Shown here: positions 1 to 64,000 of the stretch, one piece after another
How the letters are laid out: the number at the start of each line of letters is the position of its first letter
Numbering within the stretch: the first letter of the stretch is position 1
NCBI GenBank assembly: GCA_030018455.1
Contig: JASEFU010000003.1
Coordinates: 186,001 to 250,000, forward strand
Origin: Dehalococcoidia bacterium
GTDB lineage: Bacteria; Chloroflexota; Dehalococcoidia; DSTF01; JALHUB01
Length of the DNA: 64,000 nucleotides
Reading direction: 5' to 3'
Translations under genes and position numbers: made by a program
Notes under the pieces: model-generated
Database searches by the model: none
Told to the model about the DNA's origin: nothing
The model's input: only the letters and a program-made list of their open reading frames with translations

Positions 1-64
1 CGGGGATAATGGCGTCCGTGTCCACGTTCGCCCCGTACTTGTGCACATGTCCGCGCAGAGTCAC
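1..64 (-). CDS. leuD: 3-isopropylmalate dehydratase small subunit, N-terminal fragment
   Basis: Only the first 21 codons lie in the window; the rest runs off the left edge. Read on the minus strand from a GTG at 64, the peptide has the LeuD opening pattern RGxVxKYGxNVDTDxIIP. LeuD is the swivel-domain subunit that pairs with LeuC to isomerise 2- to 3-isopropylmalate in leucine synthesis. The GTG overlaps the leuC stop codon (GTGA), so the two subunits are probably translationally coupled. The motif is short but characteristic, and the position directly after leuC is the expected one. Confidence 0.85.
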   Translation of the reverse strand, partial: MTLRGHVHKYGANVDTDAIIP

Positions 65-1317
65 TTCACCACCTCCTCGGGGCCGGCCAGCCGCCCGGCG
101 ACGGCGCTCGCCGCCGCCACCGCGGGGTTAGCCAGGTACACCTCCGACCGCACGTGCCCCATGCGGCCGGGGAAGTTGCGGTTGCTTGTGCTCACGCAGC
201 GCTCTCCCTCGGCCAGTATGCCCATGTAACCGCCCAGACACGGCCCACACGTCGTCGTCGATACCGCGCAGCCGGCCTCAGCGAACGTCTCCAGCAGCCC
301 CTCGCGCAGCGCCTGCAAATACACCTCGTGCGACGCCGGCACGACGATGCAGCGCACGTTCTCGTGCACTTTGCGGTCGCGGATGACCTCCGCCGCCAGC
401 CGCAGATCCGCCAGCCGCCCGTTGGTGCAACTGCCGATGAACACCTGATCGATGTTCACGCGCGGCGCCTTGCTCAGGGGCACCGCGTTCGCGGGCGACG
501 ACGGCAGCGCGACCATCGGCTCAAGGTTCGATACGTCGTACTCGCGCGCCTCCCGATATTCGGCGCCGGGGTCCGGCTCGTAGACGCGCCAGTCCCGCTT
601 CGCCCGTTCGCGCACGTACGCCAGCGTCGTTTCGTCCGGCGCCATCAGCCCCGCCTTGCCGCCGGCCTCGATTGCCATGTTGCTTATCGTGAAGCGGCCC
701 TCCATGCCGATGTGCCGCAGCGCCTCGCCGTGAAATTCGAGGGCGCAATACAGTGCTCCGTCGACACCGATATCGCCGATAGTGTGCAGAATAATGTCCT
801 TGCCGCCGACCCAGCGAGCCGGCCTGCCGTTGTAGACGACCTTGATCGTCGCCGGCACGCGCATCCAGATGTCGCCCGTCGCCATGGCGCAGGCGATGTC
901 GGTGCTGCCCATCCCAGTAGCGAAGCAGCCGAGGGCGCCGTAAGTGCAGGTGTGCGAGTCCGCCCCAACAACGACGTCGCCGGGCAGCACCCAGCCGTCG
1001 TCGGGGAGGAGCACGTGGTCAACGCCGGCGCGGCCCTGCTCGTAGTAGACGGCTCCCTGCTCGAGCGCGAACTCGCGCATGAACTTCGCGTTCTGCGCGC
1101 TCTGGATGTCCTTGTTGGGGATGAAGTGCGACGGAATGAACGCCACCCTTCGCGGGTCGAAAAGGCGGTCCACGCCCAATTTGCGGAACTCCTGGATGGC
1201 GAGCGGCGCCGTTACGTCGTTCGCCATCACGAAGTCGACCCGCGCGCTTATCAGCTCGCCGGGCCGCACCGATTCGCGGCCGCAGTGCGCCGCCAGAATC
1301 TTCTCAGCCAGCGTCAT
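61..1317 (-). CDS. leuC: 3-isopropylmalate dehydratase large subunit
   Basis: Aconitase-family subunit of isopropylmalate isomerase (leucine pathway, cytoplasm), 418 aa, matching the short LeuC/HacA class. The three Fe-S ligands are visible: Cys297 in GSCTNGR and Cys357/Cys360 in TTTCGPC; the substrate loop GADSHT is near residue 120. I chose the ATG at 1317 because it gives the usual MTLAEKIL opening; an in-frame GTG at 1338 would add seven residues. The stop overlaps leuD. Upstream lies a toxin gene rather than leuA, so the leucine genes are separated by an inserted module. A homoaconitase-like substrate cannot be excluded, but leuA and leuD context favours leucine. Confidence 0.93.
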   Translation of the reverse strand: MTLAEKILAAHCGRESVRPGELISARVDFVMANDVTAPLAIQEFRKLGVDRLFDPRRVAFIPSHFIPNKDIQSAQNAKFMREFALEQGAVYYEQGRAGVDHVLLPDDGWVLPGDVVVGADSHTCTYGALGCFATGMGSTDIACAMATGDIWMRVPATIKVVYNGRPARWVGGKDIILHTIGDIGVDGALYCALEFHGEALRHIGMEGRFTISNMAIEAGGKAGLMAPDETTLAYVRERAKRDWRVYEPDPGAEYREAREYDVSNLEPMVALPSSPANAVPLSKAPRVNIDQVFIGSCTNGRLADLRLAAEVIRDRKVHENVRCIVVPASHEVYLQALREGLLETFAEAGCAVSTTTCGPCLGGYMGILAEGERCVSTSNRNFPGRMGHVRSEVYLANPAVAAASAVAGRLAGPEEVVK

Positions 1318-1341
1318 CCCCAATTCGCGCCCCTTCACCGG

Positions 1342-1833
1342 TTAGCCGTCAGCGTAATCATGCAGATAAATGATCTCCGGCATGTTCAAGCGCGTTTCTC
1401 CGCGAATCATTGCCGGGCCGCGGACGCCCAGGGCCTCGACGGCACGGCGCCAGCGACCATCGTTTGTTATCGTGGCATCACATTCGGCAAAAGCCCCCGT
1501 TGCCACTATTAGAGCGTCCGGGACATCCAGCCCCTGCGCGCGCACAACTGCCGCGTGCAAAGCGACGGGTCGAGAAACGTCAACCACTCGCAGATTCGGG
1601 GTTCGCTCTGTCAGTTCGATTATCTCGCCTGTGGCCTCCAAGTCCCCATCCCTAATGGGCTTGACGAGCAACTCCATCTGAGCGATGGACGATATCACGG
1701 CTTCCAGTTGCGCTTCGCTGACCAGGCGGAACAAGGCCTCCATAAGCTCGGCGTACGGCGCCCTGTCCTCCAGGTAGTAGACCAGGACATTAGTATCGAG
1801 ATTCACCCTCCGGCACTTAGAGAGCGCCTTCAA
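1342..1833 (-). CDS. PIN-domain toxin (VapC-like)
   Basis: A PIN-fold ribonuclease of the VapC type. The opening NLDTNVLVYYLE carries the first catalytic Asp, followed by a Glu in QMELL, an Asp in VPDALIVATG and an Asp in ITNDGR, the usual acidic quartet. Such toxins cleave RNA when freed from their antitoxin. No ATG is available: the TTG at 1833 overlaps the antitoxin stop (TTGA) and gives 163 aa; a GTG at 1806, right before the PIN motif, would give 154 aa. It follows the AbrB-type gene, making a classic pair, with the leuC start 25 bases further on. Start uncertain; family assignment firm. Confidence 0.8.
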   Translation of the reverse strand: MKALSKCRRVNLDTNVLVYYLEDRAPYAELMEALFRLVSEAQLEAVISSIAQMELLVKPIRDGDLEATGEIIELTERTPNLRVVDVSRPVALHAAVVRAQGLDVPDALIVATGAFAECDATITNDGRWRRAVEALGVRGPAMIRGETRLNMPEIIYLHDYADG

Positions 1834-2102
1834 GAATCGAGCTGCTCCGCGCGGCGTCGCCAACTCTCCCTCTCTTTGCGTACGTACTCGTCCATCTCCT
1901 CCACGCTCGACCCATAAACTCCTCGGAGCCGGCCCCGGTAATACCTGACCCAGTCCCTCGGCCGGGGACGCAGCACGATCTTGTCATCTTCCAAGCCGAC
2001 CGCAAGTGTGTCACCCGGCTCGAGTCGCAACCGTCGGACCATGGCGGCGGGCAGCGTGATCTGATGCTTGCTCGATAGCTTGGCGACGGCCACATCCGAC
2101 AT
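1830..2102 (-). CDS. AbrB/SpoVT-fold antitoxin (VapB-like)
   Basis: A 90-aa protein with an N-terminal swapped-hairpin DNA-binding domain (VAKLSSKHQITLPAAMVRRL) and a C-terminal tail ending EYVRKERESW, typical of VapB antitoxins that bind PIN toxins. The reading frame is open back to 2216, but the ATG at 2102 matches the family start and is preceded by GGAGG. A promoter with consensus -35 and 17-bp spacer sits at 2146-2174, leaving a leader of under 45 bases, which also argues for this start. It overlaps the toxin by four bases. Such antitoxins commonly repress their own promoter together with the toxin; that is inferred here. Confidence 0.82.
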   Translation of the reverse strand: MSDVAVAKLSSKHQITLPAAMVRRLRLEPGDTLAVGLEDDKIVLRPRPRDWVRYYRGRLRGVYGSSVEEMDEYVRKERESWRRRAEQLDS

Positions 2103-2145
2103 AGCCTTCGCTCCCTCCGTGAAATAGGCCAGTCCCGTCTCTTTC

Positions 2146-2174
2146 ACTTTACGAGGAGCGGAACGCTTTGTCAA
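2146..2174 (-). promoter_or_regulatory. sigma70-type promoter of the toxin-antitoxin pair
   Basis: Minus-strand TTGACA (2174-2169), 17-bp spacer, TAAAGT (2151-2146), located between leuA and the antitoxin ATG at 2102. It lets the pair be expressed independently of the branched-chain operon around it. Confidence 0.7.
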
Positions 2175-2224
2175 TCGTTCTCTTGCTTTACTTGCTTCTT
2201 CATTGCTTGGCGCCATCGTATCTC

Positions 2225-3775
2225 TTACCGCTTGCCTTTCGCTCCGCCGGCGGCGCGCGCCTGCACGACGGGCATCCGGTTAAGGGCGTTCATCAGCGCC
2301 TTCGCTGATGCGACGACGATGTCCGTGTCCGCGCCCCGTCCGACGTACGTGCTGCCATTGGACTCAATCCGTACCAGCACTTCGCCGATGGCGTCGATGC
2401 CGGCGGTAATGCTCTTCACCGAGAACTCCAGCAGCCTGTTCGGCACGCCGACGATAGCGTTTATCGCCTCGAAGGCGGCGTCCACGGGGCCCGTGCCCGT
2501 CGCCGTCTGCACCAGCTCCTCGCCGCCGGGCCCGATGAGGCGCACCGTCGCTGTCGGCACGAGTTGGTTCCCGCACGACACCTGCAGGAGGTCCAGGTGG
2601 TACACCTCTTCCTCCGTCCGCAACTCTTCCCCTATCAGCGCCTCGATGTCGCGGTCGTCGATCTCCGCCTTCTTGTCGGCCAGCTCCTTGAAGGCGGCGA
2701 AGGCGCGCGAAAACTCCTCCGCGGTCAGCTCGTAGCCTAGGCGGTCGAGCCGCGCCTTGAAGCCGTGGCGTCCCGACAGCTTGCCGAGCACGATGTCGGC
2801 GCCTGCGGACGACAGGCCGATGTCACGCGCGTCCATGATCTCATACGTCTCACGCATCTTCAGGACGCCATCCTGGTGGATCCCCGACTGGTGCCGAAAG
2901 GCGTTGCCGCCGACGATCGCCTTATTGGGCTGGACCGTCATTCCCGTCAGGTCTGACACCAGCCGGCTTGTGCGGTGTATCTCCTTCGTGTTTACGCGGG
3001 TCTCGAGCCCAAAGAAGTCCTGCCGTGTCCGCAGCGCCATTACGACTTCTTCCAGAGAGGCGTTGCCCGCGCGCTCGCCGATGCCGTTGATGCAGCACTC
3101 GACCTGCCGGGCGCCCGCTCGCACCGCCATCAGGGAGTTGGCGACCGCCATTCCCAGGTCGTTGTGGCAATGCACGGAGACAATCGCCTTGTGGATGTTC
3201 GGCACCCGCTCGAAGATGCTGCGAATGAACTCGCCGAACTCCTCCGGGAAAGCGTAGCCCACCGTGTCGGGGATGTTCACCGTCGTTGCCCCCGCGTCGA
3301 TCACCTGCTCCACCATCTGGTAGACGTATTCGGGGTCAGAGCGGGTGGCGTCCATCGGGCTAAACTCGACATCCGATGTATAGCCTTTGGCCCGCGCGAC
3401 CTGCGTCCGCGCCATCTCCAGCACCTCGTCGCGGCCTTTCCGCAACTGGTGCGCCATGTGGATGTCGGAACTCGAGAGGAAGACGTGTATCCGCGGGCTG
3501 GCGGCGTTCTTCACCGCGTCCCAGCAGGCGTCAACGGCGTCCGGGTTGGCGTGGGCGAGCCCGGCGACGATGCACTCCCGGATCTCCCTCGCGACCGTGC
3601 TCACCGCCTCGAAGTCGCCCGGCGACGACACGGGGAAGCCGGCTTCGATTATGTCCACCCGCAGCCGTTCGAGCTGGCGCGCGATCTGGAGCTTGTCCTG
3701 CACGGTCAACGCCACGCCCGGGGATTGCTCGCCGTCGCGGAGCGTCGTATCGAATATGAACACTCTTTCTGCCAT
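2225..3775 (-). CDS. leuA: 2-isopropylmalate synthase
   Basis: First committed step of leucine synthesis: condensation of acetyl-CoA with 2-oxoisovalerate. The 516-aa length fits the full enzyme: TIM-barrel catalytic domain (about 1-280), linker, then the LeuA allosteric dimer domain (about 385-500) that binds leucine. Seen directly: [13 protein letters not shown] at 8-20 with the metal-binding Asp, and HCHNDLGMA at 202-210. The ATG at 3775 has AAGGAGG nine bases upstream; a TTG three codons earlier is less likely. Homocitrate or citramalate synthase are alternatives, but the leuC/leuD/ilv context favours LeuA. Confidence 0.95.
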
Positions 3776-3972
3776 CTTACTCAACCTCCTTCTGCTGATA
3801 TCGCTGGCTGAAGTGCGATCTCATCCGGCCCTCGCCCGCTGACAACGGGGAGGGCACTCGAAGGTTGAGCAATGGACAACCCCGCCAGCAAGAGAAGTCC
3901 GAGGGATGGCTGGGCATGGAAGGGCTCGCGGTTCCCCCTCGGGCCAGCGAAAGCGACCATCGCGCTTCTGCA

Positions 3973-3992
3973 CCCCAGCCTGAAGGCTGGGG
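3973..3992. repeat. REP-like hairpin, left end of element
   Basis: Perfect palindrome CCCCAGCC-TGAA-GGCTGGGG, 41 bases after the transposase stop codon (reading the minus strand). Followed on the plus strand by CATGAG, which recurs in reverse at the other end of the element. Confidence 0.75.
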
Positions 3993-4032
3993 CATGAGGA
4001 CCGGCGAACCGTTTGCCTCCGGGCAGTTCACA

Positions 4033-4419
4033 TTAAGGGCGTTCATATTTCTCCAGTCGGTTCCATTGGGTAGCAATGTACCCTTTCACAGCCTCCCCAG
4101 CGACGTCTGGCACTATGGTCGCGCCGTAGCGATGCTGCCACAAACGGCTGGTCTTTGCGTCCATTCGTAAGTCTGGGAAGCGTTCGAACAGCAGCCTCGA
4201 CGTCTTGCCCTTGATGAGGTTCATGGCCCTAGAAAGCTCGCTCCTGTCGCCAACCCGCAGCAGCAGATGAACATGGTCCACCACGCTCTCGCAGGCGAGT
4301 AACTCGATGTGTCTTTGCTGCGCAACCTCAGCTATAAGCTCCTTAGCGGTTTCACCAACCTCGCCTTCAAGCAGCCATTTGCGGCGCTTCGTCACAAACC
4401 AGACGTGGTACAACGGCAT
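4033..4419 (-). CDS. tnpA: Y1 (IS200/IS605-type) transposase
   Basis: 128-aa HUH single-strand transposase. The metal-binding HVH motif is His49-Val-His51 (VVDHVHLLL) and the nucleophile is probably Tyr114 in VKGYIATQ; the opening YHVWFVTKRR and the LIKGKTSRLLFERFPDL stretch are typical of this family. The flanking hairpins resemble REP/RAYT arrangements, where TnpA recognises hairpin plus guide tetranucleotide. The reading frame appears complete, so the element may be active. It begins with ATG at 4419 in the same direction as the branched-chain operon. Confidence 0.88.
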   Translation of the reverse strand: MPLYHVWFVTKRRKWLLEGEVGETAKELIAEVAQQRHIELLACESVVDHVHLLLRVGDRSELSRAMNLIKGKTSRLLFERFPDLRMDAKTSRLWQHRYGATIVPDVAGEAVKGYIATQWNRLEKYERP

Positions 4420-4461
4420 CGTCCAGACCCTAGCTGATGCTCATGCCCCAGCCTCTCTATG

Positions 4462-4481
4462 CCCCAGCCTTCAGGCTGGGG
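4462..4481. repeat. REP-like hairpin, right end of element
   Basis: Palindrome CCCCAGCC-TTCA-GGCTGGGG, the reverse complement of the left hairpin. A half copy with the CTCATG flank lies immediately inside at 4440-4453. The hairpin loop supplies the stop codon of the neighbouring damaged gene (4471-4473). Confidence 0.75.
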
Positions 4482-4889
4482 TAGAGTACATAGAGCGCAG
4501 TCGGTCGCTCTTCCGCAGATCTTCTGACCCAGGTCTGCTGCAAAGAATCCCCAGCCAGAACACCGCCGTGTCGTGCAGTTCTCGCATGTACCTTCCAGTC
4601 GCCGATTCAGGCGACAACATCGTCCACTTGAACGCCGCATTCTCGTCTTGGCAGAGAGCTGCGTTCTGTTGCTTCTGGAGGGCCCTCCTCAGATTCCGGA
4701 TGCGCCCACGCAATTCCTCATAATAGGCTCGCCTCATCTCCAGTTGCAGCTGAACCAGATCGTTGGCCTCATATCTCAGCGCGCGATCGCTCACACGTTC
4801 GACATAGGCCAACGCACCATCCAAGAGACAGTATCCGAGCCTGATACGACGAAACCGAAGGAAGACGAGTCGAGAACGTCATCGCTCAC
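4471..4889 (-). pseudogene. Damaged gene of unknown function, cut by the IS200-like element
   Basis: The frame 4824-4471 encodes a charged, helix-rich protein (RYEANDLVQLQLEMRRAYYEE and so on) that reads like real coding sequence but has only a TTG start without a ribosome-binding site. A second frame beginning with GTG at 4889 runs into the same place and stops at once; joined by a frame change near 4823 the two would make one protein of about 140 aa. Its stop codon lies inside the hairpin of the mobile element, so the 3' end is probably replaced. No family recognised. It could also be two chance frames. Confidence 0.4.
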
Positions 4890-4948
4890 CTGTAACTTCC
4901 GAGCCTCCTTTCCCGCAGTGGCTAAGCCCCTCCCCACATGGCAGCGCT

Positions 4949-5938
<990 letters not shown>

Positions 5939-5982
5939 GACGTTCCGTTTCCTTTCTCCCGCTCATGACGTACGCGCAAACA

Positions 5983-6554
5983 CTAGAGCAGGCTGCCCAC
6001 CCGCGGCTTGCCCTGCCCCGCAGGACGGTACTTGCGTTCCCCCGCGCTCTCCAGTTCCAGCGTCGACGTGGCGCGTCCGCGTGTGACCGCCACGCGGCCC
6101 GTCCGCGCCAGCTCGCGGATCCCATAGGGCCTCAGCATCTCAAACGCGGCATCGACCTTGTCTTCCGTTCCGGTGATTTCGACCACGACGGAATCGGGGC
6201 TGACGTCCACTATCTCGCCGCGGAAGATGTCGACGATCTCGATGATCGCGCCTCGGTTCTGATCGGTCGCGTTCACCTTGATCAGGGCCAGCTCCCGGGT
6301 GACGATCTCCTCCTCCGTGAGGTCGCTTATCTTTACTACGTCGACGACCTTATAGAGCTGCTTGGTAACCTGCTCCACATCGGCCGCCGGCCCGCCGAGG
6401 ACAAACGTCATGCGAGAGAGCCCCGGTATTTCGCTGTGACCGACGGCCAGGCTTTCGATGTTGAACCCTCTCTGCCGCCACTTGCTGGCGATGCGGTTCA
6501 ATACGCCGGGCTTGTTCTCGACCAGGGCGACAATTGTGTGTTTTGTGTTCTTCG

Positions 6555-6558
<4 letters not shown>
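5983..6558 (-). CDS. ilvN: Acetolactate synthase small (regulatory) subunit
   Basis: 191-aa regulatory subunit of acetohydroxyacid synthase. The N-terminal ACT domain (about 6-80) has the characteristic HTIVALVENKPGVLNRI start and the FNIESLAVG segment; a second ALS_ss C-terminal domain follows. It binds valine and confers feedback control on IlvB. The ATG at 6558 overlaps the ilvB stop (ATGA), so start choice is firm and the subunits are probably coupled in translation. The C-terminus is about 20 residues longer than many homologues, with a basic, low-complexity tail. Confidence 0.95.
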
Positions 6559-8273
<1,715 letters not shown>

Positions 8274-8810
8274 GCTGAAAAACCCCCCCTTTTAAGATAC
8301 GCGTTGCGCGTCGAGACCTGTGATCGAAGAATTCGTGTGAGCCGCCTGCCTGGAAACACGCCCGCCTGGCGCAGGCGCGCCCGCCTACCGGACGGGCAGC
8401 AGGCGTAAGAGGAGAAGGATTACGCCACGGTCCCGGCTGAAGGGCACGCCGTTTGCGGCGATGTCCGCCGTTACCGAGACCGCAAGTGCCTCCTGAAGAG
8501 GAAGTCTATCTGACGAAGTCATGTATCTATTGTCGTTCACTTGTACTTTAATGAAAAGGCCCGTCCCCAGGTTTTTTCCGGGGAATCAGCCCGTTTTCGC
8601 CCTTGCCCGCATGGCCCCGGTCGCGTCCGCGACCCCGCCGTTCCGCCTATCTCCGCCCGAAGCCTTGCTGTATGATGTAGGTGGAAGTATATCGGCGCAG
8701 CCGCAAGGTTGTCAACAAGAGCGACCCGGGGCCGCTCGCTTGCCCCGTTCCTCGCGTCCGATACCGGCTGCGCCCCGGCGTGATATCCTGCACGACAGAA
8801 AGGCCTTCGC
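8274..8810. other. Intergenic region with possible structured ilvB leader
   Basis: 537 bases between the divergent ilvB and M16 peptidase genes, without a convincing gene. The half nearer ilvB holds several stem-loops: GGCGTAA/TTACGCC (8402-8408 with 8420-8426), CGGCG/CGCCG (8456-8470), CCTC/GAGG (8489-8501), and a GGTCCC/GAGACC pairing (8429-8434 with 8476-8481) that encloses the second. 8356-8405 is a run of GCCCGCC/GGCGGGC-type inverted repeats. The half nearer the peptidase gene shows no clear promoter. No known riboswitch class was recognised. Confidence 0.45.
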
Positions 8811-10085
8811 ATGGCGATAACCTGGCAGGTGAGCAAGCTCGCCAACAATCTGCGCGTTGCCACGACACCCGTGCCCACGGCCCAGTCCGTTGCAGTATGC
8901 ATCTTCATCGGCGCCGGTTCGCGCATGGAGGAACGGCGGGTCAACGGCATCTCCCACTTCCTCGAGCACATGCTGTTCAAGGGCAGCGAAAGCAGGCCCA
9001 GCGCGCTCGACATCTCTCAGGCAATTGAGGGAGCGGGAGGCGTGCTGAACGCCTACACGAACAGAGAGCTCACCTGCTACTGGACTCAAGTGCCCTACGA
9101 CTACGCTTGGCTCGCGATCGACGTTCTCGGCGACATGGCGACGAGGCCCCTTCTTCAGCCGGAGGAGATCGAGAAGGAGCGCTTTGTCATCTTCCAGGAG
9201 ATACGCCGCGCCCACGACCAGCCCGCCGCTTGGGCCAGCGAGCTGCTGTCGCGCGCGCTTTACGGCGATCAGCCTGTTGGCTGGCCGGTCGCCGGCACCG
9301 AAGAGAGCGTCGGCGCCGTATCGCGCCAGGACCTCGCCGACTACGTCAACACCCGGTACGTCCCCGATGACACGGTCGTCGCTGTTGCCGGCAACATCCA
9401 GCACGAGCAGGCGCTCTCGCTCGTCGACAAGAAGATGGGCGCCATGCGCCCTTCTCAGCCGCCCCCCTTCTCGCCAGCGGTCCATGAGCTGCCGAAGGAA
9501 CGAATACAGGTGGAATCGCGCGAGACCGACCAGAACAACCTCGCCCTCGGCATCCGGGCCGTCTCCCGGACGGACCCCGACCGCTTCACGCTCGCCATTC
9601 TGAACAGCATCCTCGGGCGCGGCATGAGCTCGCGTCTCTTCAAAGAAGTGCGCGAGAAACGGGGCCTCGCCTACTCCGTCGGCTCCTCATTCTCGCGGTA
9701 CTACGACACGGGCGCGCTGGTGATAAGCGCCGGCGTGGGCGCCGATAAGGCGGTCGAGGCCACGAAGGTCATCGTCGAAGAGCTACTGAAGCTGGCCGCC
9801 CAGCCGGTAAGCGACGACGAGCTCGCGCGCGCCCGCGACTACACAACCGGCAACTTCCGCCTCGGCCTCGAGACGACGATGTCCCTCGCCCAGTACACGG
9901 GCGAAGACCTGCTCACGCTGGGCGAGATCGAGGACATCGACGACGTGGTGGGCCGGCTGCGCGCGGTGACGGCGGCGGACGTGCAGGCGCTGGCGAAGCG
10001 CCTCATCGCCACTGACAAGATAGCGATGGCAGCCGTCGGGCCGCAGGCGGACGCCGAAGCGCTCCGGAAAGCGCTCTCCGTCTGA
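8811..10085 (+). CDS. M16-family zinc peptidase
   Basis: 424-aa pitrilysin/processing-peptidase-like enzyme. The inverted zinc motif HxxEH is His49-Glu52-His53 (HFLEHMLFKG) and the distal Glu lies in the EKERFVIFQEIRRAHDQP segment; the C-terminal half contains the GLAYSV motif needed for the closed chamber. No signal peptide, so probably cytoplasmic. ATG at 8811 with AAAGG seven bases upstream. It stands alone on the plus strand, divergent from ilvB and convergent with the next gene. Bacterial homologues are often listed as YmxG-like peptidases near polynucleotide phosphorylase genes; no such partner is here. Substrate unknown. Confidence 0.9.
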   Translation: MAITWQVSKLANNLRVATTPVPTAQSVAVCIFIGAGSRMEERRVNGISHFLEHMLFKGSESRPSALDISQAIEGAGGVLNAYTNRELTCYWTQVPYDYAWLAIDVLGDMATRPLLQPEEIEKERFVIFQEIRRAHDQPAAWASELLSRALYGDQPVGWPVAGTEESVGAVSRQDLADYVNTRYVPDDTVVAVAGNIQHEQALSLVDKKMGAMRPSQPPPFSPAVHELPKERIQVESRETDQNNLALGIRAVSRTDPDRFTLAILNSILGRGMSSRLFKEVREKRGLAYSVGSSFSRYYDTGALVISAGVGADKAVEATKVIVEELLKLAAQPVSDDELARARDYTTGNFRLGLETTMSLAQYTGEDLLTLGEIEDIDDVVGRLRAVTAADVQALAKRLIATDKIAMAAVGPQADAEALRKALSV

Positions 10086-10143
10086 CCCCTGCTTTGGTTG
10101 GGCACCCGCCGCAACCGGAGACACAGCAGCGTCGACCCCGAGG

Positions 10144-10860
10144 CTAGCGCGCCTCCACCGCCACATGGCGCAGCATCCATTCGTACCGCACGGGGGAGAG
10201 CGACCGCAGCCGCTCCGGGTCGTAGAAGAAGAGGGCGAAAGAATTGGCGTAGTCCTCGAGCGGGTCGGCATGCGACATGACCTCCCACACTTGCGGCCCG
10301 GCGTAGGCGAAACGCAACCCTGTATGGTCGACCGCTGCAGCCACCTCTGCGTCAGTGCTCAACAGCGTCCAGCCCGTTGCGTTCATGAAATCGCGCATCT
10401 CGGCTTCGAAAAGCACCCAGGCGTAGCGGCCGCCCGGCGTCAGGCGGAACTGATAGGCATGTCCCAGCTCATGGAGCACTGTGAGCGTTCCCTGCCCGGG
10501 GTAAAGCACGATCTCGTTGCGTCCCTCGCCGTTCCAGTAGAAGTTGGCGCCGTTTGGGAAGACGCTTCTGCCCGAGAGTGTCCGGGCCTCCGTGTTGCAC
10601 GAGATGTACAGCCTGCCCTCGGAACGGCTGCCGAGTCCCCGCACGACGTGCGGCGGCAGACGGCCCAGCGCATCGAAGACCGCGCCCAGGCTGCGCTCGT
10701 CCCAGCTCTGCCCCTCGAGCACGATCTCGACGCCGTACCGCTCGCGCGCCTCCTGCGCCTGACAGACCGGCGCCACCGCAACCGTGAACAGCGAAAGCAA
10801 CGACAGCACCAGCAGCGGCGCGAGCCTGACCAACGACGAACGGGACAGCACTCTCAGCAC
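10144..10860 (-). CDS. Secreted HExxH metallopeptidase-like protein
   Basis: 238 aa with an N-terminal signal peptide (hydrophobic core about 12-32, likely cleaved after AQA). The zinc-binding motif HELGH is at 130-134, and a downstream acidic helix PLEDYANSFALFF (200-212) could supply the third ligand, as in gluzincins related to anthrax lethal factor. Predicted to act outside the membrane; substrate unknown. The only starts are GTGs at 10860 or 10851, without a clear ribosome-binding site. A 12-bp inverted repeat (10883-10926) lies just upstream. It is convergent with the M16 gene. I did not recognise a named family. Confidence 0.7.
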   Translation of the reverse strand: MLRVLSRSSLVRLAPLLVLSLLSLFTVAVAPVCQAQEARERYGVEIVLEGQSWDERSLGAVFDALGRLPPHVVRGLGSRSEGRLYISCNTEARTLSGRSVFPNGANFYWNGEGRNEIVLYPGQGTLTVLHELGHAYQFRLTPGGRYAWVLFEAEMRDFMNATGWTLLSTDAEVAAAVDHTGLRFAYAGPQVWEVMSHADPLEDYANSFALFFYDPERLRSLSPVRYEWMLRHVAVEAR

Positions 10861-10882
10861 TTATCGATAGCGCCGCGCAAAG

Positions 10883-10926
10883 GAAACCGGCAACCCGGCC
10901 GTGCTCGACCTTCTGTTGCCGGTTTC
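10883..10926. repeat. 12-bp perfect inverted repeat upstream of the metallopeptidase gene
   Basis: GAAACCGGCAAC (10883-10894) and its exact complement GTTGCCGGTTTC (10915-10926) separated by 20 bases. It ends 23 bases before the GTG of the secreted metallopeptidase gene, so in RNA it would form a strong stem in the leader, or serve as a protein-binding palindrome. No U-tract follows. Confidence 0.6.
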
Positions 10927-11072
10927 ACCACTGGCTCCCCGAAGCCCCGGTGACCAAGATCAGGGGCGGGCTCCGGTTCAACGCCTCAACAGAGTACCGC
11001 CGTTTTCCGTTCCGCTTGCTGGCGCTCCTTTCCTAAATTTAGAACGGCCCCCGCCGCCTTCCGTTACCTCAA

Positions 11073-11606
11073 TCAGCCCAACGGACGGACCGCGACATGC
11101 AGGTCGCTGTGGTACTCGTAGGCCCGCCCCTCCACGCTCAGGATGATTCTGAACCCGTCGGTCAGCACCTGCGCGCACGCCTCGCCCGGCTGCGCCGCCC
11201 CCAGGCAGGCGTCCGGCCACGTGACCCGCGTCACCTCCTGTACCTCGATCTCCTCCGCCGGCGCGTCGAGACGCCCTGCAAGGTCGTCGATCGCCACGGC
11301 GACGGCCGAGGGTTCCCATACCGTCCAGCCCCCCTCGTCCTGCGTCAGGAGTTGCCAGTCTTTTCCCTGCGCTTTCCGGCGGTAGACCGCCTGCCCGCCC
11401 TCGCTTTCGCCCACCTGCTCAGCTTCCTCCTCTGAAAGGGCGTCGACGCCCAAGCTGCCGGCCGCCTGATACGTCACCCCCTCGAACACGAGAGTCTCGC
11501 CTTCGCGCCCCTCCCCCTTCCCTTCCCCACAGCCTGCGGCCATGAGGGCCAGCGCCGCAGCCAGCAGCAGGAACGTCACAGGCCGCTTTCGAAGCCGAAG
11601 TGCCAT
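11073..11606 (-). CDS. Lipoprotein with a W-D-x-CLG C-terminal domain, function unknown
   Basis: 177-aa lipoprotein: basic n-region, hydrophobic core and lipobox AAGC near residue 25, followed by a charged linker. The C-terminal part contains VTWPDACLGAAQPGEACAQ and an YEYHSD segment, a pattern I recognise from secreted proteins of Chloroflexota and cyanobacteria without a known function. ATG at 11606 is preceded by GGGGG at eight bases; a TTG directly before is less likely. Divergent from the polyamine operon, sharing its promoter region. Confidence 0.75.
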   Translation of the reverse strand: MALRLRKRPVTFLLLAAALALMAAGCGEGKGEGREGETLVFEGVTYQAAGSLGVDALSEEEAEQVGESEGGQAVYRRKAQGKDWQLLTQDEGGWTVWEPSAVAVAIDDLAGRLDAPAEEIEVQEVTRVTWPDACLGAAQPGEACAQVLTDGFRIILSVEGRAYEYHSDLHVAVRPLG

Positions 11607-11626
11607 CAAGTGAACCCCCTGTCTTA

Positions 11627-11655
11627 TTGCATACCCATTTCGCCTATGCTATCAT
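11627..11655 (+). promoter_or_regulatory. Promoter of the polyamine operon
   Basis: TTGCAT (11627-11632), 17-bp spacer, TATCAT (11650-11655) with an extended -10 TGC. It predicts a start near 11662 and hence a leader of about 105 bases before speD. Confidence 0.7.
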
Positions 11656-11709
11656 GCGGCTTGCGTCTTGTCGGCCCCCGGCCGCCAGGGCGAAGCTTTG
11701 TTCTTCAGA

Positions 11710-11742
11710 CCCGCCGGACTCACCCGGTTCGGGACCGGCGGG
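11710..11742 (+). promoter_or_regulatory. Stem-loop in the speD leader
   Basis: Stem CCCGCCGG (11710-11717) with CCGGCGGG (11735-11742), enclosing a second stem CCCG/CGGG (11723-11726 with 11730-11733). It ends about 12 bases before the G-rich ribosome-binding site of speD, so it could influence translation. No known riboswitch recognised. Confidence 0.5.
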
Positions 11743-11766
11743 ACAAGGATGGAAAGGGGGGGTTGA

Positions 11767-12225
11767 ATGCACGTTACCGTTGACGGGTACAACGGCGACC
11801 CGCAAAAACTGGCCGATGAACACCTGGTGCGCGCGTTCTTGGACTCGTGTCCGGAACAGATCGGGATGACCAAGATCGCGCCGCCTCACATCTGCCGCTA
11901 CGTCGGCACTAAACCCGAGGACTGGGGCGTCTCCGGCTTCGTCCTCATCGCCGAAAGTCACATCTCCGTCCATACCTTCCCCGAACACGGCTATGTCTGG
12001 GTCGACATCTTTTCGTGCAAGACCTTCGACGCCGCGAACGCCGTCGAAAGCGCTAAACGCACGTTCGCCATCGAGCACTGCGCGGTGCGCGTCCTGCCGC
12101 GCGGCCTTGAGTACCCTAAGGCGGTGGCATCGGCGGCGGCCCAGTCAACCGTCGAGCGACATCGGGTCGCTGGCTCCCTGCACAGCGTCGGGAGCGCAGC
12201 CGCCCACCCCTTGTTACCCTCCTAG
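11767..12225 (+). CDS. speD: S-adenosylmethionine decarboxylase proenzyme
   Basis: Makes decarboxylated SAM, the aminopropyl donor for spermidine. 152 aa in the short prokaryotic class. Self-cleavage should occur between Glu63 and Ser64 (IAESHISVHTFPE), leaving the pyruvoyl cofactor on Ser64; His69 and Cys84 (IFSCK) are the conserved processing and proton-donor residues. The last 35 residues are an Ala/Ser-rich extension. ATG at 11767 follows a G-run ribosome-binding site. First gene of an operon with a deoxyhypusine-synthase-like gene (35 bases on) and an agmatinase gene. Confidence 0.93.
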   Translation: MHVTVDGYNGDPQKLADEHLVRAFLDSCPEQIGMTKIAPPHICRYVGTKPEDWGVSGFVLIAESHISVHTFPEHGYVWVDIFSCKTFDAANAVESAKRTFAIEHCAVRVLPRGLEYPKAVASAAAQSTVERHRVAGSLHSVGSAAAHPLLPS

Positions 12226-12259
12226 GTCCCGGCGAGTCTACGCAGGAGAAACGGCAGCG

Positions 12260-13327
12260 GTGGACGATTTCTTCCATACCCGCCTTGCGCCCTTTTCCGT
12301 CGATGAGGGGATGACGGTCGGCGAGTTGCTGGAACGCATGGGCGGCACCGCCTTCCAGGCGCGAAACCTCGCCCAGGCCGCCCGCATATGGTCGCGCATG
12401 CTCGAAGACGAAGTCGTCATCATGTTCGGCCTCGCAGGCGCGATGGTCCCGGGCGGCATGCGCAAGGTCATTGTCTACCTGATCGAGAACCGGCTCATCG
12501 ACTGTCTGGTGAGCACGGGCGCCAACCTTTTTCACGACGTCTACGAGACGCTGGGAAAGCCCCACTACCAGGGGAGCCCGGAGAGCGACGACCTCGAGCT
12601 GGGGCGCCGCCGCATAAACCGCTTCTACGACGTCCTTGCCCCTGAGGCCGATTTTTCCGCCGCCGAGGACTTTGTCGCCTACTTTGCGCGCACACTCGAC
12701 ACCAGCCGCCCATACACGACGCGGGAATACTTCCGCCTCATCGGCCTCGCCCTGGCGCCGGTCGCCCGGGAAGAAGGGATACTTACCGCCGCCACCAAGC
12801 ACGGCGTGCCGGTCTACAGCCCCGCCCTCGGCGACAGCGTGCACGGGCTGGCCATCGCCCAGACGCGCGTGAAACGGGGTCAGTCGGGGCAGCAGCCGGA
12901 GCCGCCGCTCCTCTTCGACATCATCGGCGACGTGCTGGAAACGGGCCACATCTCGGCCACGGCGCCCGCGACCGGGGTCATCTACGTCGGCGGGGGCACG
13001 CCCAAGAACTTCATCCAGCAGTCGGAGGTCGCGGGCTACATCTTCCAGCGCGAGCTTCCCGGGCACAAGTACGCCATCCAGATCACCATGGACCAGCCGC
13101 AGTGGGGCGGTCTCTCGGGCTGCACCTTCGAGGAGGCCCAGTCGTGGCGAAAGATCGCCACCGACGCATCGATGGTGACGGTGAACGTGGAGGCGACGGT
13201 CGCCCTGCCCATCATCGTCAGCGCCCTCGCGGAACGCAGCGCCGACGTTATCAAGAAGCGGCGGCCGCCAGTGATCAACTTCGAGGAAATGCCCGGCGCC
13301 TGGCCGCCCTGGCAGGAAAAGCGATGA
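12260..13327 (+). CDS. Deoxyhypusine-synthase-like aminobutyltransferase
   Basis: 355-aa member of the deoxyhypusine synthase fold, an NAD-dependent transferase of the spermidine aminobutyl group through an enzyme-lysine imine. The imine lysine is kept: Lys298 in SWRKIATDA corresponds to Lys329 of human DHS. The GGGxxKHHI motif of eukaryotic DHS reads GGGTPKNF (244-251), so the catalytic His is Asn. Bacteria lack eIF5A, so the acceptor is probably a small amine (a homospermidine-synthase-like reaction) or an unknown protein. GTG start at 12260 with AGGAG upstream; the frame is open further 5' inside speD. Its stop overlaps speB. Confidence 0.85.
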   Translation: MDDFFHTRLAPFSVDEGMTVGELLERMGGTAFQARNLAQAARIWSRMLEDEVVIMFGLAGAMVPGGMRKVIVYLIENRLIDCLVSTGANLFHDVYETLGKPHYQGSPESDDLELGRRRINRFYDVLAPEADFSAAEDFVAYFARTLDTSRPYTTREYFRLIGLALAPVAREEGILTAATKHGVPVYSPALGDSVHGLAIAQTRVKRGQSGQQPEPPLLFDIIGDVLETGHISATAPATGVIYVGGGTPKNFIQQSEVAGYIFQRELPGHKYAIQITMDQPQWGGLSGCTFEEAQSWRKIATDASMVTVNVEATVALPIIVSALAERSADVIKKRRPPVINFEEMPGAWPPWQEKR

Positions 13328-14211
13328 GACAAGAAGACTTCTACCCGCCTTACGGCTTTCTCGCTCTCACCCCCGAGCGCTCCGCCTACGAGGCGTCGCG
13401 CGCCGTCGTCCTGCCTGTCCCCTACGACTCCACGGTGACCGCCCGCGCCGGCGCCCGCGACGGCCCACATGCGATAATCTCCGCCTCCCAGGACCTCGAG
13501 CCGTACGACCTCGCCCTCGGCTACGACACGTCGGCGCACGGCATCCACACCCTCCCCGACGTGGCGCCCCACAGCGGCAGCCCGGAGGCAATGGTGGACA
13601 GGGTGGAAAGGGTCGTCGGTTCGCTGCTCGACGATGGGAAGTTCGTTCTGACGCTGGGCGGAGAGCACACGATTACCGTCGGCGCCGTCAGGGCGCACGC
13701 GCGCCGATTCCCCGACCTCTCAGTGCTCTCGTTCGACGCCCACGCCGACCTCCGCGAGGAGTACCTCGATTCTCCTTACAATCACGCCTGCGTCATGCGG
13801 CGCGTCCTCGATGTCTGCCCTGCCGTCCAGGTCGGAATGCGCAGCGCCAGCGCCGATCAGGCGCGTCTGATTGAGGAGCGGAAGCTGCCGTTTCTTACGA
13901 CGAAGGCCTATCGCGCGCTTGTCGGCGCGCCGGCGGCGATAAGCGCCTTGCTGACCGAGAACGTGTACGTGAGCGTCGACCTAGACGGGCTCGACCCGTC
14001 GCAGATGGCGGCCGTCGGCACGCCGGAGCCCGGCGGGCTGCTGTGGGACGAGGTGATCGACTTGCTTACCGCGGTGGCGCGGGAGAGGAGGATTGTGGGT
14101 TGCGACGTCGTCGAGCTGGCGCCGGATCTCGGGCCGTTCGCGTGCGGGGTGCTGGCGGCGAAGCTGGCGTACCGCCTGATCGGCCTCGCTCTCGGCCCTC
14201 CTCACCAATAG
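13324..14211 (+). CDS. speB: Agmatinase / ureohydrolase
   Basis: 295-aa binuclear manganese ureohydrolase that most likely converts agmatine to putrescine and urea. All ligand motifs are present: GGEHT (His115), SFDAHADLR (Asp138, His140, Asp142) and VDLDGLDP (Asp219, Asp221). ATG at 13324 overlaps the stop of the preceding gene (ATGA), fixing the start. As the last gene of speD-DHS-like-speB it supplies putrescine to the pathway. Arginase or guanidinobutyrase activity is possible from sequence alone, but the operon favours agmatine. Confidence 0.88.
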   Translation: MRQEDFYPPYGFLALTPERSAYEASRAVVLPVPYDSTVTARAGARDGPHAIISASQDLEPYDLALGYDTSAHGIHTLPDVAPHSGSPEAMVDRVERVVGSLLDDGKFVLTLGGEHTITVGAVRAHARRFPDLSVLSFDAHADLREEYLDSPYNHACVMRRVLDVCPAVQVGMRSASADQARLIEERKLPFLTTKAYRALVGAPAAISALLTENVYVSVDLDGLDPSQMAAVGTPEPGGLLWDEVIDLLTAVARERRIVGCDVVELAPDLGPFACGVLAAKLAYRLIGLALGPPHQ

Positions 14212-14234
14212 GGCGCGCCCTCATTTTGACCATA

Positions 14235-14255
14235 GGGCGGGCATCTTGCCCGCCC
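14235..14255. terminator. Hairpin between speB and dinB-like genes
   Basis: GGGCGGGCA-TCT-TGCCCGCCC, a 9-bp stem 23 bases after the speB stop and on the far side of the convergent dinB-like gene end. Shape of a bidirectional terminator but without a clear U-tract; it also resembles the GCCCGCC-type repeats near 8360. Confidence 0.45.
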
Positions 14256-14311
14256 GCGCGCCCGCCGGCGACCGCTACCTTCTACCGGGCTAGAAGCCCC
14301 GCCTATTTGTT

Positions 14312-14791
14312 TCAGGCCTGCGCCGCTGCGGCGACCCGACTTTTCACCTCGCGGATCTGGCGCAGGTGTATCTCCTGGTGCTCCAGCACCCACTCCATCG
14401 CCTGGCGTATGTTGAGCCGACCGCGCTCCTGGTGACGGCCGATGCGCTTCCAGCCGTCCCGCGGCAGCGCCGACAGCATCTCCGCTATCTCGACTCGCAC
14501 CGCCCTCAACTGCCCCAGAATGGACGCAAACTCCGCCTGCTGGTACCCGCGCTCCGCCACAAGCGACTCCTGCTCGTAGCGCGGCAGGATGGGGTCGGCC
14601 TGTGTGATCATCATCCGCAGCCGCTGCCGCCACACCAACGAGTCGTCCAGCAGGTGCCCGCACACCTCCTTGATCGACCATTCGCCGTCCGGCTTCCGCC
14701 CCAGCTCTTCCTCCGAAAGCCCTTCCACCTCAGCAGCAATCGCGTCCGGAAGCGTCTTCAGCCCCTCGACGATGTCCACGTGATAAGTCAT
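14312..14791 (-). CDS. DinB-like four-helix metal-binding protein
   Basis: 159 aa with the DinB/YfiT arrangement: an N-terminal helix with EWSIKEVCGHLLD (His46) and a C-terminal helix with WVLEHQEIHLRQI (His137, His141), giving the usual three-His metal site. Members include thiol-dependent transferases and proteins of unknown function; no substrate can be inferred. It lies 18 bases after parB on the same strand and is probably the last gene of the long rpmH-to-parB transcription unit. ATG at 14791. Confidence 0.8.
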   Translation of the reverse strand: MTYHVDIVEGLKTLPDAIAAEVEGLSEEELGRKPDGEWSIKEVCGHLLDDSLVWRQRLRMMITQADPILPRYEQESLVAERGYQQAEFASILGQLRAVRVEIAEMLSALPRDGWKRIGRHQERGRLNIRQAMEWVLEHQEIHLRQIREVKSRVAAAAQA

Positions 14792-14809
14792 CTTCCGCGT
14801 TTCTCCTTG

Positions 14810-15658
14810 CTAGCTGCCCAACAGCCTGGCGACTATGCTATCGAGCTCCTCATCGCTGTAGAAGTGGATCGTTATCCTTCCGCCGCGCCGTCCTCTCACG
14901 AGGCTCACGCGCGTGCTGAACGCTTCGCGCAGCCTCTCCTCGAGCGCCGCCATGTCGGCGTCACGCCGCCTCTCGCGCGGCCGTCGACGGCGGGCCTTCG
15001 ACCACCCGCGCACCATCTGCTCCGTCTGCCGGACGGACAGCGCCTGCTCCACGACCCTCCGCCACGCATCGAGGCGCGCCTCCTCCGGCAGGCCGAGCAG
15101 CGCCCGCGCGTGCCCTTCGCTTATCTCGCCCTTTGCCAGGCTCGACCGGATCTCTTCGCTCAGCCCCAGCAGGCGAAGCGCATTGGCGACGGCAGAGCGG
15201 CTTTTCCCCACGCGCGACCCCACCTCCGACTGGCTCAGCCCGAACTCGTCCATCAGCCGCCGGTACGCCTGCGCCTCCTCGAGCGGGTTGAGGTCGGCCC
15301 GTTGCAGGTTCTCCACCAGCGCCAGCTCCAGCACTTCGCGCGGGGTCGTTTCCTTGAGCGCCACCGGCACTTCCGTGAGTCCGGCCAGGCGCGCCGCCTG
15401 CAAGCGACGCTCCCCCGCGATCACCTGGTAGGCGGTCGCGCCGTCGTCTTTTTCGATGCGGCTCACGAGCAGCGGCTGCAAGACCCCATGTTGCCGGATG
15501 CTCTCCGCCAGTTGGGCCAGCTCCGCGGCGTCCATGTCCTGTCGCGGCTGAAAGGGATTCGAGATGATGAGATTGATGTCTACGGAATCGGTTGCGGGTG
15601 TAAGGCTGGGGATGAGGGCGCCGAGGCCGCGGCCGAGTCCTGTCTTTCCTTTTGCCAT
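14810..15658 (-). CDS. parB: Chromosome-partitioning protein ParB
   Basis: 282-aa CTP-dependent DNA clamp that loads at parS sites and spreads, working with ParA to segregate the origin region. The N-terminal KxGLGRGLGALIP opening, the CTP-binding GERRLQAA (about 80-87) and ENLQRADLNP motifs, and a central helix-turn-helix (LSQSEVGSRVGKSRSAVAN) are visible, with a C-terminal dimer domain after an Arg-rich linker. ATG at 15658 has GGAGG seven bases upstream and follows parA by 11 bases. A parS-like site is present 4.3 kb upstream at 19958-19971. Confidence 0.96.
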   Translation of the reverse strand: MAKGKTGLGRGLGALIPSLTPATDSVDINLIISNPFQPRQDMDAAELAQLAESIRQHGVLQPLLVSRIEKDDGATAYQVIAGERRLQAARLAGLTEVPVALKETTPREVLELALVENLQRADLNPLEEAQAYRRLMDEFGLSQSEVGSRVGKSRSAVANALRLLGLSEEIRSSLAKGEISEGHARALLGLPEEARLDAWRRVVEQALSVRQTEQMVRGWSKARRRRPRERRRDADMAALEERLREAFSTRVSLVRGRRGGRITIHFYSDEELDSIVARLLGS

Positions 15659-15669
15659 CTCTCTCCCTC

Positions 15670-16440
15670 CTATGCTGACACCTTTTGCAGCGCTGACAGC
15701 AGTTCGCCGGCCAGCGCCTGATACGCCTTTCCCGCCCGGCAGGACCGGTCGTACGCGAGAATAGGCAGCCCGTAACTCGGCGCCTCGCTAATCCGGACGC
15801 TGCGCGGGATCACAGTCTCAAACGTATTGGGGAAGTGGCTCCTGACCTCCTCCGCGACCTGCCGGCAGAGGTTCGTCCGCGCGTCGTACATCGTGAGGAC
15901 AAGCCCCTGGATGCGCAGGGCGGGATTCAGGTTGCGCCGCACGAGGTCGATGGTATGCAGCAGCCGCCCCAGTCCCTCCAGCGCCAGGTACTCGCACTGC
16001 ACGGGGACGATCACCGCGTCGGCCGCCGTGAGGGCGTTTACCGTCAGGAGGCCGAGGGAGGGAGGCGCATCTATTATGACTATGTCGTACCGCGACTTGA
16101 CCGACCGCACCGCATCCTGCAGCCGTGATTCGCGTTTCGCCACCGGCACCAGTTCCACTTCCGCGCCCGCAAGGTCGTTGCTCGAAGGCGCCAGCCACAG
16201 GCCGCTCTGCGCCGTCTCCACCACGATCTCCTCCAGCGCCACACCGTTTACCAGCACTTCGTATACGCTATTCGCGTTCGAAGCGTCGATGCCCAGGCCG
16301 GTGGTGGCGTTCGCCTGCGGATCGACGTCTACCAGGAGCACGCGCTGTCCGCTGTCGGCAAGGCATGCGCCCAGGTTCACGGCGGTTGTCGTCTTCCCTA
16401 CGCCGCCCTTCTGATTGGCGACGGCCAGGACGACGCTCAT
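15670..16440 (-). CDS. parA: Chromosome-partitioning ATPase ParA (Soj)
   Basis: 256-aa deviant Walker ATPase that binds DNA non-specifically and moves ParB-parS complexes. The P-loop KGGVGKTT starts at Lys11 with the signature lysine, followed by VDVDPQANAT and the switch DAPPSLG. Short N-terminus, as in chromosomal Soj rather than plasmid ParA. ATG at 16440 overlaps the stop of the upstream sugar-kinase gene. Directly followed by parB. Confidence 0.96.
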   Translation of the reverse strand: MSVVLAVANQKGGVGKTTTAVNLGACLADSGQRVLLVDVDPQANATTGLGIDASNANSVYEVLVNGVALEEIVVETAQSGLWLAPSSNDLAGAEVELVPVAKRESRLQDAVRSVKSRYDIVIIDAPPSLGLLTVNALTAADAVIVPVQCEYLALEGLGRLLHTIDLVRRNLNPALRIQGLVLTMYDARTNLCRQVAEEVRSHFPNTFETVIPRSVRISEAPSYGLPILAYDRSCRAGKAYQALAGELLSALQKVSA

Positions 16441-17282
16441 TGCAGCGTTACCTCCGGATGCGCGGCCAGGACGCGCTCGATTTCCTCCCGGCTCCCTATC
16501 GCGGCGATCCCTTCGCCCGCCACGCACAGGCTCGCCGCCGCCGCCGCGAAGCGGGCCGCCTGCGGGACATCACCCGTTTCTGCCAGGCACACGACGAACG
16601 CTGCCGCAAACACGTCGCCAGCGCCCGTCGGGTCAATCTCCCGCCGCGCGAATGCATTGATCCGCCGCCATCCCCCCTCGGCGTAGACCCGCGCTCCCCG
16701 CAGGCCGTCGGTAATCACCACGATGGGGACGTCCCGGGTCCACGACCTCACGGCGCGTTCGTCGCCCTCAATATCCTCTTCCGATGCGACCACGACCCGG
16801 CAGCCCTTAAGCGACACCGACTTTCGCCAGGGGCGCCGCGTCACCAGACCGTCGGGCCTCACCTCCCGCAGCCATCCCTGGGGAGAAAACGCAAGCACCG
16901 ACCGGCTGAACAGACGACCCAGCCCAATCGGCACCTCGCCGAGCACCGGCCCCACAAGGACGATGCGCGCTTGTCGCCACTCCCGCGGCACATGTTCGGC
17001 CCCGATCGGGCCCGCCTGCGCCCATACGTGCTGCGTCCGGCGGCCCTTCTCGTAATGGTTCTCGAAGGTTGTCGTCTCGTCCGACGCCACCTGCCGCACC
17101 TCGACGCCGGGCAGCTCTTTCGCCACGTCCACGTCGGCCGCCGCGCGCGTCACGACGGCCGTGCGCAGCCCCAGGCGTTTCGCTTGCACGGCGGCGTGCG
17201 CAACGGCGCCCCCGATCCGCCAGCCGTCGGGGGTAATATCCTTGGCGATGTGGCCCACCGCCAGGAAGTCGATGTCCGTCAT
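16437..17282 (-). CDS. PfkB-family sugar/nucleoside kinase
   Basis: 281-aa ribokinase-fold protein. The C-terminal ATP/catalytic motif DPTGAGDVFAAAF with the catalytic Asp is clear, as is the N-terminal GHIAKD and GGAVAHAA substrate region. The substrate is not predictable; many such proteins act on ribose, adenosine or carbohydrate phosphates. Start ATG at 17282 (MTDIDFLAVGH). It is an unusual insertion between jag and parA in an otherwise standard origin-type cluster, and its stop overlaps the parA start, so it is co-transcribed and probably co-translated with parA. Confidence 0.85.
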   Translation of the reverse strand: MTDIDFLAVGHIAKDITPDGWRIGGAVAHAAVQAKRLGLRTAVVTRAAADVDVAKELPGVEVRQVASDETTTFENHYEKGRRTQHVWAQAGPIGAEHVPREWRQARIVLVGPVLGEVPIGLGRLFSRSVLAFSPQGWLREVRPDGLVTRRPWRKSVSLKGCRVVVASEEDIEGDERAVRSWTRDVPIVVITDGLRGARVYAEGGWRRINAFARREIDPTGAGDVFAAAFVVCLAETGDVPQAARFAAAAASLCVAGEGIAAIGSREEIERVLAAHPEVTLQ

Positions 17283-17327
17283 TCCCGTTGAGCCGCTTCC
17301 CTGGTAAAGAGGAAGAGCTTCCCCCAA

Positions 17328-17984
17328 TCAGCTAGGGTAGATGGCGACCTTGCGGTTCTCCCCCTCGCCGATGCTTTCGGTAATGATCGCGGAGTCTTTC
17401 GCGAGGGCAAGGTGAACGATGCGGCGCTCGTTCGGCGGCATGGGCTCTAACGTGACCGTCTGTCCCGTCGCCTTCACGCGCTCGGCCATGCTGAGCGCCA
17501 GCTTCCGCAGTGATTGCTCGCGCCGCCGGCGGTATCCTTCGACGTCAATTCCGAACGCCGTCTTCGTCTTCAAGCGGCGCCCGACGATAAGGTTCACGAG
17601 GTACTGGAGGGAAGCGAGCGTATCCCCCCGGCGGCCGATGAGGATGCCCAGGTCCTCGCCGCTGACGTCGAGCACCGCCTTGACGAGCCCGACGCCGTCG
17701 CCCGGCGTTTCCGGCGCCCGCACCTGCACCGTCGCGTCGATACCGAGCAACGACAGCAGCTTCTCGAGCACTTCCACCGCCACCCGCACGTCCTCGCCCT
17801 CGAGCGCGGCCGTCTCTTTCGGGCGCACGATGACGCGCGCCTCTTCGCCGCCGATGCCCAGTATCCCTGCCCGGCCCTCCTTTACGACCTCGATCTCCAC
17901 CTCGGAGCGGTCCAGGCCGAGCTGGGCAAGGGCCTTCTCGATGGCTTCGTCCACTGTCTTAGCGCTTACGTCTACGCTTTCCAT
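17328..17984 (-). CDS. jag: RNA-binding protein Jag/KhpB
   Basis: 218 aa with the three Jag parts in order: Jag_N (about 3-50, TVDEAIEKALAQLG), a KH domain around 75-150 with the GxxG loop as ILIGRRGDTL, and an R3H domain (PPNERRIVHLAL) near the C-terminus. It binds RNA and affects cell division and envelope synthesis in other bacteria. It overlaps the 3' end of yidC by 26 bases, with AGAGG before its ATG, the usual neighbour relationship. Confidence 0.94.
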   Translation of the reverse strand: MESVDVSAKTVDEAIEKALAQLGLDRSEVEIEVVKEGRAGILGIGGEEARVIVRPKETAALEGEDVRVAVEVLEKLLSLLGIDATVQVRAPETPGDGVGLVKAVLDVSGEDLGILIGRRGDTLASLQYLVNLIVGRRLKTKTAFGIDVEGYRRRREQSLRKLALSMAERVKATGQTVTLEPMPPNERRIVHLALAKDSAIITESIGEGENRKVAIYPS

Positions 17985-18840
17985 GACGGGACCTCTTCTT
18001 GTAGCGACGTTCGCCGGCCGTGCCTGCCGGCGCCTCCTCCACTTCCGTCTCCTCCTTCACCGATGCCGGCTTCGCCGCTGAGCCCGGCTGCGGCGCGCCC
18101 ACCGGTTGCAGCGAAAACAGATTGCGCCAGTTGAGGCCGCTCGACCCCACATATATGTACTGCAACACGATGCCCACCAGGGTCGAGACGAAGATGTACA
18201 GCGAAAGCCCGCTCGGGAAAGAAAGCGAAAGCCATACAAACATCAGCGGGAACATCCATAGCATCGTGCTGTTCATCGACTGCTGACGCTCGTCGGCGGC
18301 GGGCGGCGTCATCATCTTCTGCTGCACGAACATCGACGCCCCTACAAGCAGCGCCAGCACCAGGTCGCCCCGCGCCAGATCGAGCCAGAGAAAGCGGTCG
18401 CTCAGCGGCACCGCGTGCTGGATGTACGACCAGGGGTACAGCCGATGCGACAGGCTTATCAGGCTTTCGGGCGTAGAGCCCAGCGTCAGACGGATCACCT
18501 GGTACAGCGCGATCCAGATCGGCATCTGAATCAGCATGGGGAAGAGACAGCCTAGCGGGTTCACGCCCGCCTCGCGGTACAGTTTCATCGTCTCTTCCGA
18601 GCGACGCCGCGGGTCTTTGTACTTCTTTTGCAGCTCGCGCATTTTCGGCTGTATCGCCGAAAGCGCCCGCGACGACCGCAACTGCCGCAACGTCAGCGGG
18701 AACATGATTGCCCGCATCACGACCGTAAACACGATGATCGCGACCCCGAAACTGCCGAAGAACACGTTGTTGAGAATAATGAGGGCATTGGTCATGGGGT
18801 TGACCAGCACCTCGTTCCAGATGAAGCTGATGATATCCAC
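17959..18840 (-). CDS. yidC: Membrane protein insertase YidC/OxaI
   Basis: 293 aa, the short Gram-positive/Chloroflexota-type insertase without the large periplasmic domain. The first conserved membrane segment has the groove arginine (VVMRAIMFPL), followed by the coiled hairpin (QPKMRELQKKYKD) and QMPIWIALY, the YidC/Oxa1 signature. The tail is highly basic (KKRSRHGKRRRKR), as in forms that contact ribosomes. GTG start at 18840 with AAAGG close by. Lies between a PQQ-repeat lipoprotein gene and jag. Confidence 0.95.
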   Translation of the reverse strand: MDIISFIWNEVLVNPMTNALIILNNVFFGSFGVAIIVFTVVMRAIMFPLTLRQLRSSRALSAIQPKMRELQKKYKDPRRRSEETMKLYREAGVNPLGCLFPMLIQMPIWIALYQVIRLTLGSTPESLISLSHRLYPWSYIQHAVPLSDRFLWLDLARGDLVLALLVGASMFVQQKMMTPPAADERQQSMNSTMLWMFPLMFVWLSLSFPSGLSLYIFVSTLVGIVLQYIYVGSSGLNWRNLFSLQPVGAPQPGSAAKPASVKEETEVEEAPAGTAGERRYKKRSRHGKRRRKR

Positions 18841-18846
18841 TTACCT

Positions 18847-19977
18847 TTAACCTGCCCCGGTTCCAATGATTGTGGAGATGTCGCCGTTGTCCGGGCTGAC
18901 CGCAAGCAGCGCCCCGTCCTTCGTGCTCAAGTAAACGGTGCCGTCTCTCAGCAGCAGATCGGAGAGGACGCCGGAGCCCGCATCCTTCGACCACCGTTCC
19001 TCACCGGTCGCGGCGTTGATGCCGTAGATGCCTCCGTTTTCATCCGCCACGACAAGCGTGCCGCCCGACAGCGCCGGCGCCGCCCGAACGCCTCCGTCTG
19101 CCCTGAAAGGCCCGTCCCACAGGAGCTTCCCGTCGTCCCTGTCCAGCGCGTAGACATCGCCGCCCAGGTTGCCTACGAAGACCGCGTCCTCGCCGAGCGC
19201 CGCGCGGTTCCAGAACCAGTCGCTGCTGTCGAACGACCAGACCATTTCCCCCGATGACGCGTCGAGGGCGTAGAACTTGCTGTTCAGCGCTCCCACATAC
19301 ACCCGCCCGCCGTCGACCACCGGGGTCGAAGTTATCGACGCGTCCGCCTCGAACTCCCAGCGTAGCTGGCCGGTGGCGGCGTCGAGCGCGTACAGTTTTT
19401 TGTCCATCGAGCCGAAGTAGACTACGCCCCCGCTCACAGTCGGGGTTGACCACACCTTGTCTCCCGTGCAGAAGGGCTTCCAGCGTTCACTGCCGTCATC
19501 GACGGCAAGGGCGTAGAGGCAGCCGTCCGACGACCCGACGTATACTGTGTCGCCTTCCACCGCCGGCCCGCCGACGATGGGCCCGCCCGTCTCCAAAGCC
19601 CAGACCGTCCGTCCGTCTGCCAGGTCTAGAGCGTACAGCACGTCGTTGTAGTCGCCCACGAAGACCATTTGCGTTGCTACGGCGGCTGTGCCGTAAAGGC
19701 CGAGCAATTCGGGCGCGTCCTTCACGTTTTCAGGCGGGAACCGCCAGACTTCCTCGTTGTCGGCCGTCAGGTCGAGCGCGACCAGCCGGTTGTGGTCGAT
19801 GGAGGCGATCAGAAGGCTATCCGATGATGCGGGGCCTGCCCACCCTTCCGGGCCCGCAACCGCCCTGCATCCGACGATGACCAGCGACAGCGGCAGCAGA
19901 ACCAGCAGCAGTGCGAAGCTCTTGAATCTCCCTGAGATCTTCTTTCCTCCCGCTAGCGTTTCACGTGAAACGGTCAT
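18847..19977 (-). CDS. PQQ-repeat (BamB-like) beta-propeller lipoprotein
   Basis: 376 aa: N-terminal signal with lipobox IVGC (about residue 37), then seven or eight repeats of the PQQ type (YALDxxxGxxxW, repeated as [36 protein letters not shown] and others), giving an extracytoplasmic propeller. Fold is clear, role is not; it may be a scaffold for secreted or membrane proteins handled by YidC. The ATG at 19977 overlaps the yidD stop (ATGA). Codons 3-7 (VSRET) are the parS-like palindrome, an overlap of segregation site and coding sequence. Confidence 0.88.
19958..19971. other. parS-like ParB binding site
   Basis: GTTTCACGTGAAAC, a 14-bp perfect palindrome identical to the core of the widely conserved parS 16-mer; only the outermost pair differs (C...G instead of T...A). 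It lies within codons 3-7 of the PQQ lipoprotein gene, 3.5 kb from parA and 4.3 kb from parB. It is the only copy I noticed in the window. Confidence 0.88.
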
Positions 19978-20186
19978 TCCGGCACAGGATCGTAGCCGCC
20001 GCGGCCGAACGGACGGCAGCGGCTGAGACGGCGCAGGGTCAGCCAGCCGCCTTTAAGCACGCCGTGCCGCTCCACCGCCTCGTAACCGTATTGCGAGCAC
20101 GTCGGCTGGAAGCGGCAAGCGGGGGCTTGAAACGGCGACACCGATCGCTGATAGAAGCGGATTGTCGCCAGTATGAGACGTTTCAC
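19974..20186 (-). CDS. yidD: Membrane protein insertion efficiency factor YidD
   Basis: 70-aa membrane-associated basic protein with the family pattern: [10 protein letters not shown] at the N-terminus and [32 protein letters not shown] with its conserved cysteines. Helps YidC-dependent insertion. GTG at 20186 overlaps the rnpA stop, and its own stop overlaps the next gene, so three genes are chained by 4-base overlaps. Confidence 0.95.
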
Positions 20187-20545
20187 TCTTCTCTGACCTC
20201 TTTCGCCGAGACCCGGCTTTCTTTCAGGCCTCCCTTTTCCACCAATCGGACCAGCGAGCGCCGCAGCGCCTGATAATCGGCCTCAGCGGCCCCCGCACGC
20301 GCTATCACCACCACGTCCCATCCCCCCTTCAGCCCTTCCGCCCGTATCGCCTCGCGCAGCCGGCGCCTCACCCGGTTCCGCACGACAGCCTTCCCGACGC
20401 GCCGACTCACGACGAAACCGTAGCGGTTCCGGGCGAGCCTGTTCTCCATGAAGCGCAATACCAGGAGCCTGTCGGCGACGGAGCGTCCTTTCTTGTGGAC
20501 TGTCGTAAAGTCCTTCGACTTCGTGAGACGCTGTGCCCGTCGCAT
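20183..20545 (-). CDS. rnpA: Ribonuclease P protein component
   Basis: 120-aa basic protein that binds the RNase P RNA and helps mature tRNA 5' ends. The RNR motif is [13 protein letters not shown] (about 57-69), preceded by [15 protein letters not shown] at 20545, 21 bases after the rpmH stop. The C-terminal 15 residues are a variable charged tail. Confidence 0.95.
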
Positions 20546-20566
20546 GGCGCCCCGGCCCCACCCCCT

Positions 20567-20710
20567 TTATCCGGAGACAGTAAGCCGGTAGCGTCCCTTT
20601 AGCCGGCGCGCCCGAAGCACGAGCCGCCCTCCTCGCGTGCTCATGCGGGCACGGAAGCCGTGCTCTCGCTTTCGAGGGATACGTTTCGGTTGGTAGGTGC
20701 GTTTAGGCAA
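20567..20710 (-). CDS. rpmH: 50S ribosomal protein L34
   Basis: A 47-aa ribosomal protein on the minus strand with TTG start at 20710 and TAA at 20567-20569. The sequence has the L34 pattern: [19 protein letters not shown], then [24 protein letters not shown] lies eight bases before the TTG. First gene of the rpmH-rnpA-yidD-yidC-jag cluster, 22-25 bases from a predicted transcription start. Confidence 0.96.
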
Positions 20711-20739
20711 GTCGCGATCCTTATAGAGAATACCAAACA

Positions 20740-20768
20740 ATCATAGGGCAGGGCATAAAGCGTGTCAA
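20740..20768 (-). promoter_or_regulatory. Strong promoter of the rpmH cluster
   Basis: Minus-strand TTGACA (20768-20763), 17-bp spacer, TATGAT (20745-20740): near-consensus. It predicts a very short leader before rpmH and would drive a chain of ten genes down to the dinB-like gene, including parA and parB. Confidence 0.85.
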
Positions 20769-20789
20769 ATCGAAGGACAGTCCGCCGCG

Positions 20790-23039
20790 TCAGTAGGGAA
20801 GGCGCGGGTACGCTTCTCCCTGGTGGAGGTACCGGTACACCGCCAGGTTCTCTATGACCCGCCGCACGTATAGCTTCGTCTCGCCCAGGTCGATCTCCTC
20901 GACGAAGAGATCGACGTCATCCGGCGCCGCCGAGCGCCAGCGAGCGGCGTTCCCCGGCCCCGCGTTGTAGGCCGCGAGCGCGTGATAAAGGTTGCCGTCG
21001 AAGGTGGAAAGCTGATTAGCCAGGTAGTGGGCGCCGAACCGCACGCTCGTCTCCGGCCGCAGCAGCGCTTTCACCTCGAATTCGCGTCCCAGCTCCCGCG
21101 CGATCTCCTCACCCGTAGAGGGGATTACCTGCGTCAGCCCGCTTGCCCCCGCCGATGAGCCGGCCAGCGGATCGAAGAAGCTCTCCTGACGTATCAGCGC
21201 CAGCATCATCAGCGGCGACACCCCTTCCGCCTCCTCCGCCGACTCCATCAGTTCCTCATAGCCATAAGGGTAACCCAGGTGAAGAAGTTCCCCCGGCGCC
21301 TCGCCCAACCGATCGCCCGGCACCCTCTCGAGAATGAGCTGCGCGCTCCGCGCCGATATCTCCGTCAGCCCGAAAGCGCGCGCCGTCCGCGACAGCGCTA
21401 ACAGCCGACTTGCGCTGTTCGGGCCGTACATCAGCTCTCGCAGTTCATCGCCTGCCTCGCGGGGCATTCCCAGCGCTATCAGGTCGAGTCCGCGCAGCCA
21501 CCGCTCGTCCAGCCAGAGCATCCAGCCGTCGCCCCCGCTCTGCCCCGTTACTTCCGCCAGCCAATCGCCCGCGTCTTTCGCTTCAGGTGTTTCGGAGGCG
21601 GGAGCCGGCGTCTCCCGACCCGCGAAGTTCTCCCTGAGCAGGACATCCGCCCTCAGCCCGTAATAGCTCAGCGGTTGAGCGCTGCGGAGCCCTTCCAGGC
21701 GCGATTTCCCTGCCTCCTCTTTGCCCGACGCGAGTTCCGCCTTTGCGGTCCACAACAGCGCCCGTCCTCTCTCATCTTCGGAAGGCGCCAGGGCCGCCGC
21801 TATTCCCCAAATGGACGCTGCCTCCGCGACCCGGCCATCCAGGTACAACACCAGCCCGCTCCGAAACGCCGCTTCAGGCGCCAGCTCGGCCCCCGGGTAC
21901 TCCGACGATATCAGCTCGTAGACTTCGAGTGCCTCTTCCAGGCGCCCGCCCTTCTCAAGCAGCCGTCCCCGCCACCATAACGCGTCGTCTGCCAGCGGGG
22001 CCTCCGGCGCCATTTCGTACGCCGTCGCGTACTCCCGTATCGCCGCGGCGTCGTCGCCCAAGCGCTCGTGTATCGCGCCCAAGTAGTAGTGCGCGGCGGC
22101 CGCCCTCTCTCCCGTCGCTTCCTCTTCCAGCGACCGCTGCAGCGCCTCCCGCGCCTCCTCGTTCTGGAAGTGACGGTAGTAGACGAGCCCCTCGTCAAAC
22201 GGGTCGATTTCCACCCCCGCGTCGAGCAACGACGCCAGCGCCTCGCTCGCCGCCGACGTTATCGGGTACTCCGTCACGACCTTCCGCGCGTCGTTTGCCC
22301 ACGTCGGATCGCCGGCCGAGCGCTTTATCACGCTCATGCGCCAGAGCGCCAGCGCGCGGTCCGCCGCCGATTCGCTTTCCGAAAGCAACCGCCCGTACCA
22401 CCTGAGGGCTTCGGCGTCGCTGCCCACCTCGAATTCCTGCGCCATCATCAGCAGCACCGCCGGCCGCCGGCGTTCGGGCAACTCAGACAGGGCCGCTTCC
22501 GCCTCCCGCGAGGCTTCCTCCATCCGTCCCATCGATGCCAGAAGCCGCGCCATCTCCACCCGCGCGTATGCCGCCGCCAGGCCACCCTCGGTCACGTACC
22601 GCGAAAACATCGCCAGCGCCTCTTCGTCCCGTCCGAGGCCGGCCAGCGCCCGCGCCGATAGGAAATGCCCGGGTGCCAGGTTGCCCTCTTCCCCTGCCTC
22701 CTCCAGATACGCCGCCGCCTGCTCATGCGCCTCGTCGTAGCGCTCCTCCCACAGGAGGATCCGCGCCGACGCCAGCCGCGCCTCCTGGCGGTCGGACTCG
22801 CGGCCCCTCTCGATCACGGACGCGTACACCGCCAGCGCCTCTTCGTACCGGCCGTCACGGTAGTACGCCTGCCCCAGCGCCAGATCGGGGGGAGAGGACG
22901 TGGCCTGAGACGTGCCGGCCGCCGCCGTTAGCAGTTCGGTTTCCGAAGGGGCGTCGTCGCCGTCGAGATCGTACCGGAACAGGATGAAGGCGGCGACGGC
23001 CCCCACGGAGAGGACCACAAGGAAAAGACGAAGGGGCAT
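20790..23039 (-). CDS. Soluble lytic murein transglycosylase with TPR repeats
   Basis: 749 aa. An N-terminal membrane anchor (about 3-20) is followed by a long all-helical region of TPR-like repeats (40-560) and a C-terminal SLT domain. The catalytic Glu619 sits in ALIRQESFFDP with GASGLTQVIPSTG and AAYNAGPGN, the family signatures. It should cleave the peptidoglycan MurNAc-GlcNAc bond outside the membrane. Length and build resemble E. coli Slt70 with a tether instead of a cleaved signal. ATG at 23039. Upstream of it, a divergent gene begins at 23155. Confidence 0.92.
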   Translation of the reverse strand: MPLRLFLVVLSVGAVAAFILFRYDLDGDDAPSETELLTAAAGTSQATSSPPDLALGQAYYRDGRYEEALAVYASVIERGRESDRQEARLASARILLWEERYDEAHEQAAAYLEEAGEEGNLAPGHFLSARALAGLGRDEEALAMFSRYVTEGGLAAAYARVEMARLLASMGRMEEASREAEAALSELPERRRPAVLLMMAQEFEVGSDAEALRWYGRLLSESESAADRALALWRMSVIKRSAGDPTWANDARKVVTEYPITSAASEALASLLDAGVEIDPFDEGLVYYRHFQNEEAREALQRSLEEEATGERAAAAHYYLGAIHERLGDDAAAIREYATAYEMAPEAPLADDALWWRGRLLEKGGRLEEALEVYELISSEYPGAELAPEAAFRSGLVLYLDGRVAEAASIWGIAAALAPSEDERGRALLWTAKAELASGKEEAGKSRLEGLRSAQPLSYYGLRADVLLRENFAGRETPAPASETPEAKDAGDWLAEVTGQSGGDGWMLWLDERWLRGLDLIALGMPREAGDELRELMYGPNSASRLLALSRTARAFGLTEISARSAQLILERVPGDRLGEAPGELLHLGYPYGYEELMESAEEAEGVSPLMMLALIRQESFFDPLAGSSAGASGLTQVIPSTGEEIARELGREFEVKALLRPETSVRFGAHYLANQLSTFDGNLYHALAAYNAGPGNAARWRSAAPDDVDLFVEEIDLGETKLYVRRVIENLAVYRYLHQGEAYPRLPY

Positions 23040-23087
23040 CTCAGTCGCTTACGATATCCGCGCTCTCGGATAGGCCTCAATGTTCAG

Positions 23088-23116
23088 TTGACATCGATTA
23101 TGTCCAATGTTACACT
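23088..23116 (+). promoter_or_regulatory. Promoter of the unknown gene and alr
   Basis: TTGACA (23088-23093), 17-bp spacer, TACACT (23111-23116). An in-frame ATG at 23107 lies inside the spacer and so cannot be the usual start; the ATG at 23155 fits a leader of about 32 bases. Confidence 0.7.
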
Positions 23117-23154
23117 CGCAAGGTAGCGGCGTCAAAGCGCCTCACCTATCTCCC

Positions 23155-23637
23155 ATGAACCTTTTTCGCTTTACCGTCATCGATTGCACCGGAGGAATCA
23201 GCTTCGTTGCCCACGGCGACGCCCTCCCCGCTCTTCTCAAAGCCTGCTCCGACGGTCCCGACACCGTCACCGCTCTCCTGGAGGGCGTCGACCCCTACTA
23301 TCGTAGCTTGCGCGAGTACGTCCTCAACGGCCTGGCTGTATTCGATGAACACAACGCCCACGGCAACCACGACGCCATCGCCAGCGCCTTCGACGTCTGT
23401 CGGCCCCACGAGCAGCCCGTCTTCCGCATCGTCGACGACCGCACGAGAGAGGAGAGCTTGCGCCCCGTGAAGGCGGGCGCTATCATCTTTAACCTCTCCG
23501 CTAAGAGGATCGTGCAGATTCAGAACACGTACCGGGAGATAAGCCGCGACGGCCGCGGCCGCGTCTTCGATGGGGAGAACATGACCAACTCCATCTTTCG
23601 GTACCGCCTGCCCGCCGAGTGGCAAGTCGTTCCCTAG
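23155..23637 (+). CDS. Protein of unknown function upstream of alanine racemase
   Basis: 160 aa, soluble, no signal peptide or membrane segment. I recognise no family. It has a mixed alpha/beta look, begins NLFRFTVIDCTGG, contains HNAHGNHDAI near residue 70, and ends with a basic, Arg-rich region (IVQIQNTYREISRDGRGR). The start at 23155 was chosen from the promoter at 23088-23116. It is followed after 13 bases by alr on the same strand, so the two are probably co-transcribed; whether they are functionally linked is unknown. Confidence 0.75.
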   Translation: MNLFRFTVIDCTGGISFVAHGDALPALLKACSDGPDTVTALLEGVDPYYRSLREYVLNGLAVFDEHNAHGNHDAIASAFDVCRPHEQPVFRIVDDRTREESLRPVKAGAIIFNLSAKRIVQIQNTYREISRDGRGRVFDGENMTNSIFRYRLPAEWQVVP

Positions 23638-23650
23638 CGCCGCCTCTCTC

Positions 23651-24856
23651 ATGGATGAGACTCCCCCCGCACAATCCACCGACTGGTCCGGTCGACCCGT
23701 CTGGGCCGATATCGATCTCGACGCCCTGGGCGAAAACGTGCGGCAGCTCAAGCGTCAGGCCGGCGGCGCCGCTCTCATGGCCGTCGTTAAGGCGAACGCC
23801 TACGGACACGGCGCAATCGCCGTCTCCCGCGCCGCTCTCGCGGCCGGGGCGGAGCGCCTCGCCGTCATCTGCGTGGACGAGGGAGATGAACTGCGCAGGG
23901 CCGGCATCAACGTCCCCATTCTCGTCATGGGGTTCACTCCTCTCTCACAGGCGGAACGCGTCGTCGAACTGGGGCTCACCCCCACCGTCAGCACCCCGGA
24001 ACTCGCCCACGCACTCGCCCAGCTTGCCCGGAAAAAAGGCATTGTCCAGCCCATCCACCTCAAGGTGGAGACCGGCCTCAACCGCTACGGCCTGCCGCCC
24101 GAGCAGCTCCTGCCGCTCGCCGAGTCGCTGCGCGACGAACCGGGGTTGCGCATCGAGGCGCTCTTCACCCACTTCGCCACCGGCGATGAGGACGATAAGA
24201 GCTACGTGCATTACCAGCTCGATAGGTTCAAGCGCGTCGCCGGCGCTTTGCCCTGGATTCCACTAAGGCATGTAGCCAATACCATTACCCTCCTCAACAT
24301 GCCCGATCTCTCGTTTGACATCGTCCGGCCCGGTATCGGGCTTTACGGCTGCTACCCGTCGCCGGAGGCGCGTTCCGTGCCCCTGCGGCCCGTCCTCTCC
24401 CTCAAGAGCCGCGTCGCGCGGTTACGCCGCCTCGAGCCGGGCGAGAGCGTCAGCTACGGCTGCACGTGGACAGCCGCCCGTCCCAGCGTCATTGCCCTGG
24501 TGATGTGCGGCTACGCCGACGGCCTCCGCAGGGAACTGTCGAACAAGGGAAGCGTGCTCATCCGGGGACGTCGAGCGCCGATCGTCGGACGGATAGCGAT
24601 GGACATGTGCGTGGTCGACGTGACCGAGATACCGTACGTCGCCCTCGACGACGAAGTTGTGATAATCGGACGCCAGCGCGACGAGGAGATCACGGCGGAG
24701 GAGCTTGCCGCGCTCTGCGGCACCATCAACTACGAAATCCTCGCCGGTATCAGCGCCCGCGTGCCCCGCGTCTACCGCCGGGCAGGACAGATCGTGGCCG
24801 CGCAGACGCTCGTAGAAAAGCCCGCTCCGGAAACGCTGCCTTCGCAAGACAGTTAG
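23651..24856 (+). CDS. alr: Alanine racemase
   Basis: 401-aa PLP enzyme that interconverts L- and D-alanine for peptidoglycan. The PLP lysine is Lys47 (VVKANAYGHG) and the second catalytic base Tyr269 (SVSYGCTW) comes from the partner subunit; GYADGL and the DMC motif (MDMCVVDVT) complete the active site. N-terminal barrel and C-terminal beta domain are both full-length. Presence fits a peptidoglycan-containing cell, in line with the nearby lytic transglycosylase and M23 genes. Confidence 0.95.
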   Translation: MDETPPAQSTDWSGRPVWADIDLDALGENVRQLKRQAGGAALMAVVKANAYGHGAIAVSRAALAAGAERLAVICVDEGDELRRAGINVPILVMGFTPLSQAERVVELGLTPTVSTPELAHALAQLARKKGIVQPIHLKVETGLNRYGLPPEQLLPLAESLRDEPGLRIEALFTHFATGDEDDKSYVHYQLDRFKRVAGALPWIPLRHVANTITLLNMPDLSFDIVRPGIGLYGCYPSPEARSVPLRPVLSLKSRVARLRRLEPGESVSYGCTWTAARPSVIALVMCGYADGLRRELSNKGSVLIRGRRAPIVGRIAMDMCVVDVTEIPYVALDDEVVIIGRQRDEEITAEELAALCGTINYEILAGISARVPRVYRRAGQIVAAQTLVEKPAPETLPSQDS

Positions 24857-24879
24857 CTCCCGCCCGAATGCGCGGCTTT

Positions 24880-24896
24880 GGGCCAGCCTCTGGCCC
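24880..24896. terminator. Hairpin after alr
   Basis: GGGCCAG-CCT-CTGGCCC, 23 bases after the alr stop codon. No U-tract, so terminator function is tentative. Confidence 0.4.
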
Positions 24897-24956
24897 TAAC
24901 ACGGCAAATCGGCTATCATTTGCTCGCCGATAATCGAAAGTGAAGGGATGACGACG

Positions 24957-25328
24957 ATGCTGAGGCTCCTGGCGGTCCCGCTGATGGTGACTGTCTTCCT
25001 GGCCCTGGGAGGCCCGCCCTGCACGAACGTTTCCACCCTCGCCGCCGCCGCCCGCTCGCGCGACGCCGGCGCCCCCTGCCTCTGCGCACTCAGCCCCGAC
25101 GTGGTCCGGCAGCTCAATAGCCCGTCGCTACAGGCGGCCCCGACCGTCGAGCCCCAGGACGGCACCGCCGCTGCCGAAGGTGACAACAACGACCTCGTGT
25201 CGGTGCAGATGCTGGTGTTCGCGGTGGCGCTCGCGGCCGCCGCCCTCGGCCTCCTGGGGTACCTCCTGCGACGCACCCTCGGCCTCGATCAGATGCCGCC
25301 GCCGGACGACGGGCCGTCCCACCACTAG
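24957..25328 (+). CDS. Small two-segment membrane protein, function unknown
   Basis: 123 aa with an N-terminal hydrophobic stretch (about 3-20, signal or anchor), a Cys-containing Ala/Pro-rich extracytoplasmic region, and a transmembrane helix near residues 84-105 followed by a short basic and acidic tail. No family recognised. The ATG at 24957 has AAGGG nine bases upstream; another ATG three codons earlier (24948) directly abuts that motif. Stands alone between alr and a convergent gene. Confidence 0.6.
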   Translation: MLRLLAVPLMVTVFLALGGPPCTNVSTLAAAARSRDAGAPCLCALSPDVVRQLNSPSLQAAPTVEPQDGTAAAEGDNNDLVSVQMLVFAVALAAAALGLLGYLLRRTLGLDQMPPPDDGPSHH

Positions 25329-25407
25329 GGCGCGGAAACTCGGGGAAAGAAAGGGGATGCCGGGACTATCCTGAGGGCACGGCCTGAAGCCGGTTCACTG
25401 CGCGGGG

Positions 25408-26226
25408 CTACTCCTCTTCCTCCTCCTCTTCTTCCTCTTCTTCGCCCGCGCGGCCTATCGATGGCAGCGTCGCCGCCCGTTCCTCTCGACGCCGCGGCTG
25501 CGCTGGAACCGCCTCGATCCTCTTGCGCAGCTCTGGGACGGCCTCCAGCACCTGCGCCTCGTTGCCGTTCAGCAGCAGCAGCGACACTCCGGAGTCGCGC
25601 AGCGATTCAAGTTCAGGCGTTTCGAGCGGGGGCGCGGCCGCGATCATGAGCGGCTTGCGCGCCAGCCCGACGACCCGTCGAAGCTCAATCTGCCCCGATA
25701 CTGAGAGGGCGTCATCCGGCTCGCTCAGCATGATCGCCTCCAGCGGCAGGCTCTCTATGGCCCTGAGCTGGCTGTCCCTGACTTCCCCTTGCAGCGCCAG
25801 GACGTAGCCCGCCTTGCTCTCCAGCAGCGCCGCCGCCGGCGTCTTCTCGGCGCTGAACACGAAAAAGTCGATTCCTGCCTCCACCAGCGCCGCCACGCCT
25901 TCGCGGTCGATCTCCTCCTGCCAGACGCCGCACGGGACGTCGCCCGCCGCCTCGACAGCTTTGCGCGCGCTCTCAGCGGCTTCGGCGAGCGCCCCCTCTT
26001 CCCGCTTCCCGCGCGTGAAGAACCCCACGCGATGTCCCTCCGACAGGCGGAACAGGAGCGCGTCCGCCCCCTTTTCCACGGCTGTCGAAACGGCTTCCGC
26101 GTCCGCGGAGTCCAGCCGCAGCACCACAAGGAGCGGCGGTACGCGCCGTCCGGCCGCCGCGCGGAAGCCGATGGGGGCTGCTTCCAGGCGCAGCGCCTTC
26201 TTAATCTTGTCGCCCAGTCTGCTCAT
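25408..26226 (-). CDS. Barrel-like protein with poly-glutamate tail, function unknown
   Basis: 272 aa. The alternation of LLVVLRLDS, GADALLFRLS, GVWQEEI, GIDFFVFSAE, GYVLALQGEV, EAIMLSE, KPLMIAAAP and SLLLLNG looks like the successive beta strands of a TIM barrel, but catalytic motifs are not evident. The C-terminus is a run of eleven glutamates encoded by mixed GAG/GAA codons. ATG at 26226 with GAGGGG six bases upstream. No recognised family or operon partner; the etfA gene downstream is 28 bases beyond a hairpin. Confidence 0.65.
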   Translation of the reverse strand: MSRLGDKIKKALRLEAAPIGFRAAAGRRVPPLLVVLRLDSADAEAVSTAVEKGADALLFRLSEGHRVGFFTRGKREEGALAEAAESARKAVEAAGDVPCGVWQEEIDREGVAALVEAGIDFFVFSAEKTPAAALLESKAGYVLALQGEVRDSQLRAIESLPLEAIMLSEPDDALSVSGQIELRRVVGLARKPLMIAAAPPLETPELESLRDSGVSLLLLNGNEAQVLEAVPELRKRIEAVPAQPRRREERAATLPSIGRAGEEEEEEEEEEE

Positions 26227-26305
26227 TGCTTGCCCCTCGCTTCCGAAAGACGCTGTCGGCGATGATAGCCGCAGGTAGTATCGCTGTCAACAACGCTGAA
26301 TAGGA

Positions 26306-26327
26306 GGGCCAGGCTTGCACCTGGCCC
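26306..26327. terminator. Hairpin between etfA and the poly-Glu protein gene
   Basis: GGGCCAGG-CTTGCA-CCTGGCCC, an 8-bp stem about 54 bases beyond the etfA stop. Likely ends the etf transcript; no strong U-tract. Confidence 0.45.
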
Positions 26328-26380
26328 CCGTTTGCCGTCAGGTCTCACCCGGACGGTGTCCGGGAAGCCCTCATCGATGA

Positions 26381-27364
26381 CTAAGCCTTCAGCTTCTTGC
26401 AGGCCTCCAGCAGCGCCGGCATGACCTTCTTGTAGTCGTCGACGATGCCGAACCGCGACGACTTGAAGACTATGGCTTCCGGGTCCTTGTTGATGGCGAC
26501 GATGGTCTTCGCGCCGCTGCAGCCCGCCATGTGCTGGCTGGCGCCGGAGATGCCGACGGCGAAGTAGAGCGTCGGCCCGACGATCTTCCCCGTCAGCCCG
26601 ATCTGCTCGGAAACGGGGCGCCACCCATTGTCGCAGGCGGCGCGGGTAGCTCCTACGGCTCCTCCCAGCACCTTCGCCAGTTCTTCGAGAATCGCGAACC
26701 CCTCGGCGCTGCCTATGCCGCGCCCGCCGGCCACGATTACCTCCGCATCCTCCAGCCGGATCCCCTCTTCGGCCACTTCCTCATGGGCGACGATCTTGTC
26801 GCGGATCGCGCTTGCGTCCAGGCCGGCGTCCACCTTCGTAACCTGGCCCTGACGCGAGTCATCGCGGGGAAGAGGGTCCTGCGCCTTCGAGCGGATGGTC
26901 GCCAGAACGGGGGATGTGTTGAACGAGTGGATGGCGCGCGCGTTCCCGCCATAGCAGGGGCGCTCCACCATCACCTTGCCGTCCTGCGCCATGACGTTCA
27001 GGCAGTCCATCGCCGCCGTGCTTCCGAGGCGGAAAGCAAGACGGGGGATCAGATCACGCCCCACGTCTGTCTGCCCGCCGAGCACCGCGGCCGGGTCGGC
27101 CTGGGCCACGACCTTCTGCATCGCCGCTGTATAGCCGTCGTTGCTGTACTTCTCGAGCAGCGGGTCGTCGACCACGTACACCTGGTCGGCGCCGTGCGCT
27201 ATCAGGTCCTTGGCCAGCCCTTCAACGCCCGAGCCCAGGAGGGCCGCCTGGACCGGCTGCCCCATCTGGTCGGCGACGCGACGCGCGGCCCCCAGCACCT
27301 CGGTCGTGATCGGCGCGACAGAGCCGCCGCTTGTTTCGGCCACAACCATTATTCCGTTTGCCAT
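26381..27364 (-). CDS. etfA: Electron transfer flavoprotein alpha subunit
   Basis: 327-aa FAD-binding subunit. The C-terminal signature is clear: a [11 protein letters not shown] motif and [28 protein letters not shown], which contacts FAD. With EtfB it takes electrons from acyl-CoA dehydrogenases. ATG at 27364 with GGAG eight bases upstream, 32 bases after etfB. The membrane Fe-S oxidoreductase gene just upstream is the probable electron acceptor. Confidence 0.95.
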
Positions 27365-27396
27365 AGCTCACGCTCCTCGCTTTCTATTGACAAGGG

Positions 27397-28206
27397 CTAG
27401 AGGATCTTCTCTTCGCGCAGCCGCTGGGCCAGCTTCTGGGCCGTCTCCTCGGGCGTCTCACCCTCGATGACCTCGCACTCGACCTCGCTGACCGGCTGGA
27501 ACAGACGCTCAAGGTTGAGTCTCACTGCTTGTCTGCCCACCTGCGAGGCGTCCAGACCCAGGTCCGCGGCCGTCCACGTCGTGACCTGCTTTCTCGCCGC
27601 CTGCATTATCTGCTGCAGCTTGGGGTATCGCGGTTCGCCCAGCTCGTTGCTGATGGTGACGGCGGCGGGAAGAGGCGCCTCGATGGTGTCATACCCTTCC
27701 AGGAGCACCCGCTCGACGGCGATCTTGCCGTCCTTGACAGTGACGGACTTGGCGAGGGTGACGCTGGGGATCCCCAGCATTTCCGCCACGCCTGAACCGG
27801 TGGTGCCCGCGTCCCAGTCGGTTGCCTGGCGGCCGAACAGCACGAGGTCGTACTCGCCGATCTTCTCGATCGCCTTGGCGAGCGCGAGGGCGGTAGTGTA
27901 GCTGTCGCCGTTCTCGAACGCGTCGTCGCACAGGAGAACGCCCTCGTCGGCGCCCATGGCCAGGCCGTGCTTGATCGCGTCGCGCGCCGATGCCGGTCCC
28001 ATGCTGATGATCGTGATCTTCCCATCGCCCAGGGCGTCCTTTATGCGCAGCGCCGCCTCGACGGCAATGCCGTCGAACTGGCTGACCACCTGGGCGACTC
28101 CTCCAGCAGGTATGACCCTCTTCGCCGCCTCATCTACCTTAAAGGCCGATGCCGGCGCTTCCGGGTCTGGCACCTGCTTCACGCAGACAATCATGTTCAG
28201 TGCCAT
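27397..28206 (-). CDS. etfB: Electron transfer flavoprotein beta subunit
   Basis: 269-aa partner of EtfA. Opens IVCVKQVPDPE, contains MGADEGVLLCDD and the signature LFGRQATDWDAGTTG and LPAAVTISNELGEPRYP used to recognise EtfB. Carries AMP in the classic type. ATG at 28206 with AAGGAGG six bases upstream. A short palindrome and a possible promoter lie between it and the upstream Fe-S oxidoreductase gene. Confidence 0.95.
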   Translation of the reverse strand: MALNMIVCVKQVPDPEAPASAFKVDEAAKRVIPAGGVAQVVSQFDGIAVEAALRIKDALGDGKITIISMGPASARDAIKHGLAMGADEGVLLCDDAFENGDSYTTALALAKAIEKIGEYDLVLFGRQATDWDAGTTGSGVAEMLGIPSVTLAKSVTVKDGKIAVERVLLEGYDTIEAPLPAAVTISNELGEPRYPKLQQIMQAARKQVTTWTAADLGLDASQVGRQAVRLNLERLFQPVSEVECEVIEGETPEETAQKLAQRLREEKIL

Positions 28207-28261
28207 GAACTACCTCCTTGGCTGTAATCGCGGGTCACTCTCAGGATCGATGCCGACATCA

Positions 28262-28291
28262 GTTTTACGGGTTTAGCGCGTAAAAGGTCAA
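28262..28291 (-). promoter_or_regulatory. Possible promoter with palindrome before etfB
   Basis: Minus-strand TTGACC (28291-28286) contains the stop codon of the upstream gene; TAAAAC (28267-28262) is 18 bases on. Between them lies the inverted repeat TTTTACG/CGTAAAA (28285-28279 with 28269-28263), placed like an operator. Confidence 0.45.
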
Positions 28292-30399
28292 GGGTTTGTC
28301 TCTACCTCTTCACCCTCAGCCGGCGCCTGCTCGCGGGGTTCTTCCAGCCACACCGAGTCCTTCTTTGACTTCGTCGACGCCTCCAGCAGCTCGACGATGT
28401 CGAGGGCGCGCATGCGCTTCTCCTCGTCCGGCTCCAGCGCCGGGATGCCGTCCTCGAACATCTGGATGCAGAACGGACAAGCCGTCGCCACAACCGTCGC
28501 GCCCGTTTTCATCGCTTCCTCGGTGCGCACGTGGTTGATGTGCGGCCCTTTGCTCTCCTCCACCCACATGTGGCCGCCGCCCGCGCCGCAGCAGAACGTC
28601 GTCTTTCGCGACCGCTCCATCTCGACAACCTGCGCCCCGGGAAGGCTCCTGAGCACCCGGCGCGGCTCATCGATGATTTCGTTGTGACGGGCGAGGTAGC
28701 AGGAATCGTGGTAGACGATACGCTCCGCGACCTCCGCTTCCATCTTGAGCTTCCCCTCCTTCAGAAGCCGCGCCAGGAGCTCGCTATGGTGCACCACCTC
28801 GAAGCGGCCGTCGAATTGGGGGTACTCGTTCCGCATCATGTTGTAGCCGTGCGGGCAGGCCGTCACTATCTTCTTGACGCCCTTCGAATTCATTGTCTCG
28901 ATCGCCTGCTGGGCCTGCATCTGGAAGAGGTATTCGTTGCCCAGACGGCGCGCCGGGTCGCCGCAGCACGGCTCCTCTTCGCCCAGCACGCCGAAGCTCA
29001 CGCCCGCGCGTATGAGGAGCCGCGCCAGCGCCTGCGTAATGGGGATGTTGCGATCGGAGAGGGCGCCGGAGCAGCCCACCCACAGCAGGTACTCCTGGCT
29101 GCCGTCGAACAGGGGCACCTCCATGCCCTCCATCCAGTCGGTGCGCGTCCACGTAGTCCCCCGCCAGGGGTGGCCGCGCTGCTCGATCTGCATGAGCGTC
29201 GCCTGCGCCGTCTCCGGCATCTGCGCTTCGTCCATTACCAGGTAGCGTCGCACGCCGATGATCTCCGGCACGTGCTCGATCATCACCGGGCACCAGTACT
29301 GGCACGACCCGCAGGTCACGCAGTCCCATATCGACTCGAAGCCCATCGTGTCGATGGGCCGCGGCGGCTCCCCGCCGTTGCGCTTCACGGACGGTCGCAG
29401 CGTCAGGACGGAAAGCAGCGTCGGCGTGTTGGCGAGCAGGGCGACGCGGCCCGCGTGCTCGATCTCCTTCGGCGAGAGTTCCTTCTCCGTCAGGTACGCC
29501 GGGCAGTTCGACTGGCAGCGGCCGCACTCGGTGCAAGTGTAGAAGTCGAGGAGCTGCTTCCACGTGAAGTCCGTCACCCTGCCCACGCCGAAGGTCGCCC
29601 CCTCCTCCGCCTTCTCCATCATCGTCTCGATGTCGATCGGCTTCAGGACGCCGGTGCGCTCCATGTCGTGGAAGAAGACGTTGAACGCGACAGTGAGGAC
29701 GTGCGAATGCTTAGAGTAGGGCAGATAGCAGAGGAATGCGAAGAGTATCGTCAGGTGGCTGAACCAGGCGAAGGTGTGCAGTCCCTCCGAGGCGCCCTCC
29801 CCCAGACCCACCGCGTCCCAGAAGTTCGCGAGGCCGAACGCCGCGAACGAGAAGTAGTCCTCGCTTCCGCGCTCCAGCGATATCTCGAGGCTGTTGCCCA
29901 GGATATCGGTCACCATCAGCAGAAAGATGAGGCTCAAGATCGTCCACGCGTCGCGGTTGAGGGTAATGCGCGGCGGCTTGATGAACATGCGCTGGTAGGC
30001 CGCCATGCCGATACCGACGATCACCAGTATGTTGAAGAGGTCCATAACGGGCCGGAATCCGGTGTAAACGTCGCCGAGGAGGCTTTGCAGGCTCAGGTCC
30101 TCATGGACGCCGTCGAGGAGGAGGTTGAGGCTTCGCACGAGGAGGACGAGAAAGCCCCAGAAGATGAGTACGTGAAGTATTCCGGAGTACCAGTACTGCC
30201 GCCGGAAAAACTTCGACTGCGCGATCATGATCAGGAAGAAATCGCGCACGCGCTGCGGCAGGTGGTCAAAACGCGCCTCCGGTTTCGACTGCAGGAACGG
30301 AATGAGACGCGTGATGACGGTCAGAACGAAGAACGCGCCGAAGCCGAGGATGATCAAATAGAAAAAGATGCTTCCGGGAAGCTCGTTCGACGGAGCCAC
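28288..30399 (-). CDS. Membrane Fe-S oxidoreductase, probable EtfAB:menaquinone oxidoreductase
   Basis: 703 aa in two halves. Residues 1-250 hold six or so membrane helices of the nitrate-reductase-gamma (heme b) type with His in helices (GILHVLIFWG, HTFAWFSHL). Then come two 4Fe-4S motifs (CTECGRCQSNCPA; CVTCGSCQYWCPV) and two CCG domains (CCGDPARR; CCGAGGGHMW). This build is known for the EMO proteins that pass electrons from EtfAB to menaquinone in fatty-acid oxidisers. GTG start with GGAGG six bases upstream. Directly followed by etfB and etfA, supporting that role. Confidence 0.88.
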   Translation of the reverse strand: MAPSNELPGSIFFYLIILGFGAFFVLTVITRLIPFLQSKPEARFDHLPQRVRDFFLIMIAQSKFFRRQYWYSGILHVLIFWGFLVLLVRSLNLLLDGVHEDLSLQSLLGDVYTGFRPVMDLFNILVIVGIGMAAYQRMFIKPPRITLNRDAWTILSLIFLLMVTDILGNSLEISLERGSEDYFSFAAFGLANFWDAVGLGEGASEGLHTFAWFSHLTILFAFLCYLPYSKHSHVLTVAFNVFFHDMERTGVLKPIDIETMMEKAEEGATFGVGRVTDFTWKQLLDFYTCTECGRCQSNCPAYLTEKELSPKEIEHAGRVALLANTPTLLSVLTLRPSVKRNGGEPPRPIDTMGFESIWDCVTCGSCQYWCPVMIEHVPEIIGVRRYLVMDEAQMPETAQATLMQIEQRGHPWRGTTWTRTDWMEGMEVPLFDGSQEYLLWVGCSGALSDRNIPITQALARLLIRAGVSFGVLGEEEPCCGDPARRLGNEYLFQMQAQQAIETMNSKGVKKIVTACPHGYNMMRNEYPQFDGRFEVVHHSELLARLLKEGKLKMEAEVAERIVYHDSCYLARHNEIIDEPRRVLRSLPGAQVVEMERSRKTTFCCGAGGGHMWVEESKGPHINHVRTEEAMKTGATVVATACPFCIQMFEDGIPALEPDEEKRMRALDIVELLEASTKSKKDSVWLEEPREQAPAEGEEVETNP

Positions 30400-30464
30400 T
30401 GTTTTCCTCCTCTCGCTGCGGCCCTCGCATTCGGTGCCATTGCGGTGATGGGTCGCAGCCGATC

Positions 30465-30494
30465 ATCATACACCCCGGTCGAATTAAACAGCAA
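30465..30494 (-). promoter_or_regulatory. Promoter of the Fe-S oxidoreductase/etf unit
   Basis: Minus-strand TTGCTG (30494-30489), 18-bp spacer, TATGAT (30470-30465), giving a leader of about 60 bases before the GTG at 30399. Confidence 0.6.
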
Positions 30495-30529
30495 CGCTGA
30501 GGGTGAAGGGTCCGGTCTTGTTTATGTAG

Positions 30530-32086
30530 CTACGCAGGCCGGCCGTATGTCTTTCGCAGTTCCGTCTTCAGCACCTTGCCCAGCGGGTTGCGCGGCAGTT
30601 CGTCCACGAACGCCACCACGCTCGGCGCCTTGAAGCTGGCGAGACGGCCCTTGCAGTACTGTATCACCTCCTCTTCCGTCATCTTTTCGCCCGGCTGGAG
30701 CACCAGCAGCGCCATCACCTTCTCTCCCCACTCGACGTCGGGGACGCCGATGACCGCCGCTTCCGCGACCTTCGGGTGCTCCTCCAGGCAGCTCTCGATC
30801 TCGCCCGGCGATATGTTCTCGCCGCCGCGGATGATCAGGTCCTTCGTCCGTCCGGTGATGAACAGGTAGCTGTCTTCGTCCAGGTAGCCGACGTCGCCCG
30901 TGTGCAGCCAGCCGTCCACGATCGCCTCCGCCGTCGCTTCTGCCTGGCCGTGGTATTCGCGCATGATACGGGCGCCGCGAACGCAGATCTCGCCCTCTTC
31001 GCCGGGGCCGAGCACGTTGCCCTTGGGGTCCATGATCGCGATCTCCACGTCGTCCATCGGCCGTCCGACGGAGCGCAGCCGCCGCAGCTTCTTCTCCCGC
31101 TCCTCGTCCGTCCCCTCGATGCGGTGGTCCTCCGGCCCCAGGTACGTCATCGTCGAAGTGCTCTCCGTCTGGCCGTAGGCATTCATCAGGCCGCACTTGA
31201 ACACATCGACGGCCCTGCGCACCACCTCGTAGGGCATGGGCGCGGCCCCGTACGTAATGAGCTGAAGCGAACTGAGGTCGTACTTTTCGAAGTCCGGGTG
31301 CTCCATGATGCGCTTGAGCATCGTGGGCACGACGAAGCTGTGCGTGACCTTCTCCTTCTGCACCGCTTCCAGCCAGAGGCCGGGCTCGAACTGGGGCAGG
31401 ATGACGAGCTTCCGCCCGCCCCAGATCGACGACATGATCGCCGTGAGGCCGGCAACGTGGTATACGGGCACCGACAGCAGCGTGACCTCCAGCGGCTGCT
31501 CGGGGTCGGCGGGGCTCATGGTGTTGACCACGTAGACGGAGAGGGTGAGGTAAGTCAGGATGACACCTTTGGGGAGGGCTGTCGTTCCGCTCGTGTACAT
31601 GAGCACGGTGGCGTCGCCCTCTTCGATGGGCACAAACACCTCCTCGTCGCTGCCCGACGCCAGGAGATCATCGTAGGCAGGCATGCCGTCGACGCGGCCG
31701 TCGATGCAGACGAGGTCTTTCACCCCCGGCGTCTCCGGCTGCAGCGAGCGCGCGAGGTCGACATAACGTTCGCCGACGAAGAGCAGCGACGCTTCGGAGT
31801 TGTTGAGCATGTGCACCGTCTCTTCGCGCTTGGCCCGATAGTTCAGCGGCACGAAGACGGCGCCGATCTTGGCGCAGGCGTAGTACGTTTCGACGTACTG
31901 CGGGCTGTTGAGGGCCATCACCGCGACCTTCGTGCCCTGCTGCACCCCCCGCGATAGCAGCGCGTTCGCCAGGCGGTTAACGCGCGTCGCCATCTCCATG
32001 TAGGTGATGCGCTGCTCGCCGCACACGAGCGCCTCCCTATCGGGTACCACCGCCGAGCTTATTTGCAGGAACTCCGCCGTGTTCAT
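30530..32086 (-). CDS. AMP-dependent acyl-CoA synthetase/ligase
   Basis: 518-aa ANL-superfamily enzyme that activates a carboxylic acid with ATP and CoA. Core motifs are intact: P-loop YTSGTTALPKG, YGQTEST, GWLHTGDVGYLDE and the C-terminal catalytic lysine PRNPLGKVLK. Substrate class (fatty, aromatic or other) cannot be read from sequence. ATG at 32086 with GAGGG five bases upstream is preferred over a GTG four codons earlier. Last gene of a minus-strand unit with two enoyl-CoA hydratases and two small proteins. Confidence 0.92.
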   Translation of the reverse strand: MNTAEFLQISSAVVPDREALVCGEQRITYMEMATRVNRLANALLSRGVQQGTKVAVMALNSPQYVETYYACAKIGAVFVPLNYRAKREETVHMLNNSEASLLFVGERYVDLARSLQPETPGVKDLVCIDGRVDGMPAYDDLLASGSDEEVFVPIEEGDATVLMYTSGTTALPKGVILTYLTLSVYVVNTMSPADPEQPLEVTLLSVPVYHVAGLTAIMSSIWGGRKLVILPQFEPGLWLEAVQKEKVTHSFVVPTMLKRIMEHPDFEKYDLSSLQLITYGAAPMPYEVVRRAVDVFKCGLMNAYGQTESTSTMTYLGPEDHRIEGTDEEREKKLRRLRSVGRPMDDVEIAIMDPKGNVLGPGEEGEICVRGARIMREYHGQAEATAEAIVDGWLHTGDVGYLDEDSYLFITGRTKDLIIRGGENISPGEIESCLEEHPKVAEAAVIGVPDVEWGEKVMALLVLQPGEKMTEEEVIQYCKGRLASFKAPSVVAFVDELPRNPLGKVLKTELRKTYGRPA

Positions 32087-32124
32087 TTCATCCCTCACAT
32101 TTCCTCAAACACCCGGTTGCCGCG

Positions 32125-32907
32125 TTATTCTCGAAAGCCGCTCGCCTGCTTTTCCCTGTACCGCCGGAGGCCCGCCGCCGCTTCGTCCGACGCCAGCGCC
32201 AGCGCCGCCAGACGCTCCTCGAGCGCCAGTCCCTCCGCGAGCGGCAGCTCGATGCCCCTGGTGAGCGCCTCCTTCGCGTAGGCGAGGGCGAGCGCCGGCC
32301 TGGATATCAGCCGTTCAGCCCATTCCTCCGCCTCGGCGTAGAGACGCTCTCTCGGCACCACCCTGTTCACCAGCCCCAGCCGCACCGCCTCCGCCGCGTC
32401 GATCTCGCGGCCGGAGAGGACCATGTCAATCGCTACGCCGAAGGGCACTGTACGCGCCAGGAGCTGCGTGCCGCCCGCCGACGGTATGTAGCCGAGGCCC
32501 ACCTCCGGCAGGCCGAAGCGCGCGTCCTCGCTGGCGATGCGGACGTCGCAGCACATGCTCATCTCGCAGCCGGCGCCCAGCGCGTAGCCGTGGATGGCGG
32601 CGATGAGCGGCTTGTCGATGTCGAGCATGAGCTGCCAGAGGTCGCGCTCGCGCCGCGCGCGCCGCGCCTCGACGTACGAAGGGGAGGTGCCGAACTCGCT
32701 GATGTCGGCGCCCGAGGAGAAGGCGCGTTCGCCGGCGCCCTTGATTATGAGCGCCCCGACCGTGGGGTCGTCGCGCACCGCCTGCATCGCCGTCCACATC
32801 TCGTCGCGCATCCGCAAGTTGAGCGCGTTGAGCACCTGCGGACGGTTCAGCGTGAGCCAGGCGATGCGCCCGCGCTTTTCGTAGAGTATAGTCTCGAACC
32901 CGTCCAA
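32125..32907 (-). CDS. Enoyl-CoA hydratase/isomerase (crotonase family), copy 1
   Basis: 260 aa with both crotonase glutamates, Glu115 (GCEMSMCCD) and Glu135 (GLPEVGLGYIPSAGGTQ), so a hydratase reaction is likely. The oxyanion-hole GADIS segment is at 66-70. Only a TTG start (32907) is available, 15 bases after the stop of the small gene upstream. It is clearly diverged from copy 2 at 33426-34205, so the two are not a recent duplication. Substrate unknown. Confidence 0.9.
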   Translation of the reverse strand: MDGFETILYEKRGRIAWLTLNRPQVLNALNLRMRDEMWTAMQAVRDDPTVGALIIKGAGERAFSSGADISEFGTSPSYVEARRARRERDLWQLMLDIDKPLIAAIHGYALGAGCEMSMCCDVRIASEDARFGLPEVGLGYIPSAGGTQLLARTVPFGVAIDMVLSGREIDAAEAVRLGLVNRVVPRERLYAEAEEWAERLISRPALALAYAKEALTRGIELPLAEGLALEERLAALALASDEAAAGLRRYREKQASGFRE

Positions 32908-32922
32908 GGGGCCGCCGATCGA

Positions 32923-33162
32923 CTAGCGCCAGTCCGGCCTGCGGATCTGGCTGCGCTCTTTGCTCGCCAGGGCCTTAGCCAGGTCCTGGTTGATCTTCTC
33001 CGCCAGCAGCCGCATCCCCTCGCGCGACGGCTGCATCTCCTGGCTGCGCCAGAGGCGTATCCGCGCCCGGTCCTCGTCGGATATCTGCGTCTCTTCCAGC
33101 ATCCGCGAGAGGACGTGCGACATCAGCGCCCACGCCTCGTCTACTTCAAGCTCTACCTTCAT
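32923..33162 (-). CDS. Small protein of unknown function, paralogue B
   Basis: 79 aa, soluble, mainly helical, with opening KVELEVDEAWALMSHVLSRM and WRSQE near residue 40. It aligns without gaps to the neighbouring 84-aa protein (18 identities in the first 39 residues). ATG at 33162 with GGAG nine bases upstream, 3 bases after the stop of its paralogue. Both lie between two enoyl-CoA hydratase genes. No family recognised; a subunit or regulator of the hydratases is only a guess. Confidence 0.75.
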   Translation of the reverse strand: MKVELEVDEAWALMSHVLSRMLEETQISDEDRARIRLWRSQEMQPSREGMRLLAEKINQDLAKALASKERSQIRRPDWR

Positions 33163-33165
33163 CCC

Positions 33166-33420
33166 CTATGTCTCCTTGGACGACACGTACCAGCCCTTGC
33201 GCCGCAGCAATCGCCGCGTCTTCTCGTCGAGGGTGTTGCCAAGGGCCTCGTTCATGCCGATGGCGAGGTCGCTCATCTCCGCCGTCCCTTCCGCCCGGTC
33301 GGTCCGCCAGCGCTTTATCTCCCTGCGGGCCTCCGCCGAAAGCTCGACGTTGTCCAGCACCTGCGAGACGACAAGCGTCATGATTGACCACGCTTCGTCC
33401 GGTTCCAGTATCACCTGCAT
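33166..33420 (-). CDS. Small protein of unknown function, paralogue A
   Basis: 84 aa, opening QVILEPDEAWSIMTLVVSQV and RWRTDR near residue 40; paralogue of the gene just downstream. The ATG at 33420 aligns exactly with the paralogue's first residue; a GTG at 33429 that overlaps the preceding stop would add three residues. Starts 5 bases after the enoyl-CoA hydratase copy 2 stop. No known domain was recognised. Confidence 0.75.
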   Translation of the reverse strand: MQVILEPDEAWSIMTLVVSQVLDNVELSAEARREIKRWRTDRAEGTAEMSDLAIGMNEALGNTLDEKTRRLLRRKGWYVSSKET

Positions 33421-33425
33421 CCAGT

Positions 33426-34205
33426 TCACCTGCCCTTGAAGTTGGGGTCTCTTTTTTCGAGGAAGGCGCGCACGCCCTCCGCCCTGTCTTCCGTCGTCTG
33501 GAGGATAATCGTGAGGTCGGTCTCGAAGCGGAGCGCCTGCTCGAGGGGCATCTCGGCGCCCCGCAGCACCGCTTCCTTGGCGTAGCGGACCGCTATCGGC
33601 CCCCGGCGCGCGATCTCCTCCGCCGTCGCCTCCGCCTCCGCCATCAGCCGCGGGCGCGGCGTCACCTTGCTCACCAGACCGATCCGCAGCGCCTCCGCCG
33701 CGTCCACGACCTCACCCGTGAGCACCATCTCGAGCGCCTTCGCCCGCCCGACGACGCGGGGCAGCCGCTGCGTTCCGCCCGCCATGGGGAGGAGCCCAAA
33801 GCCCGTCTCCGGCAGTCCGAAGCGGGCGTTGTCGCTGCAGATCCGCACGTCGCAGGCGAGCGCAAGCTCCAGGCCGGCGCTGAGAGCAACGCCGTTGACC
33901 GCGGCGATCACCGGGCGGCTGAGACTGTTCAGGAACGAGAATGAGCCGCCGAGGACGCGCTCCCGCCGCGCCCACTCCAGCGGCGTCTCGTCGCCGATCC
34001 GCGAGACGTCCCAGCCGGAGCAGAAGACGTCGCCTTCACCCGTGACGATGGCGACGTAGCAGTCGGGGTCGTCGTTTATCGCGGCGGCAGCGGAGGCCAG
34101 TTCGGAGAGCGCTTGCTGATTGAGGACGTTCCCCTCAGCGGGGCGGCAGAGGCTGACGTAAGCGAGATGCCCCTTCTTTTCCAGCGTGAGGGTCCGGTAC
34201 GTCAT
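33426..34205 (-). CDS. Enoyl-CoA hydratase/isomerase (crotonase family), copy 2
   Basis: 259 aa. Crotonase catalytic glutamates are Glu113 (AGLELALACD) and Glu133 (GLPETGFGLLPMAGGTQ); CSGWDVS holds the oxyanion-hole region. ATG at 34205 with AAAAGG five bases upstream; the frame stays open further but lacks a better start. First gene of the unit ECH2-smallA-smallB-ECH1-acyl-CoA synthetase, driven by a promoter at 34251-34279 that is divergent from the CoA-transferase promoter. Confidence 0.91.
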   Translation of the reverse strand: MTYRTLTLEKKGHLAYVSLCRPAEGNVLNQQALSELASAAAAINDDPDCYVAIVTGEGDVFCSGWDVSRIGDETPLEWARRERVLGGSFSFLNSLSRPVIAAVNGVALSAGLELALACDVRICSDNARFGLPETGFGLLPMAGGTQRLPRVVGRAKALEMVLTGEVVDAAEALRIGLVSKVTPRPRLMAEAEATAEEIARRGPIAVRYAKEAVLRGAEMPLEQALRFETDLTIILQTTEDRAEGVRAFLEKRDPNFKGR

Positions 34206-34250
34206 GGTGGCCTTTTCGGCGCGCGGTGCCGCTGTGGTGTGAGCGTGGGG

Positions 34251-34279
34251 ATCGTAGCAACCAGCCCAAATAGAGTCAA
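34251..34279 (-). promoter_or_regulatory. Promoter of the enoyl-CoA hydratase unit
   Basis: Minus-strand TTGACT (34279-34274), 17-bp spacer, TACGAT (34256-34251) with an extended-10 TGC. Divergent from the plus-strand promoter at 34326-34354, so both units may share control. Confidence 0.7.
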
Positions 34280-34325
34280 CAAAGGGGACTCCGACCACGC
34301 TTGGCGGGCCGCCTCCTGCCTGCGC

Positions 34326-34354
34326 TTGCCCTACGCCGGTCCCGCCTGTATCAT
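34326..34354 (+). promoter_or_regulatory. Promoter of the CoA-transferase unit
   Basis: TTGCCC (34326-34331), 17-bp spacer, TATCAT (34349-34354), about 50 bases before the first CoA-transferase ATG. Confidence 0.6.
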
Positions 34355-34404
34355 GCCAGCCGAGGCTATCGCCTCCAGACCGGACGAAGAGAGTCAGCGT
34401 TCTC

Positions 34405-35634
34405 ATGCCGGACCCAGCCCTCTCAGACCTGCGCGTAATCGAAGTCGCCCAGGGCATCGCGGGGCCTTACTGCGGCAAGCTGCTCGCGTCGTACGGCGCC
34501 GATGTCATCAAGGTCGAGCCGCCGGGCGCAGGCGACCTCTCGCGGCGCTTCGGCCCGTTCCCGGAAGACATCCCCCACCTCGAAAAAAGCGGCACCTTCC
34601 TCCACCTGAACACAAGCAAGCGGAGCGTCACGCTTGACATAACCGGCGAAACGGGCCGACTGGCATTCCGACGCCTCCTCCAGAACGCCGACATCCTCAT
34701 CGAGAACTGCGCGCCGGGACAGATGGCGCAGTGGGGGCTCGGCTACGACGACCTCAAGGCCGATCTCCCTCGCCTCATCTACGTCTCGATCAGCCCCTTC
34801 GGCCAGACAGGCCCCTACCGCGACTACAAGGGCAACAGCCTGACGGCGATGGCCACCAGCGGCGTCATGTACGTCACCGGCGCCCCCGACCGCGAGCCGC
34901 TGACTACCGGCGGCGAGCCCGCGGAATACCTCGCCGGCATGTACGCCTGGCTCGGCGCCCTCGCCGCTCTCGCCTATCGCGACCGCGAGAACGCGGGGCA
35001 GCAGGTAGACGTCTCGCTCATGGAAGCGGCCGCCTCGGCCGACGAGTACAGCGCCGCCATGTACGCCTTCATGGGCGCCATCCGCCGCCGCTACTACTCT
35101 CGCCACCTCTTCAGCTACCCGTCCGACATCTACGCCTGCAAGGACGGCCACGTCGTCGTCAGCCCCGCCGCTCAGGGCTTCCCGTCGCCGACCGCGACCG
35201 ACCAGGGCGCCTCGCCCATGTCCCTGCTCCTCGGCGACGTCGAGCTCGACCAGAACGACCTCTTCCGCGACCGCTGGGCCCGCTGGTTCCGCTGGCAGGA
35301 GTTCGAGAGGCTTCTTCAGCCATACCTTGAGAGCAATTCCGCCGACGAAATCGTTTCGTTCGCGCAGGCGCTGCGCATGCCTTTCGCCCACGTCTTCAAC
35401 GCCGCCCAACTCCTCGAAAACGAGCACCTCAGGGAGCGCGGCTTCTTCCAGGAGATCGATCACCCGCAGGCAGGCCGTCTCAAGTACACCGGCGACCTGT
35501 TCAAGGCCGATCGCATGAAGGCGCCGCTGCGGCGCGCCCCGCTCCTCGGCGAGCATAACGAGGAGATACTTGGGGGAGAGCTCGGCTACACGAAGAAAGA
35601 CCTCGAAGTGCTCCGCGGTCAGGGAGTGATCTAG
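34405..35634 (+). CDS. Class III (CaiB/BaiF) CoA-transferase, pair 1 first gene
   Basis: 409-aa full-length family III CoA-transferase. The N-terminal Rossmann part has RVIEVAQGIAGPYCGKLLASYGADVIKVEPP and the SPFGQTGPY loop; the acid expected to form the acyl-enzyme anhydride is Glu in VDVSLMEAAAS (Asp in formyl-CoA transferase). The middle small domain (YACKDGHVVVS...) and C-terminal PLLGEHNEEIL link are complete. It transfers CoA between carboxylic acids; donor and acceptor unknown. Two bases separate its stop from the next transferase gene, suggesting a heterodimer as in BbsEF. Confidence 0.9.
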   Translation: MPDPALSDLRVIEVAQGIAGPYCGKLLASYGADVIKVEPPGAGDLSRRFGPFPEDIPHLEKSGTFLHLNTSKRSVTLDITGETGRLAFRRLLQNADILIENCAPGQMAQWGLGYDDLKADLPRLIYVSISPFGQTGPYRDYKGNSLTAMATSGVMYVTGAPDREPLTTGGEPAEYLAGMYAWLGALAALAYRDRENAGQQVDVSLMEAAASADEYSAAMYAFMGAIRRRYYSRHLFSYPSDIYACKDGHVVVSPAAQGFPSPTATDQGASPMSLLLGDVELDQNDLFRDRWARWFRWQEFERLLQPYLESNSADEIVSFAQALRMPFAHVFNAAQLLENEHLRERGFFQEIDHPQAGRLKYTGDLFKADRMKAPLRRAPLLGEHNEEILGGELGYTKKDLEVLRGQGVI

Positions 35635-35636
35635 AC

Positions 35637-37025
35637 ATGGCGAAGCTGCCCCTCGAAGGAGTCCGCGTCCTCGACTTCACCCAAGTGTGGGCGGGGCCCG
35701 CCTGCACCTCCATCCTCGCCGCTCTCGGGGCCTACGTGATCAAGATCGAAGGCATGAGCCGCCTCGACATCTCCCACATCCTGCTGACCGCCGAAAACCA
35801 GTTCACCGCCGAGCTCTGGAACCGCGGCCCCTACTACCACTACCGCAACCCCGGCAAGCGCGGCATCACCCTCGACCTGCTTCATCCCGACGGCATCAAC
35901 CTCGTCAAGCGCCTCGTGCCTGCCTGCGATGTCGTTATCGAAGCCTTCTCCCCGCGCGTCATGGGCAACTTCGGCCTCACCTATGAAGTGCTGCGCGAAC
36001 TCCGGCCCGACCTCATCATGATGTCGATGTCCGGCTACGGCCAGACCGGCCCCTACAGCGACTACGGGGCCTACGGCATGGGGCTGGAGCCCGCCTCCGG
36101 CATCGCCTCCATCACCGGCTACGCGGACAGCGGCCCCACGCGCACGGGCGTCTCCTTCACCGATCCCATCGCCGGGATAGCCGGAGCCGCGGCCGTCCTG
36201 ATGGCGCTGCGCCACCGCGACCGCACGGGCGAGGGCCAGTACATCGACATGTCGCAGCAGGAAACGGCGATCCCCTTCATCGGCGCCGCCCTCATGGAGT
36301 ACCAGATGACGGGCCGCATCCCTTGCCCCCGCGGCAATCGCAGCTCCGTCGCCGCTCCTCAGGGCTGCTACCGCTGCAAAGGCGACGATGACTGGCTGGT
36401 GATCTCGATCAGCGATGACGAGGAATGGGCCTCGTTTTGCGAGGCGGTCGGACATGCCGAGTGGCGCGACGACGAGCGCTTCGCCACCATCATCGCCCGC
36501 AACCGCAACCACGACATCCTCGACGCCCTCATCGAGGACTGGACGCGCGGGCAGGACCACATCGAGGCCTTCCACCTGCTTCAGAAGGCGGGAGTCAAGG
36601 CCGCCCCCGTGCTCAACGGCAAGGAGATGCTCCTCGATCCCCACCTGCGGGAACGCCACTACTACGACCTGCTGGACCATCCCACCGATCTCGGGCCGCG
36701 GCCCGTCGCCCGCACCCTCATCGCCAGGTTCGACCGCATGGACCCGAAGCCCGACCGGGCGGCCCCCAGTATGGGCGAGCACAACGCCGAGGTCCTGCAA
36801 GGGCTGGCGGGAGTCTCCGACGAAGAGCTGGCAGACCTGGAAGCGCGCCAGATCATCGGCACGGCGCCCATACTCGACATACCGCCGGACGCCGACCTCA
36901 TGGAGCTGCTGGCGCAATTGCTCTTCCCGCTCGACCGCATGATCGAGCAGGGTTCCATCCGCGCCGTCGAGCCGGACTACCGCCGGCAGCTCGGCCTCGA
37001 CGAGGGTGCACATACGGGGAAGTAG
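35637..37025 (+). CDS. Class III (CaiB/BaiF) CoA-transferase, pair 1 second gene
   Basis: 462-aa, full-length with a C-terminal extension after the usual end (DLEARQIIGTAP...). Conserved pieces: RVLDFTQVWAGP, SGYGQTGPYSDYG, the acyl-carrying acid as Glu in YIDMSQQETAI, the small domain with GCYRCKGDDDWLVIS, and SMGEHNAEVLQG. ATG at 35637 two bases after the partner's stop. The extension could be an interface with the first subunit. Downstream begins an interspersed hairpin repeat. Confidence 0.9.
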   Translation: MAKLPLEGVRVLDFTQVWAGPACTSILAALGAYVIKIEGMSRLDISHILLTAENQFTAELWNRGPYYHYRNPGKRGITLDLLHPDGINLVKRLVPACDVVIEAFSPRVMGNFGLTYEVLRELRPDLIMMSMSGYGQTGPYSDYGAYGMGLEPASGIASITGYADSGPTRTGVSFTDPIAGIAGAAAVLMALRHRDRTGEGQYIDMSQQETAIPFIGAALMEYQMTGRIPCPRGNRSSVAAPQGCYRCKGDDDWLVISISDDEEWASFCEAVGHAEWRDDERFATIIARNRNHDILDALIEDWTRGQDHIEAFHLLQKAGVKAAPVLNGKEMLLDPHLRERHYYDLLDHPTDLGPRPVARTLIARFDRMDPKPDRAAPSMGEHNAEVLQGLAGVSDEELADLEARQIIGTAPILDIPPDADLMELLAQLLFPLDRMIEQGSIRAVEPDYRRQLGLDEGAHTGK

Positions 37026-37036
37026 AGAGCTGGGGG

Positions 37037-37127
37037 TGTGCAGAGGGGGCCGGCCCCCTCTGCCGGGGGTCCAGGGGGTGTCCCCCTGGTTTCCCAAAAA
37101 CACTTCTTGGGCGGGTGGGTGGGAAGA
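37037..37127 (+). repeat. Interspersed hairpin repeat, copy A
   Basis: Contains a 24-bp perfect palindrome at 37040-37063 (half-site GCAGAGGGGGCC), a second hairpin CCAGGGGG-TGT-CCCCCTGG at 37071-37089, and the closing GGGTGGGTGGGAAGA. The same order of parts recurs at 51881-51980 and, reversed, at 56235-56338. Follows the CoA-transferase stop by 11 bases. Confidence 0.75.
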
Positions 37128-37270
37128 AAGGCGCCCGACATAACGGCGATCACCTCTCACGCTGCCCACGCGCAACCAGCTCCGCGCTAAGAGCGCGCCA
37201 GCGTCGAAAAGCGCCAGAATACCGTCACGACAGCCCGTGCACACCTCCTTTCTGCCCTGACTGGACGCTG

Positions 37271-37279
37271 TGCTATATT
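37271..37279 (+). promoter_or_regulatory. Extended -10 promoter of the SDR/CoA-transferase unit
   Basis: TGCTATATT, an extended -10 element 24 bases before the SDR ATG; no good -35 hexamer. An AGGAGG ribosome-binding site follows before the ATG at 37303. Confidence 0.5.
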
Positions 37280-37302
37280 GACCATGTTCGCAGGAGGCTC
37301 AG

Positions 37303-38061
37303 ATGGACCTAGGACTCGCCGGCAAGGCCGCCATAGTCACCGGCTCCAGCCGCGGTATCGGGCGCGCCATCGCCCTCGCCCTCGCCGGCGAGGGCTGCGA
37401 TGTTGTCCTCTGCGCCCGCGGCGAAGCGGCGCTCCGAGATGCGGAGGCTGAGGTCGGCAGGCGCGGCGTGCGGACGCTCGCCGTCGCCGTCGATGTGACG
37501 CAGCGCGACGGCGTCGAGACGCTTGTCCGGCGCGCCGTCGACGCCTTCGGCCGCGTCGACGTGCTGGTCAACAACGTCGGCGGCTCATTCGCCGGCGATG
37601 AAGATGACGCCTGGGATGCCAGCTATCGCGCCAACCTCCTGGCGGCTGTCCGCGCGACCCGACTCGTCGCGCCCCACATGCGGCGGCAGGGCGGCGGCAG
37701 CATCATCCACGTCGCGTCGATATGGGGGCGCGAGTCCGGCGGAGCGCTCACCTATAACGCCCTCAAGGCGGCGCTCATCAGCCACGCCAAGAACACGGCC
37801 CTCGCCCTTGCCCCCGACAACATACGCGTGAACTCCGTCGCACCCGGCTCCATCGCCTTTCCCGGCGGCTCGTGGCAGCGCCGGATCGACGCCGACCCAG
37901 AGGCGATGGCGCGCTTCGTCGAGGCGAACATACCGATGGGACGCTTCGGTCGGCCGGAGGAAGTGGCGGCGGTCGTCGCTTTCCTCGCCTCCGACAGGGC
38001 GAGCTGGGTGACGGGCGCTTGCATCAACGTGGACGGCGGCCAGTCCCGCTCCAACATCTGA
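37303..38061 (+). CDS. Short-chain dehydrogenase/reductase 1
   Basis: 252-aa classical SDR: TGSSRGIG cofactor motif (13-20), VNNVGG in place of NNAG, catalytic Ser in HVASIWGRESGG and Tyr-Asn-Ala-Leu-Lys (YNALK). A likely oxidoreductase of hydroxyacyl-CoA or a related alcohol/ketone, given the surrounding CoA-transferase genes. ATG at 37303 with AGGAGG upstream. Sits between the two CoA-transferase pairs and is followed after 10 bases by the third transferase gene. Confidence 0.9.
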   Translation: MDLGLAGKAAIVTGSSRGIGRAIALALAGEGCDVVLCARGEAALRDAEAEVGRRGVRTLAVAVDVTQRDGVETLVRRAVDAFGRVDVLVNNVGGSFAGDEDDAWDASYRANLLAAVRATRLVAPHMRRQGGGSIIHVASIWGRESGGALTYNALKAALISHAKNTALALAPDNIRVNSVAPGSIAFPGGSWQRRIDADPEAMARFVEANIPMGRFGRPEEVAAVVAFLASDRASWVTGACINVDGGQSRSNI

Positions 38062-38071
38062 GCGCCGCGCA

Positions 38072-38938
38072 ATGGCTGACCAACCGCTGGAAGGGCTGCT
38101 CGCAATCGACCTCGCGGGAGGCGTCGCAGGCGCGTACTGCTGCTCGCTCCTCGCCGCCGCGGGCGCCGAAGTCATCAAAGTGGAGCCGCCGCGCAAAGGC
38201 CACCCCCTCCGATACCGCGCCCCCTTCCTGAAGGACATCCCCGCGCCGGAGAATAGCGCCCTCTTCCTCTTCCTGAATGCGGGCAAGAAGAGCGTAACAC
38301 TCGACTGCGAAGCGGAAGACGGGCGCGCCCTGCTCCGCGCCCTTGTCGACAAGGCGGACGCCCTCGTCGAAGAGGCGCCTCCCGGCTATCTCGCCTCACT
38401 CGGCCTGACCTACGACGACCTGCGCCGCACGAACCCCCGGCTTGTCATCACCTCCGTCACATCCCACGGACCGTGGGATTCCCGCGCCGCTTACCGCCTT
38501 GACAACTTGACGCTGCTTGCCGCCGCCGGACGGCTCAACCCGGATGTCGGCTGCGGAGCGGACGAGGCCGCGGGCCACGCCGCTGAGTACGAGGCGGGGC
38601 TGAACGCCTTCGCCGCCACCCTCGCCGGTCTTTTGGGCGTCGCCGTCTCCGAGCGCGGCCAGCGCGTCGGGGTCGCGGGCGTCGAGTGCCTCGCGGCGAC
38701 AAGCGTCCTACCGAAACTGTCGCCGCGCCCCGCCGTCGCGGCCGCCGTCCCGTCCGTGGAGACCGAGCACCCCCTCGCGGGCCGCCTGGCCTATCCACCG
38801 CTGCCCTTCGCGCTCGAGGGCGTGGACTACCGGCAGCCGGCGCCCCTTCTCGGCGGCGACAACGCGGCGGTCTACGGCGAGATGCTCGGCTTGACTCCTG
38901 ACGAGATAGCCTCGCTCGCAGCGAAAGAGGTGATCTGA
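38072..38938 (+). CDS. CaiB/BaiF CoA-transferase lacking the small domain, pair 2 first gene
   Basis: 288 aa rather than about 400. The N-terminal part is complete (LLAIDLAGGVAGAYCCSLLA, EVIKVEPP, SVTSHGPWDS) and continues to the region of the active-site acid, here VGVAGVECLAATS. It then skips directly to the C-terminal link (PLLGGDNAAVYGEMLGLTPDE), so the middle small domain of about 150 residues is missing. No stop or frameshift is involved; both ends of the gene are intact. The adjacent gene 38941-39963 keeps that domain but lacks another part, suggesting a specialised heterodimer. Confidence 0.82.
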   Translation: MADQPLEGLLAIDLAGGVAGAYCCSLLAAAGAEVIKVEPPRKGHPLRYRAPFLKDIPAPENSALFLFLNAGKKSVTLDCEAEDGRALLRALVDKADALVEEAPPGYLASLGLTYDDLRRTNPRLVITSVTSHGPWDSRAAYRLDNLTLLAAAGRLNPDVGCGADEAAGHAAEYEAGLNAFAATLAGLLGVAVSERGQRVGVAGVECLAATSVLPKLSPRPAVAAAVPSVETEHPLAGRLAYPPLPFALEGVDYRQPAPLLGGDNAAVYGEMLGLTPDEIASLAAKEVI

Positions 38939-38940
38939 GC

Positions 38941-39963
38941 ATGAGCCGTCTACCCCTCGCCGCCGTCCGCGTCGTCGAGCTCGATGCCGGCCTTGCCGGC
39001 GCCCGCTGCGCGCGCATTCTCGGCGACCTGGGCGCGGAGGTGATCAAGGTCGAGCGGCCCTCGTCCACGCCACCGACCGACGCCCTCCGCTTCGACCTCG
39101 ACCGCAACAAGCTCGGCTGCGCTATCGACGCCGCGGACGAACGCGGACGCGCGATGCTCCTGCGGCTGGCGCGGCTGAGCCAGGTCGCCGTCGTCGCGTT
39201 TGACGGCGCGGGGCCATCTGCGGACCAGCTGCGTGAAGCAAAGCCCGACCTCATCATCGCGTCGCTGCCGCCGTCCGACGGGCCGCCCGCGCTCGAAGAC
39301 GTCACGCTGGGGACGGCAGCGGCGGCAGGCGTCCTGGTAGCGCTCGTGAAGCACCGGCGCACGGGAGAAAGCAGCCTGGTGGCGCTGCGCGGGGACGCCC
39401 TTGCGGCGTCGTTTCGGGGCGAGCGCGCCCTCCGCGCGCCGGCGCCGCCTTCGGCTTCAGACGCTCCCTGCGGCTGCTATTCGTGCGGGAGGGGGACCAT
39501 CGCCGTCTCCGTCTCGTCCGACGAGGAGTTCGCCGCCCTCTGCCGCGCGATCGGCCGGGAAGAGCTGGTGCGCGACCCGCGCCTTTCCGACGCCCCGTCT
39601 CGGAGCGAGAACGCGGCGGAGCTCGGGCGCTATATCGAGGCGTGGACTGCCAATCGCAGCGCGGAAGAGGCGGCGCAAGCGCTCCAGGAAGCGGGGGTGA
39701 GTGCCTCGCCCGTACTCACGCCCGGGGACATCCAGCGTGACCCCCACCTGCGACGGGGCGGCTTCTTCGAACTGATCGCCCACCCGGAGGGCGAGCGCGA
39801 AGTCCCACGCCTCCCCTGGCGCTTCCGCGGCACGTCCGTCCACACGCGCCTGCCCGCGCCCCTGCCCGGCGAGCACAACGCCTACGTCTTCCGCGACCTG
39901 CTGCGGCTGTCAGATGCCGAGATATCGGAGCTGGCCGGGGCGGGAGTTATCGGAAAAGTCTAG
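38941..39963 (+). CDS. CaiB/BaiF CoA-transferase lacking the glycine loop region, pair 2 second gene
   Basis: 340 aa. The N-terminus (VRVVELDAGLAGARCARILGD, EVIKVERP) and the small domain (CGCYSCGRGTIAVSVSSDEEF) and C-terminal link (PLPGEHNAYVF) are present, but the stretch that normally carries SxFGxTGPY and the following substrate loop is absent (about 60-70 residues). The likely active-site acid is Asp in VALRGDALAAS, the canonical residue. Three bases separate its start from the stop of the partner gene, so the two are almost certainly made together. Confidence 0.82.
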   Translation: MSRLPLAAVRVVELDAGLAGARCARILGDLGAEVIKVERPSSTPPTDALRFDLDRNKLGCAIDAADERGRAMLLRLARLSQVAVVAFDGAGPSADQLREAKPDLIIASLPPSDGPPALEDVTLGTAAAAGVLVALVKHRRTGESSLVALRGDALAASFRGERALRAPAPPSASDAPCGCYSCGRGTIAVSVSSDEEFAALCRAIGREELVRDPRLSDAPSRSENAAELGRYIEAWTANRSAEEAAQALQEAGVSASPVLTPGDIQRDPHLRRGGFFELIAHPEGEREVPRLPWRFRGTSVHTRLPAPLPGEHNAYVFRDLLRLSDAEISELAGAGVIGKV

Positions 39964-39985
39964 GCGCGGCGCGCCAGAACGCGCA

Positions 39986-40900
39986 TCATATCTTCTTCGC
40001 CACCATCCAGATGTGATTGGCGAACAGCGCATTCAGCGGCCGGATGTAGCTAAAAGGCCGCAGATACCGCACGGCGTCGAGGCACATCAACTCGATGGAG
40101 TGGCGCAACAGCGACCCCTTCTCGATGAACGGGGCCCAGAGCTCGATGCCGTGCGGCACCTCCCAGTGCTCGGTCTTCACCACCCGGAAGCCGCGCACCC
40201 GCAGCCTACGGGCGAGGCCGGCGGCTGTCTGCTCGTTGACGTGGTAGCGTTTCTCTCCGTCCGTCCGCGGGTACTCGCGCTCCGTCGGCAACGTCGGCCC
40301 GATGAAGTAGCTTTCGTAGCGGGCGAGTTCCGCCAGCCATCGGATGGCCTGGTGAACATGGCGGACGTAGGCCGGGTAAGTCACCCTGTACACGAGGGCA
40401 TTCGGAGAGGTGTGAACGACGAGCCTCCCGCCGGGCTTGAGCACGCGCCTCGCCTCGTCTAGCGCCTGCCGCAGCACGCGCGGGTACAGGTGCTCGACGA
40501 TGTCGCTCATGATAGCGGTGTCGAACGAGGCGCCGGGAAAGCTCAGCCTTCGGGCATCCATGATCGCGAAGAAGGCGCGGCCACGGACGTCGGCCGGCAT
40601 CTCCGCCAGCGCTTCCCGGGCGAGCCGAACCGCCGTGGCCGAGTTGTCGATGCCCACGGCGTCCGCGCCCCGCAGCGCCGAGTGCGCCACCAGCTCGCCC
40701 CGTCCGCAGCCGATATCGAGGACGCGTTCGCCGGGCAGGATGCGTGCCAGCTCAAGCGCTTTCCGGAGGCGGGCGCTCAGCTTCTGCCCGCGCGAAGCCA
40801 GGAACTCGCCGCTCCCCTCGCAGTGCCACAAGAAGTAGCCGCCGTCGTACTCGTCCGGGGGAACGCCCATCTCGGCAAGGGGAACGTCACTGCTGTCCAC
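39986..40900 (-). CDS. Class I SAM-dependent methyltransferase
   Basis: 304 aa, with the SAM-binding motif VLDIGCGRGE near residue 95 and DIVEHLYPR after it, plus a C-terminal region (HVNEQTAAGLARRLRVRGFRVV) like UbiE/Coq5-type small-molecule methyltransferases. Acceptor unknown. GTG at 40900 chosen; an ATG at 40870 without ribosome-binding site is the alternative. Last gene of the unit SDR3-SDR2-hydrolase-methyltransferase, convergent with the CoA-transferase genes. Confidence 0.82.
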   Translation of the reverse strand: MDSSDVPLAEMGVPPDEYDGGYFLWHCEGSGEFLASRGQKLSARLRKALELARILPGERVLDIGCGRGELVAHSALRGADAVGIDNSATAVRLAREALAEMPADVRGRAFFAIMDARRLSFPGASFDTAIMSDIVEHLYPRVLRQALDEARRVLKPGGRLVVHTSPNALVYRVTYPAYVRHVHQAIRWLAELARYESYFIGPTLPTEREYPRTDGEKRYHVNEQTAAGLARRLRVRGFRVVKTEHWEVPHGIELWAPFIEKGSLLRHSIELMCLDAVRYLRPFSYIRPLNALFANHIWMVAKKI

Positions 40901-40935
40901 GCGAAGTTTCCCGCGCAACCCGACCGCCCGGCAGC

Positions 40936-41748
40936 TTACGCCGCGTCGAGGAGGAACTCCCGTATTATCCGCGCCAGCTCGTCGCGGTGCAGAGTGTAGT
41001 ACATCCTGTCCGGCGCGACGACCAGGCGCGACCCCGCGATCGCCTTGTGGACGCGCTCCGCCGATGTTAGGGGGTGTATCTCGTCGCCCGGCTGGCCGAT
41101 TACGAGCGTCGGCGCCCGTATCTCGCCGAAACGCTCGACAGGCAGGTCGGGGCCGTCCACTACGCCTCGTATGGCGGCGACGATGCCTTCCGCGTTCTGG
41201 GCCAGCAGCCACTGCCGCATCCACTCGGCCATCTCGGGGGGAAACGGCTGCGGCGCGCCCTCGGCGTAGAGGCGGACGGCGATGTCGACCGCTTTCTCCA
41301 GCCCCACGCTCTCGATCAGGGTCGCCAGCCCGCCCAGCGTGTTTCGCGCCACAGCGAACTCCTGCCGGTCGAGCGGAGGCGGCAGCATCAGCACGAGTTT
41401 CTGGACCATCTCCGGGTGCTCGAGGGCGAAGACGATGCTCGTGCCCGCTCCCATTGAGCCGCCGCCCACGAAGGCGCGCTCGACCCCCAGGTGCTCGAGC
41501 AGCGCGTGCATATCGGCGGCAAGGCCGCGCCAGTGGTAGTCGGCAGGATCGGTGGTGTGACCGGAGAGTCCGTGACCGCGGGCGTCGTAGTTCACGACGG
41601 TGAAGCTATCGGTCAGGAGGTCGGAGACGTCGCCGAGCACGGCCATCGTCGCCATGCTGCCCAGCAGCCCGTGGGCCATGACCAGCGGGGGCCCCGCGCC
41701 CGAAACGCGGTAGTTCATCTCGAAGCCGTTGACCGTCGCGGTTGGCAC
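40936..41748 (-). CDS. Alpha/beta-fold hydrolase
   Basis: 270 aa. Nucleophile Ser98 in GGGSMGAG, acid Asp in GQPGDEIHP and histidine in MYYTLHRDEL make the triad; MAHGLLGSM gives the oxyanion loop. Likely an esterase, lactonase or C-C hydrolase of small molecules. GTG at 41748 preceded by GGAGG ten bases upstream. Co-transcribed with two SDRs and a methyltransferase. Confidence 0.88.
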   Translation of the reverse strand: MPTATVNGFEMNYRVSGAGPPLVMAHGLLGSMATMAVLGDVSDLLTDSFTVVNYDARGHGLSGHTTDPADYHWRGLAADMHALLEHLGVERAFVGGGSMGAGTSIVFALEHPEMVQKLVLMLPPPLDRQEFAVARNTLGGLATLIESVGLEKAVDIAVRLYAEGAPQPFPPEMAEWMRQWLLAQNAEGIVAAIRGVVDGPDLPVERFGEIRAPTLVIGQPGDEIHPLTSAERVHKAIAGSRLVVAPDRMYYTLHRDELARIIREFLLDAA

Positions 41749-41774
41749 GCCCTTAACTCCTCCCGGCGCCTCGA

Positions 41775-42551
41775 TTACAGGTGGGCCAGCAGACCGCCGT
41801 CGACGAAGAGGGTCCGGCCGGTCATGTAACCCGCGGAGTCGGACGCGAGGTAGACGGCGAGCGGGCCCACTTCTTCCGGCTTGCCCGGGCGTCGCATAGG
41901 GATGAAGCGGATGAGGCGGTTCGCCTCCGGGTTGGGGTCGCCCAGCCCCGGCGTGTCCTCCATCCACGCCGGAGCGATGCAATTCACCGTGATACCCTGC
42001 GCCGCCCACTCCTGCGCCAGCGCCCGCGACAGGTTGAGGACGCCGCCCTTGGCCGCGCAGTACGCCGAGCAGTTGGGCAGGCCGCGCTCGCCCAGTCCGG
42101 ACGCGACGTTGATGATCCGACCCCTCTTCTGCCTGAGCATGAGCGGCCCTACCGCCTTGCAGGCGAAGAAGACGCTATCGAGGTTTAGCCGCAGCACTTT
42201 GTCCCACTCGCCCGCAGTTATCTCCGCAACGGGCTTGGCCATAAAGAGGTCACAGCAGTTGACAAGGATGTCGATGCTCCCCATCTCCGACGCCGCATCA
42301 GCGACGATCGCCTCTACTCTGTCGAGAGCGATAGGATTGAGGCGCTTTGCGGTCGTGTTCTGCCCGCGGGCGGCAAGCTGACGCGCCGTCTCCTCGGCTG
42401 CCGCCACGTCGTCCTTGCTCTCGCCCGCCGAAGCGACGGTCACGCGCGCCCCCGCCTCGGCGAGGGCGAGCGCTATCGCCCGGCCCACGCTCGATCCGGC
42501 ACCTATCACCAGGGCATTCTTGCCCGAAAGGTCGAACCCTTCGACTGCCAT
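41775..42551 (-). CDS. Short-chain dehydrogenase/reductase 2 with altered NNAG motif
   Basis: 258-aa classical SDR. The cofactor loop is GAGSSVG, the catalytic Ser is in NVASGLGERG and the Tyr-Lys pair in YCAAK, but the structural NNAG motif reads NCCD. Domain length and the C-terminal LFVDGG tail are normal. ATG at 42551 with AAGGAGG seven bases upstream; SDR3 ends 12 bases before it. It may act as a pair with SDR3, as the two BbsCD subunits do. Confidence 0.85.
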   Translation of the reverse strand: MAVEGFDLSGKNALVIGAGSSVGRAIALALAEAGARVTVASAGESKDDVAAAEETARQLAARGQNTTAKRLNPIALDRVEAIVADAASEMGSIDILVNCCDLFMAKPVAEITAGEWDKVLRLNLDSVFFACKAVGPLMLRQKRGRIINVASGLGERGLPNCSAYCAAKGGVLNLSRALAQEWAAQGITVNCIAPAWMEDTPGLGDPNPEANRLIRFIPMRRPGKPEEVGPLAVYLASDSAGYMTGRTLFVDGGLLAHL

Positions 42552-42563
42552 TCTGCGACCTCC

Positions 42564-43382
42564 TTACAGCGTCACGTGGGGGACGAAGCCGACAGGGGCG
42601 TAAGCGTTCGCCAGCCCGCCGCCGTCGACAACAAAGCCCTGGCCGGTAATATAGCTCGAAGCGTCGGAGGCAAGGAAGACCGCCAGCGGCCCCAGCTCCC
42701 ACGCCTCGCCGAGGCGCTGCACCGGAATGAAGCGGCCCCGCTGTCGCCGCGCCTCCGCCTCCTGCTCGTTCGCCGGCGGCGCCTGCGACACGAAGCCGGG
42801 GATGATGCAGTTGACGCGCACGTTCTCGCGCACGAGCATCAGCGCCAACGACTTTGTGAATGAGATGACGCCCGCTTTCGCCGCGCTGTACGCCATGTCC
42901 TGCGGGAAGCCGCGCAGCGCCGTCCCCGACGACACGTTGATGATTACGCCGCCGCCCTGCTCGACCATGAGCTTCGCCGCCGCGCGGGCGCAGTAGAACG
43001 CGCTCGACAGGTTCACCGCCAGCGAGTCCTGCCAGTCCTCGTCCGAAATCTCCCAGACCGGCTTGCCCATCCCTCTCGCCTCGCCGATGCCGGCGTTGGC
43101 GAGCATGATGTCCACGCGCCCGAACTCCTCGCGCGCGCGGGCAACCAGGCGTTCCACCTGCTCCGGGTCGCGGACGTCCGTCCTCACGGCGATCGCCCGC
43201 TGCCCCGCTCCGAGGGCGTTCACGTCGTGCGCCGTTCCGTCGATCTGGGCCTGCGTGCGCGCCGCCGCCACGATGTGCGCTCCCGCTTTCGCCAGCGCCA
43301 GCGCCATTTCCTTCCCCAGCCCGCGTCCGGCGCCCGTCACCACGGCCACCTTGTCTTTCAGCGCTAGGCTTTCCAGAGTCAT
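42564..43382 (-). CDS. Short-chain dehydrogenase/reductase 3
   Basis: 272-aa classical SDR with TGAGRGLG, ANAGIGEARG, catalytic Ser in NVSSGTALRG, YSAAK and the terminal VDGG; all catalytic residues present. ATG at 43382 with AAAGGGG upstream; a GTG two codons earlier is also possible. First gene of the minus unit, behind an extended -10 (TGCTATCAT at 43446-43438), divergent from the LarA-like gene. Confidence 0.86.
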   Translation of the reverse strand: MTLESLALKDKVAVVTGAGRGLGKEMALALAKAGAHIVAAARTQAQIDGTAHDVNALGAGQRAIAVRTDVRDPEQVERLVARAREEFGRVDIMLANAGIGEARGMGKPVWEISDEDWQDSLAVNLSSAFYCARAAAKLMVEQGGGVIINVSSGTALRGFPQDMAYSAAKAGVISFTKSLALMLVRENVRVNCIIPGFVSQAPPANEQEAEARRQRGRFIPVQRLGEAWELGPLAVFLASDASSYITGQGFVVDGGGLANAYAPVGFVPHVTL

Positions 43383-43504
43383 TCGCACCCGACCCCTTTC
43401 AGACGGCTCGCCGCTTAACCCGCTTCAAGCCGGACAGATGATAGCACCGGCGGCTCTTCGGGGCCAGACGAGACGGTCCACCCGGGCGGGACGCCACAAA
43501 CGCG

Positions 43505-43533
43505 TTGATTCTAGAAGGCGTCCAACGTACGAT
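43505..43533 (+). promoter_or_regulatory. Promoter of the LarA-like gene
   Basis: TTGATT (43505-43510), 17-bp spacer, TACGAT (43528-43533), about 36 bases before the TTG start codon. Confidence 0.6.
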
Positions 43534-43568
43534 TACCATCGCCGAAAGCCCGCCACGAAAGGGACACG

Positions 43569-44837
43569 TTGAAACTCGATCTTCCTTACGGCCGAGGAGT
43601 GCTGGGTGTCGAGCTGCCCGACGACACCCATGTCCTCCTGCCGTCCCGGTCGACCGCTCTCGCCGTGCCCGAAGAGGCGGTGCGCCTGGCGCTGCGACGG
43701 CCCCTGAACTCGCCTCCTCTGCGCGACCTGCTCTCGCCCCATAACAGCGTCGCAATCGTCATCAGCGACATCACCCGCCCCGTGCCCAACCGGGTTCTCC
43801 TGCCACCCGTCCTTGAGACGATTGCCGCGGCCGGCGTTCCCCGCGAGCGCGTTGTCGTCATCAACGGAACGGGGATGCACCGCGCCAATACCCGCGAGGA
43901 GCTAGCGTCGATGCTGGGCGAGGACGTCGTGCGCGAATACCGCATCGTCAACCACGATGCCCGCGACCCCTCGACGCTCGGCCGCATCGAAGTCGACGGC
44001 GAGGACTTCTGGCTCAACCGCGAGTACCTGGAGGCGGGCGTAAAGGTGCTCACCGGCTTCGTGGAGCCGCACATCTTCGCCGGCTACTCCGGCGGCGGCA
44101 AGGCGGCGCTTCCCGGCCTCGCGGGCGCCGAGACGGTCCTGAAGAACCACGGCGTCGACATGCTCTCGCACCCCCGCGCGACCTGGTGCTGCGCCGAGGG
44201 CAACCCCATCTTCGAGCAGGTCCGCCGCGTCGCTCTCGCCACCGCGCCCGCTTTCATCGTCAACGTGACGCTGAACGAGCGGAAGGAGATAACCGGCGTC
44301 TTCGCGGGAGAGCTTGCTGCTGCGCACGATGCAGCTATAGCGCAGGCCGCCGCGCAGGCGCTGACCACGATCCCGCACCTGTACGACGTCGTCGTGGCGA
44401 CGAACATGGGCTGGCCCGCCGACATCAACCTCTACCAGTCGATGAAAGCGATGTCGGTGGCGGCGCAGGCCGTGCGGCCGGGCGGCGCCATCGTCCTCGC
44501 CGCCGAGTGCGCCGAAGGGCTGGGGAACGACGACTTCTCGCGCCTGCTGACGAGCGAGCGGTCATTCCCCGCTCTGATGGAGAAGATACGGCGGCCGGGC
44601 TTCGCGGCCGACGAACAGTGGGGCGTGCAGTGCATCGCCATGGTCGCGGAGAAGGCCGACATCTACGTGCACTCCTGTCTACCGCGAGATGTTATCGAGG
44701 GGCAGGCGCACCTGCGTCACAGTGAGGACGTTACCGAGACCGTTAGATCGCTTCTGAGGGCGAAGAACGGGGGACGTAAGCCCAGCGTCGCCGCCCTACC
44801 CCACGGCCAGCTTACCGTCCCCCGTCTGCAGCGTTAG
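43569..44837 (+). CDS. larA: LarA-like nickel-pincer racemase/epimerase family protein
   Basis: 422 aa with the LarA catalytic residues: Arg70 in SDITRPVPN, His104 in NGTGMHR, His168 in EPHIFAGYSGGGK and Lys178 in the same motif (SGGRK in many homologues). Family members use a nickel-pincer nucleotide cofactor made by LarB/C/E to racemise or epimerise 2-hydroxyacids. None of those maturation genes is in the window. TTG start at 43569 with AAGGG five bases upstream. Divergent from the SDR/hydrolase unit, so substrate may be linked to the same pathway; lactate itself is not implied. Confidence 0.82.
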   Translation: MKLDLPYGRGVLGVELPDDTHVLLPSRSTALAVPEEAVRLALRRPLNSPPLRDLLSPHNSVAIVISDITRPVPNRVLLPPVLETIAAAGVPRERVVVINGTGMHRANTREELASMLGEDVVREYRIVNHDARDPSTLGRIEVDGEDFWLNREYLEAGVKVLTGFVEPHIFAGYSGGGKAALPGLAGAETVLKNHGVDMLSHPRATWCCAEGNPIFEQVRRVALATAPAFIVNVTLNERKEITGVFAGELAAAHDAAIAQAAAQALTTIPHLYDVVVATNMGWPADINLYQSMKAMSVAAQAVRPGGAIVLAAECAEGLGNDDFSRLLTSERSFPALMEKIRRPGFAADEQWGVQCIAMVAEKADIYVHSCLPRDVIEGQAHLRHSEDVTETVRSLLRAKNGGRKPSVAALPHGQLTVPRLQR

Positions 44838-44845
44838 ACCCCGCC

Positions 44846-46060
44846 TTAGCGCCGCAGCACGCACGACTGCGGCTCCGGTTCGGGCGGTTGCCACCAGTCG
44901 TACATGCTGTCCCAGAAGATGAGGCCGTAGTAGTCCAGTATCCCGGCGGGGCCCAGCTCATCGACGACGCGCTGCGGCTCACCGCCATCGGAAGGGACGA
45001 GCCACAACGAAGCCCGCATGTCTTCGTCCAGCCGCGGGAACAGCAGCCACTGGCCATCGCGCGACCACAGCGGCCGCTCATCGCGGTACGCGGGGTCGCC
45101 GGTCAGGGGGCGCTGATCGCTGCCGTCGCTATTCATCACCCATATTCGCCTGTCGCGCGTAAGCTCGGGGATCAGGCCGGACGCAAGCCCCGCCGTGTTT
45201 TCGGGCTGCGAGACGAAGGCGATGCGGTGCCCGTCCGGCGACCAGGCCGGCTCCAGCGACGCCTTGTCGGCCGCGGTGAGCGGCGTCACTTCCCCGGTTT
45301 CGACGTTGACCAGCGCGATCCGCTTGTCGGTCCAGCTTGCGCGGCCGACGCCCTCCGTCACCGCCAACATCGACCCGCCGGGCGCCGGCGACACCATTCC
45401 CGGCCGTGTCAGGCCGAGGTAGAGGGGACGCGGCTCGCCTCCGGCGACGGGGACCGCCATGAGGTTCGTGCCGTCGGCCATGAGCGACGCCGAGAACTGG
45501 ATGTCGTCCCAGAAGAGGACGTACTTGCTGTCCGCGGTCCAGCCCTCCAGCACGATGCCGCTGTACTTCGACTCGTGGAGCGTCATGACCTCGCCTGTGC
45601 TCATGTCCTCCAGCATGAGCCTGTGGTAGCGGCGGAACGGGCTGCTTTCGTCAGCCACGGCCTCGACGTACGCGCGGTGCTTCCCGTCCGGACTCACGCG
45701 CTCGTCCTCTTCCGGCGACGGCGTCTCTTGCGGCAGAAGCTGCTCGCCTGAGCCGTCCTCACGCACCTCCCACATAGCGCCGTCCCTCTCGAACGACAAC
45801 GATTCGCCGGACGGCGACCAGCGCGGCTTCGTGGCAACAGTCACTCGGCGCGGCTCGCCGTCGGGCAGGTCCTTCACGTAGATTACGCCGTCGAGCTCGT
45901 ATGCCACCTTCCCGAGGTTGCTAGCGGCCGGCGGCTGTGGCGCGATGGTGTCGGCCGGGCTCTCGCAGTTCGCGGAACCGAGGGCGGGCAGCAGCAGAAG
46001 GAGCGACGCGGCGCAGAGAAGAGCGGCTGGAAACGGTCGTCTTGTCCTCATCGGTCCCAT
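44846..46060 (-). CDS. Secreted beta-propeller (WD40-like/TolB-type) protein
   Basis: 404 aa with signal peptide (hydrophobic core about 10-30) and WD40-like PD40 repeats: RWSPSGESLSFE, DERVSPDGKHRAYVE, PAWSPDGHRIAFVS, LWSRDGQWLLFP. Extracytoplasmic, probably a propeller of five to seven blades; partner unknown. The ATG at 46060 was chosen since it has AAGGA nine bases upstream; the frame is open to 46168. Convergent with the LarA-like gene, whose stop is only 9 bases away. Confidence 0.75.
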   Translation of the reverse strand: MGPMRTRRPFPAALLCAASLLLLLPALGSANCESPADTIAPQPPAASNLGKVAYELDGVIYVKDLPDGEPRRVTVATKPRWSPSGESLSFERDGAMWEVREDGSGEQLLPQETPSPEEDERVSPDGKHRAYVEAVADESSPFRRYHRLMLEDMSTGEVMTLHESKYSGIVLEGWTADSKYVLFWDDIQFSASLMADGTNLMAVPVAGGEPRPLYLGLTRPGMVSPAPGGSMLAVTEGVGRASWTDKRIALVNVETGEVTPLTAADKASLEPAWSPDGHRIAFVSQPENTAGLASGLIPELTRDRRIWVMNSDGSDQRPLTGDPAYRDERPLWSRDGQWLLFPRLDEDMRASLWLVPSDGGEPQRVVDELGPAGILDYYGLIFWDSMYDWWQPPEPEPQSCVLRR

Positions 46061-46270
46061 CTCCCCGTGTCCTTTGCGCCAGTGTACCGTTGCCGAGTTT
46101 CCATCTGCCGGACGGCTCGCCTGCTGATTCCTTACGCTTTCCCTACGCTCGCTGGGGCGATCTGTCAACGGACAGTAAACAGATAAGCGGACGCCGCTCG
46201 ACTCTGCCCGAAACGCCGGTTAACCCATGGCGCCGATTGGCTGCAGAATTTCATGGTGCAGCCGGGAAGG

Positions 46271-47461
46271 TTACCGGTGGCGCTGCTCATGCGCCGCCGG
46301 CGCGCAAGCCTGCCTGCCGGCCAGGCGGGCCAGATACGTCCCCCTGCCGATGCGGCGTTTGGCCGCAAGCAACTTCCGCACAACCATTCCCGTCGCCAGC
46401 AGCGAGATGCCGAGCGCCGCCAGCAGCGTTGCCTCTGCGTTCGAGCCGCCTGCGCCGCCCTCGCCCGCCTGCCCTGTCGCCGGCAGCGTCACCGAGCCCT
46501 CACCGGTCTCGCCCGGCTGTTCGTCCCCGCCCGCGCCGGTACCGTCGGGCGGGCCGCACTCGCCAAACCAGCCGCTGTTCATCGGCGCCACCGCGTACGC
46601 CCTCTCGACGCCGCCCACCGTCGCCTTCACCACTGCCGCCGCCGTTACGCTGCCGCAATCGGCATCTGCTTTGAGCCCGTAAGACGCCCTGAAGACGTCG
46701 ATCGATTCGCCAGGGGCAAGGGCGCCAAACGAGGAGAGGTCCCAGGAGGCAAGGCCGGCGGCGGGGACGACGCTGCTGGCTGCCGGATCGGCCTCCGTCA
46801 GGGCGACCGGGCCGTCGTGGCGGACAGTCAGCAGGAGACCCGTCGCCTCGGACGCCGATGTGTTCTTCAGGGTTACGACGTAAATGGCCTGCCGGCCGAC
46901 GCCCCAGAACCGCCGGAACGTCGAAAGCTCTTTCGGCGGGTCGGCGGCCGACGGGTCGCCGACGAAGACCAGCGGGGTCGATGCCGCCACTACACCCTCA
47001 TGCGAAACCACCCGCAGTTCCGACCTCGATTCCCCTTCCGCCCGCATGTTCATCAGCAGCACGGCCCTCGATTCCACCGTCTGATGAGGTGGGATCCCTT
47101 CCCCCTCGAACGATGTTGGCGAGGCCGCGACCGGCAGCAGCTCTCCGTTGCGCCGCACTTCGATGAAGAACGTCTCGACGGCCGGGCCGGCGGTGGCGGG
47201 CACGATTTCAACCCGACCGGCGGGCCGCGCCTCGTCCGACTCATTGATGTAGCGCGTAACACACTCGACCACCGTCCACTCGTTAGGCCGCATTACGTTG
47301 GGGGAGCACTCATGCTCGAGCCTCAGGCCGGAGGCGGTCGCTTCCGGGGCGGGCGTTGGAGTCGCCGCCTCCGGCGTCTGAGCGATGATGAGCCGCGGGC
47401 CGGTGCCAAGAACGAGCGCGACCAGCGTTGCCGTCAGCAAACAGGCCGCTCTTGCTGCCAT
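46271..47461 (-). CDS. Secreted protein with LPATG cell-wall sorting signal
   Basis: 396 aa. Signal peptide (1-27), then beta-rich conserved-repeat-like domains without recognised enzymatic motif. Near the C-terminus are LPATG, a Gly-rich spacer, a hydrophobic segment (TLLAALGISLLATGMVV) and basic residues (RKLLAAKRR): the order of a sortase substrate. About 26 residues follow the basic patch, more than usual. ATG at 47461 with GGAGG seven bases upstream. No sortase gene is in the window. May be a surface adhesin or S-layer-type protein. Confidence 0.72.
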   Translation of the reverse strand: MAARAACLLTATLVALVLGTGPRLIIAQTPEAATPTPAPEATASGLRLEHECSPNVMRPNEWTVVECVTRYINESDEARPAGRVEIVPATAGPAVETFFIEVRRNGELLPVAASPTSFEGEGIPPHQTVESRAVLLMNMRAEGESRSELRVVSHEGVVAASTPLVFVGDPSAADPPKELSTFRRFWGVGRQAIYVVTLKNTSASEATGLLLTVRHDGPVALTEADPAASSVVPAAGLASWDLSSFGALAPGESIDVFRASYGLKADADCGSVTAAAVVKATVGGVERAYAVAPMNSGWFGECGPPDGTGAGGDEQPGETGEGSVTLPATGQAGEGGAGGSNAEATLLAALGISLLATGMVVRKLLAAKRRIGRGTYLARLAGRQACAPAAHEQRHR

Positions 47462-47594
47462 CACGCCGCCTCCCGCTGGAACCCCGTTCCCGATTTCGCA
47501 CCTGCTACAACGCTCGAAAGCGAAATTAGTTAACGAGCGTGTAGAGCTTTTTCGCCCCCATTTCGTCATTTCTCTTTCTCGCCGCGAAAACCCG

Positions 47595-48338
47595 TTATCC
47601 GTCGCCAAAGCGCTCCCAGTTGGGGAACAGTCCCCGCGCTTCCAGCGCCGGCGTTAGTAGCTCGTCGGCCAGAACGTACGCGTACATGACGCCCGTCAGC
47701 AGCCAGCGTCCCTCCTCGAAGGCCCAGGACGTGTTGAGGGCCACGCGAAGCGGCCCCTCGCCGGCGATGTCGGTGGGGCGCTCGATGATGGCGGTGACGA
47801 TGGCGTCGTACCGGCCGCCGCCGACGTTCAGCGCGTACACCTGGGGCTCGCCGCCGCCGAACGCATCGCTTTCGTCAGGCAGCGTTCCGCTGAAGAAGGC
47901 GTCGAGGCCGCGCACCGCCGTCTCGACGGGCACGGTCGCCCCCTCGGAGCGCCAAGCCGACACCTCGAAGCCGTCGAACTCCTGTCCGACCGATTCGCAG
48001 GCCGGCCCGCCGGGGCCCCGCGGCTCCACGTCCTCCTGCCGGCAGACGATGTGCCTCGTCCGCATCCTCTCGCGCAGGAAATCGACCGGCTGCGTCTTTA
48101 TTGCTGTATCCAGGTCCGCCGCGAAGGCGCGGAATTCGGCGTCCTGGGGCTGCTCGCCGGAGACGCTCGTGGGCGACGCCTCGGGTGGAGCCGTCGCCGT
48201 CGCGCCGGCGGGCGGCGTCGGTGAGGGTGTCGACTCCTCGTCCTCCGCTCCCCCGCAACTCACCGCGAACAACAAGAACAGGACGACCAGCGCGACAGCG
48301 CGGGCCACGAAGAAAGCGCTTCCAGCGATGGCTCTCAT
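47595..48338 (-). CDS. Lipoprotein of unknown function
   Basis: 247 aa with a lipobox (LLFAVSC, Cys28) and a Pro/Thr/Ser-rich linker (about 32-62), then a folded domain of about 180 residues containing two cysteines and YDAIVTAIIERP. ATG at 48338 with GGAGG ten bases upstream. No family recognised. The gene follows 133 bases before (in transcription order) the LPATG protein gene; both face outward, so a surface role is likely but unproven. Confidence 0.72.
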   Translation of the reverse strand: MRAIAGSAFFVARAVALVVLFLLFAVSCGGAEDEESTPSPTPPAGATATAPPEASPTSVSGEQPQDAEFRAFAADLDTAIKTQPVDFLRERMRTRHIVCRQEDVEPRGPGGPACESVGQEFDGFEVSAWRSEGATVPVETAVRGLDAFFSGTLPDESDAFGGGEPQVYALNVGGGRYDAIVTAIIERPTDIAGEGPLRVALNTSWAFEEGRWLLTGVMYAYVLADELLTPALEARGLFPNWERFGDG

Positions 48339-48664
48339 CCCTCAATTCCCTCCTCGTCGTTAGTCTTTGCGTCACGGAGCAGCCGTCGCCCTGCTGCCGC
48401 CTCGCAGTCTTCTTCTTGAATAATAGCTACGGACACCACGCTCCGACTGACCGCAAACGTGCCGGAATCATTACAGACGGCGCGTCAATCTCATTGATAG
48501 CCGAGAGCGCAGCGAGACGCTTGACGCCCGGCCGTCGCTTTCCCTGCGGTTCCCTTACGCCGCGACACGCGGACCGAGAATCGAGGCCGGCCGGCCGCCG
48601 GGGCGCCTGACGATCATTGACAGGCTGTGTGAGAAGGGAATCGTGACCGGTGGGCGCCTGGAGA
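48339..48664. other. Intergenic stretch without recognised gene
   Basis: About 325 bases between the start of the lipoprotein gene and the end of gcvPB. I see no convincing reading frame with ribosome-binding site. A minus-strand TATTAT near 48423 may be part of the lipoprotein promoter, without a good -35 partner. Nothing else stands out. Confidence 0.4.
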
Positions 48665-50140
48665 TTAGCGCTGGTCCTGCGGCGTCTCGTCCTTTCGCCA
48701 GCGGAGCACGGGCCGGCGCGCTGCCGTCGCCTCATCGAGACGGCGCAGGGGGGCGTTGTGCGGCGCCTCGCGCAGCAGCGACGGCTCATCTTCCGCCTCG
48801 CGCGCGATCGCCAGCATCGCCTCGCAGAAGGCGTCGAGCGTCTCCTTACTCTCCGTCTCCGTCGGCTCGATCATCAACGCCTCGTCAACGATCAGCGGGA
48901 AGTACATCGTCGGCGGGTGGGAGCCGTAGTCGATGAGCCGCTTGGCGATGTCGTGGGCGCGCACGCCGTGCGCCTTCTGCCGCGACGCCGAAAGGACGAC
49001 CTCGTGCAGGCAGCGGCGGTCGCAGGGGAGGCGGTAGGCGCTGCGAAGGCGGGCCAGCAGGTAGTTGGCGTTGATGACAGCGCTCTCGCTCACCTCGCGC
49101 AGGCCTTCCGCGCCAAGGCTGCGGATGTAGGCGTACGCCCTGACCATGACGCCGAAGTTGCCGTGGAACAGCCCCATCCTGCCGATGCTGCGCTCCGGCT
49201 CCGTCAGTACGAAGCTGTTGTCGTCGCGGCGCGTCACCTGGGGCGCGGGCAGGAACGGGGCGAGCGGCGCCTTCACGGCGATGGGGCCGGAGCCGGGGCC
49301 GCCGCCGCCGTGCGGGGTGCTGAACGTCTTGTGCAGGTTCGTGTGGACGACGTCGAAGCCGAGATCGCCCACTTTCACGCGGCCGAGGAGGGCGTTGAGG
49401 TTGGCGCCGTCGCAGTAGAGGAGCGCGCCCCGATCATGCACCATCGCCGCGATCTGCAGGATGTTCGTGTCGAAGAGGCCGAGCGTGTTGGGCTGCGTCA
49501 GCATCACGGCCGCCACGTCGTCGCCCAGGGCAGCGGCGAGCGCGGGGACGTCCGTATTCCCCTGCGAATCGGACGCTACGGAGACGACCTCGAAGCCGCC
49601 CATCGCTGCCGTCGCGGGGTTCGTCCCGTGGGCGGAGTCGGGCACGAGCACGCGCCGCCGCGACTCGCCTCGACTCCGCAGGTACGCCTTTATCGTCAGA
49701 ATGCTGGCGAGCTCGCCGTGCGCGCCCGCCGCCGGCGCGAGCGAGACGGCGTCCATGCCCGTGATCTCCGCCAGCAGCCGTTGCAGCTCGAACATGAGGG
49801 CGAGCGCGCCCTGCGCCGTCTCCGACGGCTGGAGCGGGTGAAGCTGCGCGAAACCCGGCAGGCCCGCCAGCTCCTCGTGCACCTTGGGGTTGTACTTCAT
49901 CGTGCAACTGCCGAGGGGATAGAAGATGCAATCGACGCAGAAGTTGAGGTGCGAGAGGTCGGTGAAGTAGCGGACGAGGCCGGGTTGCGACAGCTCGGGC
50001 AGGTTGAGCTTGTCGCGCAGGAGCGCGGAGGGCGGCAGGGGCGCTTCCGGCACGTCGAGCTCGGGCAGCGTGACCGCGGTGCGGCCCGGACGGCTGAGAT
50101 CGAAGCTGAGCCGGTCTCCGATGCTTGCGGCGCCGTTCAT
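48665..50140 (-). CDS. gcvPB: Glycine dehydrogenase (decarboxylating) subunit 2
   Basis: 491-aa PLP-binding subunit of the split P-protein. The PLP lysine is Lys271 in [18 protein letters not shown]; the amino-terminal start [16 protein letters not shown] and [14 protein letters not shown] are typical. It forms with GcvPA the enzyme that decarboxylates glycine and loads the aminomethyl group on GcvH lipoate. ATG at 50140 overlaps the gcvPA stop (ATGA). Unit order MBL-gcvT-gcvH-gcvPA-gcvPB. Confidence 0.95.
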
Positions 50141-51450
50141 CGCCCGATCTCCTCGAGCGCCGCGACAAGCGAGTCGATCTCGCCGCGGGTGTTCATCTCG
50201 GTGACGCAGAGGAGCATGCCGTTTTCGATACGATGGGAGACGTCGAGGCCGCCGATGATGCCGCGTTCGAGGAGGGCGGCGTTGATTGTTTGCGGCGGCC
50301 GCGGGCACCGGACGACAAATTCCTTGAAAAACGTCCCCCTCAGGGGCAGCGAGTAGCCGGGCAGCGACGCTATCGCGGCCGCCGCAAACTGCGACTTCCG
50401 ATAGCAGTGCTCGGCCACCCTCCGCAGACCCTGCGGCCCGAGCGCGCACAGGTAGACCGTCACCGCCAGCGCCGCAAGCTGCTCGTTCGACGAGATGTTC
50501 GACGTCGCACGCTCGCGCCGTATGTGCTGCTCGCGCGCCTGTAGCGTCAGCACATACCCCGTGCGGCCTTCGGAGTCGCGCGTTCGCCCGACAATGCGGC
50601 CCGGCATCCTGCGCAGGTAGCGCTCTCGCGTCGCGAACAACCCCACATACGGCCCGCCGAAGCTCATCGGTATGCCCAGCGGCTGCCCCTCGGCCACGAC
50701 GATATCCGCCCCGTAGTCGCCCGGGGGACGGAACAGCCCCAACGATATGGGGTCGACGGCAACCACGTACAGCGAGCCGTTCGCCCGCGCCGCCTCGCCG
50801 AGTGAGCGCGCATCTTCGAGGTAGCCGAAGAAGTTCGGCTGCTGCACGGCCAGGCAGGCGTGCCCGCCTTCCAGCGCCACCGCTTCCGGCTCCATCACGT
50901 CCACGCCCAGCCCCCGACCGGCGGCGTACGTCCGCACGACGTCCTGGCAATGCGGGTGCGCCGTCGAAAGCAGGGCGATGCGGTCGCGGCCTGCGATCGA
51001 CGCCGCCATCAGGCAGGCCTCGGCCAGCGCGCTCGCGCCGTCGTACATCCCTGCGTTCGCTACTTCCATGCCCGTCAACTCACAGACCAGCGACTGGAAC
51101 TCGAAGATAGTCTGCAGCGTCCCCTGGCTTACCTCCGGCTGATAGGGCGTGTAGGGAGTGGCGAACTCGCCGCGGCTGATTATGTGATTGACGACGGCGG
51201 GGATGAAGTGACGGTACGAGCCGGCGCCGAGGAAGCACGGCATCTCGCCCGCGGGCCGGTTTCGCGCCGCAAGCGTCGAGAGCTCACGGCGCAACTCGAT
51301 TTCGCTTAGCGGCGGCGGCAGGTCGAGCGGCGGGTCGCGGTGCTGCGCGGGAATGTCGTCGAACAATTCGTCGACCGAACGCGCGCCGATGACCCGCAGC
51401 ATCGCCCGGCGGTCTTCTTCGGTGTTGGGGACGTACGGGTTCCGCGACAA
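50137..51450 (-). CDS. gcvPA: Glycine dehydrogenase (decarboxylating) subunit 1
   Basis: 437-aa N-terminal half of the P-protein. Opens [13 protein letters not shown] and contains [13 protein letters not shown] and [14 protein letters not shown], family signatures. TTG start at 51450 with GGAG nine bases upstream, six bases after the gcvH stop. Pairs with GcvPB. Split P-proteins are typical of Gram-positive bacteria, Thermotoga, Chloroflexota and archaea. Confidence 0.95.
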
Positions 51451-51456
51451 CCCGGC

Positions 51457-51852
51457 CTACTCCTCGCTTTCCGCGGCGATGAGCGCGTCGTACTCCTCAG
51501 CGGTGAGCAGCTTCTCCAACTCTGAGAAGTCGGCGACGCTCATCCTGACGAGCCACCCTTCGCCATAGGGGTCGCTGTTGACGATCTCCGGCGACTCGCG
51601 CGCGCTCTCGTTGACCTCGATGACCTCACCGCTAAGGGGCGCGAACAGGTCGGATACCGCCTTCACCGACTCCGCTTCGCCCAGTTTCTCGAACTGCCGC
51701 AGCTCGGTCCCCGGCTCCGGCAGGTCGAAATAGACCAGGTCGCCCAATTGCTCCTGCGCGTAGTCGGTGATGCCGACGACGGCGGCGCCGTCCTCCAGGC
51801 GCACCCACTCGTGCTCCCGCGTGTACTTCAGGTCCTTCGGACTCTCAGTCAT
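51457..51852 (-). CDS. gcvH: Glycine cleavage system H protein
   Basis: 131-aa lipoyl carrier. Lipoylated lysine is Lys64 in ESVKAVSDLFAP; opens KYTREHEWV. ATG at 51852 with GGAGG five bases upstream. Transfers the aminomethyl group from the P to the T protein. No lipoate ligase or dihydrolipoamide dehydrogenase is in the window. Upstream to gcvT lies a hairpin repeat copy B. Confidence 0.96.
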   Translation of the reverse strand: MTESPKDLKYTREHEWVRLEDGAAVVGITDYAQEQLGDLVYFDLPEPGTELRQFEKLGEAESVKAVSDLFAPLSGEVIEVNESARESPEIVNSDPYGEGWLVRMSVADFSELEKLLTAEEYDALIAAESEE

Positions 51853-51880
51853 ACCGGCCTCCTCACCTCCCCGGAAAAGG

Positions 51881-51980
51881 GGAGTCCCGAGGGGGATCGT
51901 CCCCCTCAGGCAGGGGTCTCAGGGGATGCGCCCCTGATATTGGATCTGAGAATACGCCTGTGGGTGGGCGGGTGGGAAGA
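51881..51980 (+). repeat. Interspersed hairpin repeat, copy B
   Basis: Hairpins GAGGGGG-ATCGT-CCCCCTC (51889-51907) and TCAGGGG-ATGCG-CCCCTGA (51919-51937), then GGGTGGGCGGGTGGGAAGA to 51980. Same plan as copy A, in the gap between gcvH and gcvT. Confidence 0.7.
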
Positions 51981-52110
51981 TAAACGTTCATGTTGAGAGC
52001 AGCGGCAGCGGCCACCCCAGGCGACAACGGAAGACGAAGTGCAGGGCCTTCGAGCATCGAACCACGCAAATCCCTTTCGGCCCAAGAGCCACATCGGGAT
52101 TGCCTGCCCC

Positions 52111-53214
<1,104 letters not shown>

Positions 53215-53223
53215 ATCGTCCTG

Positions 53224-54081
53224 CTAGACGGGCGCCCACTTCCGTCTGCCGTCGGGCGTCGCCGTCATGCGTCCGACGCCGGGAAAGGGCAGGTGTACGC
53301 ATATGAGCAGCGCCTTCTCCCTTATCGCCTGCTCGACCACCCGCTTCTTCGTCTCCATCGACATCAGCGGCAGCACGTCGAACGCCGAGACCCAGGCAGT
53401 CCGCTCCAGTTGCACCGCCGTCTGCACGAGGTCGCCGATGTATATCGCCATCTCGCGGCCGGAGGTGATGACGACGCTGCCGTGCCCCTCGCTGTGGCCG
53501 GGCGTGGCGATCACCGTCACCTCGTCGGTGATCCGCGTCTCGCCGTCGATCAGGCGGAGGCGGCCGCTTTCCGCCACCGGCTCTAGGTTCTCCGGTAGGT
53601 ACGTCGCGCGCGTGCGCTCGTTGGGGTGCGTCGCCGCTTCCCACTCCTTCTCGCGAACCGCGTACTCGGCGCGCGGGAAGGTGGGGACGAGCCGGTCGTC
53701 GACGTAGCGCGTGTTCCAGCCGCAGTGGTCGGCGTGCAGGTGCGTGTTGATGACGACGTCGATCTCCTCCGGCCCGCCCAGGTTCGCCTGCAGGTCGCTC
53801 AGCAAGTTGCCTTCTTCGACGGGCGACGACTGCTCCCGCATGCCGCCCGCCTTATCGCCGACGCCGGTTTCGACCAGCAGCTTTTTCCCCTGCGACTCGA
53901 ACAGCAGGCAGTTGAGGCCGAGCGTGAGACGGTGGTGGTCGTCGAGGGGGCCGGCGAGCGGCTCCCAGCGCTCGCGGGGCACGAGGCCAAAGGTAGCGCC
54001 GGCGTCGAGGTAGAACGAGCCGTCGGAGAGGACGATGAGGTCGATGTTGCCGACGCGGTATCGGTTCGTCAATCGGCTCAA
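53224..54081 (-). CDS. Metallo-beta-lactamase-fold hydrolase
   Basis: 285 aa with the binuclear zinc motif HLHADH (His114-His116-Asp118-His119), TPGHSEGHGSVV and GDLVQTAV. Substrate unknown; could be a glyoxalase-II-like or lactonase-type enzyme. Start is a TTG at 54081 (or 54072), without strong ribosome-binding site. First gene of the glycine cleavage unit, 27 bases from its promoter, so it is likely co-expressed with gcvT. Confidence 0.82.
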   Translation of the reverse strand: MSRLTNRYRVGNIDLIVLSDGSFYLDAGATFGLVPRERWEPLAGPLDDHHRLTLGLNCLLFESQGKKLLVETGVGDKAGGMREQSSPVEEGNLLSDLQANLGGPEEIDVVINTHLHADHCGWNTRYVDDRLVPTFPRAEYAVREKEWEAATHPNERTRATYLPENLEPVAESGRLRLIDGETRITDEVTVIATPGHSEGHGSVVITSGREMAIYIGDLVQTAVQLERTAWVSAFDVLPLMSMETKKRVVEQAIREKALLICVHLPFPGVGRMTATPDGRRKWAPV

Positions 54082-54114
54082 GGGAGGGCGTTTCCAGGTC
54101 CGTCTGCTAAGAGA

Positions 54115-54144
54115 AGCATAAACGGCGCCAAGCGGCCCCGTCAA
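54115..54144 (-). promoter_or_regulatory. Promoter of the MBL-gcv unit
   Basis: Minus-strand TTGACG (54144-54139), 18-bp spacer, TATGCT (54120-54115). Divergent from the ilvE promoter, 65 bases away. Confidence 0.65.
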
Positions 54145-54208
54145 TCGCGCAACGGTAGAACCAGCCGGAACAGGGGGAGGACCCGTTTGCGGTGCGCGCC
54201 GCCTGGGG

Positions 54209-54237
54209 TTGCTGGGGCAGGGAATGCGCCCTATAAT
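54209..54237 (+). promoter_or_regulatory. Promoter of ilvE
   Basis: TTGCTG (54209-54214), 17-bp spacer, perfect TATAAT (54232-54237). Leader of about 28 bases with AAAGGAG before the ATG at 54272. Confidence 0.8.
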
Positions 54238-54271
54238 GGCACCTACCGTCCCTCGAAAGGAGCCTACGGGT

Positions 54272-55186
54272 ATGCCCACACCCTACGCCTACATACGAAA
54301 GCAGTTCGTGCCGCTCGCCGACGCGAAGGTGGGCGTGATGACCCACGCCTTCAACTACGGCACCGGCTGCTTCGAGGGGATCCGCGGCAACTGGAACGAG
54401 GCCCACGAGAAGATATTCCTTTTCCGCCTCCGCGACCACTTCACCCGCCTGTTCAAGAGCAGCCGCATCCTCAAGATAGCCGTCGACGGGAACGAAGACG
54501 ACCTGTCCGACATCGCCGTCAAGCTGGTCGGCATGTGCGGCTACACCGAAGACATATACCTCCGCGTCATCGCCTACAAGTGCTCGGAGGTCATCGGCGT
54601 GCGCATGCACAACCTCGAAGACGACCTCCTGATGTATGTGGCGCCCTTCGGCCCCTACCTCGACGTCGAGAAGGGGATACGCTGCATGACGTCGTCGTGG
54701 GTGCGCGTGGACGACATGGCCATTCCGGCGCGCGCCAAGGTGACGGGCCTCTACGTGAACTCCGCTCTCGCCAAGACGGAGGCGCAGGAGAACGGCTTCG
54801 ACGAGGCGATACTGCTCAACCGCGACGGCCACGTCTCGGAAGGAAGCGGCGAGAACATATTCCTGGTCATGAACGGCGCCCTCGTCACGCCGCCGCCCTC
54901 CGATAACATACTCGTCGGCATCACGCGCGACACCGTCATCCGCCTCGCCCGCGACGAGCTGGGCATCGAGACCATCGAGCGGCCCATCGACCGCAGCGAG
55001 CTGTACGTCGCCGACGAGTGCTTCATGACGGGCACCGCCGCCCACGTGACTGCCGTCGTCGACATCGACCGCCGGCCCATCGGAAACGGCCAGACCGGCG
55101 ACGTCACGCACCGTCTCCAGAAGCTGTATTTCGAGGTTATCCGTGGCGAAAACGCAAAGTACGCCGCCTGGTGCACCCCTGTCTGA
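54272..55186 (+). CDS. ilvE: Branched-chain amino-acid aminotransferase
   Basis: 304-aa fold-type IV PLP enzyme. PLP lysine is Lys156 in ARAKVTGLYVNS; GTGCFEGIRG, EGSGENIF and GITRDTVIRLA are typical of IlvE. Catalyses the last step of valine, leucine and isoleucine synthesis and so completes the pathway of the ilv/leu operon 46 kb away. ATG at 54272 with AAAGGAG nine bases upstream. D-amino-acid aminotransferase is a less likely alternative. Confidence 0.92.
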   Translation: MPTPYAYIRKQFVPLADAKVGVMTHAFNYGTGCFEGIRGNWNEAHEKIFLFRLRDHFTRLFKSSRILKIAVDGNEDDLSDIAVKLVGMCGYTEDIYLRVIAYKCSEVIGVRMHNLEDDLLMYVAPFGPYLDVEKGIRCMTSSWVRVDDMAIPARAKVTGLYVNSALAKTEAQENGFDEAILLNRDGHVSEGSGENIFLVMNGALVTPPPSDNILVGITRDTVIRLARDELGIETIERPIDRSELYVADECFMTGTAAHVTAVVDIDRRPIGNGQTGDVTHRLQKLYFEVIRGENAKYAAWCTPV

Positions 55187-56087
55187 CCCGAGACCGCCGG
55201 TCACTTTCCGCCCGCGGCGAGGCGTGGGGATAGCTCTCGGCGCCATGGCGGCGCTGTGGTCGTTCGCGCTCGCGGGACTCCTCGTGTCGCGCGGCCTCAC
55301 CCAGGAGGTCTCGCTTTCCGCGTTCGGCTGTCACCTGCTCGCGACTGTCTTCTTCGCCCTCGGCTGCCTCTTCGCTTACTGGACGTACGCCTGCGCCACC
55401 CTCCGCTACGAACTCGACCGCAACGGCCTCGCGATCAAGTGGGGTTTCATTCGCCAGATCGTCCCCCTGGATAAGATCGAGAAGCTCGAAACGGCGTACT
55501 CGGAAGCGGTTCCCAAACTTGAGGGGCTCGCATGGCCCGGACACCAGGTGGGACGAAGCCACATAGAGCGCTTCGGCGACATCCTTTTCTACGCGACGCA
55601 CCGCAACCCTGAAGAGCTGGTCTACGTTGTCACGGCGCAGCAGACGTACGCGGTCTCGCTTTCGGAGCGGCAGGAGTTCGTCGCCGAGGTGGAAGCGCGA
55701 CGGAAAGAAGGCCCCAAGATCGCCCTGCGCCAGCGGCCGCGGCGGTCCTTCCTCGTGGGGCAGCCCATCTGGAGTGACCGGACTGCGCACGGCCTTGCCC
55801 TTGCCGGGATAGCCGTGTGGGCGGCGACGCTGGGCCTCGTCTTCGCGCGCTATCCCGGGCTGCCGGACAGCCTGGCGATGTCGTTCCCGCCGCTGGAGGT
55901 GACGCGCGTCGCCTCGAAGAGCGAGCTGCTGTCGCTGCCGACGACGGCGCTCGGCGTGCTTGCGGTGAACCTCGTGCTCGCCTTCGCGTTCCACGCCTGG
56001 GAGCGGATAGTTTCGCACCTGCTGCTGGTGGCGCTGGTGGGTGTGCAGGCGGTGTTCCTGGTGGGCGCCGCCATCGCTGTCAGCTAG
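55143..56087 (+). CDS. Membrane protein with bacterial PH-like domain
   Basis: 314 aa. Two N-terminal membrane helices (about 28-50, 60-83), a soluble domain with LRYELDRNGLAIKWGFIRQIVPLDKIEKL (a bPH pattern), and two further helices at the C-terminus (about 218-236, 264-310) with LPDSLAMSFPP, a DUF1648-like motif, between. Function unknown. The GTG at 55143 overlaps the end of ilvE by 44 bases but has GAGG six bases upstream; a start further in (55224) is possible. Confidence 0.7.
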   Translation: MAKTQSTPPGAPLSDPRPPVTFRPRRGVGIALGAMAALWSFALAGLLVSRGLTQEVSLSAFGCHLLATVFFALGCLFAYWTYACATLRYELDRNGLAIKWGFIRQIVPLDKIEKLETAYSEAVPKLEGLAWPGHQVGRSHIERFGDILFYATHRNPEELVYVVTAQQTYAVSLSERQEFVAEVEARRKEGPKIALRQRPRRSFLVGQPIWSDRTAHGLALAGIAVWAATLGLVFARYPGLPDSLAMSFPPLEVTRVASKSELLSLPTTALGVLAVNLVLAFAFHAWERIVSHLLLVALVGVQAVFLVGAAIAVS

Positions 56088-56449
56088 CCTGCTGGCTCTC
56101 TGCACCTCGACACCGCCTAGCTCGAGAACCTTCCCCTGCTCGACGAATATCCGACGCAAAGTGACGGCGCAAGACCGAAACGGAAGGCGGCCACTCACGA
56201 GCGTGGGCCGCCGGCGGCGCAACATCAGCGCCGATCTTCCCACCCTCCCGCCCGCGAAAAGTCCTTTCAGGGGGACACCCCCTGAAACCCCCGGCTGCCG
56301 GCCGGCAGGCCCGGCAGAGGGCAGCGCCCTCTGCACTCCCATTGGCTCTCGCTCGGAAGCGGGACGACGACGCTCCTTGGGTTGCCTTTCCCACCCACCG
56401 CCGCTATCCTTGAACAGAATCAACCGCTTTCCCTATCGGAGGAGTCACC
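56088..56449. other. Intergenic region carrying repeat copy C
   Basis: About 360 bases between the membrane-protein gene and the M23 lipoprotein gene. Most of it is the reversed interspersed repeat (56235-56338). The last 15 bases contain the GGAGGAG ribosome-binding site of the next gene. No further gene seen. Confidence 0.55.
56235..56338 (-). repeat. Interspersed hairpin repeat, copy C
   Basis: Same parts as copies A and B in reverse orientation: TCTTCCCACCCTCCCGCCCG, hairpin TTTCAGGGGG-ACA-CCCCCTGAAA (56265-56287), palindrome CTGCCGGCCGGCAG (56295-56308), and GCAGAGGGC-AGC-GCCCTCTGC (56314-56334). Confidence 0.72.
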
Positions 56450-57151
56450 CTGACACGCCCACTGCTGATAATGATAGCGGGGCTCTTTCTCGCTTCGGCG
56501 CTCATCTCCTGCGGCGGCGACGATAACTCTTCTCCCAACAGCCGGGTAACCATCGCCGGCGTTACGATTGCTCCCTCGCCCACGCCCGACCTCACCGGCT
56601 TCAGCTACCCCATCGCCGGCGCCTGCCTGCCGAGCAGCGACAACCTCATGCCGAACGCGCCCCGCGAGTACCGCCAGGGAATCCACGAAGGGATCGATTT
56701 CTACGATTCCGATAACTGCGTCCTCATAGGGATGGATACGGAGGTGCTGGCGGCGAAGGAAGGCAAGGTGATCAGGGCCGACCTCAACTACCACGACCTG
56801 ACGGCGGAAGAGCTGGCCGAGATCGACGAGCGCATCGCCGCTAAGGGGCAGTGCGACGAAGAGGCGCTGGACGTTTTCCGCGGGCGCCAGGTCTGGATCG
56901 ACCACGGCGGCGGCGTCGTCACCCGCTACGCCCATCTCGGGCGGATCGCGGACGGCATCAGAACCGGAGTGTCGGTCAAGGCGGGCGACCTGATAGGATA
57001 CGTGGGCAACTCCGGGACCCCGGAGTCGATCGACAACCCTATGAGCGAAATGCACCTGCATTTCGAGATACGGGTACGGGAGGACTATCTCGGGAAGGGG
57101 CTTTCGCCGCAGGAATGCCGCGCCTTGTACGAAAAGGCGTTCGCGCCCTAA
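56450..57151 (+). CDS. M23-family peptidase lipoprotein, CTG start
   Basis: 233 aa from CTG 56450. The first in-frame ATG (56471) leaves no basic n-region and lies 28 bases from the GGAGG site; the CTG is 7 bases from GGAGG and gives MTRPLLIMIAGLFLASALISC, a proper lipoprotein signal with Cys21. The M23/LytM zinc residues are His79 and Asp83 (HEGIDFY), with His202 and His204 in MHLHFEI and His162 in YAHLG. Likely a peptidoglycan endopeptidase on the outer face of the membrane. Followed by lgt, which modifies such lipoproteins. Confidence 0.85.
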   Translation: MTRPLLIMIAGLFLASALISCGGDDNSSPNSRVTIAGVTIAPSPTPDLTGFSYPIAGACLPSSDNLMPNAPREYRQGIHEGIDFYDSDNCVLIGMDTEVLAAKEGKVIRADLNYHDLTAEELAEIDERIAAKGQCDEEALDVFRGRQVWIDHGGGVVTRYAHLGRIADGIRTGVSVKAGDLIGYVGNSGTPESIDNPMSEMHLHFEIRVREDYLGKGLSPQECRALYEKAFAP

Positions 57152-57179
57152 ACTGAATAGGTGAGGAGACACGGGAGGA

Positions 57180-58004
57180 ATGGACCTTCTGCTGCTGACA
57201 ATCAAAATCGGTCTTGACCCCGAGATCGGCAGGCTCGGGGGCCTGCTGCTGACGTGGCACGGCGTCTTCATCGCCCTCGGCATCGGCCTCGGCGTCTGGC
57301 TGGGCGTCTGGTTCGGCCGCCGCGCCGGCTTCAGCGAGGACGACGCATACACCATCGCCCTCATCGCCGTTCCCGCCGGCATTGTTGGCGCCCGCGTGCT
57401 GCACGTCGCCGAGAACTGGAGCAATTTCTCGGACAGCCCCCTCGACGTGTTCCGCATCAACGAGGGGGGCATCTCGCTTTACGGGTCGCTCGTCTTCGGC
57501 GTCGGCGCCGCCCTCATATACGGCTTGTGGAAGAAGATGCCCATCTTCCGAGGACTGGATGCCGCCGCTTTCGGCATGATCCTCGGCCAGGCCATCGGCC
57601 GCGTGGGTTGCGTCATCGCCGGCGACATCTACGCCGAACCGAGCAGCCTGCCCTTCGCCGTCGAATACACGCACGTCAACAGTCTGAGCTTCTTCCGCGG
57701 CCCGATGCACTTCGTCACCGCGTACGAGGTGGCCGGTGATCTTCTCATACTCCTCCTGCTGCTCGGCCTCTGGAAGTTCCGCGTCTTCAAGCGGGAGGGG
57801 CTTCTCTTCTTCACTTACGCCATCCTCTACTCGTTCATGCGGTTCTGGCTCAGCTTCCTCCGCCTCGACAAGGAGATAGTCCTCGGCCTCGTGATGGCCC
57901 AGCTCATCGCGCTTGCGGTGATAGCCGTCTCCGTAGTGGCGCTTGCGGCAGTCTTCCTGCTGCAACGACGGCGGCCCGCTCCCACGCCGGAGCTCGTGGC
58001 CTAG
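57180..58004 (+). CDS. lgt: Prolipoprotein diacylglyceryl transferase
   Basis: 274-aa membrane enzyme that adds diacylglycerol to the lipobox cysteine. Seven or so helices; ENWSNF, GGISLYG and the signature GQAIGRVGCVIAGD. The arginine of GRVG is kept, but the Asn (GxxGN in E. coli, residue 146) is Cys and the HG of GMSFHG is YG; similar variants are known among distant Lgt proteins. ATG at 57180 with GGAGGA upstream. Window contains several lipoprotein substrates. Confidence 0.88.
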   Translation: MDLLLLTIKIGLDPEIGRLGGLLLTWHGVFIALGIGLGVWLGVWFGRRAGFSEDDAYTIALIAVPAGIVGARVLHVAENWSNFSDSPLDVFRINEGGISLYGSLVFGVGAALIYGLWKKMPIFRGLDAAAFGMILGQAIGRVGCVIAGDIYAEPSSLPFAVEYTHVNSLSFFRGPMHFVTAYEVAGDLLILLLLLGLWKFRVFKREGLLFFTYAILYSFMRFWLSFLRLDKEIVLGLVMAQLIALAVIAVSVVALAAVFLLQRRRPAPTPELVA

Positions 58005-58077
58005 CCCTAGCGCCCTGCCGCTCATTCGAGAGGGAGCCGCCTGTGAGCGGAAATCGCCGCCTGGATCGGGGCCCGTA

Positions 58078-58983
58078 GTGCCGGGCGAAGTCGCTGCCCT
58101 GTCAGCGGCGGCTTTGTGGGCCGTGAGCACCGTCATGCTCACGGCGGAGACACGAAAACTCGGCGCCATCCGGCTGAACGCCCTCCGCAGCGCCTTCGCC
58201 GCCCTCTTCCTTATCGCCGCCGTTGTTGCCACCGGCGCCATGGACGAAGTGCGAGACATGAACGCCGCGACGGCCATCGCCATGGTGGGCTCGGGCGTCC
58301 TCGCCATGGGCGTCGGCGATAGCCTCTACTTCGCCAGCCTCGCGATCATCGGCGCCGCCCTCGCCGTGCCCATCTCTATAAGCGTCTACCCGCTCCTCAC
58401 TTTCCTCATCGCCGCCTTCTGGCTCGACGAAGAGATAACTTGGAGAGTTCTCTTGGGCACGGCGCTGATCGTGGCCGGCGTCTCACTGCTCGTTCGTGGA
58501 GGATCGGCCCGGGAAAGACAATTCTTGGAGACCCAACCCACCTTTGCGCACCGTCGGCCGGGTTGGCAGATAGGGCTTTTCCTGATACTCCTCGCCTCCG
58601 TGGCTTGGGCCATCTCCACCACTTGGCTAAGGGCAGGCTCCGGAGATCTGGGGCCCGTAGCCGCCGCCGGCGTCCGCGTCGCCGCGACCTCGGCGGCATT
58701 GATGCCCGTAGCATATTATTTAAGAAAAGGGGTCTTGCCGCACGGATACGGATGGCGTGGGTTAACGGCGACTGCGGCCGGCGGCATACTCGGCATCGGC
58801 CTGGGTAGCATTGCCTACGTGTTCGCCGTGCAGGAGGCGGGCGCGGGCAAGACGGCGATCCTGACCTCGACGCTGCCGCTCTTCGCTCTCCCCCTCGCCG
58901 TTATCTTCCTCCACGAGAGGATCAATCTGCTGGTCATCCTCGGGACCCTGCTCTGCATACTCGGCATCTGGCTGGTGGCTTGA
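58078..58983 (+). CDS. EamA-family (DMT) transporter
   Basis: 301 aa with about ten hydrophobic segments in two repeated halves (EamA): first half SAAALWAVSTVM..., second half SVAWAISTTWLRAG... . Carries small metabolites or amino acids out or in; substrate unknown. GTG at 58078 chosen. A patatin gene follows after 45 bases. Confidence 0.82.
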   Translation: MPGEVAALSAAALWAVSTVMLTAETRKLGAIRLNALRSAFAALFLIAAVVATGAMDEVRDMNAATAIAMVGSGVLAMGVGDSLYFASLAIIGAALAVPISISVYPLLTFLIAAFWLDEEITWRVLLGTALIVAGVSLLVRGGSARERQFLETQPTFAHRRPGWQIGLFLILLASVAWAISTTWLRAGSGDLGPVAAAGVRVAATSAALMPVAYYLRKGVLPHGYGWRGLTATAAGGILGIGLGSIAYVFAVQEAGAGKTAILTSTLPLFALPLAVIFLHERINLLVILGTLLCILGIWLVA

Positions 58984-59028
58984 GCGGCGCCTCATCCAGG
59001 CAAGCGGCCGCAGACCAGGGGGTAAGCG

Positions 59029-59874
59029 GTGACATCCGGACAGAACGGTAGGCCGAGCATAGGACTGGCCCTCGGCGCCGGCGGGACGAAGGGCACGGCC
59101 CACGTCGGCGTCTTGAAGGTGTTGCAGGAGGCCGGCGTGCCCATCGACTGCGTGGCGGGCGCGAGCATCGGCGCGGCCTACGGGGCCGCCTGGCTCGCCG
59201 GCTACCCCATCGAGCGAATGGAGGAGGACGTTCTCGCCACCACGCCGCGCGACGTTTTGGCCTTTTTCGCCCACCGCCTCCGGTTGGACGCGGCCAGTCT
59301 TATCGGGCGCGGGTTCCACAGCCTGCTGAAAGACCTCACGTTCTCCGACCTTCGCCTTCCCTTTGCCGCCGTCGCCTCCGACCTCTTCGAGCGGCGGCGC
59401 GTCGTCATCAGGAGCGGGCCGCTGCTCCGGGCGGTGCAGGCAAGCATCGCCGTGCCCCTCATGGCACAGCCTGTGCGCTGGGGCGACCGCTACCTGGTGG
59501 ACGGCGGGTTCTGGGAACAGGCGCCCGTCGATGTCGCCGCGGGAATGGGGGCGGCGCGCATCATCGACGTCGTTCTCGGCGAGTCGATCAATCTGCCGGC
59601 CCCGCTTCGCCCCTTCGGACGGGCGGCGCTGCGGCAATTGAGCGGCGCGGCGCGGCGCATGGGGCCCGGAAACTTTGCCGCCGCGGTGTTCCTGCTGTTC
59701 ACCCTCCTTAACCCGCCGCACAGCGAGCACAAAGCGGACGTTACCATCAGGCCCGACGTCATCCGGATCAGCGCCAACTCTCCCTTCCACCTGCAGATGT
59801 GCATGAGACGGGGCGAAGAAGCGGCCCGCGCTGCCCTGCCCGAAATCAAAGCGTTGACGGGTGCAGCCTTCTAA
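59029..59874 (+). CDS. Patatin-like phospholipase (RssA-type)
   Basis: 281 aa. The oxyanion-loop GAGGTKG (17-23), the nucleophile Ser46 in GASIG and Asp158 in VDGGFW are the catalytic dyad of patatins. Acts on acyl esters, probably lipids; cytoplasmic, no signal peptide. GTG at 59029 with AGGGGG six bases upstream. Convergent with the c-di-GMP protein gene. Confidence 0.9.
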   Translation: MTSGQNGRPSIGLALGAGGTKGTAHVGVLKVLQEAGVPIDCVAGASIGAAYGAAWLAGYPIERMEEDVLATTPRDVLAFFAHRLRLDAASLIGRGFHSLLKDLTFSDLRLPFAAVASDLFERRRVVIRSGPLLRAVQASIAVPLMAQPVRWGDRYLVDGGFWEQAPVDVAAGMGAARIIDVVLGESINLPAPLRPFGRAALRQLSGAARRMGPGNFAAAVFLLFTLLNPPHSEHKADVTIRPDVIRISANSPFHLQMCMRRGEEAARAALPEIKALTGAAF

Positions 59875-59917
59875 AAGGGCACATCGATAAACGTGGAGGT
59901 ACGGGACTGTGGGCGGT

Positions 59918-62900
59918 CTACGCCGCCCTCGCCTGCCTCATGTCCTCGATGACGCTGAGGAAGGCTTCGACTATGTGCGGGTCGAACTGCGTTCCCGCGC
60001 CCTTCTTCAGCTCCGCCAGCGCCTGCTCGTGGTCCAGCGCCCTCCGGTAGGGCCGGTCAAGGGTCATCGCCGAATAAGCATCGACCACCGCAAGGATGCG
60101 GCCGAGGAGCGGTATCTCTTCTCCTTTCAGCCCGCGCGGATAACCTGTCCCATCGTACCGCTCGTGGTGCGTGGCCACGGGCTCGATGGCGTCGGCGATC
60201 TGGGAGATTCCTTTCACTATCGTCTCGCCGAACTCCACGTGCTGCCGCATGACCTGCCATTCTTCCGCGTTGAGCGGCCCCGGCTTCAGGAGGGTGCTGT
60301 CGGGCACGGCGATCTTCCCCACGTCGTGGAGGAGAGCGGCCTTCCTGAGGGAGTCCCTTTCGGAGGGTTCGAGGCTCAGGTACTCGGCCAGCCGCTCTGT
60401 GTAACGCACGTTGTCCTCGCAGTGTCGCTTGGTGTAGGGGTCCTTGTACGCGAGCGCGCTGAGGAGATTGCGCAGCAGCTCAAAGCCGGCGCTGTGCGGG
60501 GAAACGGGTTCAGTGGTGTAGGCGTAGGCGGGAAGGGCGCGCGCCCCGCCGACGCGCTTCGCCTCGTACATCGCCGCGTCAGCGAGCGCGACCAGGTCGT
60601 GACTGTTGGTGGCGTCGACAGGATAGCAGGCGATGCCGATGCTGACGTCCATCGGCACCCGTTCCACCGAGTTGGGGACTGGAAAGGGGTTTGCCGCCAG
60701 GGAGGAGATTATGCGCTCCGCCGCCTGCTCCGCCTCCGCCCGGTTCGTCTCGGGCAGAATGGCAAGGAACTCGTCCCCTCCGTAGCGCCCCACGATGTCC
60801 GCGGCCCGCAGCGAGTTCTTGATCTGCGTCCCCGCGAATCTCAGCGCCTCGTCGCCCGTCTGATGGCCGTGCGCATCGTTGAAGAACTTGAAGTTGTCCA
60901 GGTCCATCATCAGCACTGCGAACGGCCGGTTGTTGCGTGACGCCCGCTCGAACTCTTCCTCCACCCGCTCATGTATATGACGGTGGTTGTAAAGGCCGGT
61001 CAAGGCGTCCGTTATTGCCTGCTCCTGCAACTGCTCGTGCAAACGCGCGTTCTCGATGATGATAGCGGCCTGCTTGGCGATGGCGGCGATGGTCTCGATC
61101 TCCTCCCGAGGAAAGCACTTGTGCTCGTGCACGGTGTCGACCACCATCATGCCGATGGTCCTGTCCTTAACGCGCAGCGGATAGCGCACCAGCGACTTGA
61201 TTTTGAAGGTCTCCACCCACCAGCGGTTGAGGCCGGCAGTCTCCAGCGCGTTCTCGGCCACGAACGGCTTGTCCCAGGTGACTATGTCCTCCGCCCTTCG
61301 CTGCTCTTCACGTGGACGCAAGGCCGCCGGGGAAGCGCTCCGGAACTTCTCCCACATCTCGGCGTCTTCGATGCCGAGCGACATCATCGGTTGCAGCCTT
61401 CGCCCCTCTTTGTCGACGATGAAGATGCTGCACCGGTCGCCCACGGTCAGGTTCACGACCGCCTGGCATATCTTGACGAGCACTCTCTTCAGGCTCGCGT
61501 CCTCTGCCGCCGCCGCCAGAACGTCCACCAGGGTCTCCGCTCGCTTGCGCTGCTGCTGCTCCTGCTCATACAGACGCGCGTTATCGATGATGACCGCGAC
61601 CTGCCGGGCGATAGCCGCCAGCGTCTCTATTTCTTCCTTCGGGAAATGCACGTACTGACGGAACGAATCGACGGTCAGCAGCCCTATCGTGCGGTCTTTC
61701 ACACGGAGCGGGTAGTGGGCCAGCGATTTTATGTTGAAAGTCTCGACCCACCAGCGCGATAGCAGACCGGCGGCCGCCGCATCCTCCTGCACGATCGGCT
61801 TCTCCCAGGTGGTGATGGCCTCCTGCAAACGGCGGTGCTCCGGCGAAAGGGGCGACGTCTCGCCCGGAGGAGGATTGCGGAATCTCTCCCACATCTCCGG
61901 GTCTTCAATGCCGAGGGACATGACGGGCCGCAGCGTAACGCCGTCCTCTTCCGTGAGAAGTATGCTGCACCGGTCGGCGACCGTCAGCTTGAGCACCGAC
62001 TGGCACACCTTGATCAGCACCTTTTTCATGCTGAGGGTAGAGGCAGCGGCGCTGAGCACGTCAAGCAGCGCCTCGGTCCGCTGGCGTTGCTGCTGCTCCT
62101 GCTCGTACAGGCGGGCGTTCTCGATGATGATCGCCGCCTGCCTGGCGATGGCCGCCAGCGTCTCGATCTCGGCGCGCGGAAAGCGCACGAACTTGCTGAA
62201 TGAGTCCACTTCCAGTATCCCGACCGTCTTTTCCCGATGGATGATGGGGTAGAGCGCGAGCGATTTCAGACCAAAGGTATCGATCCAGAAATCGGGAAGA
62301 ATGCCTGAGCCGGGGACGTGCTCTTCGATGACGGGCTCCTGCGCCGAGATCGCCTCCCCGATGCCGCGGATCTCCGGTATCTTGAGCCCGGCCGAGGCCC
62401 GGAACTTCTCCCATAAGTCCGGGTCCTCCGTGCCCGCCGACATCACGGGGTCCAGAGTATGAGTCTCCTCGTTGAACAGGAAGATGCTGCACCGCTCGGC
62501 GACGGTGAAGTTGAGCACCGACTGGCACAGCTTGATGAGGACTTTGCGGACGCTGAGACTGAGGGAAGGCGAGCTCGCGACCTCGAGCAGGGCCTCTGCG
62601 CGCTTTCGCTGCCGCTGCTCCTGCTCATACAGGCGAGCGTTTTCGATCATCACCGCCGCCTGCCTGGCGACAGCGGCAAGCGTGTCGATCTCCTCCTGCG
62701 GAAAGCGCACAAAATCGCTGAACGTGTAAGCAATCAGCACCCCGATCGTGCTGCCGCGATAGAAGAGAGGGTACTGCGCGATGGACTTGACGTCGAAGAG
62801 GTTGACCCATCCCTCTTCCGCCGCGACGGAGCCCGGAGCGTGCTCTTCGATTACGGGCTTGCGCACCCGCCTGGACGAAACGCCGTTAATTCTCGGTATC

Positions 62901-63652
62901 GGGATATCATAGTTCTCCTGCGATCGCTCCCACAGCACCGGGCTCTTGCCGCCCATTGCCACAATCGTTTCCACCGTGGGCTCTTCTTCGCTGAAGACCC
63001 AGATGGCGCAACGCTCGGCCACCGTCATCTTGAGAACGAGCTGACACAGCTTTGTGAGAACTCGTTTCACGTCGAGGCTGAGCGCCGGCGCCGACGTCAC
63101 CTGAAGCAGGGCGTCGGAGCGCTTCCGCTGCCGGCGTTCCCGTTCAACGACGGCGGTGGCGCGAATGGAAAGCGAAACGTGGTCGGCCAGCAGACCGACG
63201 AGTTCCATGTCCTGGGCAGAAAACTCACGCTTGTGGCGGAAGCCTACCGCAAGCCAGCCCGCGACCTCGTTCTCCAACTTGAGAGGCATCATCATGAGGC
63301 CGCGGAGGCGGAGGTTGCGCACGGTCTCGCTGTCTCTTGCCTCGTCCGCGAGAGTGTCGGAGGAAAAGAAGGGCTTTCCGCTGGCGAAGGCTCTCGCGTT
63401 CAGTCCTACGCTGCGGTGAACACGCCACCGCGCGACACACTTCGGGGACAGGCCCACGTGGCTGCGCACAGTGAGATAGCCCTCATCATCGGCGAGCGCT
63501 ACCGCGGCAATGTCGCCCTTGAGAAGGGTGTGGGCAAGCCTGACCGCCGACGAGAGGACCTGGTCGAGGTCCTGACGCGAATTCCGCGGCCGCCGTCCGC
63601 GACGGGGCTTCGGCTTGGGGGACAGCTCGCTGCTCAAAATGGCATCTGCCAC
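59918..63652 (-). CDS. GAF5-GGDEF-HD-GYP cyclic-di-GMP protein
   Basis: 1244 aa. Five GAF domains at about 28-170, 180-342, 352-513, 526-692 and 705-871, each ending IENARLYEQEQQQRKRAE, so they arose by tandem duplication. Then GGDEF (about 880-1040, active-site GGDEF at 958-962, with an RxxD I-site at 949-952) and HD-GYP (about 1055-1240, HD at 1109-1110, HHExxxGxGYP 1162-1172). Could both make and break c-di-GMP under input from the GAF sensors. No membrane segment. GTG at 63652. Confidence 0.92.
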   Translation of the reverse strand: MADAILSSELSPKPKPRRGRRPRNSRQDLDQVLSSAVRLAHTLLKGDIAAVALADDEGYLTVRSHVGLSPKCVARWRVHRSVGLNARAFASGKPFFSSDTLADEARDSETVRNLRLRGLMMMPLKLENEVAGWLAVGFRHKREFSAQDMELVGLLADHVSLSIRATAVVERERRQRKRSDALLQVTSAPALSLDVKRVLTKLCQLVLKMTVAERCAIWVFSEEEPTVETIVAMGGKSPVLWERSQENYDIPIPRINGVSSRRVRKPVIEEHAPGSVAAEEGWVNLFDVKSIAQYPLFYRGSTIGVLIAYTFSDFVRFPQEEIDTLAAVARQAAVMIENARLYEQEQRQRKRAEALLEVASSPSLSLSVRKVLIKLCQSVLNFTVAERCSIFLFNEETHTLDPVMSAGTEDPDLWEKFRASAGLKIPEIRGIGEAISAQEPVIEEHVPGSGILPDFWIDTFGLKSLALYPIIHREKTVGILEVDSFSKFVRFPRAEIETLAAIARQAAIIIENARLYEQEQQQRQRTEALLDVLSAAASTLSMKKVLIKVCQSVLKLTVADRCSILLTEEDGVTLRPVMSLGIEDPEMWERFRNPPPGETSPLSPEHRRLQEAITTWEKPIVQEDAAAAGLLSRWWVETFNIKSLAHYPLRVKDRTIGLLTVDSFRQYVHFPKEEIETLAAIARQVAVIIDNARLYEQEQQQRKRAETLVDVLAAAAEDASLKRVLVKICQAVVNLTVGDRCSIFIVDKEGRRLQPMMSLGIEDAEMWEKFRSASPAALRPREEQRRAEDIVTWDKPFVAENALETAGLNRWWVETFKIKSLVRYPLRVKDRTIGMMVVDTVHEHKCFPREEIETIAAIAKQAAIIIENARLHEQLQEQAITDALTGLYNHRHIHERVEEEFERASRNNRPFAVLMMDLDNFKFFNDAHGHQTGDEALRFAGTQIKNSLRAADIVGRYGGDEFLAILPETNRAEAEQAAERIISSLAANPFPVPNSVERVPMDVSIGIACYPVDATNSHDLVALADAAMYEAKRVGGARALPAYAYTTEPVSPHSAGFELLRNLLSALAYKDPYTKRHCEDNVRYTERLAEYLSLEPSERDSLRKAALLHDVGKIAVPDSTLLKPGPLNAEEWQVMRQHVEFGETIVKGISQIADAIEPVATHHERYDGTGYPRGLKGEEIPLLGRILAVVDAYSAMTLDRPYRRALDHEQALAELKKGAGTQFDPHIVEAFLSVIEDMRQARAA

Positions 63653-63747
63653 CTCAGGTCAACTTCCGTAGGGATTATCGACAGGTGGCGGGGAGGGTTG
63701 AACCCTTTAGCGGGCAGAGTTATGTGGGCAAGGAAAACTTCGCGGGG

Positions 63748-64000
63748 TCAGTCTTCCAGTAGGATACTGTCTTCGACAACGCGTCCCTCTTCGATGTGGA
63801 ACGCGCGGATTACGGGCGATGCCGGGTCGGCGAGGGAGACGATCAGGTAACAGACGTCGGGCCAGAGGGGCGCCGCGCCGTCGGGGCCGCGCCACTGCGC
63901 AAGCTCAATGTCGGTCCGTGAGGGGTAGGCCTCGCTGCCGGGGTGCGAGTGGTAGATGGCGAGGAATTGCCATCCCTTCGACTCCACGTCCGTGTAGATG
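63748..64000 (-). CDS. JAMM/MPN-domain peptidase, partial
   Basis: 84 residues inside the window, the 5' part lies beyond the right edge. The JAMM metal motif is visible: HSHPGSEAYPSRTD (His-x-His with Asp). Bacterial JAMM proteins remove sulfur-carrier or ubiquitin-like tails or are phage-tail peptidases. Upstream gene of the c-di-GMP protein; distance 95 bases. Confidence 0.85.
   Translation of the reverse strand, partial: IYTDVESKGWQFLAIYHSHPGSEAYPSRTDIELAQWRGPDGAAPLWPDVCYLIVSLADPASPVIRAFHIEEGRVVEDSILLED

Follow-up and report, generated by a model that had tools for sequence, protein, structure and literature searches.

Gene organization of the locus

Two short genes of the CaiB/BaiF family, CT1 and CT2, lie head to tail in the window, the whole 64,000-nucleotide stretch of DNA that was analyzed (Table 1). 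They are separated by 2 bases, with an AGGTGA upstream of the CT2 start, and neither has internal stops; the coordinates, adjacency, gap and open frames given by an earlier sequence-only reading were all recovered in the open reading frames of the plus strand. Both proteins belong to the Pfam family CoA_transf_3 (E = 3.6e-44 for CT1 and 1.6e-55 for CT2), above the curated cut-off in each case. CT1 is matched over positions 1-200 of the 366 profile positions only, and the match to CT2 is split into positions 1-119 and 156-366. The remaining CaiB genes of the window's own genome are matched by the profile from end to end, one of them as two pieces in one frame. Among 144 complete CaiB-type open reading frames from related loci, the intact ones of clearly less than usual length are three adjacent pairs, in the window and in the genomes G009 and G038, and one chimeric or broken frame in G283. 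The shortness of CT1 and CT2 is far beyond chance. A further CaiB A/B pair (G000, C1:184400-186864) has a B gene with a mid-gene insertion, seen as two Pfam stretches in one frame.

Table 1. Features at and around CT1 and CT2, numbered from the first letter of the window
Feature	Position	Strand	Remarks
Two ETF subunits and CCG/4Fe-4S protein	26381..30399	-	Belong to the ligase/hydratase cluster common to G009 and G038
Acyl-CoA ligase and two enoyl-CoA hydratases	30530..34457	-	Cluster common to G009 and G038, beside their shrunken pairs
Full-length CaiB/BaiF A/B pair	34405..37025	+	409 + 462 aa; in the gene run of CT1-CT2, different orthogroup
SDR oxidoreductase	37303..38061	+	Directly upstream of CT1; in G211 (61%) and G012 (69%), the ortholog is upstream of a full-length A/B pair
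CT1, A-type CaiB/BaiF subunit	38072..38938	+	288 aa; Rossmann domain alone, small domain deleted
CT1 Glu172 (AEYEAG)	38585..38587	+	At the catalytic-Asp column; alignment
CT1 junction	38699..38770	+	About 150 residues (linkers and small domain) absent relative to full-length A subunits; alignment with G012A, G211A and others
CT2, B-type CaiB/BaiF subunit	38941..39963	+	340 aa; Rossmann and small domain, shortened pre-Asp loop
CT2 junction S108-E119	39262..39297	+	About 35 residues absent (helices/loops, beta5 to Asp); alignment
CT2 Asp120 (LEDVTLGTAAAA, LEDVTLGT)	39298..39300	+	Shares an alignment column with the catalytic Asp (SYGDP in full-length B subunits)
CT2 region without the GNxH loop of relatives	39424..39468	+	Alignment

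The SDR gene that precedes CT1 has an ortholog directly before a full-length A/B pair in G211, where two more of the window's SDR genes are found again downstream, and a similar SDR-A-B arrangement is found in G012. This synteny indicates that CT1 and CT2 stand in the place of a full-length pair. Other genes of the window include a 271-aa protein without a Pfam match (25408-26226, minus strand), which is kept beside the ETF genes in G009 with 47% identity, and a nickel-dependent lactate-racemase-like gene of the LarA family (43569-44837, plus strand; Lar_N and LarA_C), whose score of 413 bits falls short of the 460 required by the NCBIfam equivalog cut-off. Two long open reading frames (46253-47533, plus strand, 426 aa; 47595-48338, minus strand, 247 aa) also have no Pfam match.

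Missing segments and predicted structures

CaiB/BaiF proteins form interlocked dimers in which both domains are usually assumed to be necessary in both chains, and the family is very abundant in these bacteria, with mostly unknown substrates. CT1 is without the small domain, as the sequence-only reading had proposed, with about 150 residues of linkers and small domain gone, and the CoA_transf_3 match and the alignment with full-length A subunits agree on this. The same reading had described CT2 as keeping the small domain and losing a loop, which also holds, with about 35 residues gone between the SxxG motif and the Asp; full-length B subunits have 48 residues between their SMPxHG motif and the catalytic Asp. 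In addition, the GNxH loop motif, kept in full-length relatives of CT2, is lost. The catalytic Asp had been assigned to VALRGDALAAS, but this is the wrong residue, as the alignment rules it out and places D120 in the Asp column. This column holds Asp in 57 of the 58 B-side sequences, while the A-side (n = 58) is mixed (E 24, D 10, Q 9, Y 6, L 4, A 3 and G 2). Fragments of the missing small domain and loop were searched for in the window and in the G009 and G038 loci and were found only inside known CaiB genes.

AlphaFold predictions of the single chains, made from a 17-sequence alignment, reached a pLDDT of 82.9 and a pTM of 0.84 for CT1, with low confidence in the linker at the deletion junction (residues 213-224), and 85.1 and 0.76 for CT2. 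The top Foldseek matches of CT1 are class III CoA-transferases, including BbsEF (9fn0/9fol), and the closest solved relatives of CT2 are likewise class III CoA-transferases with BbsEF among them. In the models and these matches, a Rossmann large domain is built from the N- and C-terminal parts of the chain. A small domain is present in CT2, absent from CT1 and absent from both G009 proteins. In CT1-CT2, no catalytic Asp lies in an otherwise complete site; D120 of CT2 has neither the adjacent loop nor a partner small domain and CT1 carries E172.

Relationship to known CoA-transferases

BbsEF, the succinyl-CoA:(R)-benzylsuccinate CoA-transferase (PDB 9fn0, 9fol and 9fun), is among the best matches in sequence and fold. 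According to PDB titles and alignments, it consists, like CT1-CT2, of two paralogous CaiB/BaiF subunits, one of which carries the catalytic Asp (a PDB title names a D178-CoA adduct). CT1 and CT2 share with such heterodimers the adjacency of an A and a B paralogue, their placement in two separate clades and the Asp in B. They differ in length, with 288 and 340 aa against full-length two-domain subunits of about 400 aa; BbsE and BbsF have about 410 aa and both domains, whereas CT1 is without the small domain and CT2 without the pre-Asp loop. Formyl-CoA transferase, YfdW and YfdE have the same fold and Rossmann core, and YfdW is among the best PDB matches of CT1; unlike CT1-CT2, these enzymes are homodimers with two full sites and an Asp in every chain. 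An intramolecular class III transferase, used to assign segments to sites, has the Rossmann and small domains in common with the pair but is a full-length homodimer. Within the same class of bacteria, the full-length A/B pairs of G012, G211, G004, G008, G003 and G264 fall in related or orthologous clades, with SDR neighbors common to G012 and G211. In contrast to CT1-CT2, they have complete small domains, the 48-residue loop, an SYGDP-type Asp and GN motifs.

A tree built from 116 CaiB proteins places the short A genes in a single clade of 12 rows (SH-aLRT 100), together with full-length A subunits from G012, G016, G004, G007, G008, G003, G002, G264 and G140, and the short B genes are in a clade shared with many partners of those subunits. 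The window and G009 genes group together with a support of 97-98, and G038 is set apart in the free quick tree; forcing the three short genes into one clade gives a slightly better score and is not rejected (p-AU 0.675 and 0.52). The descent of CT1-CT2 from a full-length, BbsEF-like class III A/B heterodimer is supported by these sequence comparisons.

Reduced pairs in other genomes and selection

Shrunken homologous pairs occur in two other genomes, in line with the co-occurrence to which the sequence-only reading had pointed as a check. Full-length orthologous pairs are present in related genomes. G009, from another genus of the same family as the window, has a pair of 234 + 255 aa in which loops and small domains are lost from both proteins and both frames are open. 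Its contig follows the window's order: ETF, ETF, FeS protein, ligase, two hydratases, CT1, CT2 and a methyltransferase. The window's full-length pair and the SDR preceding CT1 are absent from this locus. The pair of G038, a genome from a different family of the class, measures 305 + 378 aa and is located 3 kb beyond an ETF/FeS/ligase/hydratase cluster like that of the window; of all the short genes, its CT2 has lost the least. Its CT1 has an Asp (ADYLAG) and an intact loop (SVTPYGLSGPY). Its CT2 has RAGSVMGT with the Asp lost, being the sole B-side sequence of the 58 without it, and keeps the small domain and GNRH.

These loci also bear on the idea that CT1 or CT2 is partnered with one chain from the full-length pair at 34405-37025, which would supply the missing small domain or loop. 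That pair does lie in the gene run of CT1-CT2, but its orthogroup is not that of CT1-CT2, and no full-length pair is found at the equivalent place in G009 or G038, which makes this arrangement highly improbable.

Outside the family, G038 provided the only further reduced pair in searches that covered 294 and 393 genomes from the class and 400 from the phylum, all compared assemblies being draft genomes and few candidates being scored per genome; more such pairs may exist. A 247-aa open reading frame in G283 was rejected as a fourth short A gene, as its frame enters unrelated sequence. At this place (C141, locus L131, 3663-4403, minus strand), an A-type CaiB frame runs into unrelated stop-rich sequence, and it is a broken gene or an assembly chimera. 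A 695-aa frame in G088, considered as a fusion, proved to be a canonical full-length gene with an upstream open frame. No A-type relatives were found in viral contigs, and the 11 B-type loci from viral contigs served mainly as alignment rows. Among the papers that could be searched, none on truncated CaiB pairs was found.

CT1 and CT2 are under purifying selection that is weaker than on the neighboring genes; constraint is relaxed yet present. Their dN/dS values against G009 are 0.47 and 0.58, compared with 0.13-0.41 for neighbors; a full-length B gene has 0.17. These are rough values, as dS is near saturation. Such values, together with long branches and the progressive loss of segments in G009, would fit decaying pseudogenes that recently lost their function, are wearing away through in-frame deletions and have frames that stay open because stops are rare at such G+C; neutral sequence at 85% G+C indeed remains open in about 20% of simulations. 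However, the amino-acid identity to G009 is 48% for CT1 and 51% for CT2, whereas simulations of neutral evolution matched for third-position divergence gave 13-23%, usually with stops, and at most 0.31 in any run. Also, all six genes from the three genomes have open frames, and synteny is kept between families. Decay, already disfavored, is therefore improbable.

Composite active sites and possible function

In class III CoA-transferases, one subunit contributes its Rossmann domain to an active site and its partner contributes the small domain (PMC9196870, PMC3720670). The Asp comes from the Rossmann side, together with the beta5-alpha5 and alpha6-alpha7 loops, and in YfdE the small-domain subunit also provides the GNxH loop (PMC9196870, PMC3720670). 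By inference, the ancestral enzyme worked through the site between the B Rossmann domain and the A small domain, because the Asp is present in 57/58 B-side against 10/58 A-side sequences. The small domain missing from CT1 and the loop missing from CT2 are exactly the two walls of one site, that holding the Asp of CT2. The missing segments are not complementary for the remaining site, as both belong to the vanished one.

The sole site in the window with both walls is formed by the CT1 Rossmann domain and the CT2 small domain, where Glu172 takes the place of the nucleophile and GNxH is missing. A heterodimer with this one working site, using Glu172 in the window or Asp in G038 as nucleophile, is the main rival explanation for the window. 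It draws on the two walls kept by this site alone and on the perfect complementarity in G038, for which it is the better reading. For the window, it is unlikely, since the nucleophile position is occupied by Glu, GNxH is lost, the rest of that site is gone in G009, where the pair is still maintained, and the sequence context of the orthogroup points to B, not A, as the catalytic subunit. The single shared site per heterodimer that had been proposed from the window thus fits G038 exactly but not the window itself. With its Asp-bearing site dismantled, the rest carrying Glu and no GNxH, and G009 reduced further, no canonical site arises from the two halves. From the BbsEF-type interpretation, A/B descent and the co-occurrence of reduced pairs stand, whereas the sum of the window's halves into a canonical site does not.

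In the window, CT1-CT2 is most likely a variant of the BbsEF-type heterodimers that acts as a CoA-binding pseudoenzyme. It is considered, with moderate confidence, that the pair is a reduced heterodimer kept by selection as a CoA- or acyl-CoA-binding pseudoenzyme or accessory protein without classical CoA transfer. The pair would have arisen from a full-length heterodimer with a non-catalytic A and a B carrying the catalytic Asp, in which loss of the small domain from A and of the beta5-to-Asp loop from B removed the single Asp-bearing site. CT1 and CT2 would still associate as a heterodimer, their Rossmann halves would still bind CoA or acyl-CoA, and CoA transfer by the aspartyl-anhydride route would no longer take place. 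Such a complex would probably serve the neighboring acyl-CoA ligase/enoyl-CoA hydratase/SDR/ETF pathway.

The complete-looking site in G038 indicates that reduction as such does not end catalysis everywhere. A more tentative possibility is a stepwise course, in which one composite site was lost as a unit, catalysis moved to the other subunit (as in G038, with the Asp gone from B and present in A) and the second site was then lost (as in G009). The outcome would be a conserved heterodimer of Rossmann domains (234 + 255 aa) that has no small domains and has taken on a new function related to CoA. A natural series from full length through one site to no site, under selection in three genomes, would reveal which parts of the fold are dispensable, and it would serve as a minimal system in which to test half-of-sites catalysis and the evolution of pseudoenzymes. 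In the window, Glu172 together with the CT2 small domain might support residual chemistry, such as hydrolysis, isomerization or slow transfer.
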